This document shows, piece after piece, positions 1 to 64,000 of a stretch of DNA of 64,000 bases. Location of the stretch: contig NC_088654.1 in assembly GCF_964019385.1 (NCBI RefSeq), positions 8,053,946-8,117,945 of the forward strand. Direction: 5' to 3'. The notes beneath the pieces were generated by a model. The model was not told the DNA's origin, did not search any database, and saw nothing but the letters and a program-made list of their open reading frames with translations. This DNA comes from Sycon ciliatum (taxonomy: Eukaryota; Porifera; Calcarea; Leucosolenida; Sycettidae). A program made the position numbers and the translations under genes. The first letter of the stretch is position 1. Each line of letters opens with the position of its first letter.

Positions 1-363
1 AAATCCAGACCAGAGTAGTGACAAGACAGAAGAAACAGCAAAGCCTCTTGGTTCATCAGCAGACACAAATGGTCCAAGACTATCAAATAATTCTATTATC
101 CATGGAGTACACCTACCTCTACCGGTAGAAGTGCTCTACGTCCTAGCTGATAAGGGTGGCTGTTGTGGTAGAGTTAAGTATGCCTGGTCTTCTACAGCAG
201 TGTGTTGCTGCCGCTGCAGGGTTTTACTTTGCATTGACTGCTATGCCAGAATCTTGCCATAATCCCCTTGTTCAATCCAGTCTGGAACGAATCAGACCTT
301 GTATTTTACGTGCTCACAAATTTCTGACGATGTCAGCTTCATGTTTGTGTTTAGATGTGGAGG

Positions 364-394
<31 letters not shown>

Positions 395-560
395 ATTCTG
401 ATGTATGTCTATTGTCTACATTGTATTTCGTTGGTTTTCCAACATCATTAAACTACATATGCATCTTAATGTCTGCATTCACTTCTGCATCATCCAAGAT
501 GACAAAAACACTTGTGCCCCATGAGACGAGGGCTTCGTAAACGGTATTAGTTTCTTGGTG
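1..560 (+). repeat. ZNF-unit tail remnant and 3' flank
   Basis: The first 100 bases resemble the end of a ZNF-family tail (compare 10590-10700 and 51905-51990). The rest is the 3' flank that recurs behind ZNF units in this window, containing the phrase TGCTACAGC / CTCCAGGGTTTTGC-like text and a repeated TCTACTG run at 365-395. No intact ORF is supported here. Confidence 0.6.
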
Positions 561-1234
561 GAATGGGAGCAAATCAGCATACAAAGAACAAATGCCATAT
601 AGGCACTATTATGGCTTCTGTTCTTCACGTGCTAAAAGATGACAGTATCTGTGATGTACTCCTATGGTTGTAGTCCACCGGTCTTTTGAAAACCCTTTCA
701 TATCTTCTGCCAGCCTTATCAATAACCAGGAAACTTGTACAATGCTCCGACAGGGGGATATGTATGTAGTTTCAAAACCTCTCCTGTGTCCGACGCATAT
801 CATAGTGGTCATGATAGCCCTTCAATGGCCATTAAAACGTACTTCGAAGTACGGAGAATCCCTCTGGACGGAATTCACCTATTAAATGAAAAAAAAATAA
901 GAAATTAACCCCATTTGTCCATATTTCCCGGTTTATGTCTTATATGACATTGAGACAAACATTTTACTACCACGAGGGTCAAAACGGGAGCTCTACAACT
1001 CTGGCACCACATGGATGTTTTCGACACCGCACTTTCCCATCTAGCCTCCACCTTGGTTTTGCGTACCTGTGTGTGTGTGTATTTGACTGTGATTCAATGT
1101 GTGTTTCAGACACCGGTAGCGAAAACTCACAACAAGATGGGAGGTGAGTAGATCAGCTCACCAGCATGTGGTCAAAGACCGAAAATCCATTTCACTGCAT
1201 CCATGTTTTTCCCGTGTCAGGGCAGGAGTTCCCA
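560..1234. other. Duplicated non-coding flank
   Basis: No gene recognised. The stretch is matched at 11155-11834 in copy B with scattered substitutions and a length change in a GT run near 1070. Short ORFs here are not supported by similarity to anything I recognise. Confidence 0.5.
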
Positions 1235-1307
1235 GCAGGCAGGCATAGTGGGATGGTCTCACACCATGATTGAGAAACCGACGGTACCAGGTTCAAGTCC
1301 TGCTTGG
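1235..1307 (+). repeat. tRNA-like promoter fragment, possible SINE
   Basis: Contains a good B-box-like motif, GGTTCAAGTCC at 1290-1300, about 45 bases after an A-box-like GCATAGTGGGATGG. The segment does not fold into a standard cloverleaf, because no 5-bp anticodon stem is visible, so I read it as a tRNA-derived SINE head rather than a tRNA gene. It is repeated in copy B. Confidence 0.35.
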
Positions 1308-1509
1308 AAGCGGAAGGATTTTTTCCAGTGCTGCGACCCACAGTTAATTATTACAAGTAACACTAATATTCTAACGCTGCCAGCATTTCCCCTTACCCTT
1401 TTCCTCTTTGGAATTATCACAGATGTCCATGACAATATATAGGGTACCCCGTAAGAAGGCCTTAGGCCTGTGGGACTGCCCTATTCAAAATTTAATATGA
1501 ATAATAATA

Positions 1510-1620
1510 ATCACTGTAATATGATACTATACACAGTCAGAAAGTGCAATAACTAGGCACAAAACTTGTGTGCCTAGTTATTGCATTTTCTGACTGTATA
1601 TAGTATCATATTACAGTGAT
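1510..1620. repeat. Near-perfect 111-bp hairpin
   Basis: Left arm starts ATCACTGTAATATGATACTA and the right arm ends with its reverse complement. The arms are about 53 bp, separated by a few bases around 1560-1567. It could be a foldback MITE or the paired ends of a collapsed transposon. It lies immediately downstream of the PLE 3' remnant on the opposite strand. Confidence 0.85.
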
Positions 1621-1689
1621 GGAGAGTTACTCTTAACTTGTATCCATATGTCCTTTTCTCTTCTACAATAATAATCAACACAATAAATA

Positions 1690-2207
1690 GAGTAAGCTGC
1701 GCACTCAGTACAAACACCATTAGCAAAACTTGTTTTCATGTAAATAAAGAAGCTTATTCCTAAACGTTTTCGTCGCCATCTCATCAGAGGATTACTGGCA
1801 AATCAACATTAGCTCTAAACTCAATATATATATATGCGGACAATGCAAGTAATAATTTAGACCCTATAAACTAGCGCGAAAAAAGGAGAGCTGAAAGAAA
1901 CATTACATCAATCAACGATATCAGGTGACAACAGATGCGATAAATTCACCACTAGAAAGTAACCATGCAACCAGAAACGAGAACTACTGATCTAAATTCA
2001 CAAACAATTTCAACGTAAACAAATTATTTTTCTGCTTACACAAAATCGGCATGGTGGTAAAAATGTAGATAGACTCCAATACACGCAAATACCTTTGACT
2101 AAGTGAACGAGACCAAACAGAAAAGCAATCATCAGTATAACTAGAACGACAATCACTATTCTGAACAAGATGGTTAGCAACAGAAGATTCACACACCCTA
2201 ACACCAC
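1690..2207 (-). mobile_element. Penelope-like element, 3' remnant
   Basis: On the minus strand, 2207 down to 1984 encodes the C-terminal end of a PLE protein. It has the family-typical run ending in SQRYLRVLESIYIF and a CKQK motif, as in the tail of PLE GIY-YIG domains. The stop is at 1984. The 3' untranslated part continues to about 1690 and carries a degenerate hammerhead-like motif at 1765-1800 (CTGATGAG, then GACGAAAACGTTT). The catalytic reverse transcriptase and most of the nuclease are missing, so this is a dead fragment. The assignment rests on the recognisable C-terminal pattern. Confidence 0.65.
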
Positions 2208-2523
2208 TACTAGAACCAGTACATACTTTGGAATAACGTGACAATGAAACCGACCTTACATTCCTTGCCGCTACTGCCAATCCAGACGAGACCGATGTAG
2301 ATGTCAGTACCAAAGGCACGTCCGTTAATGGCATTGCCTGCTGCAATGATGCTCCCTTTGACGTTCCAATGGCTGTTGATGTTGATGAAGAGGAGGAGGG
2401 AGATAAGGAAAATGCTGACGACGACGATGACGACAACGAAGTCTACTCTATTTATTGCGTTGATTACATTTTTATCTCCACGTAAGCTCTTTACTAATAA
2501 TAATAACAATAATAAGGACCAAT

Positions 2524-2740
2524 ATGCAGGTCGACGATGTGCCCACTGGTTTCGGCTGCAATGCGAAGGGTTCGCTCGGTTTTGTCGCTGGCAATATATT
2601 TCAGCACCAACACAACTGCCAGCAGTAACTGGTTCCAGAACCAGAGCCGAGTTTTGGCAGGAATATTGCGTTGAAAATGCCTCCTGGTTCATCACCAGCC
2701 CAAAGTGGCGAACCACATCTGCTATCCTAGGCAAGCGTCT
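2524..2740 (+). pseudogene. ZNF linker fragment
   Basis: Translated from 2524, the peptide contains FGCNAKGSLGFVAG. This matches the linker of the full ZNF proteins (YGANAVSSLGFVAG, encoded near 4330). No fingers accompany it. In this copy an in-frame TAA at about 2623 ends the frame; copy B reads through. It is a remnant of another ZNF paralogue, cut off on the left by the PLE fragment. Confidence 0.6.
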
Positions 2741-2759
2741 ACCTCAACATGCATAGCTA

Positions 2760-3600
2760 GGCTCTAGGGCGGTGTTATTTTTGGAGTTAAGTCTGGCTTA
2801 CAGGAACAGGTCAAGTACAACTTGGCGTTAGAACTACGCATAACACCAAACACCACAACATCCATCCACAGCGCCATTCATTGCCTTAACATCGACATTA
2901 ATACCGGTACTGCCAACGGAAGGGTGGTGCGTAAACCACTGGATAAGGGAGGCAGTTCACATATCCAGACGCCCTAAAGTAAAGTAAAGTAAATTATCGT
3001 GGCCGTTCTCGAAGGGAACTCACGACGGCCGCTAACACACGGTAAACCCTAGCGGCAGATGCAGCGCCTAAAGGTGGGGGTGTGTATAAGTCTCAAAACC
3101 ACTGGCAGAAGTGCCGAGAGCGACCCCATAAGTTGCATCAATGTTCAGACGCCATCCGAACGTGAAAAATGATCGTAGTTGGGTGCTACTGGACATGCAA
3201 TTGACAATGTGAAATTTTGATGACGAAGACTGTTCCTGTTGTCACTATTCTCTCCCGTTGTCCTGTGTGTTTGTTCACGCCATTGCTCTATACATGTAGT
3301 TCAGCTCATTGTGGTAGCTTAAGTGCAGTTTGGCGACGGAATCTGATCCCTTTTTGTGACATTCACACATTCCTTTCAGGCACTTTGATGTTTTTTGTAT
3401 TTACTTCGTTCCTTGTGTTTGAGTGTGTAAACTAACACAAAATAAGATTTTTCCCATAAGGTCCGTTTTCGCATATGACGTCTCGCTTAGTGTGGTCTTG
3501 TCCTGCTTTCCTGAACTCAGAGGAAAGAAATTCGGAAATTGTACAAGTTGCAATTTTGAAATTTTCCACCTAACCCAACAATAACCACGTACTCGTCAAG
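2760..3600. other. Non-coding spacer upstream of ZNF gene A
   Basis: No gene recognised. It contains a short AAAGTA repeat at 2975-2992 and a small inverted repeat around 3000-3035. Position 3213 marks where copy B carries its 2.8 kb extra block. From about 3600 the sequence becomes the upstream module shared by ZNF paralogues. Confidence 0.5.
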
Positions 3601-3933
3601 TAGCACGACATAACCTTAATGATTCCTGCCTCTACACCCCTACATACACCAAACACACATTTTCCCCATACCCTACTGTCCACAGCAGCTACATTCTCTG
3701 CGATAACAGTACACGGCTAGCCCTGTCACTGCCTCAACAGCGCCCTGCCTACAACGACAACACACTCTGTACACAGCCTCCTGTTCACACTATCCACACC
3801 TAACAGAACACTGCTAGCACTGAGGCCTACACAGTCTCCACATTGACGAGCAGCTTCCCACACAGCGCTTAATTCACACAGCCAAATCCACACCGCATAC
3901 ATAGCTCCAGAAACTTCACCGTACCTTTCCTGG

Positions 3934-3943
3934 CATAAATACC
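3934..3943 (+). promoter_or_regulatory. TATA-like box of ZNF gene A
   Basis: CATAAATACC lies 104 bp before the chosen ATG and is followed by TTTGGCCAAT. The same box recurs at 9672, 17356, 61292 and, less well preserved, at 50958 and 60892. In each case it is 96-104 bp before the equivalent ATG. Conserved position among diverged paralogues argues for a real core promoter. Transcription would start near 3965, leaving a leader of about 70 bases. Confidence 0.65.
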
Positions 3944-4037
3944 GATTTGGCCAATGCAATCCTCATGTTGCCTAATAAGCATGAAACCAAGGAGTAGTTT
4001 CGTTCTCGCCTTGGTTGCTCTTATTATTCTGTGTAGT

Positions 4038-5822
4038 ATGGCGTTTCCACGATCGAAGAAATTTAAATGTGGTCATGAAGGCTGTACTCTCAGCTTCTCT
4101 AGCGCTCGCGAGGTGGCCATGCACAGGCGTACGCACACGATCAATACGTTTGCCGCTCTCCATCACGAGTCAGCGAACAGTACTATGGCAGGTATTGAGA
4201 CGAGTCAACCGGCCAGTTATGATCTTCAACAAGATATGTTGTTGACTTACCCAGTCATTCAAGTGGACGGCCCAATAGACACAACAAGCAACAATGAAAT
4301 GCCATTCTCCGATATGGTGACTGGGTATGGTGCCAACGCGGTTAGTTCGCTCGGTTTCGTCGCCGGTAGTAATCTGCATGACGTTTTGCAGCAGTCTGGT
4401 CACGATTCCATCTCCTCATTAACCGGCCCTGCCAATTCCATTGAAAAAGAGGAATTTAACCGTTACACTGAAGATGTCCGAGTCGCACCAGCTGTGACAG
4501 GAGTAATGGACACGGTAGTAACAGATGAAATTTGGTCGAAGTGGCTAGATACCTTTGTTTCCACCCACACTGATGGCGCAGTTAAGGATACCACCGTCGA
4601 ACACCTGGCCATTTCAGGATCACAGTCCGAGACGCAACCATTATCTCATCCACAGATGCAAATCGCTCAATCACCATTGTTGCAAGATCATACGAAATCT
4701 ATTGTTAGCAGTAGCGGGCACTTAATGCAAACATCACATCAATGCCAGAATCTGGAAAGTTACACGCCTGGTGCACCAGTTGCCCTCCCAAAGTTTCCAT
4801 TCCTTCCATTATTGTCAACGTCAAAAGTCCCTCTGCCGGATGATCAGCTAGCATTGGGCTCATTGGTTACCAACAACCCGCCTTCCGTTAGTGCTGGTGC
4901 TGATGCCACCATTAGCCGGAACCATCACCACCAGCAGCACCAGCAACAGTATCAAACGACTGTTGGTGTACTAGGACACCACGATGCCGCATCTTCACTT
5001 GCAAACATTTCCATAGTGCAAGGTGCCGGCTCGGATGAGTTTCGTTCTACACCACTGGCCGGCAACGCGGGGCTTGCCCGGGACACGCCTAAGCATACAG
5101 TTGGCAAGCGATTTCAATGTGAGACCTGTAAGCGTTGGTTTTCACGTTCGCATCACCTAGATAGGCATCTCCTTACCCATACCGGTGAGAAGACTTTTCG
5201 ATGTCCTATCTGTGAGCGTATGTTTGCAAGGAAGGATATATTAGGTAGCCACATCCGTACACATAGTGACACGCATAAAGAAAATGCTCCTTTTCAATGT
5301 CTGGTCTGCGAGCGTAAGTTTACATTTAAACATAACTTAAAAGACCACATCCGTATCCACACTGGTGAGAAGCCTTTCCAGTGTTTACTGTGCAATCGAA
5401 GGTTTAACCGTTCTTCTAATTGGCATGCACACATGAAGAAGGTTCACCGACAGCAGGGAGAAAGATCAGCATCAGGCGTGCAGTACAGCGACTCATCGAG
5501 TCTTGTTGGTACGTCTTCGTTGACGAACATGGTGAGCTTTACATCACTTCCGGTGCCGAGTGCGGCTGGACAGGTATCTGCCACAGCTACAGCGCCGGCT
5601 GTTGGTGCAGCGTCTGCCACATCTTCTAATACCACTGGTACATCAACAACACCAGCCACATCCATGGGTACCACCGCCTTCGCGGGCCCACAACAAACCG
5701 TAACCATGGCAGGCTCATCCACGGTGGACGTACTGCAGGAGCAACACCAGCTTCATCTGCAACACCAGCAGGCAGGACACCAACAGCCAGAACACCACCA
5801 CCAAACCCACAGCCAACGATGA
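4038..5822 (+). CDS. C2H2 zinc-finger protein A (1+4 fingers)
   Basis: Predicted nuclear DNA-binding protein of 594 residues. Finger 1 (C11, C16, H29, H33) uses a C-x4-C knuckle. A linker with no recognised fold and a His/Gln tract follows. Four fingers start at C361, C389, C421 and C449, joined by TGEK-type linkers except between the second and third of the block. The tail is Ser/Thr/Ala-rich and ends His/Gln-rich. I start at ATG 4038 because it sits in TAGTATGG context (A at -3, G at +4) and because the same ATG is kept in the paralogues. An in-frame ATG at 3954 would add a short hydrophobic leader. The gene appears intronless, but a splice acceptor just before the ATG cannot be excluded. 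Target sites are unknown. Confidence 0.85.
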   Translation: MAFPRSKKFKCGHEGCTLSFSSAREVAMHRRTHTINTFAALHHESANSTMAGIETSQPASYDLQQDMLLTYPVIQVDGPIDTTSNNEMPFSDMVTGYGANAVSSLGFVAGSNLHDVLQQSGHDSISSLTGPANSIEKEEFNRYTEDVRVAPAVTGVMDTVVTDEIWSKWLDTFVSTHTDGAVKDTTVEHLAISGSQSETQPLSHPQMQIAQSPLLQDHTKSIVSSSGHLMQTSHQCQNLESYTPGAPVALPKFPFLPLLSTSKVPLPDDQLALGSLVTNNPPSVSAGADATISRNHHHQQHQQQYQTTVGVLGHHDAASSLANISIVQGAGSDEFRSTPLAGNAGLARDTPKHTVGKRFQCETCKRWFSRSHHLDRHLLTHTGEKTFRCPICERMFARKDILGSHIRTHSDTHKENAPFQCLVCERKFTFKHNLKDHIRIHTGEKPFQCLLCNRRFNRSSNWHAHMKKVHRQQGERSASGVQYSDSSSLVGTSSLTNMVSFTSLPVPSAAGQVSATATAPAVGAASATSSNTTGTSTTPATSMGTTAFAGPQQTVTMAGSSTVDVLQEQHQLHLQHQQAGHQQPEHHHQTHSQR

Positions 5823-6430
5823 CAAAGGACGGTGCTACTGTAGAGTTAAGCATGCCTGATCTGCTACAGCATTGTGCTGGGGCAGCTCCAGGGTTTTGCG
5901 TAGCATTGACTACTATGCCAACACCTTGCATATCCCTTGTATCAATCGAGTCTGTGACCAATCACACTTTGTCTCTTACGTGCTGATAACTTTCTAACGC
6001 TGACGTCACCTACATGTGCATGGTTTGATGTGTATGTGTCGACTGTCTAGTGTACACGGTCTGATGTATATCTACATTGTTTGTCATTGGCTTGCCACTA
6101 ACAAAAAAATACACATGCATATCTATGTCTGTTAACTTCGTTGCATAAATGATGACTTCACCTACATGTGCATGTTTTTTTTGAAATTGACAATAATGCT
6201 CCTTTCATCTTTCAGTTGTTTGGGTTATTTTGAGTTATCACTTGAAGTTCAATGCACATTTTGCAATATTGGTGTATGCTATTTTTTGGTGCTTAGTATA
6301 CCCGAGTTGATATTTTTAGAAGTTTTGACTATCGAGAACGAAATTTGCTATAATGTGCTTGAAAAACGAAAAGATATCGATATAAAAACCAATAAATCCA
6401 TCGTTAGCGTCATTGGTTAATCGTTAGGAG
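5823..6430 (+). repeat. ZNF-unit 3' flank
   Basis: Non-coding sequence directly behind ZNF gene A, repeated behind other units at 19245-19850, 52010-52300 plus 59868-60330 (one copy split by the nested insertions), and 63720-64000. Around 6110-6130 it reads CACATGCATATCTATGTCTG, the uninterrupted form of the site that holds the 7.5 kb nest at 52305-59868. An AATAAA lies at about 6391. Confidence 0.75.
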
Positions 6431-6481
6431 TTAATGAATGATCGTTTCAGCCCTAATTTGATGTATATGTGTCTACTGTCT

Positions 6482-7817
6482 ACGGTATTCACAGCCCCTG
6501 AACCCGCATGCTCCTGTGTTCACCCCTTCGTCTCTAAATCCTCCAACCCCAGCATTCTACTCTACAATTCATCCATCCAACCGACTAAATGTTGGCCACA
6601 TAAACATTTGCAGCCTACGACATAAAAACCATGTTATAACTAAGCTAAAAGATGAGCACTGCCTAGATCTGCTGGTGGTTACAGAAACGTGGCTTGACTC
6701 AAGCATCTCGCACACTGAGGTTTCTGTACCAGGCACAATTCTATTACGTCGAGACAGGCCGGTGCGTTGATGGATGCACTTTCCTATCCTCCTGCACTCC
6801 ATGTCGTGAAGGAGGCGGGATCTGCATCCTCGTAAAGGAACATGTTAAGGTTAAGCATATCTTGGACTACTCACACTCCAGTCTAGAGTTGATGTGGCTT
6901 AGAGCTGGCAAAGGGAAAGGTAGTAGCTTGCTTGGTTGCATATACCGACCCCCATCCGAGCCGGCAGAGTTTTGGAATCGGCTTGCTACATCCACCGAGC
7001 AGCTGGACGGTGAGAATATTGTGTTGTTAGGTGACATAAATGTGGACTTTCTGCGTAAGACGTCTAGTGCGTTCCACCATCTCAAAGACACGTTGCTACT
7101 TCCGTGCAGACTGGCCAATAAAGTAACTGAAGCAACAAGAATAACAGGCTCTACCCGTACATCCATTGACTGTATTCTCCCGAACATTGATCGAGTTCCG
7201 TCAGCCTCTGTCGTGGACTGTGTGTTTTCAGACCATCACCTCGTCATCAATTCCGTCCCAGTGCCCATCATGGATGCGCGGAGCAATAGTACTAACCATC
7301 AAACACGCAGAGACTACCGGAACTTCAACGCTCAGCGTTTCTGCGATATGCTGCTGTCCTCCGATCTTCATAATAATTATCTTTACATCCCGTACCCCAG
7401 ACCTGATGTTGAACGAGTGGACACGGAAAGTCAATGCTGTGCTTGATATCATCGTACCGTACGCAACCAGGAAACATAGGAAGTCCAGTCGGAAAATTTT
7501 ATTCGTTCATGACCTCGACCCTCCTTGCCTTGATTAGAAAGCGCAAATCGGTCTTCAACAAACTAAAAGCTACGAACTTTCGAGACGAGCGCCTATCTGT
7601 ACAATTCAAGCGGCTGCGCAACCAGTGCAACAACTTGTATCGACACCTACAGAATCTATACTTTTCAGACGAGTGCCAGCGGTATGAACGAGAGCCTTGG
7701 CAGTTCTGGAAAGCCTTGAATATGATCACAAAACGTTCCCCTCCGAAGCAAACGGTTACCATCCCACCTGAGCGATTGAACGCCTCACGGCTGTCCCATG
7801 CATGCGACGTGCCATAA
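6482..7817 (+). mobile_element. Non-LTR retrotransposon fragment (endonuclease)
   Basis: Broken coding for a LINE endonuclease of the apurinic type. The frames at 6516-6770 and 6694-7446 together show VTETWLD, LGDINVDFL and a SDHHLV-like histidine motif. Frame 7434-7817 is the linker before the reverse transcriptase. At least two frame changes occur. The element stops abruptly at about 7817, with no RT, so it is truncated on both sides. Family is probably within the CR1/L2/jockey group, judged by the HINICSLRHK-type opening. Confidence 0.8.
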
Positions 7818-8557
7818 TTCAATATGGCCGCCAAATTTTAATCTTTTTCATTTTTTACTCGACCTGGCCTAGTCTTATGTTTGCAATTTTGCTCGACTTC
7901 CATCTCAAACGGGCAAGGTCAACCGAAACCACGGGTGTTTGCCAGGTCACTCGATAGAGTTTAGAGCTTTGACTGGCCTTGCCTTCCACTGTGCCGCCGC
8001 TCGAGCGATCTTCTTGGGTTACCCACGCGCTACGCATGGTTTCTTTCTCGGCGTGGGTGCTATTAATTTTGGATCGTCGCTGGATTTCAAGGGCTCGCCA
8101 ACCTCGTCAGCGAATTGTCTCCGCCTCGCACGCAATTTTCTAGTATACCTCGATGTCCTAGCCTTTCGATTTCGTGTATTCCTAAGCTTGACGTGCATCA
8201 CTGTAGCTTTTCGTTGCCATTTTAGAGACGTTATTTTGTTAAGAAATGGAGGCTCATGTTAGCATCCTGTCGTCGTGTTGTCGTATCGGAGGGGAGTAAG
8301 TGGCGTCAAGGAGTGGACGGACGAAGTATCGTGTGGCAAATCATACTGAATCAATTTTGGCGGTGTTTCATCTCAATGTGGATGAAACGAAATACACCCT
8401 GAACATTTTTGCCACACTTGAAAATTGGCCATGGAATGCACTGCTACTGCTAGGGGCCCAAAATTCCCTTGAGCTCCAGAGGTGGATGTACACCGCTCAA
8501 AGACTGGGAGCCACACAGTGGGACAAAATGTTTGAAATGCAAGCCTTCCAAGCCTTC
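7818..8557. other. Spacer without recognised gene
   Basis: No domain recognised. The stretch carries short open frames on both strands (for example 8300-8566 plus, 8019-8201 minus) that lack a family signature. Confidence 0.4.
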
Positions 8558-8953
8558 CAACCATAAGTACAGCTGCAGTGGTGTCTTCAAATTCATTCTC
8601 CCGAGTCAAGCTCCGTGTGAAGACATCCAAGAAGAAGATTGCCTGATGAGTCCAGCGGGGACGAAACGTACGTCGCAATCGAGCTATGTCGTTGCTGTGT
8701 CATCTGCTATGTGCCATGCACTACTTGATGTACCAGCCTGCTATGCCGGATACCGCCAGCCATGCATCGACCAGGCGCCAGGCGCGAACTGATGGTGGTG
8801 GTGGTGAGAAGGAGAGCTCTGTGCCAGAACTTTGCAGCCTAGAGAGCGTGTGTGGGCAGGCGTGTGTTTACCGCCATATTGCCAGGTGTGTCTTTACCAC
8901 CATATTTATCAACCATAAGTACAGCTGCAGTGGTGTCTTCAAATTCATTCTCC
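8558..8953 (+). mobile_element. Hammerhead-bearing insert between 44-bp direct repeats
   Basis: An identical 44-base sequence beginning CAACCATAAGTACAGCTGCA occurs at 8558-8601 and 8910-8953, with 308 bases between. The inner part holds a complete type-I hammerhead at 8637-8680. Either the 44-mers are a long target duplication, or the unit is a 352-bp tandem retrozyme repeat truncated after 1.1 copies. No ORF is needed for such elements. A GGTGGTGGT run and a short internal duplication (CCATATT..CAGGTGTG) lie at 8790-8910. Confidence 0.6.
8637..8680 (+). ncRNA. Type-I hammerhead ribozyme
   Basis: Stem I pairs GATTGC (8637-8642) with GCAATC (8675-8680). The core is CTGATGAG (8643-8650). Stem II is TCC/GGA closed by G-C. 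GAAA follows at 8663-8666. Stem III is minimal (ACG/CGT around a 2-base loop). Predicted self-cleavage is after C8674. All invariant core positions are present. Confidence 0.85.
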
Positions 8954-9400
8954 ATGAAGGTTATTATTATTATTATTTAACTCAAACTCGTAGCATGAGC
9001 ACGCATTGCTAATGTGGGGAGAAACCCCAGAGATTAGTGCGATAACCAGCCATGGTACAAGTACAAAAGAAAACAAGAATCAAAACAGAACAATCGCCAT
9101 GCACTGCATGCAATCTGTCAATTTATTTCCTTTAACGTAAACAAGAGGAGACAACATGCTTTAGGACAGCTTTATGACAATGTAAGTGTTGTTTTCTCCT
9201 GCCTACTTCGGCTAAGAAGTATTAAATTACGGAATGCACAAGCTCCTAATATTTGGCACTGAAGAATAGACTAATCACGCCCGCGCTGAGGAAAAAGATA
9301 GCTCAAAATCCTTACCCTGCGATTCGATAGTATGACATGTACCAATATCTCCTCAAGCACCATGGTGTGCCTGCCTCTACATCCCCGACCTACACCATCA
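8954..9400. other. Spacer
   Basis: No gene recognised. A TTA run sits at 8958-8980. The upstream module shared by ZNF units (CCTCTACATCCC..CACCATCAACACACC) begins at about 9370. Confidence 0.4.
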
Positions 9401-9671
9401 ACACACCTTTCTGACAACACCAGGCACATACTCTGCGCTAACATTACATTTCTAGCCCTGTCAATGTCTCCACTGGTCCCTGTCTACGACAGCCACACAC
9501 TCTAAACACAGCCTCCTGGTCTCACTCACCACACCTAACAGAAAACTGCTAGCCCTGAAACTTATCCAGCCTCGAACATTCACACACAGCTTCACAGACA
9601 GCGCTTACTGAAAACTACTAAATCAACACCCAAATCGTAGTACCAGAAAAATTCCCCATTTACTTACCTGG

Positions 9672-9681
9672 CATAAATACC
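9672..9681 (+). promoter_or_regulatory. TATA-like box of short ZNF paralogue
   Basis: CATAAATACC, 103 bp before ATG 9775, followed by the recurring CCAGTACCATCC downstream block. Confidence 0.6.
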
Positions 9682-9774
9682 AGCTTGTCCAGTACCATCC
9701 CCATGTTGCATTGACATAAGAGGAGTGAGGAACTAGCCTTTCTTGCGTTGCTTGACCTTGTCATTCTTTGTAGT

Positions 9775-10077
9775 ATGGCACTTGTACCAAAGGAAAATTT
9801 CAAATGTGGGCATGACGGCTGTACACTCAGCTTCTCTTGCGTTCGAGACGTAACCCGGCACAGGCTCACGCATACAGGCGAGAAGCCTTTTCAATGCCCT
9901 CTCCGCAATGTTCGGTTTAGTCAGGAGTGTAACCTTGATAGGCACCTCCGTAACCATCCCAGTGAGAGGGGTTTTCCCTGTTCACTAAGTCCGAAACGGT
10001 TTGCCACGTCTGAGGGAAGACTTCGCCACATGAAAGTTCACCACCCGCAGGAATTAGAATCGGCATCAGGCGAGTAA
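9775..10077 (+). pseudogene. Short ZNF paralogue, two fingers decayed
   Basis: Opens with ATG in the family context TAGTATGG and encodes 100 residues. Finger 1 is intact (CGHDGC knuckle and HRLTH). Fingers 2 and 3 have each lost the second cysteine: the knuckle reads CPLRN in finger 2 and CSLSP in finger 3. The long linker of full-length members is absent, so finger 1 runs straight into the C-terminal type fingers. Family tail sequence follows out of frame at 10167-10400. It could be a short expressed protein with one working finger, but decay is more likely. Confidence 0.65.
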
Positions 10078-10595
10078 CCTGGACACTGTAGAAGTTTTTT
10101 TGGTAAGCCGTCACATACATACGCGGTTAGCAGTGCACCATTCCGGTCCTGAGTGCGCCTGGACAGGTGTCAGAGGCAGCCTTCGCTACGTCTTCTAATA
10201 GCACAGTTGCATCAACAACACCCCCCCCCCCCGGCCCCGCTGCCACACAGCAAGAAGAAGCAATGGCAGCCTCATCCATGGGGAGAATAACGCCAGCAGC
10301 AGGGGCAACATCATCTCCAGCAAAAGCAGCCCGAACAACAGTAGCACCACCACCAACACCACTGCCAGCAGCATCTGGTCCGGAGAGTAGAGCAGAGTAG
10401 CAGCATGACTGGTGAAACGGAAAGGCCTTACAATTTTAAAAGCTGCATAAATTACACTCGCCGTTCCTCTCGGTAACCATGGCAGGGGCAACCCGTGGGA
10501 AACGTAGATCTACGACAGCAGCAGGAGAAGCAGCAGCGGCGGCAAATTAATTTCCAGCAAATCCTCGAACACCACTGCAAAAAGCATCTGGTTCT
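10078..10595 (+). pseudogene. ZNF tail remnant
   Basis: Family tail coding in a shifted frame (10167-10400: S/T/A/P-rich, with VASTTP, MAASSMG) and further Gln-rich coding at 10495-10660. A C run at 10221-10232 and CAG/CAA-type repeats are likely slippage sites. It is part of the same decayed paralogue as 9775-10077. Confidence 0.55.
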
Positions 10596-10958
10596 AAATC
10601 CAGACCAGAGTAGTGACAAGACAGAAGAAACAGCAAAGCCTCTTGGTTCATCAGCAGACACAAATGGTCCAAGACTATCAAATAATTCTATTATCCATGG
10701 AGTACACCTACCTCTACCGGTAGAAGTGCTCTACGTCCTAGCTGATAAGGGTGGCTGTTGTGGTAGAGTTAAGTATGCCTGGTCTTCTACAGCAGTGTGT
10801 TGCTGCCGCTGCAGGGTTTTACTTTGCATTGACTGCTATGCCAGAATCATGCCATAATCCCCTTGTTCAATCCAGTCTGGAACGAATCAGACCTTGTATT
10901 TTACGTGCTCACAAATTTCTGACGATGTCAGCTTCATGTTTGTGGTTAGATGTGGAGG

Positions 10959-10989
<31 letters not shown>

Positions 10990-11834
10990 ATTCTGATGTA
11001 TGTCTATTATCTACATTGTATTTCGTTTGTTTTCCAATATCATTAAACTACATATGCATCTTAATGTCTGCATTCACTTCTGCATCATCCAAGATGACAA
11101 AAACACTTGTGCCCCATGAGACGAGGGCTTCGTAAACGGTATTAGTTTCTTGGTCGAATGGGAGCAAATCAGCATACAAAGAACAAATGCCATATAGGCA
11201 CTATTATGGCTTCTGTTCTTCGCGTGCTAAAAGATGACAGTATCTGTGATGTACTCCTATGGTTGTAGTCCACCGGTCTTTTGAAAATCCTTTCATATCT
11301 TCTGCCAGCCTTATCAATAACCAGGAAACTTGTACAATGCTCCGACAGGGGGATATGTATGTAGTTTCAAAACCTCTCCTGTGTCCGACGCATATCATAG
11401 TGGTCATGATAGCCCTTCAATGGCCATTAAAACGTACTTCGAAGTACGGAGAATCCCTCTGGACGGAATTCACCTATTAAATGAAAAAAAAAATAAGAAA
11501 TTAACCCCATTTGTCCATATTTCCCGGTTTATGTCTTATATGACATTGAGACAAACATTTTACTACCACGAGGGTCCAAACGGGAGCTCTACAACTCTGG
11601 CACCACATGGATGTTTTCGACACCGCACTTTCCCATCTAGCCTCCACCTTGGTTTTGCGTACCTGTGTGTGTGTGTGTGTATTTGACTGTGATTCAATGT
11701 GTGTTTCAGACACCGGTAGCGAAAACTCACAACAAGATGGGAGGTGAGTAGATCAGCTCACCAGCATGTGGTTAAAGACCGAAAATCCATTTCACTGCAT
11801 CCATGTTTTTCCCGTGTCAGGGCAGGAGTTCCCA
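10596..11834. repeat. ZNF-unit 3' flank and spacer (copy B)
   Basis: Copy B of bases 1-1234: tail end, 3' flank and non-coding spacer. Differences are scattered substitutions and a longer GT run near 11665. Confidence 0.7.
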
Positions 11835-11907
11835 GCAGGCAGGCATAGTGGGATGGTCTCAGACCATGATTGAGAAACCGACGGTACCAGGTTCAAGTCC
11901 TGCTTGG
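11835..11907 (+). repeat. tRNA-like promoter fragment (copy B)
   Basis: Copy B equivalent of the A/B-box-bearing segment at 1235-1307, with the same GGTTCAAGTCC box at 11890-11900. Confidence 0.35.
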
Positions 11908-12110
11908 AAGCGGAAGGATTTTTTCCAGTGCTGCGACCCACAGTTAATTATTACAAGTAACACTAATATTCTAACGCTTCCAGAATTTCCCTTTACCTTT
12001 TTCCTCTTTGGAATTATCACAGATGTACATGACAATATTATAGGGTACCCCGTAAGAAGGCCTTAGGCCTGTGAGACTGCCCTATTCAAAATTTAATATG
12101 AATAATAATA

Positions 12111-12221
12111 ATCAATGTAACATGATACTATACACAGTCAGAAAGTGCAATAATTAGGCACAAAACTTGTGTGCCTAGTTATTGCACTTTCTGACTGTAT
12201 ATAGTATCATATTACAGTGAT
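12111..12221. repeat. Near-perfect hairpin (copy B)
   Basis: Duplicate of the palindrome at 1510-1620, with a few arm mismatches. Confidence 0.85.
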
Positions 12222-12284
12222 GGAGAGTTACTCTTAACTTGTGTCCATATGTCCTTTTCTCTTCTACAATAATAATCAACACAA

Positions 12285-12802
12285 TAAATAGAGTAAGCTG
12301 CGCACTCAGTACAAACACCATTAGCAAAACTTGTTTTCATGTAAATAAAGAAGCTTATTCCTAAACGTTTTCGTCGCCATCTCATCAGAGGATTACTGGC
12401 AAATCAACATTAGCTCTAAACTCAATATATATATACAATGCAAGTAATAATTTAGACCCTATAAACTAGCGCGAAAAAAGGAGAGCTGAAAGAAACATTA
12501 CATCAATCAACGATATCAGGTGACAACAGATGCGATAAATTCACCACTAGAAAGTAACCATGCAACCAGAAACGAGAACTACTGATCTAAATTCACAAAC
12601 AATTTCAACGTAAACAAATTATTTTTCTGCTTACACAAAATCGGCATGGTGGTAAAAATGTAGATAGACTCCAATACACGCAAATACCTTTGACTAAGTG
12701 AACGAGACCAAACAGAAAAGCAATCATCAGTATAACTAGAACGACAATCACTATTCTGAACAAGATGGTTAGCAACAGAAGATTCACACACCCTAACACC
12801 AC
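12285..12802 (-). mobile_element. Penelope-like element, 3' remnant (copy B)
   Basis: Copy B equivalent of the fragment at 1690-2207: same C-terminal coding end (stop at 12579) and same 3' untranslated motif near 12378. It was duplicated along with the surrounding block. Confidence 0.65.
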
Positions 12803-13118
12803 TACTAGAACCAGTACATACTTTGGAATAACGTGACAATGAAACCGACCTTACATTCCTTGCCGCTACTGCCAATCCAGACGAGACCGATGTAGATGTC
12901 AGTACCAAAGGCACGTCCGTTAATGGCATTGCCTGCTGCAATGATGCTCCCTTTGACGTTCCAATGGCTGTTGATGTTGATGAAGAGGAGGAGGGAGATA
13001 AGGAAAATGCTGACGACGACGATGACGACAACGAAGTCTACTCTATTTATTGCGTTGATTACATTTTTATCTCCACGTAAGCTCTTTAATAATAATAATA
13101 ACAATAATAAGGACCAAT

Positions 13119-13325
13119 ATGCAGGTCGACGATGTGCCCACTGGTTTCGGCTGCAATGCGAAGGGTTCGCTCGGTTTTGTCGCTGGCAATATATTTCAGC
13201 ACCAACACAACTGCCAGCAGAAACTGGTTCCAGAACCAGAGCCGAGTTTTGGCAGGAATATTGCGTTGAAAATGCCTCCTGGTTCATCACCAGCCCAAAG
13301 TGGCGAACCACATCTGCTATCCTAG
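13119..13325 (+). pseudogene. ZNF linker fragment (copy B)
   Basis: Copy B of the linker fragment, open for 68 codons because the TAA of copy A is AAA here. It has the same GSLGFVAGN core and no zinc-finger cysteines or histidines in C2H2 spacing. Confidence 0.55.
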
Positions 13326-13805
13326 GCAAGCGTCTACCTCCACATGCATAGCTAGGCTCTAGGGCGGTGTTATTTTTGGAGTTAAGTCTGGCTTACAGGA
13401 ACAGCTCAAGTACAACTTGGCGTCAGAACTACGCATAACACCAAACACCACAACATCCAACAACAGCGCCATTCATTGCCTTAACATCGACATTAATACC
13501 GGTACTGCCAATGGAAGGGTGGTGCGTAAACCACTGGATAAGGGAGGCAGTTCACATATCCAGACGCCCTAAAGTAAAGTAAAGTACATTATCGTGTCCG
13601 TTCTCGAAGGGAACTCACGACGGCCGCTAACACACGGTAAACCCTTGCGGCAGATACAGCGCCTAACGGTGGGGGTGAGTGTATAAGTCTCACAACCACT
13701 GGCAGAAGTGCCGAGAGCGACCCCATAAGTTGCATCAATGTTCAGACGCCATCCGAACGTGAGAAATGATCGTAGTTGGGTGCTACTGGACATGCAATTG
13801 ACAAT
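13326..13805. other. Non-coding spacer (copy B)
   Basis: Copy B of 2740-3213. It ends at the junction GCAATTGACAA where the copy-B-only block begins. No gene seen. Confidence 0.5.
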
Positions 13806-14210
13806 TATAGCAATAAAAACTGCTTTATGGCAGTTTTCTAAAAAAAGTTATTGGGTTCTAGTCCATGGACCCCGTCTAAGAAGTAAGAAATTACCGAAAT
13901 GTGATAGCTGAAAATTAAAATTTCACCCAAAACCTCACAATAATCACAAGACTTGAAATGCCGCTTTCAACTTTAACTTGTACTGCACCAACAATTGGCA
14001 ACATGCATGCATAGGAAAGAGGATCACGAGGGGAAAAGGTCTTCTACATGTAGCTTTTAATTCTGTGTGTGATTATTGTGAGGTTTTGTGTGAAATTTTA
14101 ATTTTCAGCTATCACATTTCGGTAATTTCTTATTTTTTAGACGGGGTCCATGGACTAGAACACAATAACTTTTTTTAGAAAACTGCCATAAAGCAGTTTT
14201 TATTGCTATA
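13806..14210. mobile_element. Foldback MITE with about 140-bp inverted arms
   Basis: Starts TATAGCAATAAAAACTGC and ends with the reverse complement. The arms extend about 140 bp with few mismatches, and the central spacer is unique. The outermost TA on each side fits the 2-bp target duplication of Tc1/mariner-class elements. No transposase ORF. Confidence 0.8.
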
Positions 14211-15183
14211 ATTTCTTTTGTTTTTTCTGTCACCAATCAATGGAATGCCCTATATCAAGAGTACATTACCCCGGGGTTATGTACTCTTGCCTATATCAAT
14301 AATTATGTAAATGATGGCCTTCATATCATATCAAAAGGTTTATGTACTCTTGATCATATCAATACCGCATTATACGCATTGATGTGCAAGCCTTTTCTTG
14401 CAGAAAATGGCACTAGCATGATGATGCATGTTCTTCTGCGGGGGAACATGTGAGTAGTGGTTATACTTTTTTATACGGAGGTCATTCTGTGCATGTTGCT
14501 TTTGCAGAATTTCATGACTCTGTCATAAATTCGTCTTGCCTTTCAGATATTTCAGATTTCCCCACCCTCGATCAGATTTATTTGAGAAATGTAGCCATGC
14601 GCCAGGTGCGTGTCGCAGATGTTTTTGTTGATTCTGTGTTTATAGTGGTTTATAATCATGGGTTATCGTGATAAGGTCATCCAGCATCATAATATGATGC
14701 ACTGAAATCGTAATCCTGTTGATGTCGATACAACTTTGTGGAAGTAGTTCAATGACTTCAAACTGTTAGTCCACGATTTTCTAAAACAACACAGCAAAGG
14801 AGGAACAATAAACATGTATTAAAATGTAAACAAATACATTGCTGAGTCCGACACCTCGTTCCAACAACTACACTGATCCTGAGGATAAAAGGGTCAAGGC
14901 TATGGTTGGAGGTACTGATACTGAGAGATAAACAATGCACTCCATGATAATAAACTCTTACACATCTTTTGGTGAGTATGAATGATGTCCAGTGGAACCT
15001 CTTTAGGACGAACACCAAGGGACCGATGGTATTTATTCTGTGAGTTTGTCTTAACCTATTATTTTTATAACGAGTGAAAACAATTATTTCTCCAATAGAC
15101 ATACGAATAGATTTCTTCTACAGCGAAAGATTCTAAGCCACACCGACTCATTGACTCGTCTATTATGAAACAAAAGAGTCACT
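14211..15183. other. Copy-B-only insert, unrecognised part
   Basis: AT-rich sequence with no counterpart in copy A. It contains a short inverted motif (AAGAGTACAT.. ATGTACTCTTG at 14258-14290) and a 73-codon frame at 14450-14671 with no recognised domain. I see no defensible gene. Confidence 0.4.
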
Positions 15184-15463
15184 AGAGAGGTTCTGCAAAA
15201 CGAAAATGCGTACAAACTTTCCCTCTACATCATGAAGTGCGAAACTTCGCACTAAATTTCGCAATTTTGGAAGCGAAACTTGCAGGGAACACGAAATGAA
15301 CTGTCGTAGGAAATTTTGTGAGATCGGGTCATGGCGTACGTGCACTTGGCCCGCGCAAACTACGAAAATGTGCAGAACGCAAAGTTCGTGCAAAAATTCG
15401 TACACACTTTCGCAAGGACTGTCGCGAAACTTCGTTCGAATTTTCGTTTTGCGGAACCTCTCT
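15184..15463. mobile_element. 280-bp MITE
   Basis: Terminal inverted repeats AGAGAGGTTCTGCAAAACG / CGTTTTGCGGAACCTCTCT, extending imperfectly to about 26 bp. ACT flanks both ends, consistent with a 3-bp target duplication. No coding capacity. Confidence 0.75.
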
Positions 15464-16148
15464 ACTGAACCTTTCTTTAGCAACATGACGGCAACTGAAA
15501 CAGCAACAGAGAAAGTACGATACATGTACTGCACATTCTTGCAGGTACTACAGGTACTACAAACAGATTGCAGATCGTAATTCTTGCTTTGGCGGCACGA
15601 AACTTTATTTGGGGCAGTGCAATCTCGGCGGTACTCACAAATCAAACAGCCCAGACTCGAGTAAACAAATGCAATCACACAAGTACGAGATTTTCACGAG
15701 ACGAGACTGCACCCATTGGCTTGTTTCGTATGAAGCAAACAAGTTACTGAACCTCTCCACAATGGAGATTTACCCTGATATGCGAATTTATTTGGCAAAC
15801 TCGGTCAATGAGTCCTTGAACCTTTCCCTCCAGATTGGGAATTGCCAACGATAGCATGCCACTGACCAGTGCCTTACTTGTAACGTTCTATTGTGCAATG
15901 AATATGAGTATTTCGACAACACATCTAACATAAGCCTTACCGTCAAGAAGGTGAACTCGCGTTCTTCGCACACTGTAGTGTAGGCAAGGGCAAAGAGATA
16001 AAAATGGATCTAAATCCGAATAAAATCAGCACACGTTTCCGTAAATGAAAGGGTGAGCATAAGCAAATGAATCGAAGGAAACTGGTCAACTCAGAGATCA
16101 CCTGTCATTGAGTATTCCGTAAAAGGAGGCCTCGGCAGCGGAAAAGCT
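15464..16148. other. Spacer with direct repeat
   Basis: No gene recognised. The segment 16024-16138 (AAATCAGCACACGTTTCCG..) is repeated in the same orientation at 16203-16315, interrupted by the left end of the next TIR element. Confidence 0.5.
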
Positions 16149-16630
16149 AAATTTAGAAAGGAGATCCTGTCAGCTTTTCCATTATTTATTTCATTCCGCC
16201 CAAAATCAGCACACTTTTCGTAAATGAAAGAGTCAACACAAGCAAATGAATCAAAGTGAACTGGTCAACTCACCTGTCATTGAGTAATATTCCGCGAAAG
16301 GAGGTTTCAGCAGCGCCGAAACGAAATAAGCCAGGCCAGGAGACGAAATATCCGAAACAGCTCATGCAAGAAGCAGTTCCAAAGAAGGAAGTTCCTCGTG
16401 CATGCACATCCGAAAAGGCAACAACAAAAAGTCTGCAATGCACACGCATGCGGCCAGCCGGCCGCGCGATGGTAGGAGCCATGGAGTAGCTCCCTGGTCC
16501 AGGACCAGGTACCGAGCATCTTACGTAGAAACTTACGTAGCTACGTAGACAACGTGTCTGAATAGCGGTGTCGTTAGGTAGCGCCATGTGAACACAATAA
16601 TAGAAAAGCTGACAGGATCGCTTTTCTAAA
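16149..16630. mobile_element. TIR-bounded non-coding element
   Basis: Inverted termini of about 36 bp. The left arm includes GATCCTGTCAGCTTTTCC (16163-16180) and the right arm its reverse complement (16601-16619). The right end coincides with the point where copy A and copy B become collinear again. No ORF of note. Confidence 0.7.
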
Positions 16631-17340
16631 TGTGAAATTTTGATGATGTTACTGTTACTGTTGTCACTATTCTCTCCCGTTGTCCTGTGTGTTTGTTCAC
16701 GCCATTGCTCTATACATGTAGTTCAGCTCATTGTGGTACCTTAAGTGCAGTTTGGCGACGGAATCTGATCCCTTTTTGTGACATTCACACATTCCTTTCA
16801 GGCACTTTGGTGTTTTTTGTATGTACTTCGTTCCATGTGTTTGAGTGCGTAAACTAACACAAAATAGGGATTTTCCCATTTGGTCCGTTTTCGCATCTGA
16901 CGTCTCGCTTAGTGTGGTCTTGTCCTGCTTTCCTGAACTCAGAGGAAAGAAATTCGGAAATTGTACAAGTTGCAATTTTGAAATTTTCCACCTAACTCAA
17001 CAATAACCACGTACTCGTCAAGTAGCACGACATAACCTTAATGATTCCTGCCTCTACACCCCTACATACAACAAACACACATTTTCCCCATACCCTACTG
17101 TCCACAGCAGCTACATTCTCTGCGATAACAGTACACGGCTAGCCCTGTCACTGCCTCAACAGCGCCCTGCCTACAACGACAACACACTCTGTACACAGCC
17201 TCCTGTTCACACTATCCACACCTAACAGAACACTGCTAGCACTGAGGCCTACACAGTCTCCACATTGACGAGCAGCTTCCCACACAGCGCTTAATTCACA
17301 CAGCCAAATCCACCCCGCATACATAGCTCCAGAAACTTCA
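16631..17340. other. Upstream region of ZNF gene B
   Basis: Collinear with 3215-3918. The first half is unique non-coding sequence. From about 17060 it is the shared ZNF upstream module (TAACAGTACACGGCTAGCCC, CACACAGCCTCC, AACAGAACACTGCTAGC). Confidence 0.5.
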
Positions 17341-17355
17341 CCGTACCTTTCCTGG

Positions 17356-17365
17356 CATAAATACC
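17356..17365 (+). promoter_or_regulatory. TATA-like box of ZNF gene B
   Basis: CATAAATACC at the same 104-bp distance from the ATG as in gene A, followed by GATTTGGCCAATGCCATCC. Confidence 0.65.
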
Positions 17366-17459
17366 GATTTGGCCAATGCCATCCTCATGTTGCCTAATAA
17401 GCATGAAACCAAGGAGTAGTTTCGTTCTCGCCTTGGTTGCTCTTATTATTCTGTGTAGT

Positions 17460-19244
17460 ATGGCGTTTCCTCGATCGAAGAAATTTAAATGTGGTCATGA
17501 AGGCTGTACTCTCAGCTTCTCTAGCGCTCGCGAGGTGGCCATGCACAGGCGTACGCACACGATCAATACGTTTGCCGCTCTCCATCACGAGTCAGCGAAC
17601 AGTACTATGGCAGGTATTGAGACGAGTCAACCGGCCAGTTATGATCTTCAACAAGATATGTTGTTGTCTTACCCAGTCATTCAAGTGGACGGCCCAATAG
17701 ACACAACAAGCAACAATGAAATGCCATTCTCCGATATGGTGACTGGGTATGGTGCCAACGCGGTTAGTTCGCTCGGTTTCGTCGCCGGTAGTAATCTGCA
17801 TGACGTTTTGCAGCAGTCTGGTCACGATTCCATCTCCTCATTAACCGGCCCTGCCAATTCCATTGAAAAAGAGGAATTTAACCGTTATACTGAAGATGTC
17901 CGAGTCACACCAGCTGTGACAGGAGTAATGGACACGGTAGTAACAGATGAAGATTGGTCGAAGTGGCTAGATACCTTTGTTTCCACCCACACTGATGGCG
18001 CAGTTGAGGATACCACCGTCGAACACCTGGCCATTTCAGGATCACAGTCCGAGACGCAACCATTATCTCATCCACAGATGCAACTCGCTCAATCACCATT
18101 GTTGCAAGATCATACGAAATCTATTGTTAGCAGTAGCGGGCACTTAATGCAAACATCACATCAATGCCAGAATCTGGAAAGTTACACGCCTGGTGCACCA
18201 GTTGCCCTCCCAAAGTTTCCATTCCTTCCATTATTGTCAACGTCAAAAGTCTCTCTGCCGGATGATCAGCTAGCATTGGGCTCATTGGTTACCAACAACC
18301 CGCCTTCCGTTAGTGCTGGTGCTGATGCCACCATTAGCCGGAACCATCACCACCAGCAGCACCAGCAACAGTATCAAACGACTGTTGGTGTACTAGGACA
18401 CCACGATGCCGCATCTTCACTTGCAAACATTTCCATAGTGCAAGGTGCCGGCTCGGATGAGTTTCGTTCTACACCACTGGCCGGCAACGCGGGGCTTGCC
18501 CGGGACACGCCTAAGCATACAGTTGGCAAGCGATTTCAATGTGAGACCTGTAAGTGTTGGTTTTCACGTTCGCAAGACCTAGATAGGCATCTCCTTACCC
18601 ATACCGGTGAGAAGACTTTTCGATGTCCTATCTGTGAGCGTAAGTTTGCAAGGAAGGATATATTAGGTAGCCACATCCGTACACATAGTGACACGCATAA
18701 AGAAAATGCTCCTTTTCAATGTCTGGTCTGCGAGCGTAAGTTTACATTTAAACATAACTTAAAAGACCACATCCGTATCCACACTGGTGAGAAGCCTTTC
18801 CAGTGTTTACTGTGCAATCGAAGGTTTAACCGTTCTTCTAATTGGCATGTACACATGAAGAAGGTTCACAAACAGCAGGGAGCAAGATCAGCATCAGGCG
18901 TGCAGCACGGAGACTCATCGAGTTATGTTGGTACGTCTTCGTTGACGAACATGGTGAGCTTTACATCACTTCCGGTGCCGAGTGCGGCTGGACAGGTATC
19001 TGCCACAGCTACAGCGCCGGCTGTTGGTGCAGCGTCTGCCACATCTTCTAATACCACTGGTACATCAACAACACCAGCCACATCCATGGGTACCACCGCC
19101 TTCGCGGTCCCACAACAAACCGTAACCATGGCAGGCTCATCCACGGTGGACGTACTGCAGGAGCAACACCTGCTTCATCTGCAACACCAGCAGGCAGGAC
19201 ACCAACAGCCAGAACACCACCACCAAACCCACAGCCAACGATGA
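17460..19244 (+). CDS. C2H2 zinc-finger protein B (1+4 fingers)
   Basis: Recent duplicate of protein A, same 594-residue length and finger layout. By direct comparison I count 18 amino-acid differences, from about 22 nonsynonymous base changes against only 2 synonymous ones. In the first C-terminal finger the recognition helix changes from RSHHLDR to RSQDLDR, altering helix positions +2 and +3, which read DNA bases. R366 in the same finger becomes Cys. Cysteines and histidines that bind zinc are all kept, so both copies look functional but with different predicted DNA preference. Upstream and downstream flanks are those of gene A. Confidence 0.85.
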   Translation: MAFPRSKKFKCGHEGCTLSFSSAREVAMHRRTHTINTFAALHHESANSTMAGIETSQPASYDLQQDMLLSYPVIQVDGPIDTTSNNEMPFSDMVTGYGANAVSSLGFVAGSNLHDVLQQSGHDSISSLTGPANSIEKEEFNRYTEDVRVTPAVTGVMDTVVTDEDWSKWLDTFVSTHTDGAVEDTTVEHLAISGSQSETQPLSHPQMQLAQSPLLQDHTKSIVSSSGHLMQTSHQCQNLESYTPGAPVALPKFPFLPLLSTSKVSLPDDQLALGSLVTNNPPSVSAGADATISRNHHHQQHQQQYQTTVGVLGHHDAASSLANISIVQGAGSDEFRSTPLAGNAGLARDTPKHTVGKRFQCETCKCWFSRSQDLDRHLLTHTGEKTFRCPICERKFARKDILGSHIRTHSDTHKENAPFQCLVCERKFTFKHNLKDHIRIHTGEKPFQCLLCNRRFNRSSNWHVHMKKVHKQQGARSASGVQHGDSSSYVGTSSLTNMVSFTSLPVPSAAGQVSATATAPAVGAASATSSNTTGTSTTPATSMGTTAFAVPQQTVTMAGSSTVDVLQEQHLLHLQHQQAGHQQPEHHHQTHSQR

Positions 19245-19900
19245 CAAAGGACGGTGCTACTGTAGAGTTAAGCATGCCTGATCTGCTACAGCATTGTGCT
19301 GGGGCAGCTCCAGGGTTTTGCGTAGCATTGACTACTTTGCCAACACCTTGCATATCCCTTGTATCAATCGAGTCTGTGACCAATCACACTTTGTCTCTTA
19401 CGTGCTGATAACTTTCTAACGCTGACGTCACCTACATGTGCATGGTTTGATGTGTATGTGTCGACTGTCTAGTGTACACGGTCTGATGTATATCTACATT
19501 GTTTGTCATTGGCTTGCCACTAACAAAAAAATACACATGCATATCTATGTCTCTTAACTTCGTTGCATAAATGATGACGTCACCTACATGTGCATTTTTT
19601 TGAAATTGACAATAATGCTCCTTTCATCTTTCAGTTGTTTGGGTTATTTTGAGTTATCACTTGAAGTTCAATGCACATTTTGCAATATTGGTGTATGCTA
19701 TTTTTTGGTGCTTAGTATACCCGAGTTGATATTTTTATAAGTTTTGACTATCGAGAACGAAATTTGCTATAATGTGCTTGAAAAACGAAAAAGTATCGAT
19801 ATAAAAACCAATAAATCCATCGTTAGCGTCATTGGTTAATCGTTAGGAGTTAATGAATGATCGTTTCAGCCCTAATTTGATGTATATGTGTCTACTGTCT
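19245..19900 (+). repeat. ZNF-unit 3' flank (copy B)
   Basis: Copy of 5823-6480, including the CACATGCATATCTATGTCTC site near 19535-19555 that matches the insertion point of the 52-60 kb nest. Confidence 0.75.
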
Positions 19901-21118
19901 ACGGTATTCACAGCCCCTGAACCCGCATGCTCCTGTGTTCGCCCCTTCGTCTCCAAATCCGCCAACCCCAGCATTCTACTCTACAATTCATCCATCCAAC
20001 CGACTAAATGTTGGCCACATAAACATTTGCAGCCCACGACATAACAACCATGTTATAATTAATCTAATACATGTAGATGAGCACTGCCTAGATCTGCTGG
20101 CGGTTACAGAAACGTGGCTTGACTCAAGCATCTCGGACACTGAGGTTTCTGTACCAGGCACAATTCTCTTACGTCGAGACAGGCCGTGCGTTGATGGATC
20201 CTCCTATCCTCCTGCACCCCATGTCGTAAAGGCGGCGGGATCTGCATCTTCGTAAAGGGACATGTTAAGCTTAAGCACATCTTGGACCACTCACACTCCA
20301 GTCTAGAGTTGATATGGCTTAGAGCTGGCAAAGAGAAAGATAGTACCTTGCTTGGTTGCATATGCCGTCCCGCATCCGAGCCCGTAGAGGTTTGTAATCG
20401 GCTTGCTACATCCAACGAGCAGCTGGACGGTGAGAATATTGTGTTGTTCAGTTACATAAATGTCGACTTTCTGCGTAAGACGTCTAGTGCGTTCCACCAT
20501 CTCAAAGACATGTCAATTCCCATCCTTGTTCAAAATTGCAAACATTACACTAATTCTGAAGTCAACTCAAGGCCCCCGCGACTGCCCTTCTAACTACCGC
20601 CCAGTGTCTTTAACATCTATCCTAGCCAAGCTCCTGGAGGGGCTTGTGTTTTCTCGTATACACGTGTCTTTTAATGATCGTTGCCCATTCCATGTGGACC
20701 ATTATGCAAGTGCCTTTCCTTCCTGGACCTTCCGGTCGTCAGTCATTGACATTTGTGGGAAGCACTCTTTGGAATTCCCTTCCCAGCGATATTCGCCTCC
20801 ACAGTGCGGCGGTTGCCTTTAAACTGGCTCTGAACAGAATTAATAATTTGTAACCACCTTGCTCGGCATCCCTACACATTACTGCATGTTTTCTCGGTGT
20901 TTTCTTCACTGCATGCTTACACATACACACACCCATTTGAATTATATACAAACTTTGTGCTTTGGAATTATCATGATAGTTATGATTCTTTTTAACATTT
21001 CCTTCTCTCATAATATTATATTCGTTCTTAGCAGAAACCGGAGGTTTTTCCTCTGGTGAGAAGGCAGAATTGCCTGTGCTCTAAACGAATTCAAATAAAA
21101 GAAAGAAACAAACAAACA
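19901..21118 (+). mobile_element. Non-LTR retrotransposon, internally deleted
   Basis: The endonuclease start (19935-20515) matches the LINE at 6482. It then jumps at about 20516 to the beginning of the RT (SNYRPVSLTSILAKLLE near 20590-20640) and again, about 20680, to the C-terminal end (TLWNSLPSDIR near 20765). A 3' untranslated part follows and ends in an A-rich tail (AAGAAAGAAACAAACAAAC, 21099-21117). Catalytic RT motifs are absent, so it is a non-autonomous remnant. Confidence 0.8.
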
Positions 21119-21120
21119 TT

Positions 21121-21625
21121 ATGGCTTTCGGAAGCACCGTCCTACCGGACAACTTCTCACCAAGGTTACGAACGACTGGCTTGTCTCACGCGACGCTGGA
21201 CTGCATACAGCGGTTGTCTGTATTGATTTGAAAAAGCGTTGGATATGGTGAAGCATCAGCAGCTTCTTTTTGCTTTTGCAGCTGTCGGTATTTCGGGAGC
21301 GGCCCTGGCCTGGGTCTGATCATACCTTTGTCCCAGACAACAGCGGGTGGTTACCCACACTGGAACATCTCCGTAGGTGGCAATCACCAGTGGCGTGCTA
21401 CAGGGCACCATTCTGGTTCCAGTTCTATTTAACATCTATGTACGGAAGCTCCCATTGACAGCAGAGGCCTTTTCTTGCAAGCTCCCGATGTTCGCTGACG
21501 ACATGACGTTGTATGCCAGCAGACATACACAAGCTGAGGCCGTCGTTACCGTTACTGATTCGTTATCTGCAATTTCTGTGGATCTAGACGAGCTTGGGCT
21601 GCGCATTAATACAACAAAGACTGTA
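21121..21625 (+). mobile_element. LINE RT palm fragment
   Basis: Coding for the RT palm: GVLQGTILVPVLFNIYV followed by MFADDMTLYAS (the FADD catalytic motif, near 21490-21525), with frame breaks upstream. It continues after the insertion at 22395, so 21121-23060 is one LINE split by a later element. Confidence 0.8.
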
Positions 21626-22394
21626 ATATGATGCGTGCGCCGTTAGCGTCAGAGCAAGAAGAGGGACAACGCGAGTCAAGGGACAATCCGGAGGACGCAA
21701 TACCATACGACCATCTGTTTGTTTCTACCAGCGTTATTGTACCGTCGGCACAGCTCTGACGACGATATACTGGGCGAATGCCGCGGGGCCTCCCAGCGTG
21801 TCAGTGACAGTGGGTGATGGGTAGATAACAAGGTAACTTGCGGACATCATCGGTGGCATGAAGCCTAGTGACTGCCAAGCGTCTTGGCGTGACGGGCGAG
21901 CAGTACAGTGTCATGCCCCAGGGACTGCTGTGGCTGTCGACGTCGGCGGGTCGTGAGGTGCGTTCGCAGGCCTTCTTTGGCGCTCGGACAACTGCAATAC
22001 TAGTACACAGTTTCTCACTAGCTACATAGTACTATGATTCTGGCACGTTATTTCTGCATTGAATAGTGATTGATTTTCCGCGCCGAATTTCCGATGCTGC
22101 ATGCATGTCTCATGGGCGTCAACAGTACTTAACACTTTTCTTTTCCCGCGTTATCACCTCAGCAATGCCAGTTTTGTATGTGGAAACCCCTATATAATAG
22201 CAGTTTGGTCTACATTTTTATTCATTCAACATCTACCTTCACTGATGAGCTATGTATTAGCGAAACAGCTGTCTGAAGGAGTTTATCATTATCGTCTACG
22301 GAAGTGTCCTCGCAATGGTGATGGTTGTGTGCAGGAGGGTCTAGTCGGCTAAAGAGCGCAGTTTAATGGTGGAGGTGACTCAACAAGACTGTAA
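21626..22394 (+). mobile_element. Hammerhead-bearing insertion in a LINE
   Basis: A 0.77 kb non-coding segment splits the LINE RT. The flanks CAACAAAGACTGTAA (21612-21625) and CAACAAGACTGTAA (22381-22394) are the same host sequence apart from one A, as expected for a target duplication of about 14 bp. The insert contains a complete type-I hammerhead at 22236-22279. This fits a non-autonomous PLE-type or retrozyme-like element rather than a TIR or LTR element. Confidence 0.65.
22236..22279 (+). ncRNA. Type-I hammerhead ribozyme
   Basis: Stem I pairs CCTTCA (22236-22241) with TGAAGG (22274-22279). The core is CTGATGAG at 22242-22249. Stem II is GCTA/TAGC with a 5-base loop. GAAA ends at 22265. 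Stem III is ACA/TGT with loop GC. Cleavage is expected after C22273. All core residues are present. Confidence 0.88.
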
Positions 22395-23060
22395 CTTTGA
22401 TGATTTCTAAGTCTTCTCATCCCCTCTCAACTCCAAATGATTTTAACCAACAGCCTCTGACTCAAGTGTCTAGAACGAGAATCCTGGGAGTCGTTGTAGA
22501 CAGTGATGTTTCTTAGTCTGGTCACATAGACTTGATCGTTAGGAAGACTTGCAAAAAAGTTGGCGCTCTTCGACGGTGTTTTCGGCAACTAAGTTTGAGG
22601 GCAAGACGGCAGTTTATCCTCTCTGTTATCCTGTCTGACTAACTATACTGCTGCTCTTGCTTTGCAATGAAGCTATCCGCCAAAGACCGACAGCGACTCT
22701 CGTCCGTTTATCGTCGTTCTGTTCGCGCTGCTTGTGGCTTGAAACTACAATATGACGTCATGCCGCTGTTAGCTAGATTGTCGATTGATCCGTTTGAACA
22801 TTACCTTATTCGTAGCATTGCTAAATTTATCCATGTTAATCATGTCGTTTTCCCTCTCCCAAATCTGCCGGACCTTTTCCCTCAAGTTTCAACCGGCCCT
22901 AGGACAACAAGAAGCTCTTTTAATGCTGCTATTGCAATATCTAAATTCCGGACGACTGACGGTGTCAATTCCTTTTCAAATCGTGCTGCACTGTTCTTTA
23001 ATTCTTTGCCAGTGGAGTGGCGCACCCAGCACCGCACCACTTTTGCTTAGCACCGTCAGA
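22395..23060 (+). mobile_element. LINE RT thumb and C-terminus
   Basis: Continuation of the LINE from 21625. ILGVVVDSDVS (about 22485-22515) precedes a stop. A long frame at 22667-23050 then encodes the C-terminal region with SSVYRRSVRAACGL and FFNSLPVEWR. This pattern is typical of CR1-like LINEs. Confidence 0.75.
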
Positions 23061-23946
23061 CCATGCTAAAAGACGCAGCGTCTTTTCAGAAGTACTTTGA
23101 TCTTCTTTTCAGCAATCGCCCTCATTGATTGGCACCGCCTGTATTGTGTAACTGTGTTTACTGTTGAAGTTGATTGTTCCAACTAGGAACACACGCTTCT
23201 TGCCGAACTTGATACTTGACTGACTCACGACTGCCATCCGGAGCACACGAGGAGCACGTCGCACCTTCCACTCGGCAAACCTGCAAGAAAGCACCACTCC
23301 CTGCTCAATATGCAGTGTTTCGGGGAATTCACCCATCATCTGTTGAGCTGGAGTAGGCTGACGAAGATTGTGCCTGAAAAGCACCACTTATATCGATGCC
23401 TGAATCCATCCACAGCTACCTGACGAATTTGCCAGTCAGTGCGGGAGATGATCGAGCAAGTCATAATATGAAGGTCGCGACATGTCAGTGGCACTGGCAG
23501 GAAATCTACACAAGCATATTCGGAAATAATTTTCTAAGACTCAGGCATGATTCAAGAGCGGTCTTTGATTTCTCCCTTCTTATAGTACGAGCACCAGTCG
23601 ACATTACATTCTTGGAAAATCTTCTGCGAGTGCTGCCTTCCCCTTTCATAGAAAGAACGAGTGAAGAGGGACACTAGCAGCAGGTTCCAGCTAGGTCGCC
23701 AGAATTGCAGAAAATCGAGAAGACGTTTCCTACAACGATTGATCGCACAAAAATTATCGTAAACGAAAAATTTACTGACAAATCTAAACTTTTCAAACGA
23801 TGCCCGCGCAGAGGGTGTGAGCCACCTTAAATATCTCTTATAATTATTTTTCTCACCCTACACCCCTCTACTATGTTATCGGCCCTCTTAAGAGTTGTGT
23901 TCATCACTGTTGAGGCTTCCGATGGAAAATAAAAGAATACTACTAC
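23061..23946. other. Spacer before gypsy element
   Basis: A 92-codon frame on the minus strand (23109-23387) and a 93-codon frame on the plus strand (23396-23677) have protein-like composition but no family I recognise. They may be fragments of a host gene or an old element. Nothing else seen. Confidence 0.35.
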
Positions 23947-24338
23947 TTTAGCGTGGCCCAAGTGGTTGGGCACACAACAACCAACAAGTCTCACCAGAGC
24001 AAGGAGAAGTGGTTGAAGAAATGAAGGATGATCTTTCTTCAGAGACAGAGCTTTTTATATGTGCCAAGACTAAGAGAGTTCAGGTTTCACATAACAACGA
24101 GCAACGGTTTAGACCAATCAGGAGATAGAGAGATGGCACAGATTCGGCCAATCAGAAGACATGTATTGGAAGAAAGTAAAGAAAAAAAGGAAAGCTTCTG
24201 AAAAAGGTAGGTTCGAACTTCATATGCAAAGGATACTAGTCTTATTACTGTACAGGTTTTAACACACCAAGCTACAGTGACACAGGCACTAGACTACAAT
24301 GCAACAGGTACAAGCTTGAAGAATCTGCATGCTCTACA
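23947..24338 (-). repeat. Gypsy 3' LTR
   Basis: Same sequence as 29739-30129, except that the terminal CA has become AA (plus-strand TTTAGCG instead of TGTAGCG) and a few internal changes. Confidence 0.9.
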
Positions 24339-24534
24339 TGGCCCCCTCCCAGATTGAATCACGTCCTCGTGATAATGTGAATATTGTAAAAATAAAAATG
24401 AAACGAAAGAACCCAAGGAAGAAGCTATATAAACTGTGTGTTAAATGCCGACCCAACACTATATCTAAAAAAACTCAAATCTCAATCTCTCAAATCTTCA
24501 CAAGAAAATTGTACATATCAATTGTTCGGGGCTC

Positions 24535-27500
24535 TCATTGACGGTATCGCACCGGCCTCTGGAGATTTGCCCGATTGCGTAAGTTATACCCACCTGCCTG
24601 TGGCATGATCGGAACGGCCGGCACAACGGGAGCTGCCGGAACAGCCGGGACTGGAACAGCCGGAACTGGAACAGCTGGAACTGCCGGAACTGGAATAACC
24701 GGAACTGCCGGAACCGGAACAGGCGGAACTGGAATAGCCGGAACTTCGTCTTGCACGTAATCAGTTAGCGCCGGTTGAGGTAGGTGTGCTGGCACTGGAG
24801 CGTGCTGCTCCTCCGGTACTTGAGTCGTTGACTTGAGCCGGTTGATGTGCACCACCTGGAGTTTCCCTGTATCACAGTGTTCAATCCTGTACACCACGTC
24901 ATCGATCACCTCGACAACTCGATACGGCCCGGTCCATGGCTTGAGGAACTTCTTTGTGTTGCCTGCTTTCACAGCTGGGTTGTGTAAGCGCACCTTGTCA
25001 TTGATCGCAAACCGTGGCTTGGTCGTCTTTGCATCATAGTAGTCCTTCTGACGGTTCTGTGCTTTAGCGCCAGCTGATCGAGCGTGAGAAAATGCCTGCT
25101 GCAAGGAGATCTCGAGACCAATCATATAGTCAGGTACAGATTTGACATGTTCTCTGGAGTCGTTAAACATAATATCCACTGGCAACTTAAGCTCTCTGCC
25201 GAACATCAATCTAGCTGGGGTTTCCTTGGTTGAACTATGTACGCTACTACGATACGCCAGTAAACAGCGTTGAATATGCAGGTCCCAGTCATTGTGATTG
25301 GCATTGACTCTCGCACTCAGCATGTTCTCAAGTGTACGATTCATCCGTTCAACTAAACCATCACTAGAAGGATGATATGGAGTCGTGCGTGTCTTCTTCA
25401 TATCTAACAGTTCACAGATGGATTTGAACAAATTTGACTCAAATTGCGCACCTTGATCAGTGTGGATAGACAGTGGCACACCGTAGCGTCAAATGAAACC
25501 ATCAATCAGTGCCGAAGCTATTGTCCTAGCAGTCATATCCGGGATGGCAAACGCTTCTACCCACTTCGTGAAATAATCAGTAATCACAACAATGTAGAGG
25601 TTACCTCGATTTGTTCTGGGCAGTGGTCCCATGATGTCCATAGCGACACGTTGCAGTGGAAAGGATGGTTGGTCCACCTTCATCGGAGCGCGAGCGGTTG
25701 GTGCTGGGGTACGCCTAGCTGAACAAAGCGCACATGCCTTGCAATGCAGCTCAATGTCAGACGACATAAAAGGCCAATAGAATCTAGCTTTCACCTTCTC
25801 TAGAGTACGTTCAGTAGCGAGGTGGCCACCACTACACTCATTGTGCATCCCAGTCATAATTCTCTGTCGCAAACTGACAGGTACAACAAGTTGCAGAAAT
25901 GAGTTGCTACCATCTACTGAAGTGTACGTACGATACAATAAGCCATCTTGCAGAACCAGCCGTTTCCACTGACTCCACAGACGTATCAAGGTTAATTATG
26001 CTCCTTTCATAGCACTATCACTGCGTTTAGGCCTGTCTAACAATGCTTGTTGCCAACCAATCATGCAGTCAATGTCACTGTCTTCCGCTTGAGCTCTGCG
26101 AATATCTTCTGCACTAAAAAAATCTGCCCAATTGCTTCCAAGTAAAGTGCTATCATCATTCGCATGTTCTGCAGGTTGTGATTCAACGTCAACATTACCC
26201 ACGTATGCTTGATGTCCAGAATCCTGCGTCAATGCATCACCAGCTGCTGTATCCGGAGAGACTGATGGCACGGCTGTAGGGACAGGAATGGAAGACTGGG
26301 AAGGACAGACAACAGTAATATTTGGATCCATTACTGAAGGCTCGGCAGTGGCCGATGCAGGATGCTCCGAATTGTCCGCAGGTTGGCTATGGAACCGTGA
26401 CAATGCATCTGCGTTGGCATGCTGAGTACCTCTACGGTGGACAGTTGTGAAATCGAACGCTTCTAGTTTCTCCAACCATCTCGCCAGGATACCTTCCGAA
26501 TCCTTGAAAGACTTCAACCAGAGAAGGGCTTTGTGATCGGTTCGCAAGGTAAAGTTTGCACCCAGCAAATAATGTTTGAAGTATTGCACAAAGAAGACCA
26601 CTGCATACATCTCACGCCGAGTTGTGCCGTAGCGACGTTGGCTCTTACTAAGTGAACTACTAGCATACGCAATTACCTGCTCTCTGCCCTGATCGTCAAC
26701 CTGCGATAGAGTTGCACCAATACCAGTGTCAGAAGCATCCGTGTCTAGGATAAACTTGCGGGATGGATCCGGGTACGTCAGGACAGGAGATGACGTGAGC
26801 TTCTGCTTCAGGATATCGAACGCTTGCTGACACTCATCCGTCCACGAAAAGCTTGCCTGTTTCTGCATTAGCTTGTGTAGCGGTGCTGCAATTGTCGCGA
26901 AGTCCTTGATGAACCGCCTGTAGTAGGAAGCAAAACCTACAAATCGACGAACCTCGGTTGCAGAGCTAAGTGGTTTGAGACTGGTGACCGAACTGCAATT
27001 CTTGGGATCAGGGCTCACACCACCTCCCTTGAACACATGCCCAAGATACGTTACCGACTTGCTCAGAATCTGGCACTTACGAGGCTTGACCTTCAAACCT
27101 GCTGCCCGGAATTTTTCAAATACTAGGCGCAGTCTAACCAGATGTTCTTGAAATGTTTTCGAGAAAGTTATGGTGTCATCTATGTACGCTGAACATACGC
27201 TTGGCACAAGATCACCCAGAACCATGGTCATCAGGCGCTGGAAAGTTGCTGGGGCATTGCACAACCCAAATGGCATGACTTTCCATTCAAACAATCCAAA
27301 TGGAGTGACAAATGCTGATTTCGCCCTTGCTGCATTAGTTAGCTCTACCTGCCAGTAACCGGATGCAAGATCTAGGGTTGTGAAATACTGTGCGTCACCC
27401 ATGTTGTCTATCGCATCATCAATCCGTGGAATGGGGAATGCGTCTCTGACAGTTACAGCATTGAGTTTGCGATAATCGACACATAGTCTAATAGCTCCAT

Positions 27501-28743
27501 CAGGCTTCCGAACAACAACAATAGGGGCTGCCCAAGGACTGTTGGACGGATCGACTAAACCCTCAGCTAAAAGCTGCTCAACATGTTCACGAACCTCATT
27601 TGCATGGTGAAGCGGCAATCGTCTAGGGGCTTGGCGAATAGGCTGGCTGCTAGTGGTCTCGATGTCGTGTTTGGCAACACCGGTAGAGCCAAGATCCATT
27701 GCTCCCGTTAAAATTATGTCGCTGAACTCCGAGAGAAGAGACCTGACGGCTGCTGCCTCTTCTGTATCGAGATGACTAAGGTCAAACAACTCAACAGGGT
27801 CAGAACACATATCAGCAGCATTACAGCTTTCAGCAGTACAATCACGCTCATCCGCGGCTTCTGCGGCTTTCTCAACAAAGCAAGATTCGAACATGCCAAC
27901 AACTGTACCCTTGTTTATAGTGACAGGCCGTGGTAGCAGGTTCTGCAACCTGACAGGAACGTTACTGTTCTCACTCACGGTCGTGACCACTCTAGCTGCA
28001 CTGACACAAAATTTATCTACTAACGACTCTGTTGGCTCTACCATTCCGCACGATGGAGACATAAACTCAGTGTCACGTAATCTACCTTGCGTTATCAACT
28101 GAGAATAGCCCTGTAGAACAACAGATTCAGCCAATTGCACTGGAATGGGGTCTGTTTCCACTCTCTGACATAATAGGTGCTTGGGCCCAACTCCCTGTGT
28201 TAATGGAAGGGTCTGATTGCTCAAGCGCAGACAGCCTTGTCCCAGATCCATAATAAAACCGTGCCTATGGAGGAAGTCTATGCCTAATAGTACGTCAGGC
28301 TCAATGTTTGCAACTACCATAGTGTGCTGAAGTTGGAGGCTGCCAAACTCTAGCTGCACACCCACCGCTCCTTCCACAGTCACGCCACTGCCATCAACAC
28401 TTCGGACTGATGTAGAAATTTTGTTTAATTTTATATGCTTATGTTGTTGATAGAATGCTGAGCTGACAAACGAAATCGAACTTCCAGAATCAACTAACAT
28501 GTGGACATCAGTTATGCATATTGAACTTACTTTGCCGATAACATACTGGCAACTGTCAACAGCAACGGAATGGCATACTACATCGGAAGGCGCGGCGGGC
28601 AGCACTTCCGGGCCATGGTGGTTTGGAGCTGACTCTGGACCCTCTATGCCAACTCCCGGCCGTTTCCCGAAGGGCGCTGACGTTGTCCCCGGGGTGGAGG
28701 TGCAGTCGGGCAGTACGCAATCAGATGTTCGGCACTCCCACAA
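24535..28743 (-). pseudogene. Gypsy Pol, broken by two in-frame stops
   Basis: One continuous frame interrupted by TAA at 25996-25998 and TGA at 25489-25491. From the 5' side: protease (LVDSGSS, residue about 83-89), RT (LCVDYRKLN; YIDD at 520-523), RNase H (DTDAS, about 667), integrase with an H..H..C-x2-C zinc module (HNECSGGH, CKACALC) and D, D, E catalytic positions (MDIMGPLP; HTDQGAQF; GLVERMNR). A GPY/F-type C-terminal motif (WTGPYRVVEVIDD) and a Pro/Val/Ala repeat tail follow. Pol overlaps the end of Gag in a different frame, as usual for frameshift expression. The two stops separate RNase H from integrase and split integrase. Confidence 0.92.
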
Positions 28744-28745
28744 TG

Positions 28746-29654
28746 TTAACAGCGGCGCTGTTGTTGGGGTTGCTTCTGGGGTTGCTGCAGCGGTCGCTGC
28801 AAAGATGACAGAGCGGTTTCCAATCGTTCCATCCTTACTAATAAGGCATCCAAACGATCTTCCCTGGCAGCACAGACAGCCGCGGCCACTGGCTGAGACG
28901 CACTAGTAGTAGCGTCCGCTTGGTGTATGGCAAGTGCTCGAAGTCCTTGCTGCAGTGCCTGGTCCAGAGTTCGGGGGTCTTGGCGACGTACCTCCATGCG
29001 CAACTCTCTGCTGTCCAGACCTTCAATGAATTGGTCACATGCCAGCTGGTCCTGCACGAGGTTTGGCAAGGTAGGGTACGCTCTGCGAGACAATCGGCGA
29101 ATCACCTCGCAGTAATCAGACAACGCCTCCTCGCCTCGCTGTCGTCTGGCCTTCAATTCCGCTCTGTGGAGGTCGGTCCTGACGGGTGGAGCAAACCGAC
29201 CCTCCAGAGCTACCAGTAATTGCTGAACATCCTGGCGTGTCGCGACAGGAAGCGACTGGTAGTAGCACTGCGCATTATCTATCAAGTACAACGGGATGTA
29301 CTGTGCCTGGTCCTGCGGCGTCCACTGATTAACCAGGCAAACTTGAGTGAAGTGGTCACGCCAAGTAGTCCAGTCCGAGGCTGCTCCACCATAAAAACGT
29401 TCCGGAGTTGCCCATGGCCGGATGGGTCGAACGGGAGCTGGCTGGGCGGGCTGAACTGGCTGGGCGGGCTGAATTGGCTGGGCGGGCTGCACTGACTGGG
29501 CGGGCTGAACTGGCTGTGCTGGCTGGGCTGGCTGAACTGGCTGGGCTGGCTGAGCTGGCTGAACTGGCTGGGCTGGCTGGGCTGGCTGAGCAGGCTGGGC
29601 AGGACGGGGCGGCTGGGCCGGCGGTACTTGCTGGTTAGGCTGTGCTTGGGCCAT
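28746..29654 (-). CDS. Gypsy Gag, ends inside its zinc knuckle
   Basis: 302 residues from ATG at 29654. The N-terminus is a long Pro/Ala/Gln repeat (units [12 protein letters not shown], residues about 14-70). A capsid-like alpha-helical region follows ([12 protein letters not shown], then [17 protein letters not shown]). The frame ends at a TAA directly after the first Cys of what would be a C-x2-C-x4-H-x4-C knuckle. The remaining knuckle residues (HC, then H and C in correct spacing) are encoded in the same frame just downstream. The stop therefore truncates the nucleic-acid-binding end of Gag in this copy. Confidence 0.85.
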
Positions 29655-29738
29655 TCCGAACCAGGAATCACTTCACATTGTCACAACAACAAAAACATAG
29701 CATGAAAAAACCCCGAAACATCCACCGCTGCCACCAGT

Positions 29739-30129
29739 TGTAGCGTGGCCCAAGTGGTTGGGCACACAACAACCAACAAGTCTCACCAGAGCAAGGAGAA
29801 GTGGTTGAAGAAATGAAGGATGATCTTTCTTCAGAGACAGAGCTTTTTATATGTGCCAAGACTAAGAGAGTTCAGGTTTCACATAACAACGTGCAACGGT
29901 TTAGACCAATCAGGAGATAGAGAGATGGCACAGATTCGGCCAATCAGAAGACATGTATTGGAAGAAAGTAAAGAAAAAAAGGAAAGCTTCTGAAAAAGGT
30001 AGGTCGAACTTCATATGCAAAGGATACTAGTCTTATTACTGTATAGGTTTTAACACACCAAGCTACAGGGACACAGGCACTAGACTACAATGCAACAGGT
30101 ACAAGCTTGAAGAATCTGCATGCTCTACA
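29739..30129 (-). repeat. Gypsy 5' LTR
   Basis: Read on the minus strand it begins TGTAGAGCATGCAG and ends CCACGCTACA (TG..CA). It differs from the 3' LTR at a handful of positions and one single-base indel. Confidence 0.9.
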
Positions 30130-30758
30130 CTACTACTACATGTACTACTAGTACAACACACACACACTGTGTACATGGCCTTCCGTTCACACTAACCAGA
30201 CCTAACAGAATACTGCTAGCCCTGAAACCTTCACAGCCCCGAACATTCACACACAGTTTCCCAGTCAGCGCTTACTTAAAACTACCAAATCAACATTAAA
30301 TTCACAGTACAAGAACATTCACCGATCTTAGTCGGGAACACATGAAGGGGATCCACCAATGGCCAAAATCTAAATCAGGTTCAAGCGTTCTTCAGGGAGA
30401 CTCACCGGGTTTTTTTCCTACGTATTCGTTTACAACCATGGTGAGCTTGTCATCACCTCAGGTCCAGAGTGCAGAAGGAGAGCTCTACGCCCCAGCCACT
30501 GCGCCGGCTATTCGTGCAGCCTTTGCTGCATTTTCAAATAACACTGCCTCATCGATGGGCACCACCGCTTCCGCCGTCACACACCAACATGTGACCATGG
30601 CAGGCTCATTCACGGTGAACGTTCCGCAAGAAGAACACAAGCATCATCTCCAAAAACAGCAGCCAGACCATCAGCAGCCAGAACACCACCACCAAACCCA
30701 TCGCCAACAACTTCTGGTTCCAAATCCAGACCAGAGTAGTGACATGAGTGATGCGTGA
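30130..30758 (+). pseudogene. ZNF upstream module fused to a C-terminal tail
   Basis: 30170-30335 matches the ZNF upstream module (AACAGAATACTGCTAGCCC, CACACACAGTTTCCC). It runs directly into coding for the end of the last finger (HMK at about 30340) and the family tail (MVSLSS, TMAGSFTVNVPQEEHK, to a stop at 30758). The TATA box, start and all fingers are missing, so one deletion removed the gene body. The gypsy element sits just upstream. Confidence 0.65.
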
Positions 30759-33008
30759 AATTAGATAATTTTCAAACGCATACCGGGAATATTGCGTGTG
30801 GCCGCGCGACCGGTGGCAGGATTCTTTGGATTTAGTGCCAGGGCCAAACAGTTTACGTCTGCTTTTGCAGACATTAACAGTATCTTTCATGTTCTAGTCC
30901 TGGTGTAAATTCGAAACTCTTTTTCATTTCTTGTGCAACCCTTACCGAAGGCCCCAGCGACTTGAACACTTCTCGGACAGTCATATGGCGTGTAATCACT
31001 TCTCCTGCTTCCGTAGCATTTCTCCTGTCTCCGTGATCATGGTAGTGGTACATATTACTGCCGTGGACATTGGCCAAGTACGCAGAAGATTAGCTCCTAC
31101 ATGTACAAATACACCCTTCAAAACGGTGAACCCCTTGATAGGCAACAAACCTCTGGGTCATCCTGATAAAGATATTATTAAAATCTGATAGTTCTTCAAG
31201 GGCCAACATGTGGTAGGGTGCACTGGGTCACGTGCCAATGTCAAAAGCGGTAATAGTATTTATAGTTACAAGCACAGTTGTGTGCACGTGTGTGAGATAT
31301 GATACAAAGACTAAAGCGTGTGTCTACATACCAACAACACTGTGTGTGCATATGACGTTTTGTTGTGTGTTGTGTGTGTGTGTGTGTGTTTCTATATTTC
31401 TGTTTCCCTTTCTCTTTCACTACCATGCCACTCAGCTGTGAAGCATTCGTCTATGTTGGAACATAGCCATAATGTGCTATACTATCAAGAGCCATGCTGG
31501 TTTAAGGATTTCTCTGAGAACTTTGAACGAACGCTGTTGTGGGTTTGTGCTCGTGTCGAAAACATGAGGTCCATAGTGTCAGCTGAGTAAAACCGGGGAA
31601 TTATGTTTGTAATTCGATCTGATAGAAGCGTCTGAGCATTACGAAACAAGTTCACCCAATAATCCTTTTGCAAATATGTTTTAACAATTCGCAATACATG
31701 CAAGAATTCCTAAGTAAAAGTAGCATGGTGAGTGCTCTGAGCTTTACTACCCTCTCGTTTAAACAGTTTAATAATTATTGAAGTAAAAAGGAGAAACGAT
31801 CACCCATAACACTATACCCAAGACAGGTAAAATTATAACATCGACAAAAAACGGGCACTAGTTATGCGCTCGGGGTTAGCAACTACACCAGATTTTGTAC
31901 CGTTAAAAAATGCATATTCAAGCATAAACTGACGAGAAGTCCTGGGACTTTCGGCGGGAGGGGGAGGCATGATAGTCTTACGTTTCAAAACATGGTGTAG
32001 TTGGTTGCCTAGATCTCATAAGTTTGCCCACAATTTTCCCGAGCAAATTCATCCGTATATAAAAACTTCGTGACTTTTTTTGAAAGCTGAGCACAGCTCT
32101 GGAATTGTTCCGTTTTAACGCTTGTGGCATTGTCTAACCTGTTTACAAGCTACTCCTCCGCGTCATTAAAATCGTCGCTTCCCACATCGCAATGTTTGTG
32201 ACTTGGCTCGTCTTAGTCAGACTGTCGGAGTCGCTGTTTTCTGTGTTCGAACATTGGTGCCACCCTTCCTGCGCAATGTGTCTACTTGTTACTGAAGCTT
32301 TGGTGGTCTCGGACTTTGTCGGAGCCCTATTCCGAACTAAGCAACTTCATCGCGCTCCGCACTAATCCGCCTAAGAGCACATATCGTTTTTCTGGAGTTC
32401 GTGCCTCCCTCCTCGTTCACGTGGGCATTTATTACGACTGCAAGCTCCGATATAAGAACGGAGACCCCCTCGACTTAGACCTCGGCCTTTGGGGAATACA
32501 TGAATACATAAACCAAAAATCCTGGCATCTCTCCTGGATCCGAAATGCTGAAATTGACGATGGCAGGAACAAAGTGTTCACAAATTCCTAAAATGCGCTA
32601 CTTGTGGCTCAAGTTGCTGCGAAGGTAGCAGGTCTGAAAACACCAACAAAATCAGCGAAGCGCTTGCGGAGGAAAGAAGGTGCAGAACTGCGTACCCTAT
32701 CCCGCAGGAAGGTCGCTACAGTGTACTTAAAAAATGCTAGCTTTTCACTCACAAAGCAACTGTTCAGTACATGGGGTAGTGGTCTACCAGAGCAATCACA
32801 CTCACCACCGTGGTGGTTTGCCAGAAATGAGTAGAAGCAAAAAAACCACACTCGCAGCCACAGAATAGATAAATAGCCTAAAAAAATCTAAATCCATCAA
32901 AGAACCACCAGCAAGCTGGAGAAAAGGCCGTAAAATCAAGTGAAACAGCATGGCCAGTGGTGCGCATGGGTGACTGGGCAGCAGGGGAGCGCCTGAAAAC
33001 AATGACTC
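30759..33008. other. Spacer without recognised gene
   Basis: I see no supportable gene. A GT microsatellite lies at 31365-31390. Frames at 32286-32591 and 32604-32834 (plus) are protein-like but unrecognised. The segment 32745-32810 (ACAAAGCAACTGTTCAGTAC) recurs at 39115-39170, so it belongs to an interspersed repeat later interrupted by the BEL element. Confidence 0.4.
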
Positions 33009-33349
33009 TGTTATGAACCCTCTAAGATTCTCTAAATTGTCAGGATCGTACGACCACACGGCACGAGGACAACTGTTTTCCTTTACACAGTATATTTCAC
33101 TTCATCTGATAATTAACAATGAACACTAATAACACCAGCTATTTATAGCATGCAAAAACAGCGTACATGCAAAACATAAGCATATAAAACTGGACATAAC
33201 AGCGTATACAGCAAAAACACACACAGCGCATATAGCGTATGCCATGCAGCAACATCAGCGGTACGGCGGAGTCGAAAGACAACATTGCGACGAATACAAC
33301 GCCATAAGCGCGAAGGCCTTTCCCAATTGAGAACTGGTGGTTTGCAACA
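33009..33349 (-). repeat. BEL/Pao 3' LTR
   Basis: 341 bp, beginning (minus strand) TGTTGCAAACCACC and ending GGTTCATAACA. Lacks the CAA expansion of the 5' LTR. Confidence 0.9.
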
Positions 33350-33397
33350 TTCTCCCCACCAAAGGGCTTCTCACCGCCGTACATCAATGCAGACAAG

Positions 33398-36300
33398 TCA
33401 AAAACGATCCGGGGCTCTGACTACGCGCCCAGAACGCGTCATCTCCTGCTGCCGTGGTGGTGGTAACGGTGCTGACGGTTCATACGCTGGCTGCTGAGGG
33501 ACGATAGCAGGTTGAGCGGTATCGGCAAGCCCAGGAGCCACGTCCTGTGACGATACTTCTAATGGCACTAACCTTTGGATCGGCCTCAACAGGGTACTGG
33601 TACTCAACTTAACCTTGGCAACACGACGCTTACCATCTCGACCAGGGAATAACTCGATGATCCGTCCCAAACGCCAGAACTGTTTGCGCTTGGTATCATC
33701 GAGAACAAAGACAACATCACCCACAGCTAAAGGGCGCGACATGGTCTGTTGGTGTTTGTTCAGCTGACTTAGGTACTCCACCTCCCAACGATTCTTGACA
33801 TGCTCCAGTGTCCGACTGAGGTAACGCAATCTCGATGACATCTGCGCAGCGTCCAGGGTACCTGCTTGCTTCTCTGACGACATCCAGATGTCACCCATCA
33901 TCATTGCAGGGGTTACTGGTGGCTCATCCAGGCTATCAGACACATAAGTTAGCGGACGACTATTCACCACTGCTTCAACCTCATACAAGAGGGTCTCAAG
34001 CTCCTGGACCTTCAGAAACGCTGTTCCCATTACCTTTTTCAAGGCACTCTTCACTGTACCAACCATTCGCTCATAGAAGCCTCCATGCCATGGTGCAGCT
34101 GGAGGATTGAACATCCATGGCACACCCAGTTTGTCAGATGCCGCCTTGAACGTTGTAGCGTTGTCAGACCTGATCCGAGACGGCAAACTACGTCTCGCGA
34201 CAAACTTCCGAAATGCCATCAAGAATGACTCGGTACTTAAACTATCGACCACCTCCAAGTGAACTGCTCTGGTGGTGGCACACACAAACAATGCTATCCA
34301 TACCTTCGGAGATGACTCACCACGGCGCACGTACAACGGACCAGCATAGTCGATGCCGGTAGTTGCGAACGGCCTCTCGTGAACAACTCGGTCTTCCGGC
34401 AGCGGCGGGCAGACTTCTGAGGCAGCCTTAGCCTTGTAGCGGCGGCATGTAACACATCGCTGAGTAATGTTGCGTAGCGCCCGTCGACCACCGATAATCC
34501 AGAATTTCTGACGGATGAACGACAAGACTCCTTCTACACCTTGGTGCATCCTTTCAACATGCATTTTCTCCAACAGCAACTCGGTCAGATGATGTTTGCC
34601 TAACAGGACTGGGTGCTTGGCTCCATACGCCAACTCGCTGTGCTGAAGTCGTCCCCCGGCTCTGAGCACTCCATGCTCATCCAGAAACGGTGCAAGCTGA
34701 TACACCTTCGACCCAGGCTTCACTGGTTGACCTTGCTTGATCAGCTCAAGATCCTCAGCGAAACATGCGGCTTGAACGATGCGGTACAATACGTTGTCTG
34801 CTGCAAAATAGAGTTCAGCACGAGGCTCAGTGTGCTTCCACTGCAACATCCGAGTCACCATGCCCTGTGCCCTCGACCATTTACTGAATCGGAGCCACCA
34901 TTCCTTATCAGATTCTCGACTACAGGTGGTGGCTGACACTCGTACTTCTACACTGGACTCATCTGTAGCTGCGGTTGAGGATGCGGTGGGCCAGTCATTG
35001 GGCTCCGTGATCCAGGTTGGTCCGCCCCTCCAGAACGGACTACGGATCTGCTGTGCACTACACCCACGCGACGGTAAATCTGCTGGGTTGTGAAGGCCTG
35101 GGCAATGGTTCCACACAATGCCGACCTTCTTCGATATCTCTTGGACTTGACTGACGCGGTTAGCCACAAATGTTTTCCATTTGTACGATGGATTACTGAT
35201 CCAATGAACGGTAGTGAGACTGTCAGTCCAGCCATAGACTTGCGTGACGGTCACACGCAGCTCCTTCACCACAAACTCAGCGTAGCGAGCCGCTAGACAT
35301 ACTGCTTGTAACTCAAGGCGGGCTAACGTGGGTGGAGACACGGGTACCACTTTGGCCTTGGCAAATACCAAGTGCGACTGTCCATTGACGACTGCATACA
35401 AACAACATCCAAACGCTTTCTCACTGGCATCGGCGAAGGCATGAAGCGCAATCGGCGTGTCAAGATTGCAGCAAATCCAACGTGGTATGTCAATGCTCCC
35501 CACTTCGGCCAACTCTCCCCACCATTGCGCGCATGCGGCTGCGATGCCATCAGGCAACTTATCATCCCAGTCGCCTCCGACTTTCCAGGCTTGCTGTAGC
35601 AGTATCTTTCCGGGCACAACTGCCGGTGCTGCTAGACCCAGCGGATCAAACACTGACGCAACACACTTGAGGAGGGATCGCCGGGTCCAAACAGACGGCC
35701 TATCGGACTCGCCTAGCGCTGCTACGCTGAGCAAGTCATCACTGGTTTTCCATTTCAGACCGAGAACTTTATCTCCGGCCTCTGGATCGCACGGGATTTC
35801 GTTGCCTCGCCACTTGCGTAACTCCATGCCAGCATCCGTAAGCACACGCACGCTGAACTCTTGCATCTCCTTAGCTTCCGAGGCATTTGAGACACTAGAG
35901 ACCAAATCGTCAACGTAGAAACTCGTGAGCAAGAGATCAATACGATCTCGCTCTTTGGGTGCAGACAACGCCCGTAGCTCCTTCAAGTGATGCTGAATCA
36001 CCGCAGTAAGCATGTATGGCGAGCAGTTTACGCCAAATGGCAGTTTCGTTAGCCTCCAGGTTAACAGTTCATCGCTGTCGCTTCGACCGGGCCACAAGAA
36101 ACGCAGGTACGGACGGTCTTCGGGATTAACCGCGACCATGAAGAAAGCCTTGCGGATGTCCGCTTGCAGCGCGCTCTTATATTCACGGAACCGTAATAGC
36201 ATACCTGCGAGACTCGGCAATAGCGACGGTCCAGGGTCAACCATGTCGTTCAACGACTTGCCATCTGGCGCCGTCGCCGAGGCATTGAACACCACTCTTA

Positions 36301-38311
36301 ACTTCGTGGTTGCAGCGTGCTCGCGGAACACACCATGATGCGGTACATAGTACCCGGCATCGCTCTCACATGGCTCCAGCTCAATTGCTCCAAGCTCGCG
36401 GTACTCCCTGATCAGCACATCATCATAGAGCGCACGCTTCCCATTCCTCTTCAGCTTTTCAAGAAGCCGCGTTGCGATGACTCTAGCTTGAGCAAAGTTA
36501 TCCGTTGGGCGACGCTCATTTCGCCACAAGAGACCCACTTGGTACCCGCTGCCCTGGCGACATAGCGGGAAAGATGGCAGGTGCTGATGTTGTTCTGGAG
36601 GTTCATCCAACTGCCATAGTTTGTCGATGTGGGCTGTGACACATGACACGGTCACCGGCTGACTGTTTCGACTTGGTGCAGACGCTGGACCAGATAATAC
36701 ATTACCTATCTCTGTGTTCCACACCGTCTCACCATTAACTTCCTTCTTGCTGTGCAGTACCGCGTTGATATAGTCTGCACCAATCAGCATATGTATTTCG
36801 TCTGATGTCCCTTGTTGAGGCTTGTCACTCAGCTCTACTCCCCAACTGTGCCACTGCGCAATGGTCTGCGGACTTGCGCACTTCAGGTCCATCTCAAGCG
36901 TTGGTTTCACGAACGCGCGTACCCGAATGCTAGCGGAGCTACCCTGGATCGTGATGGCGAACTTATCCATGCGCTGTTGGGTTGGTTCCGCGCCGAACGG
37001 CTTCACCTCTACATTTTCAACCCCAACGTGTTCTGCATCGATTGCTGACACCAACGCTGCAGTCACGAATGACGCCTCAGCACCCGAGTCCAGGAACACG
37101 CGAACCTTCGCGTTTCGAGTTCTTCCCTCAACTCGTGCCACTCCGGTCATCAGCCGCACACTTGGCGAGTGTAGACAGCACGACCCAACATTCTTCTCCG
37201 TAACTATCTCAGTCGGTTTCTCCCGGCTATAACCTGCTCTATCCAACACCTCATGTATTAGCAGGTGGTGTTTCCTCTGGCATTTCGTGCATCTCGAGCC
37301 TGACCGACATTCTCTGGCCATATGGCCATACTTAAGGCAGTTCCAGCAGAGTCTCTCTCGCTGCAGAAAACCCTTTCTCCCTTCCAGTGGCAGCGACTTT
37401 AGCTGCTTCTCTGCATCTGCGACCGATATCGCCATGCACTGTGCCGACGCCGTGGGCCTTGGCACGGATCGTTCTACTGGCTTCCTGGCAGTATCACCCT
37501 GTCGTCCGTGCGCGACCTGGTAAGACGCGCCGTGCTCCTGTACCTGGCGCAGTGACATCCCGTAGCACTGCCGTTCGACCAGGTACGTCTTCATCTCAGG
37601 TCCGCATTGCTCCAAGATTACCTGCTTTGCCATTGCTTGCAGCACCGGGGACATTTTTCCTATATAGGCGCTATACTTGGTGTCCACCTCGCCATCTTCT
37701 GTCATAGCGAGTGTGGCCCACACCTCTACTTCTCGGCAAACACGGACAACGTATTGGTGAAACGACTCATCTGACCGCTGCTTGCCTGTCAGCAATGTCT
37801 TCCACGCTTTATCCGGAGTCTTTCCGAGCGAGGCGAGCAACTCTCGCTTCGCTTCCTCTTAATTATTGCATCCAATACATATCCTCTCCGCTTTGCTACC
37901 CGCTAGCGCGATGCGCAGTCGCAGCAGCCATTCGCTTTCTTCGAACTCGTTCTTGGAACAGATGTCCTCGAACAGGTCAAGATAACGCTCCAATGGCTGC
38001 GTTCCATCATATGAGGGGATTTTCATCAACGGTTGACGCCCCCCGCTGTTACTGGGAGCTTCCTCTGTACCTCCCATCGCGGCTTTACCATCACCCTCAT
38101 ACGCATTGGCGATGCGCTCGTTAATCTCCTTTAGTGTTTTGTCAAACTCGGTGCGGAGCGCCTCCTCTCGCCGTCTGGCACTGCGCTCCTCACGCTCTTG
38201 GTACTGTTGGAGCCTCTGCTCCACATGTACCTTCAACAACTCGCCTTCTAATCCTAACCGCTCTCCATTGTCGATAAAGCTGGCTTCCAAATTGTGTAGT
38301 TGCTCTGCCAT
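33398..38311 (-). pseudogene. BEL/Pao Gag-Pol, one in-frame stop
   Basis: The frame opens at ATG 38311 with a charged coiled-coil-like Gag start (QYQEREERSARRREE) and is halted by TAA at 37859-37861. It continues in the same frame to 33398. Counting residues of the downstream 1480-residue part: zinc knuckles at about 165-190 (CWNCLKYGH; CTKCQRKHH), protease DSG at 251-253, RT with YVDD at 642-645, RNase H (HAFADAS, near 825), integrase with a zinc-binding module (CVTCRRYK) and D, D, E motifs (GIDYAGPL; RSDNATTF; GFYERMVG). Everything after the stop is open, so a single nonsense mutation is the only visible coding lesion. Confidence 0.92.
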
Positions 38312-38341
38312 GCTCGCTCCTATCCTGGCGTGGTCGCCAAA

Positions 38342-38717
38342 TGTTATGAACCCTCCCCCCCCAACAACAACAACAACAACAACAACCCTCTAAGATTCTC
38401 TAAATTGTCAGGATCGTACGACCACACGGCACGAGGACAACTGTTTTCCTTTACACAGTATATTTCACTTCATCTGATAATTAACAATGAACACTAATAA
38501 CACCAGCTATTTATAGCATGCAAAAACAGCGTACATGCAAAACATAAGCATATAAAACTGGACATAACAGCGTATACAGCAAAAACACACACAGCGCATA
38601 TAGCGTATGCCATGCAGCAACATCAGCGGTACGGCGGAGTCGAAAGACAACATTGCGACGAATACAACGCCATAAGCGCGAATGCCTTTCCCAATTGAGA
38701 ACTGGTGGTTTGCAACA
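38342..38717 (-). repeat. BEL/Pao 5' LTR with CAA expansion
   Basis: Contains a C run followed by seven CAA-type repeats at about 38353-38385 that the other LTR lacks. The rest is nearly identical. The expansion sits at the 3' end of the LTR in element orientation. Confidence 0.9.
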
Positions 38718-39300
38718 GACTCCCTACATTTCTAGCCGCGACCGCTCAACTGGGCTAGAGGAAAAACACGCCTTTCGGCCAAAAACCTTTCTATTTCATT
38801 AATTCCTGCCCCGCTGCCAGTCGGACCCAAGAATAGAGACAGCTAGAAATGGTATGTAATAACAAGTGTATGTGATAATCATAAGCCACACACATTGGCA
38901 TAGAATATCAAGAAGAACAGCGGAAGACCCCATGAAACCAGGGTAGGTGGGCGGGCAACTTCAATTACCACGAGGAAAAACAAAGACCACGATGGCAGAT
39001 TCAACGGAGTTGCGCAGTACACGAGAAAACGCATGAAAATATTTGCGAGTGAAAAATACGTTTTTTGCAGTCTTTTGCTACGCTCAACCGTGAAAAAACA
39101 ACACTTTTCACTAACAAAGCAACTGTTCAGTACATGGGGTAATGGTCTACCAGAGCAATCACACTCACGATGTAAAGGATAGTGAGGCCGATAGGAGAGC
39201 AGCACATATAGACTTGGACAAGGAAAGACGAGCTGTGTGGCGCATGGCGCCAGTGTGCCAAAGTCTAGGGCACTGTGACCACCATCTGTGATCAAAGTGT
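38718..39300. repeat. Interspersed non-coding repeat
   Basis: 38960-39110 (AATTACCACGAGGAAAAAC, then GTTTTTTGCA) matches 44815-44960, and 39115-39170 matches 32750-32810. It is probably a non-autonomous element with several copies; ends not resolved. No ORF with a recognised domain. Confidence 0.55.
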
Positions 39301-39589
39301 ATAGTTACTATGAACATTATGGAGACCCGGCCAGACTTGCCCTGGGATGATCACCAGCTGGCCAGGTTGGGTCCGGCGGCAACTGGGCGAGCACACATCA
39401 CCCAGGATCACATAATCAGCAGTGCAATCAGAGCAGACAAAATCTCTGCGAAATGCCCGAAAGTTCCCCTGCTAGGTGGCGAGTCCTACATCATGGAGTA
39501 GTACTGCCAGTAAATTCAATGTTAGGTGCTGTAGTTCCGTGATTGGGCTGGACGTCCGTTCAGTTCCTGCAAGAGAAGGAATGCTGTAT

Positions 39590-39835
39590 CGAATGCACAC
39601 GTCTGCACCCTTCCACACACTCACTGCACACACATGCACCCTTACGCACGCTCACCGTACACACACACACACACACACGTACTTGACGTACACTCACTGT
39701 ACACACACACACTCACTGTACACGCACGCACACACACACACACACTGTACACACACACTCACTGTACACGCACACACACTGTACACACACACTCACATTG
39801 TACATACACGTACTGCCCGCGCACGTACACTCCTC
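39590..39835. repeat. CA-rich microsatellite region
   Basis: Imperfect (CA)n and TGTACACACA-type repeats, punctuated by CTCACTGTACAC units. Open frames here are low-complexity artefacts. Confidence 0.9.
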
Positions 39836-40059
39836 CGCATGCTATAATGAAAAACCAATGAAAAGCAGGTACCGAGACATAAAAACACACATACCTCTAT
39901 GTAACTGGCAGTTAGGGGGCAAGGTTTACGTGTAAAACCTCACCCTATTGCGTATGTGACATGGCAATCGCAACGCCACTATGCGGTCGTCTCGCCAAAA
40001 CAGACTCAACCACATCAAAGACTGGACTCATCTGTGCAGGAGTCTCATTCATCCAGTTG

Positions 40060-40064
40060 CTCTC

Positions 40065-40113
<49 letters not shown>
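40060..40113. repeat. (CT)n microsatellite
   Basis: About 54 bases of CT repeat with one CC interruption. Confidence 0.95.
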
Positions 40114-40118
<5 letters not shown>

Positions 40119-40149
40119 ATCATTCATAACCACATGATCTTTCATCAAG

Positions 40150-40765
40150 CCATATACAATCATGTGTCATCACTGCCCATCGGGCCTCTCCCTTATCATG
40201 GCACCAAGCCATACTCATCATTGCCCATCGGGCTTCTCCCTCCCCCTCATCATGGCATCTAGTCATACACAATCATGTGTCATCACGGTCCATCTGGCTT
40301 CTCCCTCATCGTGGCATCAAGCCATACACAATCTTGTGTCCTCACTGCCCATTGGGCTTCTCCGTGATTATGGCATCAAGCCATACACAACCAGGTGTCA
40401 TCACTGCCCATCGGGCTTCTCCCTCATCATGACATCAAGCCATACACAATCAGGTGTCATCACTGCCCATCCGGCTTCTCCCTCATCATGGCAGAGAACC
40501 ATACTCATAACCGCCCATAGGGCTTCTCCCTCCCCCTCATCATGGCACCAAACCATATTCATCACTGCCCATCGGGCTGCTCCCTCCCCCTCATCATGGC
40601 ACACACAATCATGTGTCATCACTGCCCATCGGGCTTCTCCCTCATCATGGCATCAAGCCATACAAAATCTGGTATCCTGACTGCCAATCGGGCTTCTCCC
40701 TTGATTATGGTATCAAGCCATACACAATCATGTGTCATCACTGCCCATCGGGCTTCTTACTCACT
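40150..40765. repeat. Minisatellite, about 58-60-bp unit
   Basis: About ten imperfect direct units built around CATCACTGCCCATCGGGCTT, then CTCCCTCATCATGGCATC and AAGCCATACACAATCATGTG. Several units are shortened. Open frames across it reflect the repeat and not a gene. Confidence 0.92.
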
Positions 40766-41880
40766 CCATCATCACTCACATACACACTAAATATTGGCAT
40801 GCCGGGCTACCCATTTATACACCACACAAGGCCGTTCCCAATCGCTTGCATCATGTCTAGTCGTGGGTGATCCGGTGTCCGTTTCACGGCCTAGGTACTG
40901 GCTTGGTACTGAAAGCGCTATGAAGCATCAGAGGACAGGAAGAGGAAAAAATATATCAATGCTTCGTTAAGATTCAACACCGAAAACATAAGGACAGGCG
41001 AGATCAAGATACGTAAAGCTTTAACCAGTTGACTTGGCCTGGCAGCTGACTGGGGTGTCTTGCACACCTTTCACAATCAAAAGTGGTGGCGGAGCTTCCA
41101 TAAATTGGTTTGGCGTTACAACAATGGAGTTCATGTTACCTCACCTCGCTCATTGCAGACTGTCGCGACCGAGTGAGGACTACGCGCTACCTGCCGCTTT
41201 AGTTATCGCTCCATCTGGAACGTACACTGATTTTGAGCGTGTTCAGGAACCCTCGTCTTACTCTCTGGATGAAGGAAACCTGGACAGTACTGCTTCCCAA
41301 CCTTGGTCAACATCGCACGCCCCCCTGCGGTTGCTGTCACATTCTCTGTTGTGCTGTCCGCTGCTGCAATAGCCCCTGGCTATTGTCATAACTCTTTGTA
41401 CTCATAAAAATCCCTGGTTGCACTTTGGAACTGTTTCCATTGCCCATTGACTCCTTATGCTTTGCTTGCTTTTATGCTGAGAGAACATATGCTGGATCCC
41501 TGTACTGCTTAGCCGCGTGCTCATTCGGTAGAAATGTGTGAATAATACTACTAAAAATCTGACGTAAGTGAGGCAGATGGGCACCTCAGCAACACAAGTT
41601 GGAAGTCAGCAAGCAGTCCACGTTTGCATGAATTTATTCTGGAACCATGTCTGGCAGGCCCCACCCATGAAAAAACATTTGTCTCGTCCTGCCGGCCAAT
41701 TGTCCTACCTTGTGTGTCCGATGGCTGCAGACGTCGAAATCTGTTACACCCGGATTACACCTGGCCGGAAATCTACTGGCATTGTGCACAATTGACAACA
41801 TTTACTATCATGCAATTGTTGCCCGTTTTTTGTACTCAGACTGACAAACTAACAGTTATCTTGTTGTTCATGGTTGCCAT
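40766..41880. other. Spacer without recognised gene
   Basis: A 112-codon frame at 41034-41372 (plus) and a 104-codon frame at 41624-41938 have no recognisable motif. No repeat structure noticed apart from an AT-rich TTATT stretch at 41880-41910 that belongs to the LINE tail that follows. Confidence 0.4.
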
Positions 41881-42960
41881 TGTTATTATTTATTATTTAT
41901 TTTTTATTTATTCACAATCACGTGGCACTAGCCAATGAAATGGTGATGTGGGCGATAGCCAGCCATGGCGGTAATAGAGCTAGAGGGGAGAAAGAAAAAG
42001 AATGAAAGGGGAACTGAAAAGCAAGAGAAGCTAGGGCAGGGCTGGATATCAACTAGTATGTTGCATTCTGCAGTAGCTGTGTGAATGTATTGTAACATTG
42101 GCAGGATTGTAGATGTTGTGGGAGGAGAGACCAATGGCGGTAAGCAAGGAAGAGAGGAGATGTTATCATAGAGGCAGGCCGCGCAATAGGGAAGCGGAGA
42201 GAGTTTCTGGTGTGCATGTCTTGAGATTGAGCAAACCAGCTTAGGCAGGAGAGAGCATGAAGAGGAGCAATGCCCAGCTTAATTTTATGAATTGTCTGGC
42301 ATGCCAAAAAACGCACGCGGACCGAGAGCGGCACAGCAGAAGCAAGGCGGTATAAGTCTGCGCTTGGAGTCAGGCGAGGAAGCCGAAATAATATTTGCAA
42401 AAGACGCCTATGCATAACTTTGAGTCGAGCAATCAGTGTTTTAGAAATGCCAGCCCAAATTATGCAGCAGTAATCAAAAATAGGCAGAATGTAAGATGTG
42501 TAGATAACATGGCAACAGTCGGTGTGGAGGTGGGTGATGTGTGATGAGAGAAATCCCATTACTGAGCTAACACGGCTGTCTAAATGTTCGATCTGGGATT
42601 TCCAGGTTAAGTGTTGGTCAATAATGACGCCAAGATGCTTGTGGTTTTCAACGAGTCAGAGCGGGGTTGTGGTGCCTGGAAAGGTGAAGGGACTGGTTAC
42701 TAATGAAGATAGGTCACAGGAACAACTGGGGGGGGGGGGGATACACATTACAGCAGTTTTCGAAGAGTTGGGCTGCAATTTCCATTCTTCCATCCAATGA
42801 ATAACGCCATCTATGTTGGACTGTAACTTGGCACTAGCCTCAGGGAGAGTGGGTGCTGTCACAAGTAGTGCTGTATCATCAGCATATAGTGATGTGTGAT
42901 CCATTTCTGCCAGATCGTTTACATACAGTTGCCATGGTTGCCTATACAAACACAATACAG
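41880..42960 (-). mobile_element. LINE, 5'-truncated, minus strand
   Basis: On the minus strand: RT motif LYADDTALLVT (about 42860-42895), the thumb segment, then a long C-terminal frame at 42053-42559 (YTSYILPIFDYCCIIWAG, MHRRLLQILF, WSLLPQHLQ). The 3' untranslated part ends in an (AATAAA)n-like tail at 41880-41915. A run of 10 G at 42727-42737 breaks the frame. The 5' end is lost near 42960. Confidence 0.82.
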
Positions 42961-43114
42961 TCATGTATCTCGCTCTGCAAATCCATAGCATTCTGATGGT
43001 CCCGTGACATTGATCATGCACCCTGTGTAGGGCCTAGGGTGGTACGGGCTGAGCGTTTGTTTGTTCCTGTGAATACGACGGCATGTACACCCCTTTCGAT
43101 CAACTCAGTTACTA

Positions 43115-43615
43115 CAGTCGTCTCTCTCTCTAATCCTGCACCTTTTGCAGCGGCATTTTCTGCTGAATAAACAAGGGTGCTGGATTATCAAATCCTGCCC
43201 TCCAACCCGACCCACCTATTAACATACATGTTTCTGTTGTACGTCAAAACGCAGGGATTTTCTGTCTCAATGTAAGTACTTCGTGGAATGCATGTCCATA
43301 CAGTGTATAAGACATTCCCAAGTGTATGTTACATGTGTAGAATGCTCCCTGATAAGTTAGTTTATGCACGTCATGCACTGACCAAACTGACATAGCTGTG
43401 CACGGCCGTACGGTATGCGAAGTACAACTGCTGGATTATAAAATCGAATTATGTACAGTTTGAGCGATTTGTTGCAGAAAATCGCTGCAGGAGGCGGAAT
43501 TCAAGTGCCGGATTAAAGAGTAGGAAATGAACTGAAAAAAACCCGTTTCGGCAGAAAGTGTGCTGGTTTGCAAGGGTGCTGGATAAACAAGTGCCGGGTT
43601 AGAGAAGGACGACTG
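43115..43615. mobile_element. Tigger/pogo-like MITE, 501 bp
   Basis: Ends CAGTCGTC.. and ..GACGACTG flanked by TA on both sides. The inverted termini extend about 45 bp with substitutions (CTAATCCTGCACC against GGTGCTGGAT / CCGGGTTAG). Non-coding. The CAGTCG end and TA target fit the pogo/Tigger group. Confidence 0.75.
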
Positions 43616-43915
43616 TACTTGGCAAATTATCGAAACATCCACAATCTCAAGTACTAATACTTATCACTCCCTTAGTATTGACTCGCATAGATTTTTGCCA
43701 TACCTAAGCAGTCAAATATTCCTGCATATTTCACTCCTTAGGGCTATATTGACTGCTTATATTTGACTGCTTAGGGGTTGCGCAGTTGAACGGTGCCTAG
43801 TGCAGCATTGTCACTGCATGAGTACGTGATGGTGCAACGGTTGTGCAATCATAAAACCGGGATTCATGAGGTTATCGTTCTGGAATTTGAAATACGGACT
43901 GTTTGTCATGATAAA

Positions 43916-44040
43916 TCTAATATTGACTTCGTACTTGGTCAGTATAGGAAATAAAAACCTCGTAAAAGACCTCGGCTTCGCCTCGGTCTTTTACTCGGCT
44001 TTTATTTCCTATATTGACCTCGTACTCAGTCAATATTAGA
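43916..44040. repeat. 125-bp palindrome
   Basis: TCTAATATTGAC at the left end and GTCAATATTAGA at the right. The arms continue through GGAAATAAAA and a CGAGG-rich centre (CCTCGGCTTCGCCTCGG). A compact foldback element. Confidence 0.85.
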
Positions 44041-45140
44041 TACTTATCTTTTCTCTCCGGTCCATGTGCGGTCCGAAACCTGGCTGGTTGTCCCAGTGAA
44101 CTCCGGCTGGTGTTTTCGAGAGACATCTACGACCTTGCTGCCCTTCGCCACGATATGAGACAACTACTTCAGTATGACTGCGGCCGGTGTCACCACTGGC
44201 AGCACTTTCAGCGTGTCTCTGCCAGGAGCTTCGCCACCATTTGGGACACGATGTTGTGATCGACAGCGCTCATCACCTACTCCGTAGCCTCTCGATCTCA
44301 TGACTGCGCCCACGGAAAAACTCTCAAGGACTCGTAGAAGCCTTTGAAGAGTATGGCTGCTGTAAAGGTACGTGTCGACTCGATCGACATGTCGGAGCTG
44401 AGTGACCAATTGCTTTTTCAACTAAATTTTACTTCCACAATCTTCGCTGGTCGTCCGAAACGCAATTATTTGTGTAGCTGTACACTGGTCAACGGTGACT
44501 CTGCTCCGCCTTGTACGAAACCTGTTGGTGTGTGGCGGATTACGCTCAGCTCGTTTTAGCTGTTTCCGCCTTTCGCAAATCGATCAGCAGCTCCCAAAAA
44601 CTTCACGTACATCCGTTTGCAGGCGCAATCAGGCGATGTGGACCTTTCGTAGGCTGGACCGATTCATGATAGACGGTACACGGCACTGTCGTTTCTTTCT
44701 CTACTACTAAGGACTAGTACACTGTAGATCTACTAATAGTACTATGAAAAAATAAATACGATGAGTTGTGGTGGTGTGTGGCTGCGAGTGGAAACTAAAA
44801 ACTGGAGCACTTGAAAACTACAACTACCACGAGGAAAACAAAGACCACGATGGCAGGTTCAACAGAGTTGCGCAGAACAAGAGCAAACGCATGAAAATAT
44901 TTGCGAGTGAAAAATACGTTTTTTGCACTCTTTCGCTACGCTCAGCCGTGAAAAAACAAAACTTGCCTTCATCGCCTGCCACCTGGAGGCATGGATGTCT
45001 CGAAAACGAAGCTTCTTGACTTGGATTTGAACGTGCATCTTGGTCAGCGTATTGTTTAGTGCTGAAGGGTCTGCCTCAAACTCTGATGAGCACGCCGACC
45101 GTAGCTGCACCTGCAGCGAAGCGGGAGGCCAAAAACTAAA
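44041..45140. other. Spacer with repeat copy
   Basis: Frames at 44014-44259 and 44495-44710 have no recognised domain. 44815-44960 is another copy of the interspersed repeat seen at 38960-39110. Confidence 0.4.
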
Positions 45141-46571
45141 GCCTAGTTCACATTCGACGGGGCGCGACGGGATGCGACGTAAGGATCGACGGGAAGCGAC
45201 GGGACGGACTGACGGCGGCCAATGTGAACACCAGAAACGGGAACGCAACCGTACTACCGTACAGATCGGGAAGCGACGGGAAGAGTTGGATAGATCTAAC
45301 TTTTCATACCGTAGACGGGCGTAGACGGGGACGCAAGCTTACAAAACGGCTGCAATTCGAGTGTGAACAGGAGACGGCGTCGTGCGCCGAATACTCCCGA
45401 TTCGTACTTGGAAGATTTTAGCATTTCGAACACTGCGCTTCCCATGATAAGTCACAGAATGGCTAGCACGACTTGAGTTGAATTTGAGCAACATAGACTG
45501 GCCGTAGTGTAGCAACGCGAACAAAAGAACACAATGATAACTCACGCAACAAGACGCCTGGAAAAGCCCTGGGCGAGCACTACCGACTTCACCATGGCGG
45601 CGAGGTACTGCCGCTTGGCGAGTCGGCATTCACAGAGGTTCGCGTCCTTGACACTGAGTCGGATCGGGCCAGGAGGAGAATACGCGAAGCAATACAAATT
45701 CGCGACACGAGCCCCAGCATAAACAATAACGCAGGGTGGGACCTCCTGTGAAGTCTCTGGTGAAGTACTGCCTTGTACATATTTCTGGCCCTGATACTCG
45801 CTCTTCCTGGATAGTGGTGGTTTTGCACCCCTTGCACTAGTGCACTGTTACTACTACTGTTGTTGCTAGCGCCTGCAATTACATGTCTGCAGGCACCTAG
45901 CGCACATGTACATTCTGTTTGTTGCCTGTACCTGTGCCATATTTACAGTTGTCGCGTATCGCGTTATTTCTATACCTGGTTTTTTTGGTAATGTTTTGTC
46001 CTTTTGTTCTCTCTCTCGTCATAGTGCATGCAGGTGTGATTTGTTATCAGTTCGCAGCGCTCCTCATTTATTAACCCATCCTTACCGGTGTGCCCACTTC
46101 ATTCCTGATGATGGTTATTTCATGACCGAAACGTTGAAATATAATATTTTTCTGGTGAAAAGCAGAGATTTGAGTGTGAGCCAGTGTTGCTCACAACCAA
46201 TTTGTAGAAGATCTCATGTCACTTATTGTATTTGGAGTCGTGACAGACGAACTATTCTATCATTTCCTGGGGCTATTATTTGAATGCCACAACTTTCAAG
46301 GCTAATTTTTTGATCTTCATGAAAAACTGGTATTGTTAACGTGATTCCGCTTCTTTCAAGGAGAAATAATTGAAAAGAAGTCCCGAAAAACGAGAAATTA
46401 GGTCCGAAAGTCACCCCGTCACGGACCGTGCCTTATGACTCGCGCTGTTTGACGTTCAACGTCGCAACGACCACTGCTTGTCGTGTCGTACGAATCGTAC
46501 AGCTCACCCCAGGCCTCCCGACAAGCCCCTACGTCCCGTACCGTCGGCGTTGCGTCGAATGTGAACTAGGC
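45141..46571. mobile_element. 1.43 kb TIR element, Harbinger-like
   Basis: Perfect 19-bp inverted ends GCCTAGTTCACATTCGACG (45141-45159) and its complement (46553-46571). Subterminal GACGGG / CGTCGC repeats lie inside, and TAA stands close to both ends, as in 3-bp PIF/Harbinger target sites. No transposase found, so non-autonomous. A degenerate hammerhead-like motif sits inside at 46105-46130. Confidence 0.65.
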
Positions 46572-46984
46572 ATAAAGCCTGGTCCGTCAACAATGCTCTG
46601 CCTCAATATCTAGCTGATTTCTGTGCCCTTCAAGTGGACAAAATTAATTCGAAACATCGCTCTGGGAAGCGACAATTTTAATGACGCGGAACTAGTACAA
46701 AGAAAAAAGCAACTCAGACGAATGAGGTTTTGTCCGACCCGCCCTGGAACACGCCACCTCGACCTGGTTCTATGCCATCACCAAAGCTGAGCTGAAGCGT
46801 TTAAATATTTTACAATCCATAGTAGCTAGGAAGTATTTGCTACCTAAAAAGGTCAGTGTAGATAGATGCGAAACGAAATCCCAGTTAAATGCCCTTTGTG
46901 ACTTAGAGTTCTTGCACTTTCGCAGACAAGTATCAGCTCTTGTCAGTCTATGTAAACTTAGAGGCAATATGCTTTGGTTCTGCA
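46572..46984. other. Spacer, possible LINE scrap
   Basis: A short segment near 46720-46780 translates to PTRPGTRHLDLVLC, reminiscent of the C-terminal part of LINE endonucleases. Otherwise nothing recognised. Confidence 0.3.
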
Positions 46985-47110
46985 AGAGTGCTCAATGCCT
47001 GATTCAGGCAGAGCGGCGTACACAAAGGCACACAATGAAAACCTTGGCAAATTAATTCCGTTGTGACTCAGAGTTTCATGGCTGAACCAATCATCAGACA
47101 ACGGTAATGG
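46985..47110 (-). mobile_element. Fragment of a PLE terminal repeat
   Basis: Resembles the terminal repeat of the PLE at 55740-56990. Shared text is GTGCTCAATG, GCAGAGCGG, and a hammerhead in the same place and orientation (ACTCAGAGTTTC in both). No coding part remains. Confidence 0.55.
47058..47104 (-). ncRNA. Type-I hammerhead ribozyme, stem II weakened
   Basis: On the minus strand: stem I CCGTTGT/ACAACGG (7 bp), core CTGATGA, stem II TGG/CCA with a T-T mismatch next to the core, GAAA, stem III ACT/AGT with loop CTG, cleavage after C. The G-C pair normally closing stem II is missing, so activity may be reduced. Confidence 0.65.
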
Positions 47111-47254
47111 AATAGGAGACAGCGCTGGTATATCTAAGTGGCGAGAGGTGGGATAATACGATAGCGAGAGGAGTAATCACGTGAATGTTTACAGGGACGG
47201 GCTATTTCAGAAGCAGATGCAGTAGGTGCAGGTCTAGCACTAACAAGTACGCGC

Positions 47255-50172
47255 GGGGGGACGGGAGGTTCAGAGGGTCAAAAAATGAATTTCTGAGTTT
47301 TGAACTTTTTGCTATGGAATCTTGTCTTAGGATATTTGAAGTGCCAGAATTTCAAATTTGAGCGTAATCGGGTCAGTAGAAGTGGAGTTATGAGCTAAAG
47401 TATGTCGAGATAAATTTCAAATGTAAATACTCAAATGTTTACAATTGCCTAATTTTGTGATTTTGGTTTAGTCTAAAATCAAGCGTTTTTGATTCAACTT
47501 CGCCAGGTAAGCGACCCTGGCTTCTGTTTTTGTAGTCATGGAGAGCTGACACGTGCTTCCTTGATCGCGTATATGACGTTCTGCAGCGCCACGACGCCCA
47601 CGCGAAGGAAAAAATCTTTGTTTTTTTGTTTGTGATCGTGAAAGTGAACAATTTTACATGGGGAACCGAAAGAGAAGCACCAGCAGCTCTGGAAGTGGCC
47701 ATAGGAGGAAGAAAAGGAGATACTACGCCCCAAAGCAGTCAAGCTCTGTACCAGTTGTGGAAGAAGGCACCGTTGAAGCGGCGCAGAGCGCTTCCTCTCG
47801 GAAGATTTCGTCGAGGCCAAAATGGCTTAGTGATAAATTATGGTCATGGAATTTGAATCTGAGCTTGTGTGCTCGAGTGACAGTGATTCAGACGAGTCGT
47901 CCAGTGATAGCTGCCAGGAGTATGATGATGATGCATTCTATCCTGATGTTGAGGAGTCTGTCTCTGGCTACAAGATCGTGGATTTACAGTGTCTCCAGGA
48001 ACTGATGGATCAATTTACTGTCTGTAGGAAGTGCACGAAGGGAGACATGATCGTCAGTAACTGTCATGACACTGGACTTGGATCGACCCTGCGACTTCAA
48101 TGCGCTTTTGTGGACACAGTGGAAGTACGTCTCTGAGCAAGAAAATTGGCAGGAGCTATGATCTGAATCGACGATCTGTACTGGCGATGCATTGGACGTG
48201 GCCATGGTGGACTCCGAAAGTTTTGCGGCGTAATGAATTTTCCTGCTCCTGTAACGGAGAAAGCGTACCGCAGCCACCAGGAAGTTGTCCTTGCTGCAGC
48301 CGTAAAGCTAGCTGAAACTGACATGGTTCAATCCGCAGCTGAGTTGCGTGCCATGACAGATTCCACCCACGTCGCAGTGACGTTCGACGGCACTTGGATG
48401 CGCAGGGGATATTCGTCGCTGTATGGTGTGTTCGCGTGCATCTCCTTCCAGAGCGGCCGTGTACTGGACATCACAGTGAAGGGTCGATACTGTCACGAAT
48501 GTAAGATCTGGACTGAGAAGAAGCGAAGTGGTGCAATCACGGAGGAAGCCTTTTCAACCTGGCTGGATAATCACAAGTGCAGCATAAACACAGCGGCATC
48601 TGCACCCGGTATGGAGAGTGAAGCTGCGTGCGATATTTGGCAGCGGTCTGTGGGCACACGCGGAGGCCTCATGTACACGTCGTACATCGGAGATGGCGAC
48701 TCCAAAGGCTATAAGAAGGTGTGCGACCTGGACCCTTATGATGGTGTTGCCATCAGCAAGGAAGAATGCATAGGCCATGTGCAGAAGCGTGTTGGCAATA
48801 GGCTCCGGGAACTGAAGCGGCAACACAAGGGCATGAAGCTGAGCGATGGCATCGGTCTCAGTGGAAAGGGCCGTCTCACTGACAGGCAGATGGAGCGTCT
48901 CCAGACCAATTATGGCAATGCCGTCAGGAGGAATGTCGGAGACCTGCAAGCAATGGCCAAGGAGATCTGGGCTGGGCTCATGCACTGCTGCTCAACAGAT
49001 GCTACGCCGCAGCATCAATTCTGTCCGGAAGGTCCAGACTCGTGGTGCAAGTGGCAGCAGGCGCAGAGTGGTGCACGCCAAGCTTATGAGCATAAGAACC
49101 CTCTCCCAAAGGCTGTGTTCGAAGTCGTGAAGCCCATCTACATGCAGCTGTCCGAACGAAGTCTGCTGGAGCGCTGCCAGATGGGTGCAACGCAGAATGC
49201 GAACGAGTCGTTCAACAACGTCATTTGGAGAATGTGTCCGAAGGAAGGCTTCTGCTCCGTCGACACCGTTCAGCTGGCAAGTAGTTTGGCAGTGCTCAAC
49301 TTCAACAACGGCCCTATCACCTTGCTCAGTGTGCTGAAAGAGTGTGGATGCATTGATGGCAATCACACGAAGGCAGCGCTTGAGCTAGAAGACCAATGGC
49401 GTGTGAAGAAGTCCCTCCGCAAGTCATGAGCAGTGGAAAAGGAGAGCAGGAAAAGGAGAAGGAGGCAGAGGAAAGGCTGGGAGGAGACCACTATTGAGAA
49501 AGAGGGCACTACATATGACAAAGGTGGGTTCTGAATGGCAACTTCAGGTCAGATATGTGAAAATATTTCAGTAGCACTCCACTATCAGTCCTTTTTATGT
49601 AATTTTTAGGTGCATTTTTCACTGATTTTAGGGGTATTATGGGCACTCCGCGCAGTTTTTTAGAAATGCTGTACATATCTTGTATGTAAAAGTATATATT
49701 TTCTGGTTCTGTACGGTCCATTCTAGATCCGTTGCCTTCTTAGGACACAAGATCTTCTGTTAGAAACAAAATAATGGACCTTGAACTTCAGTCAAGTTAT
49801 CTTGCGCACGTGCATTGTTATTTCAAGGCTGCAGTGGCACACCATTGGAACTGTAATCGCATTGTGCTTAGGCAACAGCCCTAGCCCCTTGGTACCTGAT
49901 CATTTTGCAGTGTTATGTGTTTATCTTCAAGTGACCATGTTTGAGAAAAACTGCGCAGAAATCATGCCCGGCTATCGCATTTTTTCCAAAATTGCTTTCC
50001 TGCATTTCTCCATGATACCAGTATACTTTCCACAGTTCTTGGTTGCAATGTCGTCAGTGGATGTCAAGGAACATATACTGAAAATTTGAAGGAATTCTGA
50101 TGTTTGAGTGCTGAGATTCAAGCGAATTTATAACGGGCACCGCAATATGGCCAGCGAACCTCCCGTCCCCCC
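47255..50172 (+). mobile_element. Mutator-like DNA transposon
   Basis: 17-bp perfect terminal inverted repeats GGGGGGACGGGAGGTTC (47255-47271 and, inverted, 50156-50172) enclose one broken transposase gene. Size 2.9 kb. No clear 8-11 bp target duplication is visible next to the ends as I place them. The G run makes the exact left end uncertain. Confidence 0.85.
47658..49429 (+). pseudogene. Mutator-like transposase, frameshifted
   Basis: DDE transposase of the Mutator-like superfamily type widespread in animals. The N-terminus (47658, MGNRKRSTSS, basic) changes frame near 47838 into an acidic stretch starting at 47840. The frame then shifts near 48105 (a T run one base short) and shifts back near 48190, after which it is open to 49429. 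Catalytic candidates are D at 48386 (VTFDGTW), D in GDGDSK at 48692-48700 and E at 49205 (NANESFNN). A C/H-rich insert (YCHECKIW) and the phrase ECIGHVQKRVG are typical of the family. The frameshifts would prevent a full product unless they are assembly errors. Confidence 0.85.
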
Positions 50173-50179
50173 TTAATCT

Positions 50180-50470
50180 TGCTCACACACCACACACACA
50201 CACATAATAACACGCTCACACATAGTAACACCCACACACATACACGCACACACTAACACACACACACATACACCCACCTACAACACCCTAACTTGCACAT
50301 GGGCGCACGCACACACAGGACACCCTACCACCCACAACACCCTTACTCGCACACGCACAAACACACGCACACACGCATATACACACACCTATAGACACAT
50401 GTCCACACGTATACACAGGCATCTGCGTTCGTATTACAAAATCTAAGCGCACACAAACTCCTGCAATCAC
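50180..50470. repeat. CA-rich simple repeat
   Basis: Imperfect (CA)n / ACACACGCAC stretch immediately right of the Mutator-like element. Confidence 0.9.
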
Positions 50471-50957
50471 GCGTCAAAAAACCCGCAGTGATTGCAGGTG
50501 ATTGCAACACTGCCTACTTCGGCTAAGAAACACTTTTAAGCTTGGAATAATTACGCCCGAGCTAAGGAAAAATATTGTTCATTTCATTGATGAGTGATTA
50601 CTCGGTTATTCTATAGTATGACATTAGCAAATATCTCCTCAAGCACACTGGTGTGCCTGCCTCTACATCCCTGACCTACACCATCAACACACCTTTCTGA
50701 CAACACCAGGCACATACCCTGTGCTAACATCACATTGCTAGCCCTGTCAATGCCCCAACAGCTCTCTGGCTACAACAGCCTCACACTCTGTACGCAGCCT
50801 CCTGATAACAGTATCCAAACCTACAATGACACTGCTAGTCGTGAAACTTATCCAGCCTCGAACATTCACGCACAGCTTCACAGACAGCGCTTACTTAAAA
50901 CTACTAGATCAACACCCAAATCATAGTACCATAACAATTCACCATTACCTTGCCTGG

Positions 50958-50967
50958 CATGAATACC
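50958..50967 (+). promoter_or_regulatory. Degraded TATA-like box of ZNF paralogue
   Basis: CATGAATACC (G replacing A) 104 bp before the ATG at 51062, followed by AGTTTGGCCAGTACCATCC. The upstream module from 50640 is well preserved. Confidence 0.5.
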
Positions 50968-51061
50968 AGTTTGGCCAGTACCATCCCCGTGTTGCATTTA
51001 CATTAGAGGAGCGACGAACTAGCCTTCCTTGCGGTTGATTGCCCTTGTCATTCTTTGTAGT

Positions 51062-51682
51062 ATGGCACTAGAATCATCGAATAGATTTATATGTGGTCAT
51101 GACGGCTGTACCCTCAGCTTCACTTGCCTTAGAAGCGTAGACCGGCACAGGCTTACGCATACAGGCGAGGAGCCTTTTCAATGCCCGATCTGTAATAATC
51201 GGTTTACAAGTGCGGATAACTTAGATACGCACCTCCGTGACCATTCCTGTGAGAGGGGTTTTTAGCCTTCAAATAGCACTGCTGCATCAACAACACCCGC
51301 CTCATCGACGGGTACTACCGCCTCCCGGCACAGGCGTAAGCATACAGGCGAGGAGCCTTTTCAATGCCCAATGTGTAATCATCGGTTTACAAAGGCGGAT
51401 AACTTTGATGTGCACCTCAGTAGCCATCCCCGTGAAGAGGGTCTTCAGTCTATTAATAGCACTGCTGCATCAACAACACCCGCCTCATTGACGGGTACCA
51501 CCGCCTCCGCTGTCCCGCAACAACACGTAACCATGGCAGGCTACTCCACAGTGAACGTGCCGCAGGAGCAACACCAGCAACAGGAGCCAGAACACCAGCA
51601 ACAGGAGCCAGAACACCAGCAACAGGAGCCAGAACACCAGCAACAGGAGCCAGAACACCAGCAACATGAGCCAGAACACTAG
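51062..51682 (+). pseudogene. ZNF paralogue with partial internal duplication
   Basis: ATG in TAGTATGG context. Two good fingers follow (CGHDGC..HRLTH, then CPICNNRF..HLRDH) before a TAG at about 51263. A segment of roughly 190 bp (51170-51300) is repeated at about 51345-51490 in another frame, giving a third finger (CPMCNHRF..HLSSH) and a tail that ends in repeated EPEHQQQ to 51682. The long linker is missing. It is broken as a single gene; the two-finger 67-residue product could in principle be made. Confidence 0.65.
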
Positions 51683-51890
51683 CAACAGGAGCTAGAACAC
51701 CATCAACAGGAGCCAGAACACCAGCAACAGGAGCCAGAACACCAGCAACAGGAGCCAGAACACCAGCAACAGGAGCCAGAACACCAGCAACAGGAGCCAG
51801 AACACCAGGAACAGGAGCCAGAACACCAGCAACAGGAGCCAGAACACCAGCAACAGGAGCCACAACACCAGCAGGCAGAAAACAACCAAC
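51561..51890 (+). repeat. 21-bp minisatellite encoding EPEHQQQ
   Basis: About fifteen copies of CAACAGGAGCCAGAACACCAG in the tail of the ZNF paralogue. The unit is a multiple of three and codes a heptad. A CACTAG change at about 51680 introduces a stop. It expands the His/Gln-rich tail motif found once in proteins A and B. Confidence 0.92.
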
Positions 51891-51899
51891 AAACCCACC

Positions 51900-52304
51900 A
51901 TTAGGAGCTTCTGGTTCCAAATCCAGACCAGAGTAGTGGCATGACTGATGAAATGGAACATCCTCCTGGTTCACAAGGAGGTACAAAGGGTCCAACACCA
52001 TAAAGGTATTCTACTATCCTCGCAATGCCCCTACCTCCCACGGTGTAGGTGCTGTTTTGTGCTGGTGCAGCTCCAGGGTTTCGCGTAGCATTGACGACTA
52101 TGCCAACACCTTGCATATCCCTTGTATCAAGCAAGTCTGTGTCCAATCACACTTTGTCTTTTACGTGCTGATAACTTTCTAACGCTGACGTCACCTACAT
52201 GTGCATGGTTTGATGTATATGTACCGACTGTCTAGTGTACACGGTCTGATGTATGTCTACATTCTTTGTCGTTGCCTTGCCACTATCATTAAAATACACA
52301 TGCA
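51900..52304 (+). repeat. ZNF-unit 3' flank, left part
   Basis: Matches 5823-6115. It is interrupted at CACATGCATATATATA (52295-52310) by the nested insertions and resumes at about 59868. Confidence 0.75.
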
Positions 52305-52520
52305 TATATATACATGGACGAAACAGTTCTGTCCGCAGATTGAGTATTTCGCTCCTGCTCTTGTAGCAGTTGAGCACTCTTGCGTGGGGTAGTGCCTTTG
52401 CTGTTTGCGTTATGCAGAGCTCACTGACTTGTCAGTTTGAGCACTCTGGCAAGGTACGCTCGGGCCTGATTGGAAATTTTTATTTCCATTGCTATCAGGT
52501 TCGGCCTCATTTCCTCTGTG

Positions 52521-52564
52521 CTGCGCTGACGAGTCCACAAAGGACGAAACAGTTCTGTCCGCAG
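52521..52564 (+). ncRNA. Type-I hammerhead ribozyme
   Basis: Stem I CTGCG/CGCAG, core CTGACGAG, stem II TCC-ACAAA-GGA closed by G-C, GAAA at 52546-52549, stem III ACAG-TT-CTGT, cleavage after C52559. Confidence 0.9.
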
Positions 52565-52746
52565 ATTGAGTATTTCGCTCCTGCTCTTGTAGCAGTTGAG
52601 CACTCTTGCGTGGGGTAGTGCCTTTGCTGTTTGCGTTATGCAGAGGTCACTGACTTGTCAGTTTGAGCACTCTGGCAAGGTACGCTCGGGCCTGATTGGA
52701 AATTTTTATTTCCATTGCTATCAGGTTCGGCCTCATTTCCTCTGTG

Positions 52747-52790
52747 CTGCGCTGACGAGTCCACAAAGGACGAAACAGTTCTGTCCGCAG
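52747..52790 (+). ncRNA. Type-I hammerhead ribozyme
   Basis: Identical to the one 226 bp upstream. Cleavage at both sites would release a 226-nt RNA monomer. Confidence 0.9.
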
Positions 52791-52804
52791 ATTGAGTATA
52801 TATA

Positions 52805-53072
52805 TATATATCTGCATTCCCTTCATGTTTTGTTTCCCGCATTTTTCCACTGCTCCATACATTCTTATGGTAGTGTAGTGTGAACTTGAGGCGCGTAAGA
52901 ATATTCTTGCCGATTCTCTACCCCCAGTATAAATAATGGCTTCGTTTTCGTTCTTGCTCATTCCCATGTACCTACTGATGAAAATGGGAGAAAAGCTTTT
53001 AGTGTTATGAAACTTACAACCTTGTTGTTGTGTGTATATAAATTTTGTTCGCCTACCTCTCTATTTAAATAT
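52805..53072 (+). mobile_element. PLE 3' end, truncated copy 1
   Basis: Only the 3' untranslated end of the PLE at 53488-55436, in opposite orientation. Shared text includes CCGCATTTTTCCACTGCTCC and CTTGAGGCGCGTAAGAATAT. It ends in TTGTTGTTGTGTGTATATAA and a TA tract. Confidence 0.85.
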
Positions 53073-53092
53073 ATATATATCTATATAGCGCG

Positions 53093-53487
53093 CACAGATT
53101 CACACTGGAGGCGCTGTACATTCGTAGTTTGAGGCCAGAGCTGTGTCGACAAAAGAAGCACATCAAGGTGCTGCGGCTGTTCAAGCTGCAACCGGACTGA
53201 CAGCTTTATCACGTGTTTGTTCTGGTACTGCATTCCCCTCATGTGTTGTTTCCCGCATTTTTCCACCGCTCCATACATTCTTATGGTAGTGTAGTGTGAA
53301 CTTGAGGCGCGTAAGAATATTCTTGCTGATTCTCTACCCCCAGTATAAATTCTGGCTTCGTTTTCGTTCTTGCTCATTCCCATGTATCTACTGATGAAAA
53401 TGGGTGAAAAGCTTTTAGTATTATGAAATTGACAACCTTGTTGTTGTGTGTATATAAATTTTGTTCGCCTACGTCTCTCTCTCTCTA
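53093..53487 (+). mobile_element. PLE 3' end, truncated copy 2
   Basis: Retains the last 35 codons of the PLE protein (RFTLEALYIRSLRPEL.. to stop at about 53200) and its 3' untranslated end. It lies tail-to-tail with the larger PLE on the other strand, the two meeting at a CT/TA tract near 53470-53500. Confidence 0.88.
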
Positions 53488-55436
53488 TATATATATACAC
53501 ACAACAACAAGGTTGTCAGTTTCATAACACTAAAAGCTTTTCACCCATTTTCATCAGTAGGTACATGGGAATGAGCAAGAACGAAAACGAAGCCAGAATT
53601 TATACTGGGGGTAGAGAATCAGCAAGAATATTCTTACGCGCCTCAAGTTCACACTACACTACCATAAGAATGTATGGAGCAGTGGAAAAATGCGGGAAAC
53701 AACACATGAAGGGAATGCAGTACCAGAACAAACACGTGATAAAGTTGTCAGTCCGGTTGCAGCTTGAACAGCCGCAGCACCTTGATGTGCTTCTTTTGTC
53801 GACACAGCTCTGGCCTCAAACTGCGAATGTACAGCGCCTCCAGTGTGAATCTGTGCGCGCTGTTCCGGGCTGGTGTGATCACACTGAAGCTGCTGTTGCG
53901 TTCCTGCGGGATGCACTCAGGTTGCGCCTGCAAATGCTTTGTGATGGCGCTATCACTTGTCGCCACACGTTTGTCAGGCGGCTTCTTGTACAGCTTGTCT
54001 GGGATATGCTGCTTGATCCTTTCCGAGAATCGCTGACATGTCTCACCAACGTACGTCCGCTCACAGCGACACGCATACTTATAAATAAAATTACTATTTT
54101 CAAGAGTTGGTGAAACATCCTTCGCGATAGACCTGAATGCGGGCCTGGTTGTATAAATTACAATGGGGGATACTGTAGGATAGCAGTTCAAAATTGCAGC
54201 TTTAATCTTTTTGCGGAAGGCAATGCAATTTTGCCCTTTCCACGGCAATTTTGTGATAATACGCGTTGCAGGTTCAAGTTGTGCAGAAGCTGTATCTGGG
54301 CTAGGTTCAAGAACGCTTGTCATGACTCGCTTGAGTACTTTGAGTGGGTAACCGTTAGAACACAGAATATCCTCTAGCTTAGCAATTTCAGCTGATAATA
54401 GTGATGGTGAGCAGATGGTTTTAGCTCTAAAAGTTAATGATCTGATCAAATTGATTTTGTTTCTAGTGTCACAAAACGAGTCCCAGCGGGTGTAAAGACC
54501 TGTGAACGTCGGCTTTCTATATACTGTGGTGAGCAATTCTGTGGAAGAATGCTTAATCAATACATCAAGAAACGGCAATTCTCCATTATTCTCCTCCTCC
54601 ATTGTAAACTGGAGAGCTGGGTGAAGATTATTTAAACGCTCAGAAAATTCTAATGCCAGTTTCCGGTTGTGAAATGCTGCGAATGTGTCATCCACATAAC
54701 GCCTATAGAATTGGGGCCAATGACTGTCTGGAATTGTGTTCTCAAAATATCCAACAAAGATATTGGCTAGCACGGGGCCCAAGGGTGAACCCATGGCTAC
54801 TCCGTCCCTCTGTGCGTACATATTGCCATTGAAACTGAACTGCACGTCTGATGTGGCTTTGAAAAGCAGCTTCTTGAAAAGATCTTGGGGTATTTGCGGG
54901 GCTGATATTTCATCATCATGGTATAGCGACTGTATGCAGATATCTATTGTTTCCTTGAGAGGCACGTTTGTAAAGAGGCTGACTACATCGAAAGAGCACA
55001 GGAACAGCGATCCAGAGTTCTCTGCCTGCTGCTGGCCAAATTCCCTTACTTCATCCACGAACTCGAAGGTATCCTTAGTTGCGTGGGCGGAATATTTATT
55101 GAGGACTGGTTTTAGTAATTCAGCTAACCACTTTGCCATTTCGTGTTGGGGAGCATTGATCATGGACAGGATTGGTCGAAGCGGCACGTCTTTCTTATGT
55201 ATTTTCGGTACGCCATAGAGCACAGGTCGGCACGAGCCAACGGGTCGGATCCGGTCGTAATCTATATTGAGTATTTTTCCAGCCTTTTTGTATCGCAATA
55301 GGTATGCCTGCAAGGCGCGTTCATCCAGGTAAGTGCGGTCATGCGTTTCCGTCGGTCCCAGGAGTTGAAACTTCGATGAATCAGCCAGAATAGCATTCAT
55401 CTTGTCATTGTAATCACTTCGCTGCATTATCACCAT
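53488..55436 (-). mobile_element. Penelope-like element 1, 5'-truncated
   Basis: Body of a PLE on the minus strand. It starts abruptly at a TA tract (55436) inside the RT N-terminal region and ends at the GT/TA tract near 53490 after 260 bp of 3' untranslated sequence. The 3' untranslated part contains a degenerate hammerhead-like motif (CTACTGATGAAAATGGG, minus strand near 53545). Confidence 0.9.
53748..55436 (-). pseudogene. PLE 1 reverse transcriptase/GIY-YIG protein, N-truncated
   Basis: 562 in-frame codons without a stop. RT motifs in order: YGVPKIHK, FDVVSLFTNVP, GVAMGSPLGPVLANIF, YVDD (codons at 54687-54698), LPFLDVLI. The C-terminal GIY-YIG nuclease begins YKYACRCERTYVGET (about 54040-54080) and ends with the typical LYIRSLRPEL. 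The N-terminal part of the RT is missing. The frame also runs through the TA tract into the neighbouring repeat as far as ATG 55538, but that extension is chance fusion. RT and nuclease cores look intact, so loss of the start is the main lesion. PLEs prime reverse transcription at nicked DNA ends. Confidence 0.92.
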
Positions 55437-55446
55437 ATATATATAT

Positions 55447-55600
55447 ACTGACTGACTTGTCAGTTTGAGCACTCTTGCAAGGTACGTTCGGGCCTGATTG
55501 GAAATTTTTATTTCCATTGCTATCAGGTTCGGCCTCATTTCCTCTGTGCTGCGCTGATGAGTTCAAAAAGAACGAAACAGCTTGCTGTCCGCAGATTGAG
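55447..55600 (+). repeat. Partial 228-bp-type hammerhead repeat (+)
   Basis: Two-thirds of one unit, TTGTCAGTTTGAGC through GCAGATTGAGTA, next to the truncated end of PLE 1 and in the opposite orientation. Confidence 0.88.
55549..55594 (+). ncRNA. Type-I hammerhead ribozyme
   Basis: Stem I CTGCG/CGCAG, CTGATGAG, stem II TTC-AAAAA-GAA, GAAA, stem III ACAGC-TT-GCTGT, then C and CGCAG. Same subtype as the large array. Confidence 0.9.
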
Positions 55601-55611
55601 TATATATATAT

Positions 55612-55695
55612 ATTATATACTCAATCTGCGGACAGAACTGTTTCGTCCTTTGTGGACTCATCAGCGCAGCACAGAGGAAATGAGGCCGAACCTGA
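55612..55695 (-). repeat. Partial 226-bp-type hammerhead repeat (-)
   Basis: Inverted relative to the adjacent plus-strand unit. The two meet at a TA palindrome (55600-55620), forming a large inverted repeat. Confidence 0.88.
55626..55669 (-). ncRNA. Type-I hammerhead ribozyme
   Basis: Minus-strand CTGATGAG with stem II TCC-ACAAA-GGA and stem III ACAG-TT-CTGT: 226-bp subtype. Stem I CTGCG/CGCAG intact. Confidence 0.9.
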
Positions 55696-55814
55696 TATAT
55701 ATATATAAATATAGAACAATAGAAGTATTTCTTGCGTCGGCAAAAAAGTGCTCAATGTCCTAAGACAGAGCGGGGTTATACACTCAGACACAAAGGATCT
55801 CCAAGTTTCTCAGT

Positions 55815-55856
55815 GTTGCTACTCTGAGTTTCGTGCAAAAGCACTCTTCAGGCAAC
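55815..55856 (-). ncRNA. Type-I hammerhead ribozyme (PLE 2 repeat)
   Basis: Minus strand: stem I GTTGC/GCAAC, core CTGAAGAG, stem II GTGC-TTTT-GCAC, GAAA, stem III ACT-CAG-AGT, cleavage after A. A different subtype from the 226/228-bp family. Confidence 0.82.
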
Positions 55857-56114
55857 TTACTCTTCTCTCACATCAGTATCCCTTTACATACCAGAAAAAA
55901 AGCACCCTAGGTGGGAATCACAGGTGGAGAAAAGAAGCACGCTAGCCAGTCTAGGTGGGAATCACAGGTGAAGGTAAGTGTGGCAAGTGTGGTGGTGTGA
56001 GCAATCGCGCAGGCCGGGTGGTGTGCAGAAAGTGAAGTGTGGCAGTAGGATGCATGCACATTAGATAGCAGGAGTTCTGTATATGTGTAACAGATAGCAA
56101 GCGCAGTCTACAGT

Positions 56115-56765
56115 TCAGGTCGCCTCCGATAGGAGGTACTTGGTGCTGTGGCGACATTTTGTGACCAGGCTGCATCTGGTGTTGAGGAGCGATGCCTTGT
56201 CACTCTTCATTATGGCAATCTTCTCCGATAGGCATAGGTTGCACCGCTTCGAAGTTTTTTTGTAGGCGCTGGATCTCTGCCTGATTCTCCACGAGATGTA
56301 GACGTCTTCACCTGCCTCCTTCAATGCCCATGCATGCTTTGACAGTTCTGTGCTGTTTCTGTGTGGGGCATTCCGGAACGATGACGTGTGGTTGTTGAAC
56401 CGGAGTTTGAACGGGGTTTCGGAGATGCCGATATACTTCTTCCGGCTGAGATTGGAGTCCACTGTAGCTTCGTACACTATCTCGCTGGCGTTGCAGTCCC
56501 CGTTGAGTGGGCAGTTTGCTTTGACACGGCAGTTATATCTCTTTTCTTCCGGCTGTCTGAGGACTTTCGCGTTGTGGCCCTTGATTATCGAGGCTAAGTT
56601 AGGCGAACAGCTGTAGCTGACTTTGATCGTATTTTTGTTAAATATTTTTCTGAGGGCAGATCCTTCTGGGACATGGCGCTTGACAGGTCTCAGGAATGTC
56701 GCGCCAACATCAGTCTTCACGGATTGGCTGTACGGTGGGTTAAACCACCACCACACTTGCCACAC
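56115..56765 (-). pseudogene. PLE 2 GIY-YIG nuclease domain
   Basis: Open 216 codons from the inverted-repeat junction. A cysteine-rich lead-in (YNCRVKANCPLNGDC) precedes the GIY-YIG core (VYEATV, then KKYIGISETPFKLRF, about 56410-56490) and the helix with NSTELSKHAWAL. It ends CNLCLSEKIAIM.. The RT that normally precedes it is absent and the first residues are encoded by terminal-repeat sequence, so this is the 3' part of a truncated element. It is not closely similar to the PLE 1 nuclease and thus represents a second PLE lineage. Confidence 0.85.
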
Positions 56766-56886
56766 TTATCTTCACCTGTGATTCCCACCTAGACTGGCTA
56801 GCGTGCTTCTTTTCTCCACCTGTGATTCCCACCTAGGGTGCTTTTTTTCTGGTATGTAAAGGGATACTGATGTGAGAGAAGAGTAA

Positions 56887-56928
56887 GTTGCCTGAAGAGT
56901 GCTTTTGCACGAAATTAAGAGTAGCAAC
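56887..56928 (+). ncRNA. Hammerhead ribozyme with weakened stem III (PLE 2 repeat)
   Basis: Partner of 55815-55856. Stem I GTTGC/GCAAC, CTGAAGAG, stem II GTGC-TTTT-GCAC, GAAA. Stem III has decayed to about two pairs (ATTAAGAGT instead of ACTCAGAGT). Confidence 0.7.
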
Positions 56929-56962
56929 ACTGAGAAACTTGGAGATCCTTTCTGTCTGAGTG

Positions 56963-57020
56963 TATATCGCTGGCTACAAGCGAGGGTCCCTGGTTCGAGT
57001 CCTGGTGGTGACAGTCAATT
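56963..57020 (+). repeat. tRNA-like B-box segment
   Basis: GGTTCGAGTCCTGG at about 56991-57004 is a good B box and also resembles the T-arm of a tRNA. No complete cloverleaf found. Possible SINE or tRNA fragment. Confidence 0.3.
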
Positions 57021-57079
57021 TTTTCTTCAGACTTTTCCCGTTTGTCTCTTTCCCTCAAACCAGTTAATATATATATATA

Positions 57080-57373
57080 TGTTGAGTTCGAAACAGGACG
57101 ACTGACAACGGGAACAAGTTAGTGGGAACGACATTTATTATAGACGACGAGACAAGAGACCAAGACGAACGAAACGACTACATGGTGATTATTGACGAGT
57201 GAGAAAAGAGAGAGAGAGATCAAGTCTAAACGGCAAGATAAAGGGCCTGGGTAGCTATGGCAAATATGGGTGCGCAAGTAGGTACCCAGGCCAACGGAGC
57301 AAAAGGAGACAAAAGGTGCGTACGCAAGTGCATGCAGGCCAGCTAGAAAAGGTACGGGAGGAGGTACCTAACA
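57080..57373 (-). repeat. TRIM-like element 3' LTR
   Basis: 294 bp, TGTTAGGTACC..GAACTCAACA on the minus strand. Confidence 0.85.
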
Positions 57374-57997
57374 TACAACCCCTCCATGAAAAAAATCCCG
57401 CGTCCTCGCGGAGGGAAAAAAAAGAAAAAGATTTAAAAAAATGAACTGGAGGAGAAAACACACACACACACACACACATACTGCACGCGCGCATGGATCT
57501 CACGAAAGTGTATACTAAAAATGCACTCGTACACATCATTCCTGTACTACTTATTGTGTGTAATAACTATTGGAGTTTGACGAGGAACGTGAATTACTAG
57601 TATTTTGCACGGCTAATACAGCCTAGTTACACTTTTGCTAAACATCCAAAAATTAGAGCGTGGCTCACCATGATCGGACCCCTAACTTGGTTATGTTTTA
57701 CGAACACACGCGCGCGCACACACTACAAAAAAAATTCACGAAAATAAATTTGACGAAGAAGCATACAAAAAAAAGAAAGAGAGAAAGGTAGCTGACCTGC
57801 ATGGCTTGAACGAGAATAGACGAGGTAAGGTTGGCGTATGAGAGACGAGGTTGATAGAGACGAGACGAGGTTGGCGTAGGAGAGACGAGACTGACATTGA
57901 CGAGACGAGGTTGACATAGACGAGACGAATGGTGGTTGAGGACGGCTGGGCATGGGATGATCTCAGGGTCGTGGGTCGATCAATAATCGGGCGCCAA

Positions 57998-58291
57998 TGT
58001 TGAGTTCGAAACAGGACGACTGACAACGGGAACAAGTTAGTGGGAACGACATTCATTACAGACGACGAGACAAGAGACCAAGACGAACGAAACGACTACA
58101 TGGTGATTATTGACGAGTGAGAAAAGAGAGAGAGAGATCAAATCTAAACGGCAAGATAAAGGGCCTGGGTAGCTATGGCAAATATGGGTGCGCAAGTAGC
58201 TACCCAGGCCAACGGAGCAAAAGGAGACAAAAGGTGCGTACGCAAGTGCATGCAGGCCAGCTAGAAAAGGTACGGGAGGAGGTACCTAACA
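57998..58291 (-). repeat. TRIM-like element 5' LTR
   Basis: 294 bp, nearly identical to 57080-57373. Adjoins the primer-binding-site-like TGGCGCC on its inner side. Confidence 0.85.
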
Positions 58292-58311
58292 TATATATAT
58301 ATATACTCAAT

Positions 58312-58357
58312 ATGCGGACAGCATGCTGTTTCGGTCTTTTTAAACTCATCAGCGCAG
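58312..58357 (-). ncRNA. Hammerhead ribozyme, array unit 1
   Basis: Core intact. Outer stem I pair lost (ATGCGG instead of CTGCGG on the plus strand), and CTTTTTAAACTC in place of CTTTTTGAACTC alters the base of stem II. Confidence 0.75.
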
Positions 58358-58539
58358 CACAGAGGAAATGAGGCCGAACCTGATAGCAATGGAAATACAA
58401 ATTTCCAATCAGGCCCGAACGTACCTTGCCAGAGTGCTCAAACTGACAAGTCAGTGAGCTCTGCATAACGCAAACAGCAAAGGCACTACCCCACGCAAGA
58501 GTGCTCAACTGCTACAAGAGCAGGAGCGAAATACTCAAT

Positions 58540-58585
58540 CTGCGGACAGCATGCTGTTTCGTTCTTTTTGAACTCATCAGCGCAG
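58540..58585 (-). ncRNA. Hammerhead ribozyme, array unit 2
   Basis: Stem I CTGCG/CGCAG, CTGATGAG, stem II TTC-AAAAA-GAA closed by G-C, GAAA, stem III ACAGC-AT-GCTGT, cleavage after C. Consensus of the array. Confidence 0.9.
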
Positions 58586-58767
58586 CACAGAGGAAATGAG
58601 GCCGAACCTGATAGCAATGGAAATAAAAATTTCCAATCAGGCCCGAACGTACCTTGCCAGAGTGCTCAAACTGACAAGTCAGTGAGCTCTGCATAACGTA
58701 AACAGCAAAGGCACTACCCCACGCAAGAGTGCTCAACTGCTACAAGAGCAGGAGCGAAATACTCAAT

Positions 58768-58813
58768 CTGCGGACAGCATGCTGTTTCGTTCTTTTTGAA
58801 CTCATCAGCGGGG
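58768..58813 (-). ncRNA. Hammerhead ribozyme, array unit 3 (stem I damaged)
   Basis: Core, stems II and III as consensus. The 5' strand of stem I is CCCCG instead of CTGCG, breaking two pairs. Confidence 0.7.
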
Positions 58814-58995
58814 CACAGAGGAAATGAGGCCGAACCTGATAGCAATGGAAATACAAATTTCCAATCAGGCCCGAGCGTACCTTGCCAGAGTGCTCAAACT
58901 GACAAGTCAGTGAGCTCTGCATAACGCAAACAGCAAAGGCACTACCCCACGCAAGAGTGCTCAACTGCTACAAGAGCAGGAGCGAAATACTCAAT

Positions 58996-59041
58996 CTGCG
59001 GACAGCATGCTGTTTCGTTCTTTTTGAACTCATCAGCGCAG
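58996..59041 (-). ncRNA. Hammerhead ribozyme, array unit 4
   Basis: Matches the array consensus in core and all three stems. Confidence 0.9.
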
Positions 59042-59223
59042 CACAGAGGAAATGAGGCCGAACCTGATAGCAATGGAAATAAAAATTTCCAATCAGGCCC
59101 GAACGTACCTTGCCAGAGTGCTCAAACTGAAAAGTCAGTGAGCTCTGCATAACGCAAACAGCAAAGGCACTACCCCACGCAAGAGTGCTCAACTGCTACA
59201 AGAGCAGGAGCGAAATACTCAAT

Positions 59224-59269
59224 CTGCGGACAGCATGCTGTTTCGTTCTTTTTGAACTCATCAGCGCAG
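59224..59269 (-). ncRNA. Hammerhead ribozyme, array unit 5
   Basis: Matches the array consensus in core and all three stems. Confidence 0.9.
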
Positions 59270-59451
59270 CACAGAGGAAATGAGGCCGAACCTGATAGCA
59301 ATGGAAATAAAAATTTCCAATCAGGCCCGAACGTACCTTGCCAGAGTGCTCAAACTGTCAAGTCAGTGAGCTCTGCATAACGCAAACAGCAAAGGCACTA
59401 CCCCACGCAAGAGTGCTCAACTGCTACAAGAGCAGGAGCGAAATACTCAAT

Positions 59452-59497
59452 CTGCGGACAGCATGCTGTTTCGTTCTTTTTGAACTCATCAGCGCAG
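59452..59497 (-). ncRNA. Hammerhead ribozyme, array unit 6
   Basis: Matches the array consensus in core and all three stems. Confidence 0.9.
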
Positions 59498-59679
59498 CAC
59501 AGAGGAAATGAGGCCGAACCTGATAGCAATGGAAATATAAATTTCCAATCAGGCCCGAACGTACCTTGCCAGAGTGCTCAAACTGACAAGTCAGTGAGCT
59601 CTGCATAACGCAAACAGCAAAGGCACTACCCCACGCAAGAGTGCTCAACTGCTACAAGAGCAGGAGCGAAATACTCAAT

Positions 59680-59725
59680 CTGCGGACAGCATGCTGTTTC
59701 GTTCTTTTTGAACTCATCAGCGCAG
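59680..59725 (-). ncRNA. Hammerhead ribozyme, array unit 7 (partial unit)
   Basis: Ribozyme complete although the unit itself is cut at 59847. Confidence 0.9.
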
Positions 59726-59867
59726 CACAGAGGAAATGAGGCCGAACCTGATAGCAATGGAAATAAAAATTTCCAATCAGGCCCGAACGTACCTTGCCAG
59801 AGTGCTCAAACTGACAAGTCAGTGAGCTCTGCATAACGCAAACAGCATATATATGATATATATCTGT

Positions 59868-60400
59868 CAACTTCGTTGCATAAATGATGGCGTCACCTAC
59901 ATGTGTATGTTTTTTTTTTTTAATTGACAATACTGCTAGTTTTATCTTTCAGTTGTTTGGGTTGTTTTTGAGTTATCACTTGAAGTTCAATGCACATTTT
60001 GCAATATTGCTGTATGCTATTCGCTGATGCTTAGTATACCCGAGTTGATTTTATAGAAGTTTTGTCTATCGAGAACGAAATTTGCTATAATGTGCTTGAG
60101 AAACGAGAAAGTATCGATAAAACCAATAAATCGATCGAAAGCGTTAATGGTTAATCGTTAAGAGTGAATGAGCGTTTCAGCCCTAGTTTGATGTATATGT
60201 GTATACTGTCTATTTTACACGGTCCAATGTAGGTCTACATTGTATGTTGTTGGTTTTCCACTAAGATCATAAAACTACACCAGCATATGTATGTCTGCAT
60301 TCGCTCGTGGATCATACAAGATTACAAAATCAGTTGTGCCTTGCAGGCGATGACAGTATATTTGATGTAATCCAATGATTGTAGCTCACCGGTCTATTTA
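59868..60400 (+). repeat. ZNF-unit 3' flank, right part
   Basis: CTGTCAACTTCGTTGCATAAATGATG continues the flank broken at 52304 (compare 6128 onward), through GTTTCAGCCCTAG to about 60330. Confidence 0.75.
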
Positions 60401-60890
60401 AACTTCTCCCATATCTTGCGACTCGTAAAAGAAGATCAGCAAAATGAAAAAGCACCAAATTTTCATTTCAAAACTAAACCTAGCACTAATTACGCCAGTA
60501 CTGAGGGAATCGCCTGTTTCTTTTCATCGACCAGTGATTACTGGATGGTCCTATAGTACGACCTAGTGCAGATATCTCCTCAAGTACCACAGTCTTCCTG
60601 CCTCTACATCCCTTACCTACACCAAACACACACCTTTCCTGCAACACCAGGCGTATTCTCTGCGCTTACAGTACACTGCTAGCCCTGTCACCTACTCCAC
60701 AGTGCCCTGTCTACAACCACCAGGAGCTCTGTATACAGCTTCCTGTCCACACCAACCACACCCAAAATAAGAGTGCCAGACCTGAAACCCGTACAGCCTT
60801 CAAATTTACACACGGCCTCCCACAAAGCGATTGACACTACCACGTCAACACCCACTGCATATTGATAATAACCTCACCTGGCATAAATTC
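60401..60890 (+). other. ZNF upstream module
   Basis: From about 60595 matches the module before the other ZNF units (CTACATCCCTTACCTACACC, CACTGCTAGCCC, CACACGGCCTCCC). No gene. Confidence 0.5.
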
Positions 60891-60891
60891 C

Positions 60892-60901
60892 TGTATGACC
60901 A
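60892..60901 (+). promoter_or_regulatory. TATA-like box of a ZNF pseudogene
   Basis: CATAAATTCC, 96 bp before the ATG at 60988, followed by GTATGACCAATACGATCC. Confidence 0.45.
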
Positions 60902-60987
60902 ATACGATCCTCATAATTATTGCCTGATAGGGATGGAATTCAGAGTAGCGACGAAAGGGCTTTGTTTATTCTTGGGGCCTGTGTTGT

Positions 60988-61190
60988 ATGGCATTTGTAT
61001 CATGGAAGAAATTCATATGTGGTTATGAAGGCTGCACTTACCACTGATCGCAAAGTGACGAGCTGACACGCCGCAGGCGTGCGAATGCAAGCGCGAAACC
61101 TCCCCAATGTCAGATTCGTAGGCGTTCTTTTTCAAGGTGCTATCACCTAACTGAACACATCCGTACCCATTCTTGTGAGACTGAAACTTA
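60988..61190 (+). pseudogene. ZNF pseudogene fragment
   Basis: ATG in GTTGTATGGC context opens a 19-codon frame with the family start and first knuckle (KKFICGYEGCT), then a TGA. A decayed second finger (HLTEHIRTH) follows at about 61140. The sequence then falls straight into the next unit's upstream module at about 61180. Confidence 0.7.
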
Positions 61191-61291
61191 TACAGCCTCC
61201 ACATTCACGCACAGCCCCCACATAGCGATTAGCACTACCAAAATCAACACCCGGTGTTTAGGGCCAGCAAAAACACCAATACCTCTCGTGG

Positions 61292-61301
61292 CATAAATAC
61301 A
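61292..61301 (+). promoter_or_regulatory. TATA-like box of ZNF gene C
   Basis: CATAAATACA, 97 bp before ATG 61389, followed by GGCTTGGCCAATACCAAAC. Confidence 0.6.
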
Positions 61302-61388
61302 GGCTTGGCCAATACCAAACTTATGTTGTCTGATAAGCCTGAAACTAAGAGTGAACTAGACTTGCTGGCCGTTGTGGTTATTTGTAGT

Positions 61389-63179
61389 ATGGCATGTGCA
61401 CCATCGAAGAAATTCAAATGTGGTCGTGAAGGCTGCACACTCAGCTTCTCTCGCGCTCACGAAGTGGCAAGGCACAGGCGGACGCATACACGCGCGTCGA
61501 TTGTCGTACCCCCTCCAGATTCGGCGGACAGTGCTAAGACAGGTGGTGAGACGGGTCAACCGGCCAATAACGTTGTTCAACAGGAGATGTTTTTGCCCAA
61601 CCCGGCCGTGCAAATCCATGGAGCTGGGCTGCCGATGAACACAACAAGCAACAACATGCAACTCTATGATATGCCGAAACCTTTCGGTGGCGACGATGCG
61701 GGTTCGATTCGTATTATAACTGGCAATATATATCAGGACTTCGAATTTTTACAACGTTTAGATCTCAAATCCATCCCTTTGACTCCCCCTCGCAATGCTC
61801 TTGGGATGGAGGAGATGCATCCCTACACGGCCGACGTCTTCGTCACACCACCGGTGCCAGGCGGTATGGGCACGGCAGCAGCAGAACTTGACTTGCTGGA
61901 AGCATCAGCGCCCATGGATGTCGGACCTTTCAATATCACTGATGGCGCAGATGAGGACGCCATCCTCCAACATCTGACCCATTCAGGGCCACAGTCCGAG
62001 TCACAATTGTCCGAGTCACAATCATATTCTTATCGACAATTACAACTTGCTCAATCATCATTCTTGCAAGATCAAACAAGCTCTTTAGTCAGAAGTAGCG
62101 GGCACATAACGCAGACATCACCTCAATGCCGGAATCTGGGAAGTGACATGGCTGGTGCACCAGTTGATGGTGGGAATGACGATACGTTCCCAAGATTCCC
62201 ATCCGTTCCATTATTGTCAGGGTCAAAAGTTTCTCTGCCGGATGATCAGGTAGCAATGGGCTCATTAGCTACCACCAACCCGCCTTCCGGGTCTGCTGGT
62301 GCTGATGCCACCATAAGCCCTAACCAGAAGCACCAGCAGCACCAGCAGCAGCTGCAGCAGCAACAGTACACTATGACCGCTGGTGTAGTGGGACAAGAAG
62401 ATGCCACAGCTTCAATTGCAAATATTTCCATGGTGCATGGGGCCGGCTGGCATGAGTTTCCCTCGACTCACGGGATTGGGTATTCACATGGTTCCTCGGG
62501 GATGACGACGCCACCAGTCAATACGGTGCCAGCTACTGACAATCACGAAGAAGAGATTTGCAGCGTGAGACTGTCATCGAGTGGTGGATCTATACCATGG
62601 AAGCAACGGCCATTGAACCATGTATGTGATTATGGGGACTGCACTCGCCGCTTCCGAAGCAGTTTCGACGTGACCCGGCACATGCGTACACATACAGGTG
62701 AAAAGCCTTTTCAATGTGGAATCTGTCAGCGCGATTTTACAAGGCTGGTCAGCCTGAACGAGCACAAGGTCACACATACTCGTAAGAAACCATACCAGTG
62801 TGTGTTGTGCCCTAAAAGATTTGGTTGGCAGCGGAGTATGCGTCGACACATGAAGGTTCACCAACAGCGAGAATCAAGACCAACCCCAGGCGTGCATCAC
62901 GGAGACTCTCCGGGACGTGTCGGTACACCTTCCGTTTCAAACATGGTGAGCTTGGCATCACTTTCAGTAATAAATGCAACTGGACAGTCATCTCAAGCAG
63001 TCACTGCGTCCCCTATTAGTGCAGCCTCCGTTGCGTCTTCGAATAGCACTGCTGCATCGACGGGCACCACCACCTCCGTCGACGCACAGCAACAGTTAAC
63101 CATGGCAGGCGCATCCACGGTACAGCAACAGCAACAGATACATTATCTGCAGCAACAGCAACCAGAACACCAGCAGTAG
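61389..63179 (+). CDS. C2H2 zinc-finger protein C (1+3 fingers)
   Basis: 596 residues, a more distant paralogue of proteins A and B. Finger 1 has the same C-x4-C form (CGREGC..HRRTH). The linker shares short blocks with A/B (TTSNN, KVSLPDDQ, NPPSGSAGADATISPN) and has a Gln/His tract near residues 314-332. Three C-terminal fingers start at C413 (CDYGDC), C443 and C471, with a TGEKPFQ linker between the first two. A/B have four there. The tail is S/T-rich and ends in poly-Gln. Start chosen at the ATG in TAGTATGG context shared by the paralogues. Predicted nuclear transcription regulator; targets unknown. Confidence 0.85.
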   Translation: MACAPSKKFKCGREGCTLSFSRAHEVARHRRTHTRASIVVPPPDSADSAKTGGETGQPANNVVQQEMFLPNPAVQIHGAGLPMNTTSNNMQLYDMPKPFGGDDAGSIRIITGNIYQDFEFLQRLDLKSIPLTPPRNALGMEEMHPYTADVFVTPPVPGGMGTAAAELDLLEASAPMDVGPFNITDGADEDAILQHLTHSGPQSESQLSESQSYSYRQLQLAQSSFLQDQTSSLVRSSGHITQTSPQCRNLGSDMAGAPVDGGNDDTFPRFPSVPLLSGSKVSLPDDQVAMGSLATTNPPSGSAGADATISPNQKHQQHQQQLQQQQYTMTAGVVGQEDATASIANISMVHGAGWHEFPSTHGIGYSHGSSGMTTPPVNTVPATDNHEEEICSVRLSSSGGSIPWKQRPLNHVCDYGDCTRRFRSSFDVTRHMRTHTGEKPFQCGICQRDFTRLVSLNEHKVTHTRKKPYQCVLCPKRFGWQRSMRRHMKVHQQRESRPTPGVHHGDSPGRVGTPSVSNMVSLASLSVINATGQSSQAVTASPISAASVASSNSTAASTGTTTSVDAQQQLTMAGASTVQQQQQIHYLQQQQPEHQQ

Positions 63180-63189
63180 CAACCCCAGG

Positions 63190-63683
63190 TATTTATATGT
63201 GGTCATGAACGCGTGAAGGACGGACAATATCGAGGTCGTGCTGGTATGACTTCGCTTTCAAACATGGCTAACAGACCATCACTTTCGATGCGGAATGCGG
63301 CTGAACAGTTCTCTGTCACATCCAATGCCCCAGCGGTTAGTGCAGCTTCAGCCATGTAGTCTCACAGAACTTCTACTCCGACGACACTCGCCAGACCCGC
63401 CTCCATGCAGCAACAAGTAACCATGGCAGGCCCATCCATGCGAAACGTACGTACGGCTGCATCAGCAGCGGCAACATCACCTCCAGAAAATGGAGTCCGA
63501 ACATCAGCAGCAGAACCCCCAACACCACCGCCAACGGCACCTGGTTATAAATCTAGAAGAGAGGAGTGGATGACTGGTGAAATGGAAAAAAACTTCCTGG
63601 TTCATCAGCAGGCACCAATGGTTCAACACCATCAAAGTATTCTTCTATTCTTACATTTAGAATGGCCCTACCTCCACAGGTAA
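63190..63683 (+). pseudogene. Second ZNF tail, out of frame
   Basis: Directly behind gene C lies another family tail: TSLSNMANRPSLS, then a TAG, then MQQQVTMAGPSMRNV and a Gln/Pro-rich stretch to 63683. It has no fingers. It is the end of a further unit whose body was deleted, as at 30335-30758. Confidence 0.6.
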
Positions 63684-63689
63684 AGGTGC

Positions 63690-64000
63690 TGGACGTCTTA
63701 AGTGGCAAACGCATGTGTTTCTGTAAACTGTAGAGTTAAGTTTGCCTGATATGCTACTGCAGTGTGCTGGTGCAGCTCCAGGGTTTTGCGTAGCATAGAC
63801 TACTATGCCAACACCTTGCCATATCCACTGTATCAATCGAGTCTGTGTCAAATCACACTTTGTCTCTTACATGCGGATAAATTCCTAACGCTGACATCAC
63901 CTACATGTACATGGTTTGATGTACATGTATAGGTGTTCACTGTCTCCTGTCTACTGGATTGCTGTCTGATGCATGTCTACATTGTATGTCGTTGGCTTGG
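63690..64000 (+). repeat. ZNF-unit 3' flank (window end)
   Basis: GCTCCAGGGTTTTGCGTAGCAT, CACCTACATGTACATGG and a CTGTCTCCTGTCTACTG run, as behind the other units. The cluster evidently continues beyond the window. Confidence 0.75.

Follow-up and report, generated by a model that had tools for sequence, protein, structure and literature searches.

In their available sections, two reports (PMC7229834, PMC11167929) leave open what mobilises the retrozymes of animals and what makes circles necessary for them. A tandem array of hammerhead ribozymes in Sycon ciliatum raises this question for a single locus. The array lies in a 64,000-nt stretch of contig NC_088654.1 (positions 8,053,946 to 8,117,945), which we call the window. 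Judging from the sequence, we think it probable that the following hold together: the array is a single insertion of a non-autonomous animal retrozyme; a hairpin that it carries, which we call M, is the initiation hairpin of the reverse transcriptase (RT) of Penelope-like elements (PLEs); and retrozymes with M are copied as circles. If this is true, then the common start-site hairpin names a specific PLE group as the retrozyme machinery, M is a motif that can be searched for in other genomes, and the question is reduced to one in vitro assay.

Tandem Repeats Finder (TRF), run on the window, reports a period of 228, 6.8 copies, and 98% matches at 58303-59847, and the minus strand of this region has seven hammerhead cleavage sites spaced exactly 228 nt apart. 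The exact 228-bp array of seven that the preliminary description had claimed is thus borne out. Read along the minus strand, the array consists of a 163-nt 5' partial unit (59847 to 59685), six full units, and a 14-nt 3' tail.

58303..59847, minus strand (the RNA sense): array of retrozyme A with 6.8 copies of the 228-nt unit, read as a single insertion in (TA)n
59685..59725, minus strand: first intact hammerhead, 5' strand of stem I and core up to the cleavage site, predicted to cleave after 59685
Minus strand: other intact hammerheads, predicted to cleave after 59457, 59229, 59001 and 58545
Minus strand: damaged hammerheads, with cleavage sites after 58773 and 58317
58303..58316, minus strand: 3' tail beyond the last cleavage site, CGCATATTGAG and then TAT, with the 3' end of the element at about 58306

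The TAT that closes the tail is common to, or part of, the (TA)n target. The 228-nt unit has a GC content of 48.2%. The array contains no open reading frame (ORF) of at least 150 amino acids, and by eye we saw no LTR, PBS, or PPT in it.

We searched for hammerheads with a purpose-written finder (stem I of at least 4 bp, stem II of at least 3 bp, and stem III of at least 2 bp), which recovered five of the seven in the array. The intact hammerheads have stems I, II, and III of 5, 4, and 5 bp. Of the other two, the hammerhead at 58352-58317 is mismatched in stem I and its stem II is broken, and that at 58808-58773 has a damaged stem I; this agrees with the earlier view that units 1 and 3 are damaged and that five units fit the consensus. 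Across the whole window, requiring stem I of at least 5 bp and stem II of at least 4 bp gave 13 hammerheads, and none of 60 dinucleotide shuffles gave any. Stem III of the array units is 5 bp, counting A15.1-U16.1, and is palindromic (CAGCAUGCUG), so the earlier label of a minimal hammerhead with a very short stem III does not fit them. The near loop-less stem III ACTCNGAGT occurs in many PLE hammerheads of this genome. The assignment of a type I hammerhead to each unit holds for the five units that the finder calls intact, but the Rfam gathering score is not reached: RF02275 gives 28.8 bits for these five units and 22.9 and 20.4 bits for the damaged two, against a gathering score of 52. On the 226-bp sister array (see below), RF00163 gives 30.1, against a gathering score of 34. 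When the motif is folded by itself with RNAfold, the structure of lowest energy is not the textbook hammerhead: stem II forms, and stems I and III rearrange. In principle, cleavage by the hammerheads could release 228-nt monomers from a transcript of the minus strand. The window also contains two type I hammerheads outside the retrozyme family, at 8637-8680 and 22242-22287 (both on the plus strand), each with a 6-bp stem I and a palindromic stem III; the former is the sole Rfam hit at the gathering level in the window.

A lack of further copies in the genome had been named beforehand as evidence against a retrozyme. Searching the 538-Mb genome with a 501-bp retrozyme query gave at least 102 matches, spread over many contigs. 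Copies of a single unit or of part of a unit are present on many contigs, and the arrays range from less than 1 unit to tens of units. The window itself has three more insertions:

52318..52799, plus strand: second retrozyme array, 226-nt units with variant stems II and III, 2.1 copies
55448..55603, plus strand: 5'-truncated retrozyme A insertion with one hammerhead
55617..55697, minus strand: 5'-truncated insertion of the 226 type with one hammerhead, head to head with 55448-55603

The 3' end of the 52318-52799 array in (TA)n is the same as that of the 58303-59847 array.

To compare ends, we used 36 stretches at or beside the genome matches (L001-L008 were dropped as duplicates), 20 loci with a PLE that we call PLE-1, and the window. 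BLAST with the unit over this set gave 66 rows, of which 49 had complete flanks; merging copies of the same insertion left 36 insertions. These are not all independent: the 3' flank of L024 is the same as that of L057, and L029, L051, and L052 each contain insertions that are paired face to face. The 3' ends lie at nucleotides 10-17 past the cleavage site in 32 of the 36 insertions (at nucleotide 14 in 21 of them), which is far from uniform (Kolmogorov-Smirnov (KS) p 3e-29), while the 5' ends are spread evenly around the unit (KS p 0.93). The remaining four 3' ends, at 5, 47, 96, and 111, look by eye to come from a stretch of retrozyme B (see below) in one case and from copies that were rearranged in the others. 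Without the window and the loci that were chosen by PLE-1, the 3' end is in the fixed range for 24 of 27 insertions.

Nine insertions have no (TA)n flank, and their target site duplications (TSDs) have lengths of 0, 0, 0, 0, 5, 8, 9, 11, and 15 bp. TSDs of 5-15 bp are thus present in 5 of 9, as compared to 2 of 72 mismatched pairs of flanks with at least 5 bp. Where the TSD resolves the end of the element, it is ...GATTGAG (L011, L022, and L024) or one nucleotide earlier (L028), which is 10-11 nt beyond the cleavage site; L009 is ambiguous. The (TA)n flanks contribute an apparent TAT to the 3' end. Overall, the retrozyme insertions sit in AT-rich targets. Because copies with the same ribozyme are dispersed, range from less than one unit to tens of units, and have TSDs and a fixed 3' end, the reading of this locus as a retrozyme is supported.

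A second family, retrozyme B, has 237-nt units (L036, L041, and L047), ends in the tail TACAGCATTGGG, and has a body related to that of A (their alignment beats all 2000 shuffles). Ends from the B query were left out because the query runs into the flank. A third hammerhead family, G, was read by eye on the minus strand of L085. In L051 (212-2413), three retrozyme arrays alternate in orientation with (TA)n between them, an arrangement that would fit a preference of new insertions for existing (TA)n.

In the available sections of Cervera and de la Pena 2020 (PMC7229834), metazoan non-LTR retrozymes are described as tandem units with a type I hammerhead that give RNAs of about 170-400 nt, with no LTR, PBS, or PPT; coral units are 220-240 bp. 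Their GC content is given as below 45% in the legend of Figure 1 and as below 50% in the text. PLEs co-exist with these retrozymes, and the authors consider PLEs to be strong candidates for mobilising them. Similarly, the family described here has type I hammerheads, small tandem units within a size range of about 150-450 bp, dispersed copies, TSDs of over 4 bp, and GC below 50%, and the genome contains PLEs. It is a new member of the metazoan non-LTR retrozymes. Plant LTR retrozymes, as portrayed in the same sections, are also non-autonomous, with a hammerhead and a circular RNA intermediate, but they have type III hammerheads, LTRs, and PBS/PPT, and are about 700 bp. Hammerheads are also combined with retroelements or repeats in terminons and in satellite repeats of amphibians, a likeness that we draw from their description there (PMC7229834).

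A text search of the loci for TTGAGCA revealed that retrozymes and the leaders of other hammerhead elements have M in common. M is a covarying bulged hairpin, GCUC-(hairpin)-UU-GAGCACU, in which the sequence of the inner hairpin is free. Retrozymes A and B have two copies of M per unit. In retrozyme A, the fixed 3' end is about 11 nt past the cleavage site, and a gap of 6 nt separates GATTGAG from the GCTC of M1; none of the 36 insertions ends at M2.

59637..59671, minus strand: M1 with flanks, first of six, found with the M model
Minus strand: further M1 at 59409-59443, 59181-59215, 58953-58987, 58725-58759 and 58497-58531
59798..59831, minus strand: M2 with flanks, first of seven, found with the M model but weaker (15.6 to 19.5 bits)
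Minus strand: further M2 at 59570-59603, 59342-59375, 59114-59147, 58886-58919, 58658-58691 and 58430-58463

The M model was built from three cases of equal length (M1 of retrozyme A, L048, and 46984-47018 of the window), which fit it by construction. The model also recovers M in PLE-C (see below), L028, L047, L038, and L045 (E from 3e-4 to 0.06), and it gives scores of about 19 to 14 bits (E from 0.09 to 1.6) for M2 of A and for the two M of B. Among 16 distinct rows, 95.7% of cells are paired (67.8% if shuffled), the covariation score is 0.642 (0.132 if shuffled, and at most 0.131 for slid versions, with the alignment having been fitted to the model), and 41 cells have double changes (13.6 if shuffled); for these three measures, 0 of 500 shuffles reach the observed value. 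The other two of our five measures are not above shuffling (changes on both sides, 5 vs. 4.9; further pair types, 17 vs. 14.6). Because the alignment was fitted to the model, we repeated the test without the model on the listed hits to the M pattern. Among 45 distinct inner loops, which include related loops that are not independent, 33 have a stem of at least 3 bp and 12 have shorter stems; the mean stem is 3.51, as compared to 2.45 for the null and a maximum of 2.91 across 2000 nulls. Some listed hits to the pattern, as in L067, have no hairpin.

The M pattern matches the genome 10,289 times (5325+4964), while the reversed control matches 48 times (22+26). Requiring a TTGNGTAY box 2-6 nt upstream leaves 3,025 matches (1561+1464) vs. 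0 for the reversed control. Both of these counts take in the retrozyme arrays. We also examined the context of 20 hits, which were hand-picked in contig order to have distinct inner loops and are mostly from families that we had not seen. A hammerhead signature lies within 120 nt upstream, on either strand, at 11 of these 20 loci (with the full core in 4) and lies downstream at 1. A start box with at most 1 mismatch is present at 9 of the 20 loci, as compared to 2.5% of 1140 control windows, and a good start box is missing at the other 11.

When folded alone, five short stretches with M all formed the bulged hairpin (z-scores of -1.5 to -2.7). Longer stretches of A and B are no more stable than their shuffles (z of 0.13 and 0.90); that of B lacks the M fold and that of A forms the inner hairpin only. 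In the circular minimum-energy fold of the unit, both M1 and M2 form as drawn. After scans with Rfam, we rejected M as a known RNA family: at the M sites of the window, Rfam 15 finds nothing up to E of 10 except for hammerhead models that reach into M1, and on L086 and L087, which are discussed below, it has no match to M up to E of 1. M is unmentioned in the available sections of the literature that we searched, including PMC7229834, PMC11167929, and PMC7761336, although a structure as such is not searchable by text.

M is also found in the leaders of PLEs from the same genome. In two PLE families, that of L085 and family E, M occurs twice, and the elements' own 3' ends lie 4-7 nt 5' of M1 or M2. 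L085 is a tandem PLE array with a period of 2475 bp. Its order is hammerhead (1307), M1 (1375), M2 (1437), and an ORF that begins at the ATG at 1488 (718 amino acids); between the ORFs of the tandem copies are hammerheads, with cores at 1307, 3782, and 6257. By eye, this insertion has a 13-bp TSD (CATTAGGACATCT), and its two ends lie 4-5 nt 5' of M1 and 7 nt 5' of M2, respectively. We then compared its 521-nt leader to the genome (54 matches listed, with 40 of 1518 candidates scored). Among the 54 listed matches, 29 end at 246-256 of the query, just before M2 begins at 258; 2 end at 189 or 191, near M1 at 196; 13 end at the end of the query; and 10 end elsewhere. For family E, the ends of L038 map, by eye, to 6-7 nt 5' of the two M in L079. 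The spacing between M1 and M2 is 62 in L085, 68 in E, 63 in L087, and 68 in retrozyme A.

The L085 protein has homologs at E ≤ 0.001 for 2689 of 7997 scored candidates. Its predicted structure (pLDDT 73.7, pTM 0.56) is similar, according to Foldseek, to telomerase (TERT) chains 6zdq, 3du5, and 6usq (E of 5e-7 to 2.5e-6, TM-scores of about 0.3), and the bacterial DRT9 ranks first. Because of the rank of DRT9, the model makes us sure that this protein is an RT and less sure that it is telomerase-like. Its putative GIY-YIG region has no match in Pfam, but Y594, Y607, and G609, as well as Cys residues, are invariant in the alignment of homologs, and one homolog (P0125) carries PF01541.

Within the window, the PLE features are:

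55704..56765, minus strand: PLE-C, the 3' part of an M-bearing PLE, with a C-terminal piece of the ORF at 56115-56765
Minus strand: PLE-C hammerhead, predicted to cleave after 55820, followed by M at 55744-55775 and then the tail
46984..47097, minus strand: remnant of an M-bearing leader, with a hammerhead-like core at 47053-47097 (which fails the strict finder) and M at 46984-47018
53748..55538, minus strand: RT ORF (RVT_1) of PLE-1, 5'-truncated, running into a retrozyme fragment

The ORF of PLE-C has GIY-YIG-type and Cys motifs by eye and no match in Pfam. We saw a single M in PLE-C; the nearer end is 6-9 nt 5' of it, and we could link no M to the further end. In plain alignments, retrozymes A and B match the tail of PLE-C about as well as chance would (95 and 423 of 2000 shuffles are as good), so we sought the kinship through structure. 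Beside PLE-C, 56966-57015 contains ggttcgagtcc, which we take to resemble the B box of a tRNA; this stretch is perhaps a tRNA-derived SINE.

We considered PLE-1, whose ORF has 838 amino acids from the ATG in L030, as a partner for the retrozymes. We disfavour it: no M was found at its copy in the window (53748-55538), and across 20 PLE-1 loci (L029-L048), we read the M matches as insertions of retrozymes or of other PLEs, with the exception of a match in L030 that is weak (13.4 bits, E of 2.4). The (TA)n at several PLE-1 copies houses retrozyme insertions. At the start of the PLE-1 ORF in the window is a long inverted repeat (53404-53546) with (TA)n at its centre, and this repeat has several matches to microRNA families below the gathering score.

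Beyond the source genome, we found the M layout in a single case. L087 is a PLE on a scaffold recorded under a gill symbiont of Solemya. The scaffold is probably host DNA, and the homologs of L085 include a protein from Solemya velum. The order in L087 is the end of an ORF, a hammerhead core (which Rfam does not call), M1, 63 nt, M2, and the start of an ORF. Its M matches (15.2 and 13.9 bits) are weak alone; one M pattern occurs in 6 of 1000 shuffles, and the pair occurs in 0 of 1000. L086 is uninformative, as its contig stops at the hammerhead core. L086 and L087 are both animal-type PLEs in bacterial records of GTDB and are apparently host contamination. A scan of viral contigs found no relative of the PLEs.

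We propose that M would serve as the template-recognition and initiation element for the RT of M-type PLEs. The RT would nick AT-rich DNA and would then start internally, just 5' of M. From such a start, only 11 nt of a cleaved linear monomer would be copied, so the template would need to be closed (a circle) or to be an uncut multimer. Several rounds on a circle would yield tandem arrays in which the 3' end is fixed and the 5' end can fall anywhere. The hammerhead and the circle would then be a device for copying an internally started template in full; because an internal start would be useless on an open monomer, the ribozyme would be tied to it. We infer recognition of M by the RT from the position of M, and we also infer the copying of circles. 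We lean slightly towards a broader reading, in which M is an undescribed cis-acting element of an animal PLE clade, conserved across phyla, that sets internal starts of the RT, and in which animal retrozymes are minimal parasites, built from the hammerhead, the start box, and M, whose circularity is an adaptation to such starts: with a start that lies 11 nt from the 5' end, full copying would require a closed template.

A related system is Poseidon PAc from Anolis. In the available sections of Frangieh 2024 (PMC11167929), this PLE RT starts internally in vitro at two adjacent sites, which define a "tail," and it prefers AT-rich DNA; the start is within the ORF, at an AC-rich stem loop. Like the M-type PLEs, PAc has a tandem organisation, a hammerhead by the start of the ORF, and AT-rich targets. 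Its two start sites and tail may correspond to M1 and M2. Those sections do not describe M, its doubling, or its sharing with retrozymes for PAc. Similarly, the metazoan retrozymes are not portrayed in the available sections of PMC7229834 with a fixed internal 3' start or a motif that links them to their partner. What seems to be new here is this fixed internal 3' start and a start hairpin that is common to retrozymes and PLEs.

Arrays can also change after insertion. The insertion in the window is found again in L010, L012, L014, and L016, with common ends and flanks and with 6, 7, 6, 5, and 2 full units (the window first), which implies that whole units were gained or lost after insertion. 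The five copies lie between 8.11 and 8.20 Mb of C13, so this region seems to be duplicated. We compared full units between exact matches to the cleavage site, with at most 10 per array. Units are identical within L015:1123 (3 units of 230 nt, a length seen in no other array), L018 (6), L021:2574 (5), and L051:1588 (3), and some other arrays vary internally as much as arrays differ from each other. Arrays of several kb in L017, L018, L060, and L063, some with higher-order spacing (mixtures of 228 and 224 in L017), are closer to satellite DNA.

Fixed 3' ends and free 5' ends are also expected if the RT copies a linear multimer that has not been cut, starting at one of its M1 and running through the upstream units, with the hammerhead having some other use. 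Two observations fit this: hammerhead mutants had no effect on insertion in vitro, according to the available sections of PMC11167929, and several arrays are heterogeneous inside. Nevertheless, multimers may not last long, given that the hammerhead is intact in five of the seven cases, and published animal retrozymes accumulate as circles (available sections of PMC7229834). Furthermore, the four arrays of 3-6 full units without differences, including the 230-nt units of L015:1123, argue against uncut multimers, although later homogenisation could equally yield uniform arrays. We consider uncut multimers to be unlikely but a serious alternative to circles. A somewhat less probable view is that M was inherited from a PLE leader but is used otherwise, such as in a translation leader or in transcription, and is near the 3' ends for indirect reasons. 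In L085, M2 (1437) does just precede the start of the ORF (ATG at 1488). On the other hand, two M are kept in retrozymes A and B, neither of which has a long ORF, and the ends of L085 are similarly close to M1 and to M2.

We considered two other explanations. A LINE or another RT might mobilise the retrozyme, with the tie to PLEs being a coincidence and (TA)n being targeted by microhomology; many insertions are indeed in (TA)n, which leaves an uncertainty of a few nucleotides in the exact 3' end. This is very unlikely, given that insertions outside (TA)n share the same position of the 3' end and that by eye we saw no poly(A) end at the junctions. Or, the arrays might be ordinary satellite DNA that spread by unequal exchange and segmental duplication, with the hammerhead being incidental. 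Although the five copies of one insertion differ by whole units and there are long arrays in L017, L018, and L060 (with higher-order spacing in L017 and L018), satellite behaviour leaves the dispersed insertions, with their fixed 3' end and TSDs, and the single-unit and sub-unit copies on many contigs, unexplained. We regard it as extremely unlikely as the origin of the family and as valid for a later process.

The window also contains other mobile elements and genes. A pol/gag similar to that of Gypsy and an element similar to BEL/Pao (Peptidase_A17) are at 24535-29654 and 33398-37840 (minus strand), and an ORF for a Mutator-like transposase (PF20700) is at 48233-49429. Three related-looking ORFs encode C2H2 zinc fingers with glutamine-rich tails (3954-5822, 17376-19244, and 61254-63179).
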